Source: a virus. Taken from it: a stretch of 44,362 nucleotides of DNA. Location of the stretch: IMG/VR virus record IMGVR_UViG_3300026130_000343, positions 1 through 44,362 of that record, one strand, 5' to 3'. A model generated the notes under the pieces. It was not told the DNA's origin. It ran no database searches and saw only the letters and a list, made by a program, of their open reading frames with translations. The position numbers and the translations under genes are program-made. This document shows positions 1-44,362 of this stretch, one piece after another. Position 1 is the first letter of the stretch. Each line of letters begins with the position of its first letter.

Positions 1-44
1 CATAGTAAGAAATTAGGCACTGACATAAATTAAGAGGAAATACT

Positions 45-1127
45 ATGTCTGACAACACTCGCACTGTAACACCAAACAAAGCTAAAAACGGTATTAAACA
101 CGCAATGCTTCGCAAGCGTCCTATCTTCCTTTGGGGACCTCCAGGCATTGGTAAATCAGACATTGTTCATCAGATTGGTGAACAACTAGAGGCACACGTC
201 ATTGACGTTCGTTTGAGTCTTTGGGAACCTACAGACATTAAAGGTATTCCTTACTTTGATGCTAATATCGGTCGCATGGTTTGGGGAGCGCCTGCAGAGC
301 TTCCAGACGAGGCACTTGCATCACAGTATAAGAACATTATTTTGTTCCTTGACGAAATGAACAGTGCAGCGCCTGCTGTACAGGCTGCGGCATATCAGCT
401 AATTCTTAACCGCAAAGTAGGACAGTACACTTTGCCAGACAATGTGATGATTGTTGCGGCAGGTAACCGTGAAGCAGACAAAGGTGTTACATATCGTATG
501 CCTGCTCCGTTGGCTAACCGCTTTGTACACTTGGAAATTGCTCCAAGCTTTGATGACTGGTTCCAGTGGGCTGTAGACAACAAAGTGCACAAAGATGTTG
601 TAGGTTACCTACAGTTTGCTAAACAAGACTTGTACACATTTGATCCTAAGTCGCCAAGTCGTTCTTTTGCAACACCTCGTTCGTGGTCTTTTGTATCAGA
701 ACTGCTAGAAGACAAGCTAGACGAAGAAACTACAGTTGATCTAGTAGCAGGTTCTGTAGGCGAAGGCCTTGCAGTTAAGTTTATGGCACACCGCAAGGTA
801 GCAGGCGAGATGCCTAATCCAACAGACATCCTTGAAGGCAAAGTAAAAGAACTTACTACCTCAGAGATCAGTGCAATGTACTCATTAACAGTGTCATTGT
901 GCTACGAGCTTAAAGAGTCAGTTGATTCGGGTGATAAAAAGTTTGATAGTAAAGTAAACAACTTTTTGCGCTTTGCAATGGATAATTTCGAAACTGAGCT
1001 TGTTGTAATGGGCATTAAACTTGCACTTACTCAGTACTCATTGCCAATTGATCCAGACGCTGTTGAGTGTTTCGACGAGTTCCACGATCGTTACGGAAAA
1101 TACATCAAAGCTGCACAGAGTGCCTAA
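45..1127 (+). CDS. MoxR-type AAA+ ATPase
   Basis: A 360-residue AAA+ ATPase of the MoxR/dynein-like kind. Walker A is GPPGIGKS at residues 31-38, and Walker B is ILFLDE at about 99-104, followed by the MNSA segment typical of MoxR proteins. The sensor-like stretch VAAGNRE and an arginine-containing PLANRF segment follow near residues 143-165. The start is supported by a GAGGAAA ribosome site a few bases upstream. MoxR ATPases usually work with a VWA-domain partner as a chaperone or metal-insertion pair. The next gene (1229-2521) encodes such a partner, although a terminator and a new promoter lie between the two. Family assignment is secure; the substrate in the phage cycle is unknown. Confidence 0.9.
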   Translation: MSDNTRTVTPNKAKNGIKHAMLRKRPIFLWGPPGIGKSDIVHQIGEQLEAHVIDVRLSLWEPTDIKGIPYFDANIGRMVWGAPAELPDEALASQYKNIILFLDEMNSAAPAVQAAAYQLILNRKVGQYTLPDNVMIVAAGNREADKGVTYRMPAPLANRFVHLEIAPSFDDWFQWAVDNKVHKDVVGYLQFAKQDLYTFDPKSPSRSFATPRSWSFVSELLEDKLDEETTVDLVAGSVGEGLAVKFMAHRKVAGEMPNPTDILEGKVKELTTSEISAMYSLTVSLCYELKESVDSGDKKFDSKVNNFLRFAMDNFETELVVMGIKLALTQYSLPIDPDAVECFDEFHDRYGKYIKAAQSA

Positions 1128-1134
1128 TCACTAT

Positions 1135-1164
1135 GGGTGAGTATAATACTCGCCCAATCTTTTT
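1135..1164 (+). terminator. Rho-independent terminator after the AAA+ ATPase
   Basis: GGGTGAG (1135-1141) pairs with CTCGCCC (1149-1155), with one G-U pair, around a 7-base loop. A T-run follows at 1158-1164. It begins 8 bases after the stop codon of the ATPase gene and just before a promoter, so it separates two transcription units. Confidence 0.8.
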
Positions 1165-1166
1165 AC

Positions 1167-1194
1167 TTGACTTTTTCTTTTTTTCTGTTATAAT
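1167..1194 (+). promoter_or_regulatory. sigma70-like promoter for the metallopeptidase gene
   Basis: TTGACT at 1167-1172 and TATAAT at 1189-1194 are separated by 16 bases. The start codon of the next gene lies 34 bases downstream. The position directly after a terminator supports a real, host-type (early) promoter. Confidence 0.7.
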
Positions 1195-1228
1195 TGTAGT
1201 ATAGAAATTAACAAGCACGAGGCATATT

Positions 1229-2521
1229 ATGGCAACTAAAGATACACAAACTAAGCTAAAACAATGGCAGCCTGATCCAGATATTACAAAAGAACAACTC
1301 GAATCTATGCGTGTTGAAGTTCTTGATCGTGTAATTACTGCTCGTGTAGGCCTGTTGCTTCGTCATCCTTTCTTTGGCAATCTTGCCACTCGATTACGCA
1401 TCCAGGCTGCCGATGACTGGTGTCAGACTGCGGCAACTGACGGACGTAATCTTTACTTTAATACTCAGTTTTTTAATGCAATGTCTAACAAAGAAATTGA
1501 GTTTGTTATTGCACACGAAATCTTGCACTGTGTATACGATCACCTTACACGCCGCGAAGACCGCAATCCTATGCTGTATAACATTGCCGCTGACTACAAA
1601 GTAAACAACTTACTTGTACGTGACCGCATTGGCGAAAAGCCTAAGATTGTCGATTGCTATCAAGACTTTCAATATGACGGAGACACTTCAGAAGAAATAT
1701 ACGACAAGTTGTTTGACGAAGCTCAGAAAAAAGGTGAAGAGTTTTTAGAAGAACTTGGTGAAATGCTCGACGATCACTTTGAGTGGGATGGCGACGACGA
1801 CGGTGACGACAGTGACGAAGAAGGCGACAACAAAAAGAAACGTCCTAAGTACTCTAAAGAAGAAATGCGTCAGATCCGCGATGAGATTAAAGAAGCAATG
1901 ATTAGTGCTTCGCAGAGCGCAGGTGCTGGCAATGTTCCTGGCGAAATCCAGCGTATGATTAAAGAGCTTACAGAACCTAAGATGAACTGGCGAGAAATTC
2001 TACGTCAGCAGATTCAGTCAACTGTTCGCAATGATTATACGTTTGCTCGCCCTTCACGTAAAGGCTGGCACACTGGCGCAATTCTTCCTGGTATGAATTA
2101 CGATCAAACAATTGATGTTGCAGTTGCTCTTGACATGTCAGGTTCGATCGGCAATGAACAAGCAAAAGATTTCCTAGGCGAAATTAAAGGCATCATGGAC
2201 GAATACAAAGACTACAACATTAAATTGTGGTGCTTTGATACTGCTGTATACAATGAACAAGACTTTACTGCCGATGGCGGAGAAGACTTGCTAGACTACG
2301 AAATATACGGCGGCGGTGGCACTGACTTTATGTGCAACTGGGAATACATGAAAGAACATGATATTCAGCCTAAGAAATTTATTATGTTTACTGACGGATA
2401 CGCTTGGAACAGCTGGGGTGATGAGGACTACTGTGATACAGTGTTTATTATCCACAGTCACCATGACAAGAACTTACAAGCTCCGTTCGGTGTCACTGCA
2501 CACTACGAGGAATCTAAGTGA
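1229..2521 (+). CDS. Metallopeptidase/VWA-like protein (MoxR partner)
   Basis: A 430-residue protein of the predicted metal-dependent peptidase / VWA-like type (COG3864-like). The N-terminal half carries a zinc-peptidase HEILH motif at residues 96-100. A very acidic linker lies near residues 187-200 (many D and E). The C-terminal half has a VWA-type metal site DMSGS at 302-306 and a later FTDG segment. These are known partners of MoxR ATPases, which fits the gene just upstream. It has its own sigma70-like promoter, so the two may be expressed separately. Its 3' end overlaps the next gene by 4 bases. Both motifs appear intact. Whether it cleaves protein or only scaffolds is not shown by sequence. 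Confidence 0.85.
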   Translation: MATKDTQTKLKQWQPDPDITKEQLESMRVEVLDRVITARVGLLLRHPFFGNLATRLRIQAADDWCQTAATDGRNLYFNTQFFNAMSNKEIEFVIAHEILHCVYDHLTRREDRNPMLYNIAADYKVNNLLVRDRIGEKPKIVDCYQDFQYDGDTSEEIYDKLFDEAQKKGEEFLEELGEMLDDHFEWDGDDDGDDSDEEGDNKKKRPKYSKEEMRQIRDEIKEAMISASQSAGAGNVPGEIQRMIKELTEPKMNWREILRQQIQSTVRNDYTFARPSRKGWHTGAILPGMNYDQTIDVAVALDMSGSIGNEQAKDFLGEIKGIMDEYKDYNIKLWCFDTAVYNEQDFTADGGEDLLDYEIYGGGGTDFMCNWEYMKEHDIQPKKFIMFTDGYAWNSWGDEDYCDTVFIIHSHHDKNLQAPFGVTAHYEESK

Positions 2522-2796
2522 TAAAAAATAAGACTCCTAGTCCACTAGAGTTGTTTAAACTAAGACAAGTGAGTTGTTTACCTCCGCACTTTGAATTGGT
2601 GCAAACACCTATTGTTTACAACATGGAAGCAAGCATAACTGCATGGATTAAGGATCATCTTAAAGGAAGATTTTACATTGGCAGAGGTATTGGTTTAGAC
2701 CACGACAGTGTTGCTAATGTACTAAAAGTTGGATTTGAAGATCCAAAAGAAGCAAGTTACTTTATGTTAGCTTGTCCACATTTAAAATACAAATAA
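2518..2796 (+). CDS. Hypothetical protein (92 aa)
   Basis: Not recognised. It begins at a GTG that overlaps the stop of the metallopeptidase gene (GTGA), a typical translational-coupling junction. The protein is small and soluble, with no signal peptide or membrane segment. The C-terminal half (ITAWIKDHLKGRFYIGRG and onward) looks folded, with an alpha/beta pattern. Co-transcription with the MoxR partner is likely, but nothing ties it to that function. Confidence 0.6.
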   Translation: MIKNKTPSPLELFKLRQVSCLPPHFELVQTPIVYNMEASITAWIKDHLKGRFYIGRGIGLDHDSVANVLKVGFEDPKEASYFMLACPHLKYK

Positions 2797-2835
2797 CTGT
2801 CATCGCATATATACTGTAACTAAAGGAGATAACAT

Positions 2836-3102
2836 ATGAGCGAACAAACTACTGCACCAGAAACTGAAGCACAAGCTGCACCAGCAGAACTTACTGTACA
2901 GGATCTAAGTGCACTTAGAGCAATCATTGACGTAGCAAGTCAACGTGGAGCATTTAAAGCTAACGAGATGGCTACTGTCGGTGTTACTTACAACAAACTT
3001 GAAGCCTTCCTTAATGCTGTAGCAGCGCAACAACAACAAGCTGAAGGTGCTACAACAGAAACAGACGTAGCAGCAGCGGAAGCAGTGGCAACAGGAGAAT
3101 AA
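2836..3102 (+). CDS. Hypothetical phage protein (88 aa), Ala/Gln/Glu-rich
   Basis: Preceded by a strong AAGGAGA ribosome site. The protein is 88 residues. Its low-complexity ends are rich in Ala, Glu, Gln and Thr. They flank a central helical segment, roughly residues 24-65 (VQDLSALRAIIDVASQRG and onward). No enzyme motif is visible. The stop sits one base before the next gene, so the two are probably co-expressed. The composition and position resemble small conserved hypotheticals of marine T4-like phages, but that is a recollection of gene neighbourhoods, not a proven match. Confidence 0.65.
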   Translation: MSEQTTAPETEAQAAPAELTVQDLSALRAIIDVASQRGAFKANEMATVGVTYNKLEAFLNAVAAQQQQAEGATTETDVAAAEAVATGE

Positions 3103-3103
3103 T

Positions 3104-3727
3104 ATGCCCGATCTAAAGCATGTTGGTAGACTTAATACCAACAATCGCAAATTGGTCGTAGCGTACAGGGTCATTCCTAATGACCCTGATCACTGCCTAG
3201 TAGTGCATCCAGAAACACTAGACAGCGATCAGCACGACACACTAATGAAGCTGGTAGAATCAAATGCAGGCCAAACTGCATATGAACTTGCAGAAGCAAT
3301 GATGCGTACTCAGTTACCTGACGGTAGAAACATGTTAACTACGTTTCATACTCAAGGAAAACTAGTAAAACTGCCAACAACATCAGTTGACTTAGTACCA
3401 AATAGCCAAAGTTCTATTAATCTTCGCGAGCTAAACGAACTTGTTGCTCAGCAAAAAGGTGTTACTGTAAATGATCTAGCGTTAGGAGTAACTAGCGCCA
3501 AACAGAAAGAAGCCACTGAGCAAGCTGAGGTTGTAGAAAACGTAGTCGAAGAACCTGTAGCAGAAACAAGTGACGTTCTTACAGACGAGCAACTAGCTGC
3601 AAAATATCGTAGTGATGCTGACCGTATGTATAAAGAAGCTAAACGCTTGCGTGAAATGGCTGAGGAACTAGTTCCTACTAAGAAGACTAGGAAAACTAAA
3701 ACCAGTGCAGAAAAACAAACTTCCTAA
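3104..3727 (+). CDS. Hypothetical phage protein (207 aa), charged C terminus
   Basis: A 207-residue protein. The N-terminal region (1-125) looks globular: MPDLKHVGRLNTNNRK, a VAYRVIPNDPDHCLVV strand region and helices with LMKLVESN. A helical acidic linker follows, then a basic C-terminal tail KKTRKTKTSAEK. Its layout is reminiscent of a hypothetical conserved in marine T4-like phages near structural genes; I cannot give a function. It starts one base after the preceding stop and its end overlaps the next gene by 23 bases. Confidence 0.65.
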   Translation: MPDLKHVGRLNTNNRKLVVAYRVIPNDPDHCLVVHPETLDSDQHDTLMKLVESNAGQTAYELAEAMMRTQLPDGRNMLTTFHTQGKLVKLPTTSVDLVPNSQSSINLRELNELVAQQKGVTVNDLALGVTSAKQKEATEQAEVVENVVEEPVAETSDVLTDEQLAAKYRSDADRMYKEAKRLREMAEELVPTKKTRKTKTSAEKQTS

Positions 3728-4019
3728 AGAGGTCGTAGATAAATGGCCAGAAGTGCTCGATGAGGTTGACGTAAATGTTATACCCATCGAGTACATTAAA
3801 CAAGTAGAAGTTACTTTTGACGATGATAATATTTGGTTAATTGATATTGATCCTGAAAAAGTTGACGAAGAAGCTGCTTACGCTCTAGAAGAAGAACTTG
3901 AATCTTTGTTTGCAGAATACGAGGATGTTATTACTAGTGTTAACTTTGTATTGGATATAGACCGTGTTAAAACAGATATAACCAAACGAACTAAACGCTT
4001 TCTTAAAAAGAAAAAGTAA
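3705..4019 (+). CDS. Hypothetical acidic protein (104 aa)
   Basis: Begins at a GTG inside the end of the preceding gene, with a 23-base overlap in a different frame. The 104-residue product is acidic in the middle (DDDN, DEEAAYALEEELESLF) and ends in a basic tail RTKRFLKKKK. This acidic-body, basic-tail form occurs in small phage nucleic-acid-associated or scaffold proteins, but no family is recognised. The weak start context and long overlap leave some doubt about the exact N terminus. Confidence 0.55.
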   Translation: MQKNKLPKEVVDKWPEVLDEVDVNVIPIEYIKQVEVTFDDDNIWLIDIDPEKVDEEAAYALEEELESLFAEYEDVITSVNFVLDIDRVKTDITKRTKRFLKKKK

Positions 4020-4034
4020 ATTAGTTAAAAATTA

Positions 4035-4043
4035 CATAAATAC
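4035..4043 (+). promoter_or_regulatory. Late-promoter-like element before the tail fibre gene
   Basis: CATAAATAC differs from the T4 late -10 element TATAAATA at the first base only, and contains the TAAATAC string also found at 6982, 10059 and (minus strand) 16951-16945. Predicted transcript start is about 4048, giving a short leader that carries the CTAGGAG ribosome site before the 4074 ATG. Confidence 0.55.
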
Positions 4044-4073
4044 TAGTAATAATTAATCCTAGGAGTTAAAAGT

Positions 4074-5573
4074 ATGTCTTTACGTTTAAGACGAGGAACT
4101 GATGCAGAAAGAACTAGTGTAGTATTTGCAGAAGGCGAAGTAGTATACACTACCGATACTAAACTAGTATACGTTGGTGATGGAGTTACACAAGGTGGTG
4201 TTAATCTCGTAGCAAATGCTTCCGAAGTTCCTCCTAATTCAATTACAATAGAAAAATTAGCAGTATCAGACGGTACTGCTGGGCAAGTTCTTTCAACTGA
4301 TGGCTCAGGCAACTTAGCGTTTGTCGACGCAGTTACTGGCGAAATTGTTATTCCAGAGAACAGTGTCGGAGCTACTGAACTAGCTGTAGCGACTGGTACA
4401 GCAAATCAAGTACTGAGCATTGATGGAGCAGGTAACTTACAGTTTATCGATGCAGTACTTTCAATCAATGAAGGCTCAATTTCAATTGTAGAACTAGCTG
4501 TAACAGATGGTACTGCCGGACAAGTACTTACTACAGACGGCAATGGTGTATTATCATTTACTGATGTAATAACTTCTATACCACCTAGTTCAATTGGTGT
4601 TAATGAACTTATTGTTACTCCTGGTACGGCAAATCAAGTACTGAGCATTGATGGAGCAGGTAACTTACAATTTATTGATGCAGTACTTTCGATCAATGAA
4701 GGCTCAATTTCAATTTTAGAGCTAGCTGTAACAGATGGTACAGCTGGGCAAGTACTTACTACAAACGGCCAAGGTGGACTATATTTTAGTAGTATCCCCG
4801 GAGTATCCGGAGACATTTCTGTAGACAATATATCTGCACTCAGCTTAACTGTTAATAACGTAAGTGCACTTAGCGTTACTGCTGCTTCATTTGACGGTGA
4901 CTTAAAAGGTAGTGTATTTAGCGACAACTCGTCTGTACTAGTTGATAGTATAACAAGTACTTTAAACACTTCGTTGCTTTCTCTTAGCGGTAATACAATT
5001 TCTTCAAGCACTAGTAATGTCGTTATTGATACTGTTGGAGGAGTTAGTATATCTTCTGACGTTCCGTCTGTAGCAAAACTTAGTGGATTATACAACGGTA
5101 CTGACATTCCACAAGTTGATATCCGTGCATCACGAGGAACGAATGAATCGCCTGCTACAATAAATGCCGGTGATTATGGTACTTCTCTTGCTTTTACAAC
5201 TTATGACCCTGTTGGACAAGAAGCATACAGCAAAAGTATTGCTGCATTTATTCCACAACTAGATGCTACTGCTGTCAACACCGAGGATGCTCCAAAGTCT
5301 AACTTAATCCTTACAGTAGGTGCAGGAGACACCAACGGCGAAGATCCAACAGGAAACTACATGTACTGGAGCTGGGGCGGAAATGGTTCATTCAATACTA
5401 AGAGTGTAGAATTTAGAGCGCAAGATGCTACTTCGATCGGAAACATGACTCCTGTAGCAGGCACTATAATCTTCGACAGCGACACACAAAAGTTTAAAGG
5501 CTACGTAGACGATACTGGCCTTGCAGCAGGCGGAGCACCTAACTCAACGCCTGGTTGGGTCGAGTTAAACTAA
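4074..5573 (+). CDS. Tail fibre protein with repeated modules
   Basis: A 499-residue virion fibre-type protein. The N terminus (LRLRRGTDAERTSVVFAEGE then VYTTDTKLVYVGDG) matches the short attachment domain seen in phage fibres and in the major tropism determinant N-terminal family. The middle carries repeats built on DGTAGQVLSTDGxGxLxF, at about residues 63-235, two of them nearly identical at the DNA level. A beta-rich stretch follows, then a C-terminal domain from about residue 330 (YNGTDIPQVDIRASRGT) to the end (GTIIFDSDTQKFKGYVDD). That terminal domain recurs as a separate gene at 7659-8207. The gene sits behind a late-promoter-like element and ends 17 bases before a hairpin terminator. 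Its stop overlaps the convergent gene by 9 bases. Confidence 0.8.
   Translation: MSLRLRRGTDAERTSVVFAEGEVVYTTDTKLVYVGDGVTQGGVNLVANASEVPPNSITIEKLAVSDGTAGQVLSTDGSGNLAFVDAVTGEIVIPENSVGATELAVATGTANQVLSIDGAGNLQFIDAVLSINEGSISIVELAVTDGTAGQVLTTDGNGVLSFTDVITSIPPSSIGVNELIVTPGTANQVLSIDGAGNLQFIDAVLSINEGSISILELAVTDGTAGQVLTTNGQGGLYFSSIPGVSGDISVDNISALSLTVNNVSALSVTAASFDGDLKGSVFSDNSSVLVDSITSTLNTSLLSLSGNTISSSTSNVVIDTVGGVSISSDVPSVAKLSGLYNGTDIPQVDIRASRGTNESPATINAGDYGTSLAFTTYDPVGQEAYSKSIAAFIPQLDATAVNTEDAPKSNLILTVGAGDTNGEDPTGNYMYWSWGGNGSFNTKSVEFRAQDATSIGNMTPVAGTIIFDSDTQKFKGYVDDTGLAAGGAPNSTPGWVELN
4401..4763 (+). repeat. Near-identical internal repeat in the tail fibre gene
   Basis: The segment starting GCAAATCAAGTACTGAGCAT at 4401 recurs at 4629, 228 bases downstream, and remains similar for about 135 bases with only scattered third-position changes. 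Shorter, more diverged copies flank both. This is a recent duplication of a fibre module and a natural target for slippage or recombination that changes fibre length. Confidence 0.85.
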
Positions 5574-6968
5574 CGGTCTGAGAACATTCCAATCGTCCTT
5601 ATGCCAATAAGGACGATTTATTTTATCAATATCAATTAATTTAATATCTGATATCTTTTGAAATATTTGATCATGCTTTTCTGTTAGAAACGATTCTGCA
5701 GATCGGCTAGTCCATAATAAAAAGATGTTTGGATCTTTTTCTTTCAACTTATTTAAAAATCTATTTTCAGCAGCAATTCTATATTTCATGCTTTGATGGA
5801 ATATTCCAGGAACGTGGTCAAACATGTCACTTGCATTGAATATAGTTTTTTTGCCTGCGTCAAACCAGTCAAAATTAAATTCACTCATATAATCGATAGA
5901 TATAAACTTAAAGTTTAACTTTCTAACAGCGTTCCATTTTTCTTCCCAATTATCAACAGAAGTTAAAAAGGTTTTCCATTGCTGTCTAACTTGTTCTATA
6001 TAGCTATCATAATCATAAGGTAAATTATTAGGTAAGAAAAAATCTTGTTTTAAATAGAAATCTACATAGTCCTTGCCGTCCCATTCTGTTACCATAGCTT
6101 TCATAAACTGTAACACTAACGGATTAATGTCAGTAAAAATGATTTCGGTATCGTTAGTAAACCCCATTAAGTGCAAATTTTCGACCCAGTTAATACCAGT
6201 TCCTAATGTAATATACGTATCGACCGGACCGGCAAAATCTAAACTTGTATTCAATCGATCACTATTAAACGGAACAACAATGTTATTGAACATAAATTGA
6301 TTGTAAAATAGCGATGTCGATTCTCTAAGAAATACATGATCGTACTCATAATAAAAATATTTTTTGTTGTTTCTAATATCTGGACCTAGATCTATTAATC
6401 TTTTGTTGTTATTAAGTCCAACTGTTAAAATATTCCAGCCGTGCATTGTTCCAGTATACTCAGTATATTCTGTTCCTAAAAGCAACTCTTGTGCAATGTA
6501 ACCGTCATCTGTATTAGACAATGGCGCTATCTTTTTATGAGGTGTGTCAGAATCTTTACCGATAGTAGGACATCCTAGCGCTTTGTGCTCTTTTAGATTT
6601 ACAATATAAAACTGATGGTGCAATTCAAAATATTTTTCGTTTCTATCTAATATATGGCCAGAAATGTAGAAGTCTTCTTTACATTTTTCTGCAATAGCAT
6701 GTATTAATCTATCCGAAAGTTTGGGACTAGTACCTGACGCAATGATAACTGCATGTGTATACGTGTCTAGACCGCTTGCTAATAATTCGTCTTCATCTGT
6801 TCCGATACACACATCGTAACCATATTTTAGAAAACGGTTTATCATGTAATCAGATAAATTCTTTGCAATTTCCTTAGACCAGTCAGAAGTACAAGTGTCT
6901 AAGATGTCGTGTATACAAATAAGTATAGGCTGTTTGTTAGTATGTTTTGTCAGTATTTTTTGTATCAT
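5565..6968 (-). CDS. Two-domain protein with a methyltransferase-like C-terminal half
   Basis: A 467-residue protein, not assigned to a named family. The N-terminal half (1-175) has Rossmann-like strands (ILICIHDI, THAVIIASGTSPK) and a FELHHQFYIVNL segment. The middle of the C-terminal half has a nucleotide-binding pattern, TYITLGTGINWVENL then EIIFTDINP (about residues 251-283). This resembles motif I and the acidic end of strand 2 of a class I SAM-dependent methyltransferase. The ATG has no ribosome site, and a TAAATA element ends 6 bases upstream, which suggests a leaderless transcript. It is convergent with the tail fibre gene, overlapping it by 9 bases. Confidence 0.6.
   Translation of the reverse strand: MIQKILTKHTNKQPILICIHDILDTCTSDWSKEIAKNLSDYMINRFLKYGYDVCIGTDEDELLASGLDTYTHAVIIASGTSPKLSDRLIHAIAEKCKEDFYISGHILDRNEKYFELHHQFYIVNLKEHKALGCPTIGKDSDTPHKKIAPLSNTDDGYIAQELLLGTEYTEYTGTMHGWNILTVGLNNNKRLIDLGPDIRNNKKYFYYEYDHVFLRESTSLFYNQFMFNNIVVPFNSDRLNTSLDFAGPVDTYITLGTGINWVENLHLMGFTNDTEIIFTDINPLVLQFMKAMVTEWDGKDYVDFYLKQDFFLPNNLPYDYDSYIEQVRQQWKTFLTSVDNWEEKWNAVRKLNFKFISIDYMSEFNFDWFDAGKKTIFNASDMFDHVPGIFHQSMKYRIAAENRFLNKLKEKDPNIFLLWTSRSAESFLTEKHDQIFQKISDIKLIDIDKINRPYWHKDDWNVLRPLV
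5591..5626 (+). terminator. Strong hairpin terminator after the tail fibre gene
   Basis: AATCGTCCTTAT (5591-5602) and ATAAGGACGATT (5607-5618) form a perfect 12-base stem with a 4-base loop, followed by TATTTTAT. It works only in the + direction, ending the tail fibre transcript. It lies within the final codons of the convergent minus-strand gene, so the same bases serve both as coding sequence and as terminator. Confidence 0.8.
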
Positions 6969-6973
6969 GCTTT

Positions 6974-6988
6974 TATTTAAGTAAATAC
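6974..6988. promoter_or_regulatory. Back-to-back late-promoter-like elements in a 40-base divergent gap
   Basis: On the minus strand TAAATA (6979 to 6974) ends exactly 6 bases before the A of the ATG at 6968. On the plus strand TAAATAC lies at 6982-6988, 20 bases before the GTG at 7009, with an AAGGGG ribosome site between. T4 late elements place the transcript start 6 bases after the last A, so the minus transcript would be leaderless and the plus one would have a 16-base leader. Motif match is partial (second position differs from TATAAATA). Confidence 0.45.
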
Positions 6989-7008
6989 ATAATAAGGGGT
7001 TATTAATC

Positions 7009-7662
7009 GTGATTACTAAAGATTATTTTGTTTCAGATGCCAAGTATGTTAAATTAAACTTTCCAGTTGACTATAAAGGCATGTTAGAAGAAGCAATAGC
7101 ACTTAAAGATCAATTTATAACACACCGTGATGGAAGTTACGACCACAAAGGATGGAAAAGTTTAGTTTTGCACGGATGGGATGACGGCCAATCAGGACAT
7201 TGGAAAGATTACGGGTATAATACTATAGACCAAGTAGTTGAAAATTTACATTGGTCTGAAGCTTCAATCCAGTGTCCAAAAACTGTAGATTTTGTTAAAA
7301 ATAAGTTTCCTAGTAACCTGTTCGGGCGAGTTAGATTTATGCTGTTGGAAGCGGGCGGACATATCGGAGAGCATATTGATTCTAAAGTTCCATTACTAGA
7401 TAATACTAATATTAGTTTAAGCAATCCCGAAGGTTGCTTATGGCACTGGGGAGACGGTGACACGCTTTTCATGGAGCCTGGAAGTACGTATGTTATGAAT
7501 ATTCATTATCCTCATGCTGTTTATAATAATAGTAATGAAGACAGGTATCATTTAATAATACATCGGTTTGATTCAACTAACGAATGGAAAACTGAGTTAA
7601 ATAGAGCATGTAAGGAACAAAATATTACAGGAAAGTATCATACACACGAGGTATTAAATTGA
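7009..7662 (+). CDS. Aspartyl/asparaginyl beta-hydroxylase-like oxygenase
   Basis: A 217-residue candidate 2-oxoglutarate/Fe(II) dioxygenase. The iron-binding triad is visible as H122-x-D124 in GGHIGEHIDS, with the distal His at H169 in HYPHAVYN. A basic segment RYHLIIHR that could bind 2-oxoglutarate follows. The spacing fits the Asp/Asn beta-hydroxylase family. Members hydroxylate Asp or Asn side chains or small molecules. The start is GTG, chosen for the AAGGGG site about 10 bases upstream. It is translationally coupled (TTGA overlap) to the following fibre-like gene. That coupling makes the fibre-like protein a possible substrate, which is inference. Confidence 0.75.
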   Translation: MITKDYFVSDAKYVKLNFPVDYKGMLEEAIALKDQFITHRDGSYDHKGWKSLVLHGWDDGQSGHWKDYGYNTIDQVVENLHWSEASIQCPKTVDFVKNKFPSNLFGRVRFMLLEAGGHIGEHIDSKVPLLDNTNISLSNPEGCLWHWGDGDTLFMEPGSTYVMNIHYPHAVYNNSNEDRYHLIIHRFDSTNEWKTELNRACKEQNITGKYHTHEVLN

Positions 7663-8207
7663 AAAACTTAGACTCTATTTCAGCAGATAGCCGACTACTA
7701 GTAACTACTAAAGACGGTATGATAATTACAACCGACGGAAATAATGTTTTAAGAGTTCAAGGCACGTACAACGGCGGAGATAAACCGCACCTCAATTTTC
7801 ATACTATACGAAATACAACCGACAACCCTGCTATGTTACAACCGGGAGATTATGGTATGAACGTTAGCTTTACTACATGCTATTATGAACACGGTAATGA
7901 CATTGGTAAGAGTATTGCATCTTTAATTCCGCAAGTTGACCACAATGCAGATATGAGTCAACTTGCTCCTGCAAGTAATTTAAACGTGCTTGTTAATTCC
8001 GGTGACGAAAACGGAGAATATGCTAACATATATAGAGTATGGCGTTTTAATAAAACTGGAGCGATAGAGTCTAAAATATTTCAATGTTTTACACAAAGTA
8101 CCGAGGATATTAGTAAAATAACACCTGAAAACGGTATGATAATTTATAATACCGATATTGATAAATTTCAAGGCTATGCTAACGGTCAATGGGTAGACTT
8201 GCACTAA
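7659..8207 (+). CDS. Stand-alone fibre C-terminal domain protein
   Basis: A 182-residue protein whose whole length parallels the last 170 residues of the 4074-5573 tail fibre. Shared blocks in the same order are YNG...P.., DNPAM.Q.GDYG against ESPATINAGDYG, GKSIASLIPQ against SKSIAAFIPQ, SNL...V..GDENGE against SNLILTVGAGDTNGE, and NGMIIYNTDIDKFQGY against GTIIFDSDTQKFKGY. It lacks the N-terminal attachment domain and the repeats. The TTG start overlaps the preceding oxygenase stop (TTGA), with a GAGG site upstream. It could be a fibre tip, a fibre variant used by exchange, or a decoy substrate for the flanking oxygenases. Confidence 0.75.
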   Translation: MKNLDSISADSRLLVTTKDGMIITTDGNNVLRVQGTYNGGDKPHLNFHTIRNTTDNPAMLQPGDYGMNVSFTTCYYEHGNDIGKSIASLIPQVDHNADMSQLAPASNLNVLVNSGDENGEYANIYRVWRFNKTGAIESKIFQCFTQSTEDISKITPENGMIIYNTDIDKFQGYANGQWVDLH

Positions 8208-8217
8208 GGAGCTTAAC

Positions 8218-8805
8218 ATGAATAGAAAAACAATAACCAAAATACCAAATCTTAAGATAGATATCGAAGCAGCACAAAACTGGTATCAACGTTTAGAAAC
8301 AGAATTTCAAGATCAGAAATGGGTAGGTTTGGGCGGATGTGCTTGCGAAAATCCTTGGGCAGACGACAAAGGGTATGGCTGGGGGTTGCAAACTATCTAT
8401 AACGATGTTACTCAACCTTATCATGCATACGAAAATAACGAAGTCGGTGACTATACACTATACAAAAAAACAGGGTGTTGTGTAGACTGGGCAGCAAAAG
8501 CTATAGATGCATTTCCGACTGCTCACAGAAGTATTGTAGGTATTGCTCCTCCAGGTACCATTGTAACACCGCATACTGATCAGGAAAATAAAATTAAGAT
8601 ACACATTCCGATAATTGCCGACGACACCCATTGGTGGGCAACTAATGATGGATTGGATCATATGTATCCAGGAAATGCTTACATATTAGATGTTAAGCAA
8701 ATGCACGGAACTATGAACTGCGGTCACGTTACTAGAGCTCATGTTATTATTATTTGCGATACTGAGGAATTTGAAAACATTTACAACATGTCCGGTACTA
8801 TTTAA
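8218..8805 (+). CDS. Aspartyl/asparaginyl beta-hydroxylase-like oxygenase
   Basis: A 195-residue candidate 2-oxoglutarate/Fe(II) oxygenase. The triad is H119-x-D121 in TPHTDQENK with a distal His at H163 (QMHGTMN) or H170 (CGHVTR), and R173 could bind the co-substrate. The KIKIHIPII strand just after HTD is typical of the Asp/Asn beta-hydroxylase fold. A cysteine-rich N-terminal patch (GGCACENPW near 39-47) is unusual. AAGGAG precedes the ATG. It is the third gene of a three-gene plus-strand block (oxygenase, fibre domain, oxygenase), which abuts the next convergent gene without a spacer. Confidence 0.75.
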   Translation: MNRKTITKIPNLKIDIEAAQNWYQRLETEFQDQKWVGLGGCACENPWADDKGYGWGLQTIYNDVTQPYHAYENNEVGDYTLYKKTGCCVDWAAKAIDAFPTAHRSIVGIAPPGTIVTPHTDQENKIKIHIPIIADDTHWWATNDGLDHMYPGNAYILDVKQMHGTMNCGHVTRAHVIIICDTEEFENIYNMSGTI

Positions 8806-9357
8806 TTACCATCTAGGGTATTTGTTAAGCTCTTCGTAGAATCTATCCACGTTAAGTTTCCAAACAGTTTGAATTGCGCCGCGATATTCTATTTCACCGC
8901 AGTTTGTAACTTGTCCTGACTTCTCCATTGCAGGAAAATATATGTTATGTACTAAACGTTGAGATCCTGATTCAAGATTGTTAGAAGTTATATACAGGTT
9001 ATTATTTTTGCCTGCCCATTCTATGCAAGCAGGAATTAAAAACTGTCCAGTTGCATGTTGATGTGTTATGATTTGATTTCGAGTGCGTAAACTAGTTGTT
9101 TCAATTTCATCTGTAAGTATACAAGTTCGGGCAGCAATTCGATATGCTCGTTCTCCCATTTCAGGAAAACTATGTGCTGCAACACTGCCTACTGGCTTAT
9201 CTTTGTAATACAGTATCCAAGTGTTACTTTCTGTTTCATTGCGAAAACAGTCTTTAAGCCAAAAGCGACTAGAATTATTTTCGTATCCTTTCTCTTTTGC
9301 TTTATTATAAAATTCTTCTAAATCTAAATCATCAGTAAACGGAACTATCTTATACAT
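8806..9357 (-). CDS. GNAT-like acetyltransferase (tentative)
   Basis: A 183-residue protein. Residues 45-62 (TWILYYKDKPVGSVAAHS) look like strands 2-4 of a GNAT N-acetyltransferase. The later segment with IPACIEWAGKNNNLYITSN has the shape of the helix and strand after the acetyl-CoA site, but a clear pyrophosphate-binding loop (Q/RxxGxG/A) is not obvious. So it may be an inactive or divergent member. It overlaps the next minus-strand gene by 8 bases and ends base-to-base against the convergent oxygenase gene. Confidence 0.45.
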   Translation of the reverse strand: MYKIVPFTDDLDLEEFYNKAKEKGYENNSSRFWLKDCFRNETESNTWILYYKDKPVGSVAAHSFPEMGERAYRIAARTCILTDEIETTSLRTRNQIITHQHATGQFLIPACIEWAGKNNNLYITSNNLESGSQRLVHNIYFPAMEKSGQVTNCGEIEYRGAIQTVWKLNVDRFYEELNKYPRW

Positions 9358-10030
9358 TAAGTGCCTTCTCTATAAAATCTTCTGGATAATTAGTTCTAAA
9401 ACTATTCCAACATAGTTTGTCCATAAGTTCCCAAGGTTGGGGCTTATCCCATTCTATGCCTAGGTTTGCTAAATGTTTACGCATTTCGTCCTGACGTGTA
9501 CTGTAGATATGACTTTCAACTTCTGATATGCTAATACACGGTTCGGTTTCGTGATACGTAAAAAAATAATTAATACTCTTTAACCTACCATCTATTACAA
9601 AGTAACTAGAAGGATGCATACTATATTTGTGCAATCCTAAACTCTTGTGTGCTTTTATTATCTCAAGCATCTGATCTTGCCAGTCAGGTAACACCTTATT
9701 GTAATTTTCAGTTAAACACCCGGCTCTATTCCAAAAATCTTTACCGTCGATGTCTAAATATATTTTACATTGTTCAATATCTACCTCGAAGTTAGGCACA
9801 AGCTCTGGATAATGCGTGTTCATAACATTTAAGTATTTTACTTCTCTATGAAACTTTTCTTGCATTTTATCAGAGTCAACTACTTGATTTTGTCCAGCAT
9901 GATACATGCCATCATTATGATACCACTGAACAAATTTAGTCAACTCTTTATTTGTAAGACTTGTGTAGATTAAATTGTTTCGACATAATCCAACTCCGGG
10001 AATATTATTCCAGTAGTATTCGTAGTTCAT
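9350..10030 (-). CDS. Weak kinase-fold candidate, paralogous in layout to 15596-16273
   Basis: A 226-residue protein. The ATG at 10030 is preferred over an in-frame GTG at 10045 because AAGGAGA lies 6-8 bases before it. The region around MHPSSYFVIDGRLKSINYF (about 138-156) has the shape of the catalytic loop plus metal-binding strand of small kinase-like folds, though the usual Asp residues are replaced. The protein at 15596 has the same layout (YPHCFF then QIKMIDYY). Both sit in small minus-strand pairs next to modification enzymes. Function is unknown; a phosphotransferase or a nucleotide-binding pseudoenzyme is possible. Confidence 0.45.
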   Translation of the reverse strand: MNYEYYWNNIPGVGLCRNNLIYTSLTNKELTKFVQWYHNDGMYHAGQNQVVDSDKMQEKFHREVKYLNVMNTHYPELVPNFEVDIEQCKIYLDIDGKDFWNRAGCLTENYNKVLPDWQDQMLEIIKAHKSLGLHKYSMHPSSYFVIDGRLKSINYFFTYHETEPCISISEVESHIYSTRQDEMRKHLANLGIEWDKPQPWELMDKLCWNSFRTNYPEDFIEKALNV

Positions 10031-10047
10031 ATTGTCTCCTTGCACTG

Positions 10048-10077
10048 TTAGTTATCAATAAATACTCAGTTAACTAA
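10048..10077 (+). promoter_or_regulatory. Late-promoter-like element inside an inverted repeat
   Basis: AATAAATAC at 10057-10065 differs from TATAAATA in the first base. It is bracketed by TTAGTTA (10048-10054) and TAACTAA (10071-10077), a perfect 7-base inverted repeat. Predicted transcript start is about 10070, about 22 bases before the radical SAM gene at 10092. The repeat could be an operator or chance in AT-rich sequence. Confidence 0.45.
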
Positions 10078-10091
10078 TAAAGAGTGAAACT

Positions 10092-11153
10092 ATGAGAACT
10101 TATTTAAATACTTCTACTACCTCGTTATGTACAAAATGTTACAAACATGTATCTGCAAAAACCTTTATAGAAGATAATCAAGTTTACATAGAAAAGTCTT
10201 GTCCTGAGCACGGTTACGAAAAATACTTAGTAGAGCCGAATGCTGAGTTTTATGTTAACTATAACTATCCTAAACGAAATCTTCAAGAGTTTTTTGACGC
10301 AGTATGCTTAGACATTACAAATCGATGCAACTTAGCGTGTCCGCATTGCTATCAAATACCCGACAGTCTAAGCCAAGATACTAGCATCGAGAATATTATT
10401 AACGGAATAAAAAAATGGTCTAAACAACGTGCAATAGTACTAATGGGTGCAGAACCAACTGTGCGTAAAGATCTACCTGAATTGATAGAGGCAATTAACG
10501 AAGTTTCTATGCGTCCAGTAATGATACTAACAAACGGTGTTAATCTTTCTCGTATAGACTATGCTAGTCAGTTTACAAAATTTGACAATGTATATTTTAC
10601 ATTCGGTCTTAATCATCCTGATTACCAAGGACACACTGTAAGACATAAGCAAGAGCAAGGACTAGCAAACTGTCAAGCAATGGGGCTGCCTATAAAAAAT
10701 ATTAGCTACACACTTGAAGGATTTCATCAATTAGAGTATTGCTTAGACGAAATACAAAAGTTTAACAATGAAAAGAAATACTGTAATATGTATAGAATTA
10801 GAGTAGGTACAGATATAGGTAGATGTCCTGATCAAGATGCAATGTATATGAGCCAACTTGTTAAACATGCAAAGGAAATTGCAGACAACAATAATTGGTC
10901 ATTTGTTCCTAAGCCCGAACTTGGAATTAGGGCACACTACCCTGTTGAAATAAACGGTGTACTTATAAAATTAATACAATGGCCCGATGTACGCACATTA
11001 GACTTAGACGAAACACAGACAGAGTCCTGGGCCGATATGCTTCCGGGATATCCAGCAAGTCCATTAGTACACCAAGTTATTTTAAGAGACCAACTTGTTA
11101 ATAATAACACTCCATTATTAGATATAGTAGACGAAAAATATAGGATGCTGTAA
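10092..11153 (+). CDS. Radical SAM protein, COG1964/MJ0619-like, short form
   Basis: A 353-residue radical SAM enzyme. The N terminus has a zinc-ribbon-like cysteine set: C13 and C16 in LCTKCYK, and C37 in KSCPEHG. This is the signature start of the COG1964 group that includes MJ0619 and tetraether-type lipid enzymes. The radical SAM cluster is C79-x3-C83-x2-C86 in RCNLACPHCY, followed by a modified GGE motif, GAEPT. The usual C-terminal auxiliary cysteines of longer relatives are missing, so it may need a partner. Its stop overlaps the ATG of the next radical SAM gene (TAATG). Relatives act on lipids or pterin-like substrates; the substrate here is unknown. Confidence 0.8.
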   Translation: MRTYLNTSTTSLCTKCYKHVSAKTFIEDNQVYIEKSCPEHGYEKYLVEPNAEFYVNYNYPKRNLQEFFDAVCLDITNRCNLACPHCYQIPDSLSQDTSIENIINGIKKWSKQRAIVLMGAEPTVRKDLPELIEAINEVSMRPVMILTNGVNLSRIDYASQFTKFDNVYFTFGLNHPDYQGHTVRHKQEQGLANCQAMGLPIKNISYTLEGFHQLEYCLDEIQKFNNEKKYCNMYRIRVGTDIGRCPDQDAMYMSQLVKHAKEIADNNNWSFVPKPELGIRAHYPVEINGVLIKLIQWPDVRTLDLDETQTESWADMLPGYPASPLVHQVILRDQLVNNNTPLLDIVDEKYRML

Positions 11154-12646
11154 TGTTCCATGGACTAATGTTTAGTTTCAGAAAAGAACGTGTTGAACGA
11201 GGAACCGGAGCTCACAGGATTGCATCGTTTCTTCGCGAAGAAGGTTGGGATGTTGAAGTTGTAGACTTTTGCAACGAATGGACATTAGAAGAGCTACAAG
11301 AGCTTGTTAGAAGTCGAGTAACGTCGGAAACTAAATTTTTTGGCTTTAGTAGTTTCATTAACTGGTGGCCTCTTCATGCTAATCTGTTTACTGCATGGCT
11401 CAAAGAAACATATCCAGATATAGTAACAATACTCGGCGGGCACGGAGCACTAATAACAGATTCTCACAATATCGATTATTATATCGATAGTTTTGGCGAA
11501 GTTGCAATGTTAGAATTGTGTAAGCACTTGTTCGGGAATGTTATATTCAATGATAAATTAAAGTTTGAAGATGTTAAAGGAAAGCGTGTTATTAAAGCAC
11601 TACACGCATTTCCAGCATGGAACTTGCCAACTTATAGAAATAAGCACGAAGTAAGAGATTTCCTACAACCATACGAAATGTTAGTTATTGAATCAAGCAG
11701 AGGTTGTAAATTTAAATGTGCATTTTGTAACTTTCCTGTACTAGGAGTAAAAGAAGATACTAGTAGAAGCGCAGAAGATTTAGAACAAGAATTAAAATAT
11801 AACTATGACACGTGGGGTATAAAAAACTATACCTTTGCAGACGAAACATTCAATGACAGAATTGAAAAGTTTACCAAATATGGTCCTATGATTCAAAAGT
11901 TAGATTTTGATCCGTGGTTCATGGCGTTTATGAGAGGTGATCTTCTCATACATCAAAAACCGTACTGGGACGAGATTAAAGCAATGGGCCTTGGCGGGCA
12001 CTTTTACGGTGTTGAAACTTTTAATCACGAAGCAGGGAAGATCATAGGTAAAGGTATGAATCCCGATAAAATGAAAGAAGGTTTATTAGAGTTTAAAAAC
12101 TTTTTAGAACCTGAAGGTATATATAGCGGATGTATCAGTTTAATTTGTGGGTTACCGAAAGAAACTCCTGAAACATATTTAGCTAGTATACAGTGGCTAG
12201 TTGATAATTGGGCTCCGCAAAGTATTGCAACATGGTACTTAGATCTTCCAGATATTGATGACCCTCACAGTAATCTAAGTGCATTTTCAACAAATCTTAC
12301 AAAATACGGTTTGCGAAGAACAAAAGTTGTAGAAGAAAAAGGAGACAGAGGACATCATCACTTTTACCCAGGCGTAAAGATGTCTCATGTATGGGAACAC
12401 GACAACATGACACAATATCAAGCTATGGACTTAGTTAGTGATGTTTTTAAGAAATATTGGAGTGATGAGAAACATATATTTGCTCCGTCAGGTTTTTCTG
12501 CAACAACAGGACTTGTACAATATCAAACTAACGATATTAAAATTCCGTTAGCACCCCAAAAATGGTATAATGATGGTCACGAAAATGTAAATAAATTTAT
12601 AAACGATTATAAAACAAAAAAGTTGAATTGGAAGAAAAATGATTAA
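11153..12646 (+). CDS. B12-domain-type radical SAM protein
   Basis: A 497-residue protein with the layout of cobalamin-dependent radical SAM enzymes. The N-terminal half has Rossmann-like alternation (AHRIASFLREEGWDVEVVD, then ILGGHGAL near residues 94-100). The core follows with C185-x3-C189-x2-C192 in SRGCKFKCAFCNFP. The classical DxHxxG cobalamin ligand is not apparent, so B12 may be bound without the lower His or lost. Members methylate unactivated carbon or phosphorus, or rearrange rings. It is coupled to the COG1964-like gene upstream (1-base overlap) and overlaps the oxygenase downstream by 8 bases, forming a tight run with three oxygenases. Confidence 0.8.
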   Translation: MFHGLMFSFRKERVERGTGAHRIASFLREEGWDVEVVDFCNEWTLEELQELVRSRVTSETKFFGFSSFINWWPLHANLFTAWLKETYPDIVTILGGHGALITDSHNIDYYIDSFGEVAMLELCKHLFGNVIFNDKLKFEDVKGKRVIKALHAFPAWNLPTYRNKHEVRDFLQPYEMLVIESSRGCKFKCAFCNFPVLGVKEDTSRSAEDLEQELKYNYDTWGIKNYTFADETFNDRIEKFTKYGPMIQKLDFDPWFMAFMRGDLLIHQKPYWDEIKAMGLGGHFYGVETFNHEAGKIIGKGMNPDKMKEGLLEFKNFLEPEGIYSGCISLICGLPKETPETYLASIQWLVDNWAPQSIATWYLDLPDIDDPHSNLSAFSTNLTKYGLRRTKVVEEKGDRGHHHFYPGVKMSHVWEHDNMTQYQAMDLVSDVFKKYWSDEKHIFAPSGFSATTGLVQYQTNDIKIPLAPQKWYNDGHENVNKFINDYKTKKLNWKKND

Positions 12647-13445
12647 AGGTATTAATAACTCACCGTATATAGACTTAGAGCCTTATTTAGATATGTCTGG
12701 ATTTGATGCGTTACAACCTGAGATATATAAAGGGTTTGCTCTAGCAAGAGAGTATGCTAAGGAAGGGACCTGGATGGAGCCTGGATTTACATTCGACGAC
12801 ATGAGTTATAAAGTAAATTGGACTCCGATATATGCTGCAATGCAGCAGTTTATGTCTTTGCCAGACAATGATCCTATTAAGGTAGAAGGTATGAAACTTT
12901 GGCCTACTGACTTTAAAGACTATAAGCAAAGAAATTTATTTACACGCTATCTTAAAATGGCAATGGGAGCATACGATCCTTACATTTACTACTTTCTATG
13001 GGAAGAAGGAGACTGGGACGACCGCCCAGGAGAGCGGCAACTTACAGAAGAAGCAGCACACTTTCCGGGAGTAGTAAACTGGGTTCTAAAATTAAAAGAA
13101 CAGAATATTTTTGAACATATCGGCCGTGTTATTTTTTTCCACTGCGAACACGACGGTTTACCGTTTGAACACAGAGATTTAGATGCAAAGAATGGTATGA
13201 ACGTTGCTATGCCGCATCGCAATGAATTCATACATGTACGTCCAGATACACGTAATCAATTTTATCTGTGGGATCCAGAAAAGAAAATGAAGTATGGATT
13301 AAATACTAGAGCTGCTTGGTGGAATGATCAAGATTGGCACGGTGGTAATCGTGTTATGGCACAAACATACGGATTACGTATTGATGGAAAGTTTACAGAA
13401 GAATTCCGTAAAACATTAGGTGTTGATCACTTGGAGTTTTATTAA
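12639..13445 (+). CDS. Candidate 2-oxoglutarate/Fe(II) oxygenase (268 aa)
   Basis: No family name is certain. The core reads as an Fe(II)/2-oxoglutarate fold: H178-x-D180 in PFEHRDLD, a distal His at H234 in QDWHGGNR, and R247 in TYGLRIDG. The spacing from HxD to distal His is about 56 residues, which is normal. The N-terminal 110 residues are an additional alpha-helical part rich in aromatic residues. It overlaps the B12-type radical SAM gene by 8 bases and shares its stop region with the next oxygenase gene (TAATG). Confidence 0.65.
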   Translation: MIKGINNSPYIDLEPYLDMSGFDALQPEIYKGFALAREYAKEGTWMEPGFTFDDMSYKVNWTPIYAAMQQFMSLPDNDPIKVEGMKLWPTDFKDYKQRNLFTRYLKMAMGAYDPYIYYFLWEEGDWDDRPGERQLTEEAAHFPGVVNWVLKLKEQNIFEHIGRVIFFHCEHDGLPFEHRDLDAKNGMNVAMPHRNEFIHVRPDTRNQFYLWDPEKKMKYGLNTRAAWWNDQDWHGGNRVMAQTYGLRIDGKFTEEFRKTLGVDHLEFY

Positions 13446-13948
13446 TGCAATGTATAGGAAACTATAAAGACTGGATTAATCCAGCATGGATAACTTATAT
13501 GGAAAATAATACAGGTTATTCTCATCCAAGATTAGACCCTTCAGAATACGGTTCTAAAAACCAAGATACTTTAGACAAAGTTAAAAGATACGGTAAAGAT
13601 GCGTTGTGGCATAATTTTGAACCAGATAATTTTCCGTTTGATGTCGAAATACCTGTAAAGTCTAATGGTAGAACAGATTGGTGGTTTGTAAAAATGCTTA
13701 CTGGTGATCTAATTCCTTTCCATAGCGATCATCCTCCTCGAGACGGGTGCGAAGGCAAAAAGACTAGACGATTTTGGATGCCGTTACAAGACTACGTAGA
13801 AGGTCATGTTTTTATTGTTTGTGGCGAGTTAATTAAAGATTACCGTGCCGGCGACTTATTTGAATATGACCCGGACGGAAGGCACGGCGGATTTAATATA
13901 AACACAGATATACCTAGGTATACACTTAACTTTGCGATATACGAATAA
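13445..13948 (+). CDS. 2-oxoglutarate/Fe(II) oxygenase (167 aa)
   Basis: A compact oxygenase candidate. It has H93-x-D95 in PFHSDHPP, the helix-strand segment LQDYVEGHVFIV, the AGDLFEYDPDGRHGG turn with distal His H147, and R158 in IPRYTLNF. The same order of blocks (QDY, GH.F, Y.AGD, H, RYTL) is present in the next gene, so the two arose by tandem duplication. The ATG overlaps the preceding stop by one base and GGAG lies about 10 bases upstream. Confidence 0.7.
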   Translation: MQCIGNYKDWINPAWITYMENNTGYSHPRLDPSEYGSKNQDTLDKVKRYGKDALWHNFEPDNFPFDVEIPVKSNGRTDWWFVKMLTGDLIPFHSDHPPRDGCEGKKTRRFWMPLQDYVEGHVFIVCGELIKDYRAGDLFEYDPDGRHGGFNINTDIPRYTLNFAIYE

Positions 13949-14472
13949 TGTTTAATTTTGTTACTAATATAAAAGAATGGATTACTCCGGAATTATTAAA
14001 TCACTTAGAGACTTGTACAGGTGATACAGTACCAGTATGGCAGCCAGATAGATGGACGGGTCACCCTACACTTGATGAGTTTAGAGAAAAAGCAAGGCCA
14101 TTTTTTGAAAATAATACACCTTACTTTCAACAGTTTAATGCTAATAGTAAAGACATGCAGGATTTTCCTTTAGAAATTCCTAAATTCCCAAAAACACGAA
14201 AAAACATGCATTGGTGGTTTATTAAATTGTTGCCAGGACAAATGCAGACAATGCATATTGATCCCCACCTTGTAGAAGTTAAAAATCCTGTACGTTATTC
14301 TGTGTTTTTACAAGACTATATACCTGGACATATTTTTATGTTTGACGATTTCATGGCAACTAATTATAAAGCAGGGGACGTTTTTGAGTGGAACGATCCT
14401 GAATGTATACATGCTGCTGTTAATGTTAGTTACGATATTAGATATACTCTGCAAGTAACATTCCATGACTAA
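13948..14472 (+). CDS. 2-oxoglutarate/Fe(II) oxygenase (174 aa), tandem paralogue
   Basis: A 174-residue paralogue of the upstream oxygenase. It has H103-x-D105 in TMHIDPH, LQDYIPGHIFMF, a YKAGDVFEW turn, distal His H155 in CIHAAVN, and R165 in DIRYTLQV. Overall identity to its neighbour looks low, which suggests different substrates. It is coupled at both ends: a TAATG junction upstream and an 8-base overlap downstream with an SDR-like gene. Confidence 0.7.
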   Translation: MFNFVTNIKEWITPELLNHLETCTGDTVPVWQPDRWTGHPTLDEFREKARPFFENNTPYFQQFNANSKDMQDFPLEIPKFPKTRKNMHWWFIKLLPGQMQTMHIDPHLVEVKNPVRYSVFLQDYIPGHIFMFDDFMATNYKAGDVFEWNDPECIHAAVNVSYDIRYTLQVTFHD

Positions 14473-15028
14473 GATAATCTGTATCGGACGCCCCGGTCAC
14501 GGTGGCATTGCAGCTAGCTTGAAAAAATATTATCCTGATACGTGTTTTGTAAGTAAAAGCACTGGTCAAGACTTATTGATTAACGATCATTATAATCATT
14601 TTATAAACAATGTTAAAGATTATAACGTGTTTATTAACCATTCACAAATAGCAATAGGTATGCAAGAACAACTTCTTAAAGATGTTTATAAAACATGGAC
14701 AGAAAACAAAGTTCACGGACACATTATCAGTATAGGTAGTATTATAGAATTTGACGAGTGGTCTTGGTTAGACGAAGCAACGGCTAAAGAGAAACTTAAT
14801 ATTAGGAATACTAGTCTCAGCTTAAACTCCGAACTAATTAAAACTACACATTTAATAACAAGCGGATTTAATCGCTACGGCCCTGAAGATGATGTTAAAA
14901 TAGATCCTGATAAAATTGTAGAAACTATTAAATTTATATTAGAAGCAGATGTTGACATACCTCTAATATACGTAGAACATACAAACGATGCTAGGTTAAA
15001 CAAATGGAGAAATATTAAATCTTCTTAG
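14465..15028 (+). CDS. Short SDR-like NAD(P)-binding protein
   Basis: A 187-residue protein with a glycine-rich N-terminal loop (GRPGHGGIAASLKKYYPD) like the TGxxxGIG nucleotide-binding loop of short-chain dehydrogenases. It also has a VFINHSQI segment corresponding to the NNAG position, and an IISIGSI strand. The usual YxxxK catalytic pair is not clear, and the protein is about 60 residues shorter than typical members. It may act as a small reductase or as a degenerate binding protein. It is the last gene of the 10092-15028 run and overlaps the convergent oxygenase gene by 14 bases. Confidence 0.55.
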   Translation: MTKIICIGRPGHGGIAASLKKYYPDTCFVSKSTGQDLLINDHYNHFINNVKDYNVFINHSQIAIGMQEQLLKDVYKTWTENKVHGHIISIGSIIEFDEWSWLDEATAKEKLNIRNTSLSLNSELIKTTHLITSGFNRYGPEDDVKIDPDKIVETIKFILEADVDIPLIYVEHTNDARLNKWRNIKSS

Positions 15029-15560
15029 CTTTTAGATGATACATATATTTCGGTGTTAGTCCTGCATTAACGCCAATGTGGTATTCGTTAAATCTTTCCC
15101 AAAATATTCCGTCGCCTTCTTTCATATTATAAAAACAATCTTCTTTTCCTAATATAAAGATATGCCCTGGTTCGCAGTCTTTTATAAAGATACTAAGCCT
15201 TAGAGGGTTATCATAATCCTCTGGATCATCCTCAACGTCCCAGTGCCACGGTGCACTGTATCCTGGATCAATTCTACTAATCCATGAACGTCTATATCTG
15301 ATGCCAAAATGCTTACATAAAAGTTTATCTATTTCAGTAGTATAGTGAACTTCAGGATAAAAGTTAATCCATTTGATGTGAGAGTCTGGGTAGTTTGCTT
15401 CGGTCCAAGATTTTTTTATTTCGCTGTACGCAGGAACTTCCATTCTCCATATACTAGGATCAGGAGTAATCGGTACGCCTTCTTGACCTTCAAGACTATC
15501 GACTAATTCTTTCCAGTTATATTCAAACTTAAATATTTTACAATTAGTGTACTCTCTCAT
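15015..15560 (-). CDS. 2-oxoglutarate/Fe(II) oxygenase (181 aa)
   Basis: The triad is H106-x-D108 in PWHWDVEDD, with distal His H161 in NEYHIGVN. The strand PLRLSIFIKDCEPGHIFIL between them matches the LQDY/GH.F blocks of the two tandem oxygenases on the other strand, so it belongs to the same family. The position of the co-substrate basic residue is taken by Lys (K171) rather than Arg, if the alignment is right. The weak ribosome site leaves the exact start open. It is convergent with the SDR-like gene. Confidence 0.7.
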   Translation of the reverse strand: MREYTNCKIFKFEYNWKELVDSLEGQEGVPITPDPSIWRMEVPAYSEIKKSWTEANYPDSHIKWINFYPEVHYTTEIDKLLCKHFGIRYRRSWISRIDPGYSAPWHWDVEDDPEDYDNPLRLSIFIKDCEPGHIFILGKEDCFYNMKEGDGIFWERFNEYHIGVNAGLTPKYMYHLKAKKI

Positions 15561-15595
15561 CTTATCTTAAATCCTATTTCCTATTACACGGAGAT

Positions 15596-16273
15596 TTATT
15601 TAAATATCCTATCATAAAACTCAGGCAACGGATCACCCGGCCATTTAATCCAAGTTTTTAAAGAATTTTTGAAATGGTTTCCCATTTCATAATAATCACC
15701 GTCTTTTACTTCTGAAAATCTGTGCTCAGAATCTACGCCTATTATAGGTTCTATTAGATTTTTGTGTATACGAGTATCATTTTTAGGTATCGTTGCATAA
15801 TAGTCAATCATTTTTATTTGTCCGTCATTAGTATAAAAGAAACAATGCGGATATATTGATGCTTTATAATAACCGCTATCATTTAAATCTTTTAAAACAT
15901 TAAACAGATCGACTTTCCAATTAGGAAATTCCTCATCTAGTGATCTACCTTCTTCATATATTGGCCAGTTTAAACTTTCTTTGTTAAACTCAATTAATAG
16001 TTTTCTATTTTCAAAATCTACATCATATAATGTCGGGCACCACGGCTTTCCTTGGAATAGTTTTATAAAGTTAAGTTCTCTGTCAAAAAAGAAGTTCATT
16101 AACTCTTCCGACCTAGGAACACAACTACCATCCATATATTCCGTATCTGTCAAGTAATGCATACACATCTTGTCATGTTCGGGACTAATTGTTGGAGTAT
16201 ACAACACATTTGTCGAACAAGGATATCCATTAGTAAGTTTCTTTATATACTCCCAACCTGTATTATCAATCAT
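15596..16273 (-). CDS. Weak kinase-fold candidate (225 aa)
   Basis: A 225-residue protein similar in plan to the one at 9350-10030. A cluster with YYKASIYPHCFFYTNDGQIKMI lies at about 136-156 (first residues YYKASIYPH, then GQIKMIDYY). This is like a degenerate catalytic loop (HxDxxxxN replaced by YPHCFF) followed by the metal-binding D of an IDY triplet. It overlaps the adjacent oxygenase gene by 8 bases, so the pair is co-translated. It could be a phosphotransferase lost for catalysis, or an unrelated alpha/beta fold. Confidence 0.45.
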   Translation of the reverse strand: MIDNTGWEYIKKLTNGYPCSTNVLYTPTISPEHDKMCMHYLTDTEYMDGSCVPRSEELMNFFFDRELNFIKLFQGKPWCPTLYDVDFENRKLLIEFNKESLNWPIYEEGRSLDEEFPNWKVDLFNVLKDLNDSGYYKASIYPHCFFYTNDGQIKMIDYYATIPKNDTRIHKNLIEPIIGVDSEHRFSEVKDGDYYEMGNHFKNSLKTWIKWPGDPLPEFYDRIFK

Positions 16274-16940
16274 TAATTTTAACTCCGAAGTTATTGGTAG
16301 CTAATGCTATTAATCTGTCTATGTACTCAGGAGCAATGTCCATAGTTACTATAGCATCTGTATAAGTAAAATTATTAATTGCATTTTCTTTATTAGCAGC
16401 ATTTAAAAACGCACTAATACTGTTATCAAACTCATATCTAGCATCTTCTAAATCAGGAATTTTAGAAGTAATTTCTATACTAACTAAATCTTGTCTATTG
16501 CTTCTTGTAAGTAATTTTCTTGCTACTAATTGCACCCGAGGTCTATTGCCAAAATTTACTGCTGTATGCCTTAAGCTAGCGTCCATATAATACCAAGTGT
16601 AATCAGTTTCTAACTTAAACATTTGTTCGTTGTCTAAGTCAATAAGATATCCGCATTTAGAATTAATATTCAAGTGCCAACGATCGTCAATGTCGCTATG
16701 GCTAGAATAAGAATCTGTTTGGTTTAAGACAATAATTCTTGCTTCCCCAACAGTATACGGTAATGTGTTTAGTATGTTTTCCCAAACAGACCCTTTATAC
16801 TCTTCTTTAATGTTCCAAGGATCGTAAAAAAAGTTACCAGTTGGTGTATTTAATGTTTGTCTGAAACTATCAAGAGATACCTGTTCTCTTGCAGTGTCAA
16901 TTAAACTTTTAGGCACTGTATAACCGGTCTTAGTAATCAT
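16266..16940 (-). CDS. Aspartyl/asparaginyl beta-hydroxylase-like oxygenase
   Basis: A 224-residue oxygenase with H81-x-D83 in SSHSDIDDRW, the central strand GYLIDLD, distal His H125 in RHTAVNFG, and R135 just after NRPRVQLVARK. The spacing fits the Asp/Asn beta-hydroxylase family. No ribosome site is seen before the ATG. A TAAATAC element (minus strand) puts the predicted transcript start on the ATG itself, so the message may be leaderless. It is divergent from the PP-loop gene with a 40-base gap. Confidence 0.7.
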   Translation of the reverse strand: MITKTGYTVPKSLIDTAREQVSLDSFRQTLNTPTGNFFYDPWNIKEEYKGSVWENILNTLPYTVGEARIIVLNQTDSYSSHSDIDDRWHLNINSKCGYLIDLDNEQMFKLETDYTWYYMDASLRHTAVNFGNRPRVQLVARKLLTRSNRQDLVSIEITSKIPDLEDARYEFDNSISAFLNAANKENAINNFTYTDAIVTMDIAPEYIDRLIALATNNFGVKIND

Positions 16941-16944
16941 AAAT

Positions 16945-16951
16945 GTATTTA
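16945..16951 (-). promoter_or_regulatory. Late-promoter-like element TAAATAC with a leaderless start
   Basis: On the minus strand TAAATAC runs from 16951 to 16945, five bases separate its final TAAATA A from the ATG at 16940, and no ribosome site intervenes. The spacing equals that at 6979-6968, so the arrangement is repeated. Confidence 0.45.
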
Positions 16952-16980
16952 GTGTTCCGTTAAGTGTGGTAAGTAGTATT

Positions 16981-17658
16981 ATGACAGAAATAATAGTTAA
17001 AGACGAATGGCAACGTATCGGAATAAGTTTAAGTGGAGGCGCAGACAGTGCATTACTTGCCTATCTTATACTAAAAGAAACTGATGCAGATATCTACTTT
17101 ACAACACAAATACGTATGTGGAAGACTCGCCCGTGGCAAAGGTATGTTGCACAAGACGTAGTAAATTGGTTTAAAGATCACTTTTCAAATCGAATAGAGC
17201 ACATCGAAGGGTTTATTCCGCCGGAAATGGAAGAGCCCCACACAACTTATATTGCTGACGAATATGGCCAACTAAAACCAGGCAATCGTATTATACTTAG
17301 AGCCCATAATGAATGGATTGCGCACACTTATAAATTAGATGCATGGTATGCTGCTGTTACTAAAAATCCAGGAGATGTTCCCGGAGGACTTCCCGAAAGG
17401 GACGAAGGAGTACTACCGTTACAAATGGAACACATGGGGGTTGACATTTTACACCCGTTCGTGTATACTACTAAAGACTGGATTATTAAAAAATACGTCG
17501 AAGAGAATATTTTAGATTTGCTTAACATAACTCGCAGTTGTGAAGGCGAGTTTAAAGACTTAGATTATACAACATATACACCAGGACAAACTGTTCCTAC
17601 ATGCGGAGAGTGTTTTTGGTGTAAAGAGCGAGAATGGGCTATTGAACAAGCCAATTGA
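16981..17658 (+). CDS. QueC-like PP-loop ATP pyrophosphatase
   Basis: A 225-residue N-type ATP pyrophosphatase. The PP-loop SGGADS is at residues 18-23. The C terminus has a zinc-type set C187, C208, C211 and C214 (RSCEGE, then CGECFWCKER). This is the layout of QueC, which makes preQ0, and of related adenylating enzymes. An in-frame GTG at 16966 was rejected in favour of the ATG at 16981. No FolE, QueD or QueE partner is visible in this window, so a deazaguanine pathway is not shown. It is the first gene of a plus-strand run ending in radical SAM genes; amidation or adenylation of a peptide or sugar acid is an equally good idea. Confidence 0.65.
   Translation: MTEIIVKDEWQRIGISLSGGADSALLAYLILKETDADIYFTTQIRMWKTRPWQRYVAQDVVNWFKDHFSNRIEHIEGFIPPEMEEPHTTYIADEYGQLKPGNRIILRAHNEWIAHTYKLDAWYAAVTKNPGDVPGGLPERDEGVLPLQMEHMGVDILHPFVYTTKDWIIKKYVEENILDLLNITRSCEGEFKDLDYTTYTPGQTVPTCGECFWCKEREWAIEQAN
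17441..17469 (+). promoter_or_regulatory. sigma70-like promoter inside the PP-loop gene
   Basis: TTGACA at 17441-17446 and TATACT at 17464-17469 are separated by 17 bases (11 of 12 consensus positions). It would transcribe the SGNH and radical SAM genes starting at 17690. It lies in coding sequence, so chance is possible. Confidence 0.35.
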
Positions 17659-17689
17659 ACCAGTGATGCTATGGGAGATACAATCATAA

Positions 17690-18319
17690 ATGGCAAGATT
17701 AATTACTTTTGGTTGTAGTTTTACATATGGACAAAGTATGCCCGATTGTGTCGAAAAGGGTAATGTATACAATCCTGGTCCTAAGCCTAGTAAGTTTGCT
17801 TGGCCAAATGTATTATCAGAGATATTAAATATTAAATGTGTTAACCAAAGCAACTGCGGTGCGAGTAATTTAGAAATACTGTATAAAATATTAGATTTTA
17901 AATTTAAAAAACATGATATTGTAATTATAATGTGGTCGTTGCCAAACAGAGATGTTTATTTTACAAGATTAATGCAACCTTATAGACAACTTGGCGTATG
18001 GATGGCTAATAAAATTTCTAAAAAATGGATGTTAACATTGGACGAATATGATTATATTCAACGCTCGTGGATTTACATGCATCACGCAGATTTATATTTA
18101 AAAAACTTAGATGTAAAATATATGCACTATCCAGCAAATGCTGATAAACTCACAGTTAAATCATCATTAAAAAACATATCTATAAATAATTTATATTTAG
18201 ACGGACAAGCATGTTGTGACTTTGCGTTGGACAATAGTCATCCCGGCATAGAGTCACATAAACAGACTGCAAATAACATTTTTAACATATTAGATAAGCA
18301 TATATTAAATGAATCATAA
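17690..18319 (+). CDS. SGNH/GDSL-like hydrolase
   Basis: A 209-residue protein with the block I nucleophile in FGCSFTYG (S10), a GASN block III-like segment (NCGASN), and a DxxH pair D181/H184 in LDNSHPGIESH. This gives an SGNH-type catalytic arrangement; such enzymes de-acetylate or de-esterify sugars and lipids. No signal peptide is visible, so it acts in the cytoplasm if at all. A GGGAG site sits about 12 bases before the ATG. The 3' end overlaps the following radical SAM gene by 11 bases. A second SGNH-like gene lies at 33366-34160. Confidence 0.65.
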   Translation: MARLITFGCSFTYGQSMPDCVEKGNVYNPGPKPSKFAWPNVLSEILNIKCVNQSNCGASNLEILYKILDFKFKKHDIVIIMWSLPNRDVYFTRLMQPYRQLGVWMANKISKKWMLTLDEYDYIQRSWIYMHHADLYLKNLDVKYMHYPANADKLTVKSSLKNISINNLYLDGQACCDFALDNSHPGIESHKQTANNIFNILDKHILNES

Positions 18320-19589
18320 AAGTCTAACAGAAAGCTGTACATTTTGTATGCATCCTTTTACAGGACTTGCTACACGAGAAGACGGGGCAATTAAAGTTTG
18401 CTGTCGTAGTCAGCCTATTGGCTATATTCAAAACGAAACCCTTGAAGAAGCATGGAATAACGACACCATGCGCGAAGTACGCAGACAAGTATTAAACAAC
18501 GAACGCCCTGATGTATGTAAACCGTGCTTTGACCTAGAAGATCAGGGTGTACAGAGCTTACGACAGCGTCATACAGCAGGGGTAATACCCGAGGCTAGGG
18601 TCAACTTATACCCTAACGCATTAGACGCTTTAAATGACGATTACACAATGCCCTTTGAGATTCCTACTATGGAAATCAAGCTCAACAACTTGTGCAATCT
18701 AAAGTGTCGCATGTGCAATCCGCTCGATAGCACTAGTTGGAAAGACTGGAACGAAGTTAAACCATTTTACGAAAAAGAAAATAATATTCTTATTCCTATT
18801 GTTGACGCACTTACAGACACACCGGGCAAATATATCGGACCGTTTGACAATTCAGACAACTGGTGGAGTAGCTTTGAAAAACTATTACCTTACTTTAGAC
18901 GTGTAGAGTTTGCAGGCGGTGAGCCGCTGATGGATCCATACCATTACAAAATACTAGACAAACTTGCAGAGTATGGTGATAACATAGAACTAAAGTATGC
19001 TACAAACGGCACTACGCTAGGTATAAAAGGCGGACGTACTATACACGACTATTGGCCTAAGTTTAAATCAATTGCTGTAAACGTAAGCATAGACGGCTTG
19101 CACGATGTCTATGAGTACATTAGAGGCAATGGTAAGTTTTCAGAAATAGAAGAAAACATCGAAGTGTTTAAATCATTTCCTAATGTAAGTCGTGTAGTAG
19201 GTGCATTTACGGTACAAGCAAATAACATTATGCAAATAGATCAAGTTATAGACTATTTCATCAATAAGTTAGGTATTGTATTTTATTCGCACCGTGTAAC
19301 TTATCCTATGGCATTAAGTGCGCAAGTATTACCTCCGGAATTAAAAGAAAAGATAGTAGAAAGACTTGAAGCAATGAAAGCTAAAGTTTTAGAATATCCG
19401 TTAGTTAAAGAGCATACATTATTAGAAAATGTAACACTACAACAAATACAAGATAACATTAACTTCTTACAAGCAAAATGCATGTACAACACACACTGGA
19501 AAGATTGTGTGGAGTTTAATAAGCGTTTAGATAAAACTAGAAACCAAGACTTCCTTGCAGTTAATCCAGAATTTAAAGATTATGTTTAA
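18309..19589 (+). CDS. Radical SAM protein with N-terminal SPASM/twitch-type cluster
   Basis: A 426-residue radical SAM enzyme. The N terminus (1-80) carries an auxiliary-cluster-like block, C10, C13, C31, C32, C70 and C73, with the pattern CMHPF..LATREDGAIKVCC and DVCKPC. This is the SPASM/twitch motif placed before, not after, the core. The core follows with C129-x3-C133-x2-C136 in LCNLKCRMC and the GGEPL motif. The same N-terminal arrangement is seen at 22239, 35432 and 36844. Enzymes with auxiliary clusters often modify peptides, sugars or their aldehydes. The gene overlaps the SGNH gene upstream by 11 bases and the next gene by 8. Confidence 0.8.
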   Translation: MNHKSLTESCTFCMHPFTGLATREDGAIKVCCRSQPIGYIQNETLEEAWNNDTMREVRRQVLNNERPDVCKPCFDLEDQGVQSLRQRHTAGVIPEARVNLYPNALDALNDDYTMPFEIPTMEIKLNNLCNLKCRMCNPLDSTSWKDWNEVKPFYEKENNILIPIVDALTDTPGKYIGPFDNSDNWWSSFEKLLPYFRRVEFAGGEPLMDPYHYKILDKLAEYGDNIELKYATNGTTLGIKGGRTIHDYWPKFKSIAVNVSIDGLHDVYEYIRGNGKFSEIEENIEVFKSFPNVSRVVGAFTVQANNIMQIDQVIDYFINKLGIVFYSHRVTYPMALSAQVLPPELKEKIVERLEAMKAKVLEYPLVKEHTLLENVTLQQIQDNINFLQAKCMYNTHWKDCVEFNKRLDKTRNQDFLAVNPEFKDYV

Positions 19590-20385
19590 GATTATTTTAA
19601 CCAACGGCGCTGAAGATCTTGAATTGGAATTCAAGGTCAGAAGTACTGACATTGCTAAAAAATGGTTTGACGAACTGTCTCGATCTTATCCATTATACGA
19701 AGTAGATCGATTCACTAACTGGGGCAATTCAGATCTAATATCTGAGTTAAACGAGCAAATTAATATCATCAATTCTTATCAGGACTTAGTTCCTAGTTTA
19801 ACTAATGAAGTTACACAAGAAGCACTAAATTATTTGCATAAATTCTTTGAAGACCTAATCGGTGATGTAACTAAAGGAAGCACAGAATGGTTTAACGCTG
19901 CTCCTCTGCACGTACAAGAAGCAGTGCGAAAATTTAATATACTAATACACAAATTAGAGGCAGATACTAGAACATCTGATCATCCTACAGTAGTAGTAAC
20001 ATTTAAAGATAGGCCTATCTTTAAATTATCTAATAACGATTTAAAATATTTTACATTTCGCTGGACTTCCGGAACAGTGTATGTAAATTATTGCCAGACA
20101 GGAAAGACTATACTAGACGTTTTTAAGGATAACGATAAAATTGCAGAAGGTATAAGACCGCAAGAGTTTTACAGTGCAGATTTTATGATCAAGTTCGGTC
20201 CTACAACTCCGTATATTAAATATCTAATAAGGAAGGTATTAGTACATGCATGGCTGCCCCTCCAGAAATTTAAGTTTAAAAATTTAAATTTAGGAATGAT
20301 TCCTGTTGCAGATATTACTAGTCCTATAGCACATAGTACATTAAGAAAATATAATAGAGTTAAGGAAGTAAAATGTATAAAGTAG
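19582..20385 (+). CDS. Hypothetical protein between radical SAM genes (267 aa)
   Basis: Not recognised. The 267-residue product starts at an ATG overlapping the preceding stop by 8 bases; an upstream in-frame TTG (19555) was rejected as less likely. The N terminus (FKIILTNGAEDLELEF) looks like a two-strand beta hairpin and the rest is mixed, with a long helical region around 60-130. No catalytic motif, cysteine cluster, signal or membrane segment is visible. Being sandwiched between two radical SAM genes with overlaps on both sides, it may be a substrate-binding or scaffold partner. Confidence 0.6.
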   Translation: MFKIILTNGAEDLELEFKVRSTDIAKKWFDELSRSYPLYEVDRFTNWGNSDLISELNEQINIINSYQDLVPSLTNEVTQEALNYLHKFFEDLIGDVTKGSTEWFNAAPLHVQEAVRKFNILIHKLEADTRTSDHPTVVVTFKDRPIFKLSNNDLKYFTFRWTSGTVYVNYCQTGKTILDVFKDNDKIAEGIRPQEFYSADFMIKFGPTTPYIKYLIRKVLVHAWLPLQKFKFKNLNLGMIPVADITSPIAHSTLRKYNRVKEVKCIK

Positions 20386-21275
20386 AAAGTCGCTGGCAGC
20401 ATCAAGATTCAATTAAAGTAGAATGGAATATCGGTAAGCGATGTAACTTAGACTGTACGTACTGTCCTGCAGAAATACATGATAACTTTAGTCCGCATAC
20501 AAACGTAAAAGTAATGCTAGACACAATAGATGCACTAGCCGAACTAGACAAGCCAGTACGACTTAGTTTTACGGGCGGTGAACCTTGTGTACATCCGGAT
20601 ATTGCAGATATAGTAGAACATGCTGCACAGCGATTAGACTGGATTAACATAACAACCAACGGCACACTTCCGCCTAAATTTTATAGTAAGCTTCCAGTAA
20701 ATCATTATGTTTTTAGCCTACATGTTGAAGACGACGATAACTGGCAGAGATGTGCTAATAATGTGTTGTTTTGGTCGCAGCTAAACGAGACAGGAAGACA
20801 AATTCCTTTTCAAGTTAATCTAATGGCGCATCACGATCATATGGACAGAGTAAAAACCTGTGCAACTATGTTTGACGGGCACGGCATTCCGTATGTTGTA
20901 AGACGCATACGCTGGACAGAAAAGCACGACTGGTTTGATGACCTAAAATATAAAGCAGAAGATTTACAATGGCTAATAAATCAAAAGTCGACGGCTAAGC
21001 CAAACTGCGTTATTGACGACGAGGAACTGGCACACGCTAACGATATTATCAAAGAGCATCGTAACCAATTTGAAGGGTGGACTTGTGCAGCCGGTATTCA
21101 GAGCTTAATGATAAATTGGGATGGCAATGTGCATCGTGCCACTTGTAGAGTAGGCGGAAGTTTAGGTAACATTTATAATGGTAGTTTCGAAGCACCCGAA
21201 GATTGGATAACCTGCACACGTAAATGGTGTACGTGCGCTGCCGATATTCCATTGACTAAGATTTCCACTTTGTGA
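20373..21275 (+). CDS. Radical SAM protein with C-terminal cysteine cluster
   Basis: A 300-residue radical SAM enzyme. The core motif is C24-x3-C28-x2-C31 in RCNLDCTYC and the GGE motif is TGGEPC. The C-terminal part holds further cysteines: GWTCAAG, ATCRVG and a closing cluster TCTRKWCTCA, an auxiliary iron-sulfur-type arrangement. The enzymes at 21256 and 24214 share both the core and this CxxxxC-CxC tail, so they form a paralogous trio. AAGGAAG precedes the ATG, which overlaps the preceding gene by 13 bases. The 3' end overlaps the convergent radical SAM gene by 20 bases. Substrate unknown. Confidence 0.8.
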   Translation: MYKVESRWQHQDSIKVEWNIGKRCNLDCTYCPAEIHDNFSPHTNVKVMLDTIDALAELDKPVRLSFTGGEPCVHPDIADIVEHAAQRLDWINITTNGTLPPKFYSKLPVNHYVFSLHVEDDDNWQRCANNVLFWSQLNETGRQIPFQVNLMAHHDHMDRVKTCATMFDGHGIPYVVRRIRWTEKHDWFDDLKYKAEDLQWLINQKSTAKPNCVIDDEELAHANDIIKEHRNQFEGWTCAAGIQSLMINWDGNVHRATCRVGGSLGNIYNGSFEAPEDWITCTRKWCTCAADIPLTKISTL

Positions 21276-22242
21276 TATGCGTGTCGGGCTGGCATGCACA
21301 ACAATCTCTATCGCAAATAATATAAGGCCTATCTATATTTTTTAAATCATTAAGTAAGTCCGTTGAATATAAATTTAAATCTACATTAAACTTAATGTTA
21401 CACGAGCCCGAAATATTTCCTGATGGAAATATTGTAATTTTTTCCGACACAACGTTGCACTTCCAGCCTGTGAAGTAATTTAATTTATTTATAAGATAAT
21501 AATTTGCATTTGCAGGTACTATTTTATCATCAGGATATATTGCTATACTTTCAACCATTTTGAAATCGTTACGATTCTTTAAAATATAATCAGATTCGGG
21601 CAATCGTTGTGCAGGTTGACTTAAGAACTTTAACTGTTCTTCTGTGCAAGATTCGATATCGTGTCCAGGAGCAATAACAACTTCTTTTGCAAGTATGAAC
21701 CAACTATACTTACTTTGTTTCATAGTTTCAATATCAGCTAAACATTTGTCCCAGTTGGGCGCATCCATTAATACCATAGCAGTAATTTTCTTACCATTTT
21801 CCCAAATAAGATCTGCAACTTCCATGTAATGTTTTATATCTGTATATTCGTTATGATAGCTTAATATAACTTCGTCGATATAAGGAATTATAGTTTTCCA
21901 CCATCGAATCGTACGAGAACCGTTACACGTTAATTGTATGTAGACATCATGTTCTTTTCTTATTTCAGTACAAAATTTTACTAAATGAGGCCAAAGTGTT
22001 GGTTCGCCGCCGCCTGCTATTTCTAAATAGATTTTTGTTTTATTAAATTTGTCTTTATAAAACTCAAACAACTTTCGAAAATTATCTATTACAAAATCAA
22101 TATCATCTCTGTATCTAAACTTTGCAGGATGACTACCTGGAAAGCAATAAGAACAATCAAAGTTACATATATCAGTTGGAAAATATGTTATTGCAATATA
22201 TTCTTGCTCTTGTATGTTAACAATCTTTAAAAGAGATGTCAT
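21256..22242 (-). CDS. Radical SAM protein with C-terminal cysteine cluster
   Basis: A 328-residue paralogue of the enzymes at 20373 and 24214. The core is C26-x3-C30-x2-C33 in ICNFDCSYC and the GGE motif is a GGGEPT form. The tail has GWKCNV, GSCNIK and CDRDCCACQ, again an auxiliary cluster. It is the last gene of the long minus-strand run and is joined to the preceding radical SAM gene by an ATGA overlap. The two convergent radical SAM genes share 20 bases of overlapping coding sequence at their stops. Confidence 0.8.
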   Translation of the reverse strand: MTSLLKIVNIQEQEYIAITYFPTDICNFDCSYCFPGSHPAKFRYRDDIDFVIDNFRKLFEFYKDKFNKTKIYLEIAGGGEPTLWPHLVKFCTEIRKEHDVYIQLTCNGSRTIRWWKTIIPYIDEVILSYHNEYTDIKHYMEVADLIWENGKKITAMVLMDAPNWDKCLADIETMKQSKYSWFILAKEVVIAPGHDIESCTEEQLKFLSQPAQRLPESDYILKNRNDFKMVESIAIYPDDKIVPANANYYLINKLNYFTGWKCNVVSEKITIFPSGNISGSCNIKFNVDLNLYSTDLLNDLKNIDRPYIICDRDCCACQPDTHITKWKS

Positions 22243-23621
22243 AACAAATGTCCTAGTTCTGGAAATACTGTAGCTGCATTTAATCCGCGGATTGCATCTA
22301 GTTTGTTTACGTATTCTTTAAAGCCAGATAACAAATGACTGCTATCTCTACTATCCATATGATTTAATATTCCTTCCCACTGGTTCCAGCCTTTAGGATT
22401 ATGCTTCCAAAAGTCGTCTTCTTGTGTGTAATTGTCCCACAACCATTGTTTTAATTCAGCAAACCGGTTGCGTACATCTTGCTTATCTTCTTCAGGAAGC
22501 ATAGTAATGTTTAAGAATGTAGGTATGTGTACAAGATGTGCGTTAATTAGTCCGCCGCCCATGACATAACCGCTGATTGTACCAATGTTCATCTTTTTAA
22601 AGTTGCTAGTAACTTTCCATTTAATAAACTCCGGTATATGTTTTATATTAAACACCTGGACTGCTGTTGCAATACTAATGTGTATATTATCAGGTGTGTT
22701 GTCAAGTAGTCTTAAGGTGCGTTCTACTTCTTCAAACTTTGTAGGGAAACGTATATATTCGTCACGTTCAAAGCAAGCGTCAATACTAATAGCAAACTTA
22801 ACTTTCTTGAACTTCGACCACAGTTCAATTAATTCTTCATCTACTAATATTCCGTTAGAATTATAACGCAATAATATTTGCTCTTGATAGCCTTGGCGAA
22901 TAATTTCTTTAATAAACATTTTATGTTCGCGAATCATCAAAGGCTCGCCGCCTGCAAAATACACTTGTTTTAAATTAGGTATCTGTGCATATAACTCGTC
23001 CCAGAATTCTTTGCGTTCGTGCCATTTGTTATTAAATTCCTTCTTATCCCATCGCATTTGCTGTTTAACGTTATCGTCTTGTAATACAGGAATAAGCTTT
23101 TGCCAGTCTGATACCCACTTACTCGAATCATGAGGACTACACATAACACATTTAATGTTACAAGTATGCCCTAAACGCAAGTCTAGATATTGTAGTTGTT
23201 CAGGAACAGTTCCATCTTCTTTTGTTTGAGCAATCAGTTCTTGTACATCAACACCTTCATCTGTTACCCACGTAGCAGTTTCCCAGATACGTTTACTTAC
23301 AACCCCTTGAGATTCTTCTTTAAAGCAGCCGGCGCAACTAGCAGGTATGTTGCCTTCTAGCATAGTATTGCGAACTCCGCACATATAATCGCTGTTAAAT
23401 GCTTCTAAAGGCGATGCGTGTGCAAAATTAGTAGGACGTCCGTTATCACCTTTGATTAACCCTATTTCATGATCTTCTCCTGCACCACTAGCATTAGCAG
23501 TACAACACAATCGCATATCGCCGTTAGGCCGTGTTGCTAAATGTATCCAAGGAAGTACACAAAAGGTAGGTGTTCCAGATACTTTTTCTATTTCTTGCTG
23601 GTACTTTTTTAAGTCAGACAC
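22239..23621 (-). CDS. Radical SAM protein with N-terminal SPASM/twitch-type cluster
   Basis: A 460-residue radical SAM enzyme. The N-terminal cysteines C21, C39, C40, C96 and C99 sit in FCVLPW, RLCCTA and SCAGCF, the permuted SPASM-like arrangement also seen at 18309. The core is C154-x3-C158-x2-C161 in TCNIKCVMC, followed by AGGEPL. GTG start, overlapping the preceding gene by one base, with AGGAAG about 9 bases upstream. It is coupled by ATGA to the downstream radical SAM gene at 21256-22242. A methyltransferase-like gene immediately precedes it in the operon. Confidence 0.8.
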   Translation of the reverse strand: MSDLKKYQQEIEKVSGTPTFCVLPWIHLATRPNGDMRLCCTANASGAGEDHEIGLIKGDNGRPTNFAHASPLEAFNSDYMCGVRNTMLEGNIPASCAGCFKEESQGVVSKRIWETATWVTDEGVDVQELIAQTKEDGTVPEQLQYLDLRLGHTCNIKCVMCSPHDSSKWVSDWQKLIPVLQDDNVKQQMRWDKKEFNNKWHERKEFWDELYAQIPNLKQVYFAGGEPLMIREHKMFIKEIIRQGYQEQILLRYNSNGILVDEELIELWSKFKKVKFAISIDACFERDEYIRFPTKFEEVERTLRLLDNTPDNIHISIATAVQVFNIKHIPEFIKWKVTSNFKKMNIGTISGYVMGGGLINAHLVHIPTFLNITMLPEEDKQDVRNRFAELKQWLWDNYTQEDDFWKHNPKGWNQWEGILNHMDSRDSSHLLSGFKEYVNKLDAIRGLNAATVFPELGHLL

Positions 23622-24217
23622 TATTGTTTTCTTCCTATAATCATAAAACGAGTATATTTCGGAGTGTCAAAATTACCTCGCCATATCGGCTTAATTTTGC
23701 TCATAGTTGTAAAATGGTCTATATCAGAAGCGCATCGTATATGTTCTTCTAACTCAAAGTAATTATTGCTTTGTAGTACAATTAGTGACGTATCCGACAC
23801 ATTACTTAACCATTGCTCGTATTGTTCTTGTGTAATATGTTCGCAGCTTGTATTAATAACAACATCTGCCTTTTTAGTATACTCGCACATATCTGCGGTT
23901 ACTGCACGAAACATTCCGCGAATTTCGTACAGCCGATTTATTGTAGTTGCAATTTCTTTGCAAGTAGGATCTATATCAACACTTGTTATTTTCCCTACTT
24001 TTATATTGCTGTTAAAAATTAAGCTTGCTAATACACCATTCCAGCCTCCGTATATAACAATCTCACTTGGACGACTAACAAATTTTTCTAGAGTTTCGAT
24101 CAACCATTGTTTGCTGTGTACTTGACCTTTCCAAAAACTTTCTAATGTACGATATCGATCTTCGCTGTTTCGGATTGCATCCATCCAAAAAAGTACATCT
24201 TCTAATTCAACTTTCAT
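23621..24217 (-). CDS. Class I SAM-dependent methyltransferase-like protein
   Basis: A 198-residue protein. Motif I is IVIYGGWNGVLASL at residues 53-66, strand 2 ends in SVDIDP (about 79-84), and motif IV-like DVVINTSCEHI follows. This is the usual order for small class I methyltransferases, though the GxGxG loop is modified to YGGWNG. It lies between radical SAM genes and is coupled to both sides (ATGA upstream, TAGTG downstream). It may methylate a product or hold SAM for a neighbour. Confidence 0.65.
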   Translation of the reverse strand: MKVELEDVLFWMDAIRNSEDRYRTLESFWKGQVHSKQWLIETLEKFVSRPSEIVIYGGWNGVLASLIFNSNIKVGKITSVDIDPTCKEIATTINRLYEIRGMFRAVTADMCEYTKKADVVINTSCEHITQEQYEQWLSNVSDTSLIVLQSNNYFELEEHIRCASDIDHFTTMSKIKPIWRGNFDTPKYTRFMIIGRKQ

Positions 24218-25212
24218 TGCTTTTCCTTAGGAAGTTTTGAATCTGCTGAGCTAACACACGACGGAGTAATACACTTACGCGGCGTCTTAAACAGCTCAAA
24301 GCCGTCGTTTAACGTGCCTAACGGCTCATCATGGCAACTGTAGCTTCGTTTAACTTCTTGTTCGCGTATAACGCATCCTTGATAGCCTGCATTGCAGGTC
24401 CAGTCTTTAAACTTATTAAACCCGAACGCATTTAATCGTTCTGCTTGGTCTAAGTTATACTTTTTGCCGCTTTTGTCTTCTAGCTCGACTTGATAGAGAG
24501 GTATTAACTGTTTGTAATTGTCTGGGATTCTTTGAGGGAATCCTTGCTGCATTATTTGCATTTGTTCTTCAGTGTAACCTGTAACAACAAAAGAAGCAGT
24601 TGGGTCGGATTGTGGTTTTAAAGTAACGTTAATTCCTCTATCAGCAAACCGTTTAAGTCGAGCGTAAAGATCATCGAACATGTCAGGAACCATAACTTGG
24701 TTAATAGTAACAAATACTCCATTATTCATTAGTTGGAGACACTTATCTCCAAACTCTTGTTCATTAGCAAACTCTGCATGGAAGCTAGCAGTAATGCTTC
24801 TACGCTGTAATTTGCTCGTTGCGTCTAACCATCTATTCCACCATTTGCTACCTGGACTTAGATTTGTAGTCATGTGTATGCTTTGGTATTCGGGTGCTGT
24901 ATCACTACAGTAATGCTCTATAAGCTCCCCAAAGTACTTATACGCAGTAGGCTCTCCGCCGCTAAAACTGAAATGAAAGTTCTTAAATCCGTTTTCGCGA
25001 GCTTGCCTTTTTATTTCATCAAGTGTATTCTTATATGTTTCTAGTGTTTGATGGTCAGGAGTACTACTGCGAGCATACGGCCAACAGTACGAACAGTTGT
25101 AGTTACAGAATCGTGCAAGTATCCAAGATACTGTAAATAAATCAGTACCTAGCAGAGTTTTTTGACCCAGCTTTGTTATATCATTCCACGGTATATTTGT
25201 TGTTGTCATCAT
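24214..25212 (-). CDS. Radical SAM protein with C-terminal cysteine cluster
   Basis: A 332-residue radical SAM enzyme. The core is C36-x3-C40-x2-C43 in FCNYNCSYC, followed by a SGGEPT motif. The C-terminal cysteines occur as DWTCNAG, GCVIRE, YSCHDE and RKCITPSCVS, matching the trio with 20373 and 21256. The two ATGs at the start overlap the upstream radical SAM gene by about 30 bases and no strong ribosome site is visible, so translation may rely on coupling. Confidence 0.8.
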   Translation of the reverse strand: MMTTTNIPWNDITKLGQKTLLGTDLFTVSWILARFCNYNCSYCWPYARSSTPDHQTLETYKNTLDEIKRQARENGFKNFHFSFSGGEPTAYKYFGELIEHYCSDTAPEYQSIHMTTNLSPGSKWWNRWLDATSKLQRRSITASFHAEFANEQEFGDKCLQLMNNGVFVTINQVMVPDMFDDLYARLKRFADRGINVTLKPQSDPTASFVVTGYTEEQMQIMQQGFPQRIPDNYKQLIPLYQVELEDKSGKKYNLDQAERLNAFGFNKFKDWTCNAGYQGCVIREQEVKRSYSCHDEPLGTLNDGFELFKTPRKCITPSCVSSADSKLPKEKQ

Positions 25213-26242
25213 AAACTGCTTTGCTACACTGTCTTGTACAAGTTAAACATTTGTTTTTTCCTTGCCAAAATTCTGGCAATCCTTCAAATAAATTTTTATT
25301 GCTATCTAAAATATTGTCACTACAATTTGGAACACCGATTTCTTCAAGTATGCTTTTTGTATTTTCTACACTGATATTTCTAAGATAATGTATGGGCAAT
25401 TTTTCTTCGACAGGTTGTTCTAAGTAGTCGCCGCCCAGCCAACAACAAGGTAAAATGTTTCCATAAGGATCTATGTAAATGCCTCGATCACTTATACATT
25501 TAGGATCTATTGTTGCTGCTTCAATTGCAGCATTACGTATATTAACATCAACTAGTGCATTTAAACTTTTGTTAGGTGTACGTTTAAATCGAGTTGTTTG
25601 CGCAGGTTTTATTGTATACTCTATAGTGTTGTCGTTACTGTATACTTCGTATTCTGTCATATCATAAAATCGTGTAGTACTTACAAAATTAACACTGCGA
25701 ACACCTAGCTTTAATAAGTAATCTTCGAGCATATCCGCTTCTAGTTCGTTATGCTGAAATACTAAACTGTCTACTCTTGCATTTCCGCCGGCGTCGATAA
25801 ACGCTTTCATATTTTCGATAACTTTATCAAAATTTGTATTTTTACGATAAAGTTCGTGTTTGCCTTTAAATCCGTCTACTGCAAATACTACTTCGATATT
25901 ATACTGTGCTAATTTAGCCCACCAGTCAGGATTACGCATACCGCCATTGGTATGTATTGCTAGCTTTGTTGTAGGATTACATTCACGCACGTATGCATAT
26001 ATCTCTAAACAATCTTTTGCAAATGCAGGGTCGCCGTAGTTGCCGCAACTGTAAAAGTTGTTTAACTGAGCTAGAAAATCTTTTGGAAACCATTCTTTAA
26101 ACTGTTCAAAGCTTATGTCACCGTTGCGTATAAACGGGCGAGTTTTGCCTCCGTGATAGTTTCTAGCACACATAGGACACTGGGCTTGGCACTTGTCCGT
26201 AAGTTCAATGTGAACCGTCTTTATATCAGATACTAACTGCAT
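25181..26242 (-). CDS. SPASM radical SAM protein
   Basis: A 353-residue enzyme with C18-x3-C22-x2-C25 in KCQAQCPMC. The GGE motif is replaced by GNYGDP, an occasional variant of this group. The C-terminal SPASM-type region has CISDRG, PCCWLGG and CTRQC cysteines. The ATG at 26242 is used, with AAGGA about 9 bases upstream, in preference to a TTG at 26245. It overlaps the giant repeat-protein gene by 17 bases. SPASM enzymes usually modify ribosomally made peptides or activate protein sulfatases; the nearest candidate substrate here is the repeat protein itself. Confidence 0.75.
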   Translation of the reverse strand: MQLVSDIKTVHIELTDKCQAQCPMCARNYHGGKTRPFIRNGDISFEQFKEWFPKDFLAQLNNFYSCGNYGDPAFAKDCLEIYAYVRECNPTTKLAIHTNGGMRNPDWWAKLAQYNIEVVFAVDGFKGKHELYRKNTNFDKVIENMKAFIDAGGNARVDSLVFQHNELEADMLEDYLLKLGVRSVNFVSTTRFYDMTEYEVYSNDNTIEYTIKPAQTTRFKRTPNKSLNALVDVNIRNAAIEAATIDPKCISDRGIYIDPYGNILPCCWLGGDYLEQPVEEKLPIHYLRNISVENTKSILEEIGVPNCSDNILDSNKNLFEGLPEFWQGKNKCLTCTRQCSKAVYDDNNKYTVE

Positions 26243-29200
26243 CAAACTGTTCCTTTAACCAATCAAAATTGTTTATAAGCTTTAATTTTTCTGGATTGTT
26301 GATATTAGCATAACCAAAGTCTCTACCAGCAATTGCTCCAGAAATTGCATAATTTCCTAGCGGAGAATTACTACCTTCAGTACACCATACTTTCAATCGT
26401 TCTTCTGTTTCATCATCAATCTGTCCTTGAATTGTTCTACTTGCTAGTTTAACACATTCTCGGAATGCACTTTTCCAAGTATTAAATGGGTCTGTATTAA
26501 ATGCTGTAATGTTAGATACTTGTTGCATTGCTTTAAATGACGGGCTAATACTAGTTGTCATATCTGCACTGTTTACGTCTACATTAAGAGTTAAACTCTT
26601 TGGTAGTAATTTTACGCCGCCGTAGCCGTATTCTAAGTCATTTATAGGATTTCGACTGCGCCAAACATGTACCATTGTTTTTGTGTACGTATCGTGGTTT
26701 GGTACCTGTTTAAAATCAAAATGGAAGTCTTTAGTTATTTTTGCATCTCCGTCTACTACCCAAAACATGTCAGTAACTGAAAGTTTTGCAGCTTCAATAT
26801 GTGCCTGATGAATGCCTTTAACACCGTGTACACGTTTTGCTCTTGGGAATCGTTTTAGTAACTCTTGGTGGTTTTCTTCTGCATTTGGCTCTTGGTAAGA
26901 TATAAACACAATGTCAAACGGTTTAGGAGTAGACGCAGTAATATCCCATACCTTTTTGTTTGTAAGGAAGCTATAAGAAAATTCTTTTTCGGTAATGATA
27001 CTATTTTTACTACACAAGAATATACCATCATGGTACTTGCCATTTAAGAAAGCATGATTCTGTGCTCTGTCAAACTTATTGTCGTGTGTAAAATATGTGT
27101 TAAACTTAAAGTCACTGCAAACATCAACTCTATTTGTCGGTACTGACCAAAACATTTCTGTCTTAGAGTTGTCCAATGCTTTGAGATAATCGTCATATGT
27201 GTTTACATCAAATACATCATATTTCACAGGTCCACTTGCTACAATATTCCATTCTTTTCTGTCTACTGGATGTCTATGCTCAACTTCCCGTTTAGTCAAC
27301 AGATTATGTTTACTACATAGTATTGCACCATTATACAAATCTTTGCCATTTACTCGATGTATAAATGCGTGATTTTGTTTTCTGTCATATTCGTTATCAA
27401 ATGTAAAGTATACACCTGGGTCAGTAAACGAAATATTTCTACTTGACATCCAGAACATTTCAGTTGTACTAGTTTCAACAGCAAGTTCGTATTCATCATA
27501 CGAATCAATTTCAAATACATCGTACTGCACAGGGCCACTTGCTACAACTTCATGCTCAATTCTACTAACTGGGAATCTATGTTCTACTTCTCGTTTACTT
27601 AGAGGTGCATGTTTACTACATAGGAATACACCATTGTATAATTGCTTGTCCTCTACTTGATGTATAAATGCATGATTCTGATCTCGTTCTACTATGTCAA
27701 AATGCGATTGTGCAGGTATATGGTATAAGTAATAGTTGTTAACAATGCTATGATTAAATAGAACGTTTCTACTCGTCATCCAGAACATTTCAGTTGTACT
27801 AGTTTCAAGTGCTTGTAAGTACTCGTCATATGAATCAATTTCAAATACATCGAAAGTTCGTACAGTGCTCGCTACAATATTCCACTCTTTCCTATTAGCA
27901 GGGAATCTGTGTTCTATTTCTCGTTTACTTAACGGAGCACGTTTACTTAATAGCATCAGACCATTGTATAGTACTTCTTCGCCAAACTTATGATTAAACA
28001 CGTGGTTCTGTTGACGGTCATAAGAATTATGATGACTAAAGTACATGTTTAGATCAAATGTATCAAGAACTTTGATATTTCTCGACGAAGCCCAAAACAT
28101 TTCCGTAGAACTATTTTCTAAAACGTACTTGTATTCTTCATAAGAGTCAATATTGTAAAAATCGTACTGCTTTGGAGTACTTGCAAGAATATCCCATTCT
28201 TTCTTATTAGTAAGAAATCTGTATCCAAATTCTTTTTTAGAAATTTTAGAATGGGTTGACGCAAGTATTATGCCGTCGTAAAAGTCGCCATTCTTGAATA
28301 CATGATTTATTGTTCTATCAAATTTATTATCGTGCGTAAAGTACGTATCAAATTTAAAATTATCGTCGGCATCAACGTCACTCGGTATGACCCAAAACAT
28401 TTCTGTGTTAGTTGTTTCAAAGGCTTCGAGATAATCTTCATATGTGTTTACATCAAATACATCGTATTTTACAGGTCCACTTGCTACAACTTCATGTTCC
28501 TTTCTATTAACAGGAAATCTATGTTCAACTTCTCGCTTACTTAGTGGAGCATGTTTGCTACATAGAAAAACACCATTGTATAAATCAGTATCTCCTACTC
28601 GATGTATAAATGCGTGGTTTTGCTTTCTGTCGTATGTATTGTGCAGAGAAAAATAAATAGGAGGAAGATCAGCAGTTAAATTTCTACTACTCATCCAAAA
28701 CAAATCGTTTGTACTGTTTTCAAGTGCTTCTAAGTACTCGTCGTATGAATCGATTTCAAATACTTCATAAGGTTTAGGAATACTTGCAACAATGTCTATT
28801 TCTTTTTTATTAGAAAAAAATCTATGTTCGAACTCTCGCTGTGTAATCTCAGTATCTTTGTGTACTAAAAATAAGCCATCAAAGAACTCACCGTTCTTAA
28901 AAATATGTACAGTGTCCTTTTCCCAGTAAGGTATTTGATAGTCGAAATCAAAAGCAACATCTACGTCACTAGGAATAACCCAAACAAACTCAGTTGTTGC
29001 AGATTGTCTCAAATCATTAAATTCTTGGTATGTGCTCGGATTGATTGCTGCATATTCAACAGGTGTTGAAGCAAGTACATCGACTTCTTTTTTGTTAGTA
29101 AAGAAACGATATTTTATTTCTCTTGTTGACGGAGACGATGATTTAGGTACTAAGCAAATGCCATCGTAGTACTCGTTGTTTTTAAAAACGTGTATGTATT

Positions 29201-29399
29201 CTTGGCTCCATTCGTCCGGTACATAACTAAAATCAAAATCGTTAGCTACGCTGACATTGTCCCACACTATCCAGAAAAACTTTGTAAAGGATACTTTTTT
29301 AGCGTGTTCAAAGTCCTTAGCATACTTAGCAGCAGGGAAGCGCTCTTTAAGAGCACTCCACTGTTCATTTTTTTGTCCTAAAAATATTATATCATTCAT
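26226..29399 (-). CDS. 1057-residue tandem-module protein ending in a GT-A-like domain
   Basis: Residues 1-825 are eight consecutive modules of 95-113 residues (boundaries near 113, 208, 309, 409, 513, 623, 724, 825). Each has a DSYDEYLxALExS helix, MFWxxSRN or MFWVIPSDVD, NHxFxNG..YDGI or ..LYNGV, SKREVEHRFP and a VASGP end. Modules 2 and 4 keep a PSDVD loop; modules 3, 5, 6 and 7 have SRN instead. Residues 826-1057 form a fuller glycosyltransferase-like domain with FISYQEPNAEENH, RVHGVKG and DGD (883-885). This domain is clearly related to the 38255-39196 protein. The modules look like shortened copies of it. The start codon has no ribosome site but sits at the predicted end of a promoter. 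Role unknown; a multivalent glycan binder or processive enzyme is plausible. Confidence 0.75.
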   Translation of the reverse strand: MNDIIFLGQKNEQWSALKERFPAAKYAKDFEHAKKVSFTKFFWIVWDNVSVANDFDFSYVPDEWSQEYIHVFKNNEYYDGICLVPKSSSPSTREIKYRFFTNKKEVDVLASTPVEYAAINPSTYQEFNDLRQSATTEFVWVIPSDVDVAFDFDYQIPYWEKDTVHIFKNGEFFDGLFLVHKDTEITQREFEHRFFSNKKEIDIVASIPKPYEVFEIDSYDEYLEALENSTNDLFWMSSRNLTADLPPIYFSLHNTYDRKQNHAFIHRVGDTDLYNGVFLCSKHAPLSKREVEHRFPVNRKEHEVVASGPVKYDVFDVNTYEDYLEAFETTNTEMFWVIPSDVDADDNFKFDTYFTHDNKFDRTINHVFKNGDFYDGIILASTHSKISKKEFGYRFLTNKKEWDILASTPKQYDFYNIDSYEEYKYVLENSSTEMFWASSRNIKVLDTFDLNMYFSHHNSYDRQQNHVFNHKFGEEVLYNGLMLLSKRAPLSKREIEHRFPANRKEWNIVASTVRTFDVFEIDSYDEYLQALETSTTEMFWMTSRNVLFNHSIVNNYYLYHIPAQSHFDIVERDQNHAFIHQVEDKQLYNGVFLCSKHAPLSKREVEHRFPVSRIEHEVVASGPVQYDVFEIDSYDEYELAVETSTTEMFWMSSRNISFTDPGVYFTFDNEYDRKQNHAFIHRVNGKDLYNGAILCSKHNLLTKREVEHRHPVDRKEWNIVASGPVKYDVFDVNTYDDYLKALDNSKTEMFWSVPTNRVDVCSDFKFNTYFTHDNKFDRAQNHAFLNGKYHDGIFLCSKNSIITEKEFSYSFLTNKKVWDITASTPKPFDIVFISYQEPNAEENHQELLKRFPRAKRVHGVKGIHQAHIEAAKLSVTDMFWVVDGDAKITKDFHFDFKQVPNHDTYTKTMVHVWRSRNPINDLEYGYGGVKLLPKSLTLNVDVNSADMTTSISPSFKAMQQVSNITAFNTDPFNTWKSAFRECVKLASRTIQGQIDDETEERLKVWCTEGSNSPLGNYAISGAIAGRDFGYANINNPEKLKLINNFDWLKEQFDAVSI
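26925..29399 (-). repeat. Eight tandem coding repeats of about 300 bases
   Basis: The DNA encoding residues 1-825 of the giant protein is a tandem array. Very similar strings recur at about 300-base intervals, for example the CATATGAATCAATTTCAAAT-type segment near 27825 and its relatives near 27500, 28140 and 28740. Copies are diverged enough to be stable yet similar enough for recombination, so module number may vary among related phages. Confidence 0.8.
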
Positions 29400-29405
29400 A
29401 GTAAT

Positions 29406-29434
29406 ATATTAACATGACAATTAGTAACTGTCAA
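29406..29434 (-). promoter_or_regulatory. sigma70-like promoter for the giant repeat gene
   Basis: On the minus strand TTGACA (29434-29429) and TAATAT (29411-29406) are 17 bases apart. The spacer holds a near-perfect inverted repeat (TGACAGTT / AATTGTCA, one mismatch) that could be an operator. The predicted start is at about 29399, the first base of the ATG, so the message would be leaderless. Confidence 0.5.
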
Positions 29435-29471
29435 TGTCTTTATATATTAATCTACTAAAATACTTTTAGGT

Positions 29472-30707
29472 TTAGGTGTTAGCATGTCTAGTATTTCCAT
29501 AGTAAATTACGCGACTTGCGTTACTTACAAACTTGCGCCAAGGATCTACAACTACGCTATTTGCAGGAATAGTACAATACAGCTTGTCGTTGCTGTCGCC
29601 TTCTTCCTGCATATATCTGTAAGTAGTACTTGCACTATGCGCCATTAGCATTACACACGGTTCTGCAGGTTCGTTATTGTCGCCAGTTAGTGGATCAATG
29701 TATGTAGGTGCAAAACCATGTTTTTCACAATAATGACCTACTAACAAACTGTAACTACCATTACAATATTCTACACCTGGTTTGTATGCTTTACCGTGAA
29801 TGTAAATAGGCATATTGTTTTCTTTTGCTAAGTCTACTAGTTTAAGTGCAAGATTCTCTGCCTGGATCTCTCTTGCATTCATAATACTGTCAAACAAATC
29901 GTATCCTAGACCTAGTTCTTGTGCCATATAACGTAATGCAATGTTATCACGTGGATGACATGCTCCGCCATCTCCCATGCCTGCTTTCATATATTGTGGA
30001 CCCATAATACGCATTGTACTGTTTGCTAGTGCGTCTGTAACTATGTCTACATTAATGTTGCCTTGTTTTTCAGCAACATCTTGAATCATGTTAACTAGTC
30101 CAATCTTAGCACTAATAAAGGTATTATAAAATACTTTGATACATTCGCATTCGTCCCAAGTGCCGACAATATAACGAGGATCGTTTTCCATTACAGTCTT
30201 ATAGAAGTCAGTTAGTTGTTTCGCATCGCCAGTTTCACTACCATCTGCTGTGCCAATCATAACCATTTCTGGATTTACCATGTCCCAAGCAACAGAACCC
30301 ATCGCAATTAAGTATGGGTTATACACGAAACGAGTATTTGTAACAAGTTGAATAAACTCACGGCGTGTGGTGCCAGGTAGTACAGTAGAAATAAGAACCA
30401 ACAACTGGTCTTGTGTCATATACTTGTTTGCTTCAGTGATACATTCTTTTACAATGTCATAACCGAAATCTTTAGGCTCCAAATGTGCTGTAGGGGCATT
30501 ACCGTCATATGCTGGGTCATGCGGCGTCGGTACTGCAATGAATACAATGTCTCGATCCTCTACTGTGCTTTTAATATCAGATTTTATTTTTACATAATCA
30601 CTGTCTCTAGGCTCGACATCATATCCAAAAACATCATGACCTTTTTGTGCTACTGCTTCTGCACAAGGCATACCTAGTTTGCCTACTCCAATAAATCCAA
30701 TTTTCAT
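29472..30707 (-). CDS. UDP-glucose/GDP-mannose dehydrogenase family protein
   Basis: A 411-residue enzyme that oxidises a nucleotide-sugar to the uronic acid. The N-terminal NAD site is GVGKLG (7-12) and the catalytic cysteine is C250 in GGACHPRD, close to the GxCxPKD form of the family. A C-terminal nucleotide-sugar domain follows. The length is typical. AGGAAGA precedes the ATG within the end of the upstream gene, and the gap is only 2 bases. The enzyme would supply uronate sugars to the adjacent glycosyltransferases. Whether it uses UDP-glucose, UDP-GlcNAc or GDP-mannose cannot be told. Confidence 0.8.
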   Translation of the reverse strand: MKIGFIGVGKLGMPCAEAVAQKGHDVFGYDVEPRDSDYVKIKSDIKSTVEDRDIVFIAVPTPHDPAYDGNAPTAHLEPKDFGYDIVKECITEANKYMTQDQLLVLISTVLPGTTRREFIQLVTNTRFVYNPYLIAMGSVAWDMVNPEMVMIGTADGSETGDAKQLTDFYKTVMENDPRYIVGTWDECECIKVFYNTFISAKIGLVNMIQDVAEKQGNINVDIVTDALANSTMRIMGPQYMKAGMGDGGACHPRDNIALRYMAQELGLGYDLFDSIMNAREIQAENLALKLVDLAKENNMPIYIHGKAYKPGVEYCNGSYSLLVGHYCEKHGFAPTYIDPLTGDNNEPAEPCVMLMAHSASTTYRYMQEEGDSNDKLYCTIPANSVVVDPWRKFVSNASRVIYYGNTRHANT

Positions 30708-30709
30708 TT

Positions 30710-31813
30710 TTATCTTCCTAAAAAGTGTTTTAATTTGTTGTATTCGCTATTATATGTATCGTTTATGTGATTAAAGTTGTACATTACTGAATCTAATATA
30801 CGGTTGTCAGTTGAGAAACTTTTTACTGATTCTAGTGCAAAATCTAGCCGTTTGTAAGGATCTACTATACTATCATATCCTTCGTCGATTATATTATCAA
30901 AAGTGCTATAACCTAGTTTTTTGATGTTTTCTAAAAAATAAGGAGTACTAAGTACAACGAATGGATGAAAATTATAAACAGCTCTTGCAAACTTTTCAGT
31001 AATAAAAAATTGCACTGTTGCATCATTATTTTCATAATGTATATCGTTGGTTTCTGCAATTATGCTGCAAAATGTATTTTGATATAATTTTTCGTCATAC
31101 GGAAACCCAGTATAATGTGTTTCGCTATCACCGTTGCTATGATATGTAATGTCATCTGCTGTTTTAGAATACTTGTGCAATACTTCCTTTAAATCGTTAA
31201 CATCCCAGTACTCTCTTGCCCAGTTTATCGATGCGTCAATTTCGATACCTTTTGCCAGAGAGCTAACCACTGCATCATTAATCATGTTTGTTTGATGCAT
31301 TTTAATTAAAGAGCCGCATCTCATAAATTTTCTAGGTTTGCCAAAAAGTGCAAGATATTTTTTGTCATAATTAAACACAGTGTCAATGGTTTGATGTTTT
31401 TGTTCTCGGTGTTTTAAAACTGCATCTATTTCAAAGTACCTTAAAAAACAAGTATCAAGATCTACACCGAAGTATTTCTTTACAGTTTGAGGATCTAATA
31501 GAGTATGGTAGTTAGTTATAAAGAGAAGTTCTTCTTCCTTTACTCCTGCGCGAAGTATTTTATTAACTACAGGTTTAAGACGTTTTAAAAAATGATCATG
31601 TACGTGTCCTACTTCTCTAACTTGTACAGGCGAGAAAACAATTTTTTGACTACGAGATCTATGAAATTTTACTATATCATTCCAGTTTTTGCTATGTAAA
31701 AGATATGCAAATGACTCTATTCTATCTTTATAAATTTCAAATACGGCGAAATGATTAAAACTAACCGTATGCAAGATATTATCTACTGTGTGATCAATTA
31801 TTTCGTTATTCAT
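30710..31813 (-). CDS. Glycosyltransferase-like protein, EKxxR/H-PF family member
   Basis: A 367-residue protein sharing its C-terminal block (ITEKFARAVYNFHPFVVL, then GYSTFDNIIDEGYDSI and DPYKRLD) with the proteins at 32420 and 34153. The layout, with an acidic-basic EK pair ahead of a PFxxL strand and an aromatic closing block, is reminiscent of GT-B fucosyltransferase-like enzymes. The ATG at 31813 was chosen over a TTG at 31819, since it gives an ATGA overlap with the upstream gene and an AGGAAA site. It is coupled upstream to a methyltransferase-like gene and precedes the sugar dehydrogenase gene by 2 bases. Sugar donor unknown. Confidence 0.6.
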   Translation of the reverse strand: MNNEIIDHTVDNILHTVSFNHFAVFEIYKDRIESFAYLLHSKNWNDIVKFHRSRSQKIVFSPVQVREVGHVHDHFLKRLKPVVNKILRAGVKEEELLFITNYHTLLDPQTVKKYFGVDLDTCFLRYFEIDAVLKHREQKHQTIDTVFNYDKKYLALFGKPRKFMRCGSLIKMHQTNMINDAVVSSLAKGIEIDASINWAREYWDVNDLKEVLHKYSKTADDITYHSNGDSETHYTGFPYDEKLYQNTFCSIIAETNDIHYENNDATVQFFITEKFARAVYNFHPFVVLSTPYFLENIKKLGYSTFDNIIDEGYDSIVDPYKRLDFALESVKSFSTDNRILDSVMYNFNHINDTYNSEYNKLKHFLGR

Positions 31814-32418
31814 AACCAATTTCCTAGTGCAACATAGTCATTATTTGTCCACGGATCTGTATGCCGAGGAAGCAACGTCCATCCATTATTTAATAACCAA
31901 GGAACAGCAGTCCTACCTTTTCCTACCCACTCATCTTTTGCAAAGTGTGTATCATCTATTTGTATTATACACTTTTTAGAACATTTTGAATTTACTTTTT
32001 GGGCCTGAGTTAAATGGGCCTTATAGCAATTTTCGTTATTCATGTTTATGTTAAAATCTTTTTTGTATTTGCCGATTTGCTCTAAAATATAAGACTCACT
32101 TTCAGTGCCAGGCCGTATCAAATCAAAATTATCAAGATAAGCGTAAGAAATAGGTTCTTTGATATCGTCAATTTTGTCTTCGCCTTTACCTGTAAGTATC
32201 TTAATATTCGAGTGTTTTACTCTTTCGAATTTTGTTAAATGTCGTGTTAGTTCAGGATTAATATCTATACTATAAAAGTTAAACTTAGTGTTATGCGAAA
32301 CATAGCCTGCAAAAAAATGAGTACTACCATCTCCTCTCGACGATCCTATCTCTACTATAGCACCTGAATCTATTACGTCTTCGTAATCCAAAATCAAGTC
32401 AAATGCTGATGCTCCCAT
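31810..32418 (-). CDS. Class I SAM-dependent methyltransferase-like protein
   Basis: A 202-residue protein. Motif I is IVEIGSSRGDGST (21-33) and strand 2 ends in YSIDINP (49-55), both standard for class I methyltransferases. A later QIDDTHFAKDEWVGKG segment places a DD pair at the position where small Methyltransf_24-type proteins have a metal or acceptor site. Coupled by ATGA to the glycosyltransferase-like gene at 30710, which suggests a sugar O-methylation step. GGAG precedes the ATG. The preceding gene ends one base upstream. Confidence 0.7.
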   Translation of the reverse strand: MGASAFDLILDYEDVIDSGAIVEIGSSRGDGSTHFFAGYVSHNTKFNFYSIDINPELTRHLTKFERVKHSNIKILTGKGEDKIDDIKEPISYAYLDNFDLIRPGTESESYILEQIGKYKKDFNINMNNENCYKAHLTQAQKVNSKCSKKCIIQIDDTHFAKDEWVGKGRTAVPWLLNNGWTLLPRHTDPWTNNDYVALGNWL

Positions 32419-32419
32419 A

Positions 32420-33376
32420 TTATGCTCCTTTTATTGATCGCCAAAGATGATCAATTCCGTTAATTTTATTAATATTATTTTCCATGTAAACAAAGTGTTT
32501 TTTTACAACATCTGGTATTAACGTTTCGTTTTTAGATAGATGTTCGGCTGCTAATTTATTTCTTTTAGCCTTTTCTTTTGTCTTTTCTTTTAACATTGTA
32601 AGATCTAAATTTTCTAGTTTTTTTAGATTTTCAATTACGCCAATGATTCGCTCTTCTATTGTGTCGTAATTATCAAAACTATAATCAAATATCTCGTCGT
32701 ACATTTCTATACCAAGTGTCTGTAAATATTGATGAATGCCTTTTGCTCCTACGATTAAAAAAGGTTTCTCTAAAAATACAGCAGTCCATGTCTTTTCAGT
32801 TAAAAAAGGTTTATCAGGAGTAGACTCTGCTACTACATTTATTAGCGATTCAAAATATTCTTTTGGTATTTTTTTATATGTGTTTCTTGTTTTGGCATAG
32901 TTGTCGTTTAAAAACAAATGTTTTGGCTTCCAGTATTTCCAGTTATACTCTACATCAGGATAATGCCAAGTAACTATATTTTTACTCAGAATGTTTTCTT
33001 TTTCAAACAGATCTATCATTAAACATCTATGCTCCCAAGGCTGATTGTTTAACGAAACAAATAAATTTTTAATTTCACAATCTACAGGAGCTTGAAATTC
33101 TTTTTGTAATTGATATTTTGTATGCATACACCAATAATTTGGCCAGCAGTGTACATTTACATTTTGTGGGAAATATTCCATTTCTTTATAAAATTCTGTA
33201 CTGTAAGTTCCAAAAACAATATCTACACTTTTATTATCAAAAATGCTAAAATCAATATTCCAATATCTTGATATTTCCCATTCTTCTGCTGCAAATATTT
33301 TTAATTTTTTAGGAACTTTTTTTAAAGATCTAATCTGATCCCAGTGATCCCACAAATGATAATAATTATACTCCAC
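32420..33376 (-). CDS. Glycosyltransferase-like protein, EKxxR/H-PF family member
   Basis: A 318-residue protein. Its C-terminal block (FLTEKTWTAVFLEKPFLIVG, then GIEMYDEIFDYSFDNY and EERI) matches the proteins at 30710 and 34153 in order and spacing. The N-terminal half has FGTYSTEF and NVHCWPNYW. GTG start with AGGAG six bases upstream, overlapping the SGNH gene by 11 bases. Most likely a GT-B-like sugar transferase, but catalytic proof is missing. Confidence 0.6.
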   Translation of the reverse strand: MEYNYYHLWDHWDQIRSLKKVPKKLKIFAAEEWEISRYWNIDFSIFDNKSVDIVFGTYSTEFYKEMEYFPQNVNVHCWPNYWCMHTKYQLQKEFQAPVDCEIKNLFVSLNNQPWEHRCLMIDLFEKENILSKNIVTWHYPDVEYNWKYWKPKHLFLNDNYAKTRNTYKKIPKEYFESLINVVAESTPDKPFLTEKTWTAVFLEKPFLIVGAKGIHQYLQTLGIEMYDEIFDYSFDNYDTIEERIIGVIENLKKLENLDLTMLKEKTKEKAKRNKLAAEHLSKNETLIPDVVKKHFVYMENNINKINGIDHLWRSIKGA

Positions 33377-34160
33377 GTAATTCTCCTAAATGTGAATAGT
33401 TGTATTTTGCATTTATTTTATATGCTTTACGATGCATATCATTCCAAGAATCTTTCAATGATAATATAGCCGACATGTCATCATAATAATTATAAAAAAA
33501 CTCTCTCGTTTCGTCCTTAATTGTTCTTTTTTCAAATAATTTTGGATAGATATATTTTTCAACAATGTCTATATGTGATAGTACATCAGGATGCGTATCC
33601 ATGCAGTTCATTTTAAATCTAGAATTATTAATTTTAGGGACATCAATTTCAGGTATATTTCTATAGTAAGTTCGGATTAACGATAGTGTAGTATCCGTTA
33701 CATTGTTTTTATTAGCTAAATCATAATTATTATTTTCTTCATTTATTATATCAAACGGAAAATCAAACGAGAATTGATAATTAATTAATTTACTGTAAGC
33801 ATCGTTTGTTGTTTGTAGTATAACTGAATTTTTTATTAAATCATTATCCAAGCTCCAATATTTTCTTACAAATTTTTTGTCATAAAACGTGTTATTGAAA
33901 ATGTTGCCTCCGGATTTCCAGCCATCTATATACCTATCTTCTCTATTCCAGCCTGACCATTGTACGATAACTAAATCGTTAGAAGAGATGTTATGTTGAT
34001 TTTTAGCCTCAACAAATCTTGACTGAATTGCCTGATTTCCGGACCCCCAGGATCCCCAATTCTGATGCTCTATACTTAAATCTTTTGCAATAATATCTGC
34101 CCATGTTGGCCAAAACCAATTCGTCCACGAACATCCAAAGCTAAAAAATCTATTATACAT
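33366..34160 (-). CDS. SGNH/GDSL-like hydrolase
   Basis: A 264-residue protein. Block I is FGCSWTNW (S11), a GSGNQA segment lies near 40-45 (block III-like), and a closing DTHPDVLSH carries the DxxH pair. It has the same plan as the 17690 gene, with a longer middle. No signal peptide. It overlaps both neighbours (8 and 11 bases), so it is tied to the glycosyltransferase-like genes. A sugar O-acetyl or lipid esterase role fits this setting. Confidence 0.65.
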   Translation of the reverse strand: MYNRFFSFGCSWTNWFWPTWADIIAKDLSIEHQNWGSWGSGNQAIQSRFVEAKNQHNISSNDLVIVQWSGWNREDRYIDGWKSGGNIFNNTFYDKKFVRKYWSLDNDLIKNSVILQTTNDAYSKLINYQFSFDFPFDIINEENNNYDLANKNNVTDTTLSLIRTYYRNIPEIDVPKINNSRFKMNCMDTHPDVLSHIDIVEKYIYPKLFEKRTIKDETREFFYNYYDDMSAILSLKDSWNDMHRKAYKINAKYNYSHLGELRGV

Positions 34161-35442
34161 TATATAAATCCTTTAATACAGAATCATAATTAACCCATTG
34201 CGTGTTTGTTAAATGTTCGTAATTATGCTCTAGTACACTTCGCATATCAGAATACATACTTAACCACTCGCTTTTTGATTTTTTATTCAACGACGAAGCA
34301 AGCTTGCAAATAGCATCAAGTCTTTGTACAGGATCTTCGATCGAATCATAACTTTCGTCCCAAAAATCTGAAAAAGTTTTAAACCCGAAAGTTTTAAGTG
34401 TTTTTAAGGCGTGAGGTTGACACACTAATATAAACGGATGCATCGCCCGCATAGGCTTAAATATTTTTTCACTAAAAAATACACTATCTTTATAATGATC
34501 TTGAAAATAAGTTTCTGTTATAATACTATACCAAGTATTTAAATACGTGCTTTTTAAAAAATGTTGAGCCTTATTTACTGTAAAATCAGAAACATCAACT
34601 GTAAGCGGTACTTTAGATTTAATATTATCAAGATTTGTCTTGTTAAATGCATTGTGATTTTTAAAAGTTTTAGTATCTAAATAGTGATTATCGTACACAT
34701 CAAAACTAAGCTCGCTGCCTTCAATGAGGTCGTAATAGTTCAACATTGCAAGAAGTGCAATTCTGTGTTGTCTAATTACCCTATTCAAACAACTAAACGT
34801 CTTAACATGATTATTATTTTTAAAATCTAAATGTTCATCAACTGTTACTTCTGATCCAGACTTAGTTGACTGAAAAAAATGATGACCGCGTGACATTTCC
34901 GCAAAAAACATTTGATCTACAATTCTCATTCTTTTCTTAATATTGTTAGCATTACACCACATTTGATATTTCTTGTTTTCAATAAGATTAGAAGTGCTAT
35001 AGATAATTTGTTCAGGATTAATATTATACTGATCAATCTTATTATGTATAGATCTATAATAATCTTTTTTGTTAATTGAATCAAGCAACGGAAATCCTTC
35101 CAACGTTTGATCAATATGTATTACTGCCTTTTTAGTGTTTGTTAATTTAAACAGCTTAGGTTGTTGTTGATGTATTAAGTCAAACATGTGTATTAAATTC
35201 GGATAATCTTTGTTTAAGTCTCCTAACCACCAATACGGTCCTTGAGTTGTTCCAATTTCATAAATGATATTTTTATTTTGTTTTTTAGCATCTTTAAAAT
35301 TAGAGTGCGTAAGTTTAAATGCATTAGAGATACTAAAATAAAAGTAATTTTGAGAAAATCTAAATCTTTGATCAGAATCTTTAGTACTTAAATTATATCT
35401 GTTAGGAGTATCGTATACACTAACTACTTCTTTAATCGTCAT
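34153..35442 (-). CDS. Glycosyltransferase-like protein, EKxxR/H-PF family member
   Basis: A 429-residue protein, the largest of the three-member family. Its C-terminal block reads FFSEKIFKPMRAMHPFILVC, then GFKTFSDFWDESYDSI and DPVQRLDAI. The N-terminal half has a QNYFYFSISN segment and an IIYEIGTTQGPYWWLG strand-loop. Start ATG overlaps the upstream radical SAM gene by 11 bases. The three paralogues are separated by an SGNH gene and a methyltransferase gene, suggesting several sugar transfers in one pathway. Confidence 0.6.
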   Translation of the reverse strand: MTIKEVVSVYDTPNRYNLSTKDSDQRFRFSQNYFYFSISNAFKLTHSNFKDAKKQNKNIIYEIGTTQGPYWWLGDLNKDYPNLIHMFDLIHQQQPKLFKLTNTKKAVIHIDQTLEGFPLLDSINKKDYYRSIHNKIDQYNINPEQIIYSTSNLIENKKYQMWCNANNIKKRMRIVDQMFFAEMSRGHHFFQSTKSGSEVTVDEHLDFKNNNHVKTFSCLNRVIRQHRIALLAMLNYYDLIEGSELSFDVYDNHYLDTKTFKNHNAFNKTNLDNIKSKVPLTVDVSDFTVNKAQHFLKSTYLNTWYSIITETYFQDHYKDSVFFSEKIFKPMRAMHPFILVCQPHALKTLKTFGFKTFSDFWDESYDSIEDPVQRLDAICKLASSLNKKSKSEWLSMYSDMRSVLEHNYEHLTNTQWVNYDSVLKDLYNV

Positions 35443-36847
35443 AATTTTTTATTTCGCCTGTTCCTAAACTTATATGCGGTATTGTATTATCAATTTCTAT
35501 AGTTTCTAGCCATTCGGATAAAATTAACGGGAACGTATCTTTTAAACTTTTTCCTCTACGAACATCATATTGCTGATAAAAGCTTTTAAAATCGTGCTGT
35601 AACTTTTCTTTTTCAAGATTGGCTCTGCGATGCGGAGTTTCTACAACTTCTAAATAATCTATAAGACGCTTTACTTGAGCACGTTCTCCGTCGCCAATTT
35701 CAGCAGTCTTTAAATTATTGTTATACCAAGTTTCCAACTTTTCTCTACAGAAATTTTTAATATGATCAGGAAATGCCAACGGACTCATAAAACTAGGCCA
35801 TCTTAAAATATTAAGATCTACATGAGGCTTATTATGGCCGTATTTCTTTTTTAGTGTAATCATATCATCTAAGAATTCTGTAATGCTAAACAAACTTAAA
35901 CTTGTAACTGTCATCATAATAGTTACCGATCTGTAGTTAGCATTTTCTATAAAGTATGTTAAGTTATTTCTCCACTGAGAATAATCTAAGCCGTCTCGGA
36001 TATATTCAGCCTGGTTTCCGACTGCTTCGCAGCTAGTATACAAGTCAAATTCTTTTAAGTTTGCTTCTTTTGTAAAATCTACTAACTTGTCAATGAGATC
36101 GTCTTTAATACACAAGTTGCTGTTAACTGCCATTCTCAATTTCGAAACATCAGTATCTTTTACTAGATCACAAAATTTCCAAAATTGATGACTCATTGCA
36201 GGCTCTCCGCCTGTAATTCTAATTTCTTGTAACTCTTTACTAAGATCTGGCCACCACTCAAAAAATGCCTTTACGTAAGGATTATTTTCATTAAACTTTC
36301 CATAAGGTTCGGCCCACTCGCCTGTGTGATGATATGCTCCTGCGCCGTCACTTTTCATCAATTGATAAGGACCGTTCTTTTTAATCTCATTACCCCAAGT
36401 AGTTGAATATCCGCTATTACAATAACTACAAGCTAAATTACAAGTTCTGTCGAAACTTATTTCAAGCGTTTGCGGCATTACATTTTCATAAGGATCAGAC
36501 TTAGCAATAATATTGATTTCTTTTTCGTCATATATCATGCTCTTGTATACACGATCAGAAATGTTCTTTCTGCCAATATCTTCAATTTTCCAACAGTACT
36601 CGCACTCAGAAGGTCGTTCACCGTTTAACATTCTTTCTCGTTGTTTTTTCTTATGGTCAGTGTTATGTATAGCACTAGGATTGTCTTTTAACTCGTCCTT
36701 GTTGATAGGATGAGGTATCGGTAGATGGCAACTGTGAGTGTATCCATGTCCTAAGTGAATACTAGCGTTAAGCCATTTTGCAGCACAGAAACTAGGACTA
36801 ACGCTATCTAATACACGCTGGCGCCATTTGAATAATTTTTCGCTCAT
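35432..36847 (-). CDS. Radical SAM protein with N-terminal cysteine block, paralogue pair
   Basis: A 471-residue radical SAM enzyme. The N-terminal block (C21, C40, C82, C85) includes SFCAAKW, HSCHLP and ECEYCWKIED. It has fewer cysteines than the 18309 and 22239 proteins and histidines next to them (HSCH), so the auxiliary cluster may have mixed ligands. The core is C136-x3-C140-x2-C143 in TCNLACSYC and the motif is TGGEPAM. It is a clear paralogue of the gene just upstream (36844-38238), to which it is joined by an ATGA overlap; a large insert of about 60 residues sits between the cysteine motif and GGE. Confidence 0.8.
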   Translation of the reverse strand: MSEKLFKWRQRVLDSVSPSFCAAKWLNASIHLGHGYTHSCHLPIPHPINKDELKDNPSAIHNTDHKKKQRERMLNGERPSECEYCWKIEDIGRKNISDRVYKSMIYDEKEINIIAKSDPYENVMPQTLEISFDRTCNLACSYCNSGYSTTWGNEIKKNGPYQLMKSDGAGAYHHTGEWAEPYGKFNENNPYVKAFFEWWPDLSKELQEIRITGGEPAMSHQFWKFCDLVKDTDVSKLRMAVNSNLCIKDDLIDKLVDFTKEANLKEFDLYTSCEAVGNQAEYIRDGLDYSQWRNNLTYFIENANYRSVTIMMTVTSLSLFSITEFLDDMITLKKKYGHNKPHVDLNILRWPSFMSPLAFPDHIKNFCREKLETWYNNNLKTAEIGDGERAQVKRLIDYLEVVETPHRRANLEKEKLQHDFKSFYQQYDVRRGKSLKDTFPLILSEWLETIEIDNTIPHISLGTGEIKNYDD

Positions 36848-38238
36848 AGTGATTTACATCTCCAATAAAAATCTGCCATTTCAGGAAAAGTTTTTAAGAA
36901 ATCTGTTCCACGTCTACGATCATGTTCGTCGACAAATATTGCAAAATCTTTACTATTTTGCACAGGGTATGGTCCTCGTTCGTCTCTAAATACGTTGTAT
37001 ATACGCTGCATTCTATTAATTTCGTACTCATAAAACCCTCTGCCGCAAAGCGGGGGCCAATATGCATGTTCTTTATTGTTGTACATGTAAGTAACTTGTT
37101 CTTCAACTTTTTCTAGATAACTCTGATCTAAAATAAACACACTTTGATGCCAAGGCCAGCGTAGGTAAGAAACATCCATGCTCACAGGATTTCTGCGCTC
37201 AGGGCCTGTATTATATTCTAAACGCAACTTTAAAAAGTCTTGCATCATTTCTTTATAACTTGTTACGCTTAATGCATTATAAGTCGCCATGTTAGTCAGC
37301 TTACTATCTGGAATTTCTCGTAGTACTCTATGGCAATTATCGTACCACTGATTGTAATCCATTCCGTTCCTAATGTACTCAGCACGTTTACCATGTGCTT
37401 CGCAGCTTGTATACACTTTAAACTCTTTAATATATCCTTCGCCTTGGATACGTTTCATTTTTTCAACAAGTTTGTTAACAAGATCGTCTGGAACACATAA
37501 ATTACTATTAATGTTTAATTCTAAATTCGGATTTGGATTTTCGATGATGTAATCTAAAACTTTAAACGTATCTTTTGTCATTAAAGGCTCTCCGCCTGTA
37601 ATTCTAAAAGTATGTAAACTAGGATAAAGTTCAGGCCACCATTTCCAGAATGCATCCACATACGGATTAACATCTTTGTGCGGAATTGGCATTTTATCTT
37701 GATTCTTAACATTATCTAGATTATTGAAGTTTGTACTAGTTGGATACGGGCCGAACTGATTTATTTCTTCCATCCACTTAGAACTAACTTCCGGAGAACA
37801 ATAAGAACACTTAAAGTTACATGCATTACTAAAACTAACCTCTACATAACTAGGGTTAGTATTTTTGTCTGCTGCACTAGTAGCAATAATATCTATGTCA
37901 TTTCTTGCCCATTCTTCAGAACTTTTAGTAATTCTGTCACTAAAAGTATTTCCAGTAGTATCAGCATCTTCGGCTCTCCAACAGTAATCGCATTCTTTTG
38001 GTCTTTCACCGCGTAACATTTTAGCACGTTGCTCTTTTTTAAACTGAGTATTATGCAATGCGCTAGGATCTTTTTCAATTTCTGCTAGAGGAATCTTATG
38101 GGTTGTTGGGTGGTGACAGCTATGGTTGTGCCCTGTTTGTAAGTGTAGAGTTACTTGTTTCCATTTTGCAGCACAGAAACTAGGACTAATAGAATCTAGC
38201 TTCTCTCGTGTTTTGACATATTTGTCGTAAATGTCCAT
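36844..38238 (-). CDS. Radical SAM protein with N-terminal cysteine block, paralogue pair
   Basis: A 464-residue sister of the preceding entry. N-terminal C22, C41, C83 and C86 lie in FCAAKW, HSCHHP and ECDYCWRAED. The core is C140-x3-C144-x2-C147 in ACNFKCSYC, with TGGEPLM downstream. Both also share the TSCEAHGKRAEYIRNGMDY-type block and the closing DRRRG/DVRRGKS..TFP segment. An AAGGA site precedes the ATG. Duplication followed by divergence suggests two related substrates or two successive positions. Confidence 0.8.
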   Translation of the reverse strand: MDIYDKYVKTREKLDSISPSFCAAKWKQVTLHLQTGHNHSCHHPTTHKIPLAEIEKDPSALHNTQFKKEQRAKMLRGERPKECDYCWRAEDADTTGNTFSDRITKSSEEWARNDIDIIATSAADKNTNPSYVEVSFSNACNFKCSYCSPEVSSKWMEEINQFGPYPTSTNFNNLDNVKNQDKMPIPHKDVNPYVDAFWKWWPELYPSLHTFRITGGEPLMTKDTFKVLDYIIENPNPNLELNINSNLCVPDDLVNKLVEKMKRIQGEGYIKEFKVYTSCEAHGKRAEYIRNGMDYNQWYDNCHRVLREIPDSKLTNMATYNALSVTSYKEMMQDFLKLRLEYNTGPERRNPVSMDVSYLRWPWHQSVFILDQSYLEKVEEQVTYMYNNKEHAYWPPLCGRGFYEYEINRMQRIYNVFRDERGPYPVQNSKDFAIFVDEHDRRRGTDFLKTFPEMADFYWRCKSL

Positions 38239-38254
38239 TTAAATGTCCTTTTAG

Positions 38255-39196
38255 TTATTCGATAAACTTCTTAGTTGTTCGACTAGGGTTTTTATACACT
38301 GACTTAAAGAACCTGCTTTGTTCAGCGTCTAACGGATTTTCTGCAATAGGAATATCTAGCTCAGTTCCTAATGTTAGACCTAATCCCTTAATTTCGTTAA
38401 TTAACTTATCTTCTGGAATTTTACTATATTCTTCATTCCAAATTTGATTTAGGTATTCAAAATCTCGAACTTGTACATAATCCCAATCAGTTAGCATTGT
38501 TTTGTACAATCCTTCTCGAGCACCGTAAATTGCCCACATACCATTTTCTACATCTGCTCCGACCATAGACCAAATGTACAGCCAGTGCAAGCATCTCCAG
38601 TGCAAGTTTTTAAATTCTTCTGGACTGACTTTAACACCTCTATCGAGTGCAAGTTTAACACCTTCACGAAATCCTGCTCGCCACGCTTGCTGAGGAGTAG
38701 CATTATTAACAATGTCGCTGTAGCAACTATTCATCTGAATATATTGCAAATCCCAACAAAAATCCACTTGTGCATGAGCATTATCTGGATCGGCATTTTC
38801 ATGTGTTTTCATGTTAAGTACGTATTCTTTAGGCCAACATTTTAGTCCACCATTACCGTACATTAGACCGTTGATTGTATTTCGAGCCGACCAACTAACA
38901 ACACACTTGTCAAAGTCGACAGAATTATTCCAGTGGAAATCTTCGTGGTTAGTTAAGTCGTATTCTTTGTTAAGGAAAGCAGGATTAATAATATTATCGC
39001 CGTCAACTGTAATAAATCTATCAGTTTCTGATAGTTTTGCACATGCCTTGTGTGCAGCATCTGATCCTTTTACACCGTGTACACGTTTTGCCCAAGGAAT
39101 TTTGCTACACAAATCTGCATAGTTTTTTTCTGCGTTAGGTTCGTCATATGACAAATATATAATGTCATAATCTAAAATCTTAAACTTTTCAATCAT
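38255..39196 (-). CDS. GT-A-like glycosyltransferase, relative of the giant protein
   Basis: A 313-residue protein with IIYLSYDEPNAEKNY (12-26), RVHGVKG (38-44), and DGD at 65-67 in FITVDGDNII, then WSARNTINGLMYGNGGLKCWP. The same blocks in the same order form residues 826-1057 of the 26226-29399 protein. The DGD resembles the metal-binding DxD of GT-A folds. This form has no tandem modules and a different C-terminal part. ATGA junction with the gene upstream; 16 bases separate it from the radical SAM gene downstream. The likely role is sugar transfer. Confidence 0.65.
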   Translation of the reverse strand: MIEKFKILDYDIIYLSYDEPNAEKNYADLCSKIPWAKRVHGVKGSDAAHKACAKLSETDRFITVDGDNIINPAFLNKEYDLTNHEDFHWNNSVDFDKCVVSWSARNTINGLMYGNGGLKCWPKEYVLNMKTHENADPDNAHAQVDFCWDLQYIQMNSCYSDIVNNATPQQAWRAGFREGVKLALDRGVKVSPEEFKNLHWRCLHWLYIWSMVGADVENGMWAIYGAREGLYKTMLTDWDYVQVRDFEYLNQIWNEEYSKIPEDKLINEIKGLGLTLGTELDIPIAENPLDAEQSRFFKSVYKNPSRTTKKFIE

Positions 39197-39792
39197 TTAA
39201 TGACCTCGTATGAATACGTATCAAACTTATGTATTGTATACACGCTAACAGGTTCTCCGCTAAATTCACGCTCTTGCTTAAAATCAAGCACTACATAAAA
39301 ATTTTGCAGTAAGTCTTTTAAAGAAAAAGACAGCGTTCTATACAGTACATTTGGGTTGTTTTCTTCTGTAATACTAAAACTAACTTCTATATTAACATTG
39401 ATATGATTATTTGTCAACTTAGTTCTTAAAGCATCGCCCATTAAAACCTTCCAACATGTATTGTTAACATCTTGGACTACTTGTATATCAGCAGGTTCTT
39501 CTGTAGGCTCAGGCACTTGATAAATTAGTTCTGTAACAGTATATATCGGATTATCTAATGTGTTACGACTAAGCTGGTATTGCTTAGACTTCATGTCGTA
39601 TATAACGTTACATTGATTTAAGTTTTCTTTTCCAGATAATATAGGCTCTACATCTTCGTATGTTGTTTCTAACCAAGTGTCGTGCTCAGTTACTGAGTTT
39701 TTGCGTGTTATTGATCGAATAGCTAACGTGTCAGGATCAAACACTACTGCATACGAATTATCTAGTTTTACTTTCGGTAATATTATTCTCAT
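39193..39792 (-). CDS. Hypothetical protein (199 aa)
   Basis: Not recognised. The 199-residue product is mostly beta-rich, with alternating hydrophobic strands (SYAVVFDPDTLAI, VSVYTIHKFDTYSYEV) and a proline/glutamate hinge PEPTEEPAD near residues 94-102. No enzyme motif, signal or membrane segment. It lies between glycosyltransferase-like genes, with an ATGA overlap on one side and one base on the other. A virion or adaptor protein is possible, but this is unsupported. Confidence 0.55.
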   Translation of the reverse strand: MRIILPKVKLDNSYAVVFDPDTLAIRSITRKNSVTEHDTWLETTYEDVEPILSGKENLNQCNVIYDMKSKQYQLSRNTLDNPIYTVTELIYQVPEPTEEPADIQVVQDVNNTCWKVLMGDALRTKLTNNHINVNIEVSFSITEENNPNVLYRTLSFSLKDLLQNFYVVLDFKQEREFSGEPVSVYTIHKFDTYSYEVIK

Positions 39793-39793
39793 G

Positions 39794-40630
39794 TTACAGT
39801 CCTAAATGTTTCTTATATATATTCATTATTTTATCAGTAACAAAATCTTTTTCGGTATAATGAAATATTCCTTGCTGAGTATGATTACCGATTGTTAACT
39901 TTAAATTGCTTGTTAAGTACGTTCCTACTCTGCCTTGCCATGTTTCAGTATTATGAGTCCACCCTTGTATTAAAGGCTTCATGTGAGTAAAGCTTGGATA
40001 CTTAACTTTACTGTTGGTTATTTCTGTGTCGCAGTCTAATATTTTAGCAACAATTGCAGCACTAACATCAATGCTCGGACGTTTAGGATAATGCTCCTTT
40101 ACATATTGTCCGTAAAACAATTCCCAGTTATTCATAACTAGTTCTAGCCAACGATAAAACTCATGTGCCTTTTCGCCTTTCTTAAAGTAATGAAATCCTG
40201 AATATAGATTAGGTAAATTGTTAGCAATAAAGGCTTTTCGGTATACAGTATCGTGTACTTCTTCGTCACGGTATGTGAATACTTTACTAGTAAAGTATAA
40301 ATCATAGTTACTTAAAAAGTCCCACCAACTACTAATATCTTGTAGTACTAACATATCTGTATCAAGTACTACAGTTTCTTCATACGGGCTAGCGTGATAA
40401 ATCTTCCATCTGTTTTCAACCTTCCAGTCAGATTTTGCTGCTTGATCGTTCCATGGTATTTCAACAATGCTATCAAACAAAGACACGTATTCTTCTGGTA
40501 CTACGTCATTTGTTATCAGCGTAATTTTAGGATCGCTGTTAGTTGCATGTAGGCTCATTGCGCACAAACATGCTTGTTTTACGTAGTCGTGTTCTGAGTT
40601 TTGAGCTAGCATTACATATCCTTTAGTCAT
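39794..40630 (-). CDS. GT8-like glycosyltransferase
   Basis: A 278-residue GT-A-fold sugar transferase. The metal-binding DxD is DTD at residues 90-92 in VVLDTDMLVL. The N-terminal GYVMLAQNSEHDYVKQACLC region and the later LYSGFHYFKKG acceptor segment match GT8-type layout. AAGGAG precedes the ATG, which overlaps the next GT8-like gene by 8 bases. Glycogenin-type enzymes use UDP-sugars, consistent with the sugar dehydrogenase at 29472. Acceptor unknown. Confidence 0.75.
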   Translation of the reverse strand: MTKGYVMLAQNSEHDYVKQACLCAMSLHATNSDPKITLITNDVVPEEYVSLFDSIVEIPWNDQAAKSDWKVENRWKIYHASPYEETVVLDTDMLVLQDISSWWDFLSNYDLYFTSKVFTYRDEEVHDTVYRKAFIANNLPNLYSGFHYFKKGEKAHEFYRWLELVMNNWELFYGQYVKEHYPKRPSIDVSAAIVAKILDCDTEITNSKVKYPSFTHMKPLIQGWTHNTETWQGRVGTYLTSNLKLTIGNHTQQGIFHYTEKDFVTDKIMNIYKKHLGL

Positions 40631-41480
40631 TTGCTAACTCCTTATCTATAATTCTATTCAAACTAAATTTATTCATTACGTGGACAGTGTTTTGTTTAAA
40701 TCGTATAACATTGTACTCTCCTGCATGATGTTCTTTTTCAATTAAAAACATAAAGCTGTTATCTTTTAATTCTACTAACTCGTCTTTGTCAGTTGTGTAA
40801 AACAGTTTGCCCGGCATCTTGGCTGCAAAGTCACCTTTCTGGTATCCGTTCATAATGTGTATTGCTATGCTAAATGCGTGATCGTTTCTATAAACACTAG
40901 AATTTATCTGAAAAATACTGTTGTAGTGCTGCCAGTTTTCTTGTATGTGTTGCAGCAAGTCAAAGAATATTTTGTTTTCGGGTGTTTTTCTAAAGAATAC
41001 GCAAGTTGCCCAGTAAAAGTCTACGCTTGTGTCCGATATGTAATCAAACTCAGTGTAATCTCTAAACTGTGCTAAGTCGTATGCACGTTTATAAATTAAA
41101 AAATCGTTAGACTGTGAGAAACACTCATTAAAAATACTATCTGCTATTACTACATCGGTATCTAAAAGTAACGTTTCGTCGTACGGTGTTAGGTCGTATG
41201 CTAACGGACGAGTATCATTTTTAAATTCTAGTCGCTTTTGCGTTAATACACCGTCATAGTATCGCTTTAATGTAAAGCCATTAGTATACTCAGTAACTAT
41301 TACATTATCAAAAACAGATTCATAGTCCGGAAAGTTATCTTTTAAATAATCTTCATTATCAGTAATAACAGACGTAGGTAATCCCAAATACTGGTCGACA
41401 CGTTTAGCAAGCCAATACGCTTGCTTTAAATAATCTACTTGGCTGTTATTACGTGCAAATAACAGTACTCCTTTACTCAT
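40623..41480 (-). CDS. GT8-like glycosyltransferase, tandem paralogue
   Basis: A 285-residue enzyme with DTD at residues 107-109 in LLLDTDVVIA and a YWATCVFFRKT segment. The start used is the ATG at 41480, overlapping the preceding gene by 8 bases, with AAGGA about 10 bases upstream; a TTG six bases earlier is less likely. It is paralogous in plan to its neighbour at 39794 but distinct in sequence. The two may add successive sugars. Confidence 0.75.
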   Translation of the reverse strand: MSKGVLLFARNNSQVDYLKQAYWLAKRVDQYLGLPTSVITDNEDYLKDNFPDYESVFDNVIVTEYTNGFTLKRYYDGVLTQKRLEFKNDTRPLAYDLTPYDETLLLDTDVVIADSIFNECFSQSNDFLIYKRAYDLAQFRDYTEFDYISDTSVDFYWATCVFFRKTPENKIFFDLLQHIQENWQHYNSIFQINSSVYRNDHAFSIAIHIMNGYQKGDFAAKMPGKLFYTTDKDELVELKDNSFMFLIEKEHHAGEYNVIRFKQNTVHVMNKFSLNRIIDKELAND

Positions 41481-41823
41481 CGCCAACTAATCCTTGTACA
41501 CTTCTGTTTTTTCGAATTTTTTCATATTCAGTAAGATATGTGTTCGACGCAGTTGCATACACGTTAAGAATGTCGCTTGTAAATGTACTGAGATCAGGCA
41601 CAAAAATTGGCTGATTATTGTCATCTACTAATACAGTATCTTCTTGTTCTAATGAAAGCAAGCTTTGACAAAAGCTTATAAGTTGCTGTGTTACACTAAA
41701 TTGGCCACCACCAAAGTAATGTACTAAGTTTTGTTGAAATTGTTCGTGAATTAGTCTCTTCTGATTGTTCAGAGTGACCATGTAATTGGAAAAGTCTAAT
41801 GCTTTTTCTAGTTTAACATCCAT
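41473..41823 (-). CDS. Hypothetical small protein (116 aa)
   Basis: A 116-residue, largely helical protein (LDFSNYMVTLNNQKRLIHEQ and QQLISFCQSLLSLEQED). No family recognised. It is the first gene after the structural block and has its own perfect sigma70 promoter. Its ribosome site lies in one arm of an inverted repeat, so its expression is probably set by which transcript carries it. It may be a chaperone or regulator of fibre assembly, but nothing shows this. Confidence 0.6.
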   Translation of the reverse strand: MDVKLEKALDFSNYMVTLNNQKRLIHEQFQQNLVHYFGGGQFSVTQQLISFCQSLLSLEQEDTVLVDDNNQPIFVPDLSTFTSDILNVYATASNTYLTEYEKIRKNRSVQGLVGDE

Positions 41824-41827
41824 AAAA

Positions 41828-41868
41828 ATACTCCTATAACTATATTAATTATACAGTCATAGGAGTAT
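41828..41868 (-). promoter_or_regulatory. Inverted repeat able to hide the ribosome site
   Basis: On the minus strand ATACTCCTATGACT (41868-41855) and AGTTATAGGAGTAT (41841-41828) pair as a 14-base stem with one mismatch and a 13-base loop, of which the outer 10 pairs are perfect. The AGGAG site (41835-41831) of the downstream gene lies in the second arm, 7 bases before its ATG. A short T5 run follows the stem, so a weak terminator role is also possible. Confidence 0.65.
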
Positions 41869-41876
41869 ATTGTCAA
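41848..41876 (-). promoter_or_regulatory. Perfect sigma70 promoter within the inverted repeat
   Basis: On the minus strand TTGACA (41876-41871) and TATAAT (41853-41848) are separated by 17 bases, matching the consensus at all 12 positions. Transcription would start at about 41841, between the two arms, so this transcript lacks the first arm and leaves the ribosome site open. Confidence 0.75.
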
Positions 41877-41877
41877 G

Positions 41878-42942
41878 TTATAGATTTGAATTATTTACTG
41901 ATGAAGGTGCAGCAATTACAACACCGTCATAATCAGTGCCAGCTAAATTTAATGTTGCACCGTTAGCTCTATATACTTGAACTGTGCTTGTTGTAGTACC
42001 AGTAATCGCAGTTACGTCTTCGTCAATACCGTCTGGTGCTCCGCCTGGTGGTATTGGAGTAACTGGCGGGTCACCGCTGTCATCGTCATTGAACGATATT
42101 TCAAATTGTATACTGTTAGATGTAGTAGATTTTGCTCTAATAGTATAATCATTCTCAGCATATACACCACTACCGGTCTTAGTAAAGATAGTAGTATATG
42201 ATGTTGTTAATGATTCATTTCCTATTAAACTTCCTGTACCTGTTCCCGAAGCAGTAGTATCAGAGCCACTAAATGCTATAGTACCCATATTAGACAACAA
42301 ATTAGACCAGTTATAGTCTTTAGAACCTACAGTATTACTTGTACCACCAGTTAAGCTAGCAGAAAGTAAAATTTTTCCGCCAGTATTAAAGAAATAACGT
42401 CTATGATCAGTTCCGCTAATTATTTCTGTAGTATTATCTGGGTATGTTAGTGTGTATCCGTCAAACGTAACTGTAACAACATGTGTTATTGAGCCGTTCC
42501 ACGAATTTTCTCTAGCACTAGATGTTAGTTCTTCAGTTGACATTTGTGAACTATCGGCAGTAGATTGAGAAACAGAAATGTCAGCAACAGCTCCTTCGAA
42601 GTCTACGTAACCTTTGTTTAATCTACCAGCTGCATCTGAACTGTCTGTTGCGCCTACTTCTGCTGCAAATTCACCAATAATGTCACCTGTTTCGGGATAA
42701 CCTAAACCGTCTTCATCACCCCAGGTAGGAGGATTACCTACCTGATGCACTCTTGTACGAACAAGATCCACATATAAGTCGATCATGTCTTGTTCACTAA
42801 CAATGTCAGTATCTGCTTTTGCTGAACTAATTACAACTTGCCCGTATCCGTCTGTTCCGCTGTTGTTTGTTCCTAATACAGTTCGCAAGGTATTTCTCAT
42901 CGAGTTATACCTTGCCGCTGTAACTATATCACCAATTGCCAT
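41878..42942 (-). CDS. Virion structural / tail-fibre-type protein
   Basis: A 354-residue protein. The N-terminal part (IGDIVTAARYNSMRNTLRTVL then VSEQDMIDLYVDLVRTRVHQVG) is helical. The C-terminal half is Ser/Thr/Gly-rich beta structure (TVTFDGYTLTYPDN, TGGTSNTVGSKDYNW), typical of a fibre or baseplate-linked structural protein. A TATAAATA late element and an AGGA site precede the ATG. It lies between a partial tail-fibre gene and the hairpin-regulated small gene. Assignment is by composition and context; the exact virion part is unknown. Confidence 0.65.
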   Translation of the reverse strand: MAIGDIVTAARYNSMRNTLRTVLGTNNSGTDGYGQVVISSAKADTDIVSEQDMIDLYVDLVRTRVHQVGNPPTWGDEDGLGYPETGDIIGEFAAEVGATDSSDAAGRLNKGYVDFEGAVADISVSQSTADSSQMSTEELTSSARENSWNGSITHVVTVTFDGYTLTYPDNTTEIISGTDHRRYFFNTGGKILLSASLTGGTSNTVGSKDYNWSNLLSNMGTIAFSGSDTTASGTGTGSLIGNESLTTSYTTIFTKTGSGVYAENDYTIRAKSTTSNSIQFEISFNDDDSGDPPVTPIPPGGAPDGIDEDVTAITGTTTSTVQVYRANGATLNLAGTDYDGVVIAAPSSVNNSNL

Positions 42943-42976
42943 TTTCTAATCCTGAATTCTTTTTAATATACGCAGT

Positions 42977-42984
42977 TATTTATA
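42977..42984 (-). promoter_or_regulatory. T4-type late promoter element
   Basis: Exact TATAAATA on the minus strand (42984 to 42977), overlapping the stop codon of the upstream gene. Predicted start is about 42971, a 29-base leader before the ATG at 42942 with an AGGA ribosome site. This is the best evidence for T4-style late control in this window. Confidence 0.75.
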
Positions 42985-44362
42985 CCTTTAAAACACACTC
43001 GACTAATTTTTCTTCTTCCGAGTCATTAGACTCTAGTGCAATTCCAACTAATCCGTTTGACGCAATAGTTGTACATACACCGTCTTTCCATGCATACACT
43101 GCCATACCTTTTGACACTGGACCTTTTACACGTACCGGAACACGACCTTTAAGACCAATATACTGTCCTTCTGCCTCACTGTTCATCATATATGCAGGTT
43201 CTGCTGAAACAACACCTATACACATTTGACTTACGTCTGCTGGTTCAACTTCGTGATCAGGATGACCGCATACTGCTACTGCTGTTCCTACTGGTAACTC
43301 TTCAGCAGTTGAATACTTTTCTGCTAAGTCAGCATATTGTGCTTGAGTTGCTGTACCTTTGAAGAAACGTGCTGTTATATCACCATTAGCATCTCTAGCA
43401 GCAATAGTGTTTATAAAAGCACTTGCACTTGCTGTTCTGTAATCCGAACCTACAAGTAAACTATCTGCTTTAGCTGAAGATCCTGCAAAGGTATTAGCGT
43501 AAATAGTATTCCATTTAAACGAAGTACTACCTAAATCATAAAGGTTATCAGCTCCTGGAATAATTCCTTGATAGTTTACTTTAGCAGCTTGTACATTGTC
43601 GCCTGTTGCGTTATTTACTTTAAAAATAATTTCGTTCGATGTGCCTGTTTGGTGGTCAAGGACTGTATTGTTGTTACCGTCTATGTAAATTTTAAAATCT
43701 TTATCTGCGCCTATACTAAACCCAGCATCAGAAAATGCAATGTCAGCATCTGAATTACTAAAATCTAAGTCGCTTGCAGTTAAAAAATCATTACCTGTTA
43801 AAATGCTTCCGTCTACAACTAGGCCTTTAGCGGTTTCTGCGGTTCCCCAGAATCTGTGATTAGTAGTTGTAACACCTAATGTACTAGTGTTTTTTAATGT
43901 AATGCCTTGTCTAACATACGAAAATCCGTCAATTGCGTTGTCAGGGTCAGTTGAGTCTATTGTAAATGTTACAGGGGAAATAATTGCTACAACTTCTTCA
44001 TCTACAATAGAAAGAATAACTGACTTAGCTTGCTGACTGTTATCAACTATCTGACGACTTTGCATTTGCGTTAAACCGGAACCAGCACTTTGTGGTCCGA
44101 CAAGAATAAATTCTGTTCCGTTCCATGCTTTAAGCTGCTCATTTGCACTGTCCCACCAAAAATCGCCTTCTGTTAACCCGCTTGGACTAGTACCTGCTAC
44201 TGCTGCGCCGCCAGTGTTACGCCAGTTAGAACCGTCCCAGAATTTTAGTTTTCTGTTAGCAGTGTCAAACCATATTTGGCCTGTTATCTTTTTAGGTGGA
44301 GGATTTGCGCCTGCAAAGTTTTCTAATAAGAACAAAAAGTTTTCGTTCTGTATTTCACCGTA
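42980..44362 (-). CDS. Tail fibre protein, 5'-partial at the window edge
   Basis: The frame is open to the last base of the window, so the gene is cut at its 5' end. The first visible residues (YGEIQNENFLFLLENFAG) and ITGQIWFDTANRKLKFWDG are the repeat style of marine T4-like tail fibres. It would be wrong to start the gene at a TTG at 44335. A second copy of the GxxWWDSANEQLKAWNG type follows. The C-terminal part has ADLAEKYSTAEELPVGTAV, VGVVSAEPAYMMN and GRVPVRVKGPVSKG, a domain seen at the end of several phage structural proteins. A late promoter for the next gene overlaps its stop. Confidence 0.8.
   Translation of the reverse strand, partial: YGEIQNENFLFLLENFAGANPPPKKITGQIWFDTANRKLKFWDGSNWRNTGGAAVAGTSPSGLTEGDFWWDSANEQLKAWNGTEFILVGPQSAGSGLTQMQSRQIVDNSQQAKSVILSIVDEEVVAIISPVTFTIDSTDPDNAIDGFSYVRQGITLKNTSTLGVTTTNHRFWGTAETAKGLVVDGSILTGNDFLTASDLDFSNSDADIAFSDAGFSIGADKDFKIYIDGNNNTVLDHQTGTSNEIIFKVNNATGDNVQAAKVNYQGIIPGADNLYDLGSTSFKWNTIYANTFAGSSAKADSLLVGSDYRTASASAFINTIAARDANGDITARFFKGTATQAQYADLAEKYSTAEELPVGTAVAVCGHPDHEVEPADVSQMCIGVVSAEPAYMMNSEAEGQYIGLKGRVPVRVKGPVSKGMAVYAWKDGVCTTIASNGLVGIALESNDSEEEKLVECVLKV

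Follow-up and report, generated by a model that had tools for sequence, protein, structure and literature searches.

What does a row of degenerate repeats do ahead of a single glycosyltransferase-like domain in a phage protein? The question is raised by a gene in a 44,362-nucleotide stretch of viral DNA (IMG/VR record IMGVR_UViG_3300026130_000343, positions 1 to 44,362; the window), whose features are listed in Table 1. The original prediction described a 1057-residue open reading frame with eight tandem modules before one DGD-bearing domain, and the sequence readout bore this out on the minus strand, with D883 and D885 intact.

Array protein and predicted fold of its C-terminal domain

Table 1. 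Features of the array locus, in window positions; residues are those of the array protein
Feature	Position	Strand	Residues	Type, motif or remark
Array protein	26226..29399	minus	1057 aa	eight modules and catalytic-type domain
Module 1	29067..29399	minus	1-111	N-cap; IVWDNV; helix A/strand 2 segment kept
Module 2	28782..29066	minus	112-206	PSDV type; VIPSDV
Module 3	28479..28781	minus	207-307	SRN type; MSSRNL
Module 4	28179..28478	minus	308-407	PSDV type; VIPSDV
Module 5	27867..28178	minus	408-511	SRN type; ASSRNI
Module 6	27537..27866	minus	512-621	SRN type; MTSRNV; part of structure model
Module 7	27234..27536	minus	622-722	SRN type; MSSRNI; part of structure model
Module 8	26931..27233	minus	723-823	C-cap; SVPTNR; part of structure model
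C-terminal domain (CTD)	26229..26930	minus	824-1057	predicted GT-A type; VVDGDA
DGD codons	26745..26753	minus	D883-G884-D885	D[GA]D invariant across family
Stand-alone CTD paralogue	38255..39196	minus		313 aa; DGD
Radical SAM genes and small gene	21256..26245	minus, same strand		downstream; recurring beside array
Tail-fibre-like genes	42980-44335	operon strand		PHROG tail fibre match

The modules of the window protein are 95-111 residues long, share at most 74% DNA identity with one another and, like the CTD, carry their motif after a conserved T-E-M-F-W strand. The CTD was 33-40% identical to the stand-alone paralogue, to which it had been proposed to be related, and both have DGD.

AlphaFold2 modelled the CTD confidently (pLDDT 90.3, pTM 0.84). 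A Foldseek search with this model matched the GT-A enzymes RmlT, WrtF, ppGalNAcT and SunS/ThuS with E-values from 2.4e-5, and of the 38 PDB matches at E <= 0.001 almost every one was a GT-A transferase or a nucleotidyltransferase with that fold. TM-scores to solved glycosyltransferases (GTs) were low (0.3-0.46). D[GA]D sits at the end of core strand 58-63 in the model, and both of its Asp residues fall among the 30 invariant columns of the CTD family (28 aligned members). The confident model, the fold matches and the invariant D[GA]D support the earlier description of the domain as glycosyltransferase-like and point to a GT-A fold with a DxD metal motif.

Sequence-family searches gave less. 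Pfam Glycos_transf_2 matched 12 of the 28 CTD members weakly (best E 0.0035, under the usual cut-offs), the family had no NCBIfam match, and PDB sequence searches with the array protein, the CTD profile and a profile of the N-terminal domain of a second array type (see below) returned no matches. For the whole array protein, the Pfam family T4_gp9_10_C was considered and rejected (E 4e-5, below the cut-off, over 26 residues and with no single significant stretch), and two PHROG matches were likewise read as repeat-summed or chance scores.

The CTD shares its fold and the position of DxD after a core strand with the GT2/GT27-like GT-A enzymes RmlT, WrtF, ppGalNAcT and SunS/ThuS. It differs from them in being about 10% identical (TM-score <= 0.46), in having no Pfam, NCBIfam or PHROG family assigned, in C-terminal helices of its own that bear an invariant FRE motif, and in the row of pseudo-cores ahead of it. 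As judged from sequence and model, the CTD belongs to a known kind of protein, being a divergent member of the GT-A enzymes, and would be expected to have transferase activity.

Relationship of the modules to the C-terminal domain

The modules had been proposed to be shortened relatives of the CTD in which DxD is replaced. A module-only profile (268 distinct modules, CTDs excluded) matched 44 CTDs, with a best E of 7e-12, and found no match in 1250 shuffled CTDs; hhalign, comparing the module and CTD profiles, gave P 9e-9. In the collinear, 93%-identical relative L001 each of the eight modules scored 84-134 bits against the module profile. The structure models cover two pieces, the CTD and modules 6-8, the latter modelled together by AlphaFold2 as a rigid row (pLDDT 90.8, pTM 0.82). 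The elements follow the same order in the module and CTD models, a module corresponding to the CTD core minus helix A/strand 2 and minus the C-terminal helices. Profile alignment and predicted structures thus agree with the proposal and point to common descent of the modules and the GT-A core; an unrelated module fold was not seen.

Compared with solved structures, the module row gave weak matches (best E 0.05, below significance), the top ones nearly all GT-A folds. Among viral models, significant matches were restricted to A0A6J5L5L5 (1076 aa, E 7e-8) and A0A6J5LK21 (804 aa, E 3e-7), uncharacterised proteins of uncultured Caudovirales phages with 12-13% identity to the row.

Fold residues were kept across 163 modules (in CTD numbering, A46 98%, T52 94%, W56 96%, H87 100%, G104 100% and L107 100%). 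Most invariants of the catalytic domain were gone from them, including H43, the first Asp of DxD (kept in about 1%), K106, D117 and the FREC helix. Of the 23 N-caps, 22 retained the second Asp, as did 23 of the 116 internal modules. The helix A/strand 2 segment is absent from modules outside the N-caps; the N-cap appears to retain it, with CTD-profile matches beginning near position 3. Having lost the catalytic residues and, outside the N-cap, helix A/strand 2, the modules appear to be pseudo-GT cores and are not classed as enzymes. Since internal modules lack both this segment and nearly all CTD invariants, binding of a donor nucleotide, or of a nucleotide sugar in the usual mode, is unlikely. 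Certain polar residues are near-invariant across 268 modules (in module numbering, H58 100%, E86 97%, K96 94%, K78 91%, R90 90%). The modules may bind an acceptor or a partner, and it may also be that their conserved residues serve inter-module contacts rather than a ligand face.

Array types, carriers and bacterial homologues

A viral scan detected 79 related loci, in which intact arrays consist of 3-16 modules and one CTD. Nearest-neighbour analysis separated three position classes, N-cap, internal and C-cap, with the best match lying in the module's own class for 24/24 N-caps, 19/23 C-caps and 112/116 internal modules. The original division into two subtypes was exact as to motifs, with SRN in modules 3, 5, 6 and 7 and PSDVD in modules 2 and 4 of the window protein; modules 1 and 8 belong to other types. 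PSDV-type modules are dispersed among the internal ones, and the three position classes replace the two subtypes. The predicted architecture is a rigid row of modules, special at its first and last positions, with one intact GT-A domain at the end.

The modules are under strong purifying selection, with dN/dS of 0.05-0.14 in most pairs, near the value of the CTD, and 0.35 in one pair. Close relatives differ in array length by whole modules, and array forms of 1196 aa and 1300 aa were each found in several metagenomes. Two loci (L003 and L022) are identical save for one exact module, a difference that could be an assembly collapse, and another (L025) has a 69-residue deletion within one module.

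Arrays of the window type are surrounded by radical SAM genes. The accompanying small gene (23621-24217) had no Pfam and no NCBIfam match. The second array type has an additional N-terminal domain and no radical SAM neighbours; it is flanked by tail-fibre genes with an S74 chaperone, by sheath/connector genes and, upstream, by a 200-aa GT-like gene overlapping the start of the array gene. In some arrays of the second type the CTD is missing, the protein stopping after seven modules (845-848 aa), and in some it is reduced to a remnant with a module in place of the GT core (534 aa). Four large contigs carry such a non-catalytic array (G002, G003, G011 and G016, 236-382 kb), and each of the four also has the stand-alone paralogue and a window-type array with its catalytic unit, which suggests that the modules do something by themselves.

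The arrays are situated in tail-fibre/host-recognition regions, as known here from gene location. The operon strand of the window runs from the tail-fibre-like genes through the paralogue to the array, and in some phages and bacteria the paralogue adjoins or is fused to the CTD. Arrays are carried by large phages of the T4 type: Gp23, the T4-type capsid protein, was present in 10 of 14 tested records, most large contigs among them, and a virion protein of the second lineage was closest to those of the jumbo phages Sinorhizobium phage Phosso and Agrobacterium phage Atu_ph07. Phage isolate records held no match to the array protein or its paralogue. The gene content of the array region is comparable to that of the host recognition cluster of pelagimyophages, a tail-fibre region that also contains glycosyltransferases, a UDP-glucose dehydrogenase and cassettes of radical SAM genes, and from which the authors propose host-surface changes; the part of that account drawn on here describes no such array (PMC7029224).

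Single-domain homologues of the CTD occur in Bdellovibrionota, Photorhabdus, Streptomyces and other bacteria, where they often adjoin GT1/GT2 enzymes or are fused to them. These contain the same domain at full length (E 1e-28 to 1e-90) but no modules. One Bdellovibrionia chromosome has a paralogue and CTD gene pair beside three radical SAM genes like those of the window. Modules were found neither in 14 bacterial genomes having the CTD family nor in 291 Bdellovibrionota genomes, 18 of which have the CTD family; in a control run on mixed records the module model did detect those of phages. Within what was searched, the presence of the CTD family without modules in bacteria indicates that the module row is apparently a phage elaboration.

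Multi-domain glycan polymerases such as K4CP/KfoC and two-domain enzymes such as LARGE1 have two GT domains, normally both active. They resemble the array proteins in having several GT domains per chain, and K4CP (PDB 2z86) is among the structural matches of the CTD, but the array proteins combine a single intact domain with as many as 16 degenerate cores. Pfam, PHROGs, NCBIfam and solved structures yielded no capped row of pseudo-GT units ending in an intact one, and the open literature searched for inactive or tandem GT domains yielded no such architecture either. The suggestion that a single catalytic unit behind repeated modules would be a new architecture holds in so far as no description was found there; it does not extend to the paralogous arrays that have no catalytic unit.

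Possible functions of the module row

We tentatively favour, at somewhat less than even confidence, one glycosyltransferase on a scaffold of its own degenerate copies, with the row holding a repetitive acceptor. The conserved faces of successive modules would grip the acceptor, either a protein of the tail fibres or a surface glycan as it grows, which the single active unit would modify repeatedly or over a set distance, and the product would change how phage or host surfaces are recognised. Where an array lacks the catalytic unit, it would bind this same target and work with an enzyme from another protein. In favour of this reading are the homology and shared element order of modules and CTD, the GT-A matches of the CTD, the invariance of D[GA]D in CTDs beside the loss of catalytic columns from modules, the position classes and rigid row, the purifying selection, the near-invariant polar residues, the module-only arrays, the GT1/GT2 neighbours of single-domain homologues and the tail-fibre/host-recognition setting. 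The low TM-scores of the CTD, its weak Pfam match, the sub-significance matches of the module row and a possible role of the conserved residues in inter-module contacts weigh against it. The strongest rival, though somewhat unlikely, is a structural spacer: a rigid pseudo-GT rod, possibly a virion part, whose modules bind nothing and whose module number sets the distance at which the terminal GT-A domain, an enzyme or a sugar-binding tip, is placed. The rigid row, the special N- and C-caps, the location of the second array type among tail genes and the freely variable module number agree with such a rod. However, the CTD-less arrays would sometimes leave it nothing to place, and the near-invariance of polar residues in each module hints at a role beyond that of a spacer; mainly for these two reasons the acceptor holder is preferred. 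That the row is an adjustable ruler or clamp, with module number setting the reach or frequency of fibre or surface-glycan modification by the terminal GT and whole-module recombination changing that number, is unlikely.

The recurrence of radical SAM genes and of the small gene near window-type arrays, together with the overlap of the 200-aa GT gene with the second type, is consistent with modules that bind partner enzymes encoded in the island, namely radical SAM proteins, the paralogue and the 200-aa GT, the array being an assembly-line organiser. Such a docking platform is nevertheless distinctly unlikely, since modules are missing from bacteria that have the CTD, the paralogue and radical SAM genes, and the second array type does without radical SAM neighbours. 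Retention of the second Asp in nearly all N-caps and in some internal modules, those of the PSDV type, could be taken to mean that modules keep activity or donor binding, but a multi-site transferase of this kind is very improbable given the near-complete loss of the first Asp, the absence of helix A/strand 2 outside N-caps and the loss of H43, K106, D117 and the FREC helix. Least probable of all is that the repeats expanded neutrally by slippage without function, or are an artefact of collapsed-repeat assembly. The exact-module difference between L003 and L022, which has a collapsed-repeat look, and the internal deletion in L025 fit this explanation, whereas the mostly low dN/dS of the modules, the recurrence of the 1196-aa and 1300-aa forms across metagenomes, the limited DNA identity among window modules and the positional caps argue against it.

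Arrays of degenerated enzyme domains are rare, and here an enzyme has apparently been copied up to 16 times as its own capped scaffold. Copy number differs between close phages. With this protein a clamp or ruler role of pseudo-enzyme repeats becomes testable, and it points to an unexplored route by which large environmental phages may modify their fibres or the surfaces of their hosts.

Genes surrounding the array

The gene directly upstream of the array is UDP-glucose/GDP-mannose dehydrogenase-like and is a possible source of a sugar-acid donor. At least seven radical SAM genes are found within a single island of the window (18309-38238), one of which was clearly assigned to NF033640 (twitch-domain radical SAM protein).

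Coordinates of the dehydrogenase-like and radical SAM genes
Feature	Window position	Strand
UDP-glucose/GDP-mannose dehydrogenase-like gene	29472-30707	same as array
Radical SAM gene	18309-19589	
Radical SAM gene	21256-22242	
Radical SAM gene	22239-23621	
Radical SAM gene	24214-25212	
Radical SAM gene	25181-26245	
Radical SAM gene	35432-36847	
Radical SAM gene	36844-38238	

Possibly recombined or split arrays

At the related locus L163 (3073-4674) the array is dead: a module takes the place of the glycosyltransferase core, the C-terminal helices of the C-terminal domain (CTD) are retained, and the FREC motif is changed to FIET. This replacement suggests that a module and the CTD have recombined. 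At locus L047 (5968-10088), consecutive overlapping frames encode the paralogue, a module-only protein (453 aa) and a module plus CTD protein (641 aa); the array there is either split or interrupted by a frameshift.

Relatives on other contigs

The single-domain CTD family is present in many Streptomyces and Nocardia species (L100-L161, L162). On one Streptomyces rochei plasmid a member annotated as a hypothetical protein has an annotated glycosyltransferase on either side. Contigs L082/L154 and L088/L156, from public MAGs (Neomarinimicrobiota, Gammaproteobacteria), carry genes of the system next to phage tail-fibre-like genes, and Gp23 is present in the same MAGs; these contigs probably derive from large phages and were binned together with bacterial sequences.

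The Bdellovibrionia contig L086 (5039-11640) carries the paralogue and the gene for the CTD together with three radical SAM genes resembling those of the window, all flanked by ordinary housekeeping genes; this set is a version of the system without modules in a bacterial chromosome. In a Bdellovibrionia protein (L093, 5923-9651; 1243 aa) an N-terminal CTD-family domain is fused to two GT2 domains, a domain arrangement that supports a putative role of the family in glycan synthesis.
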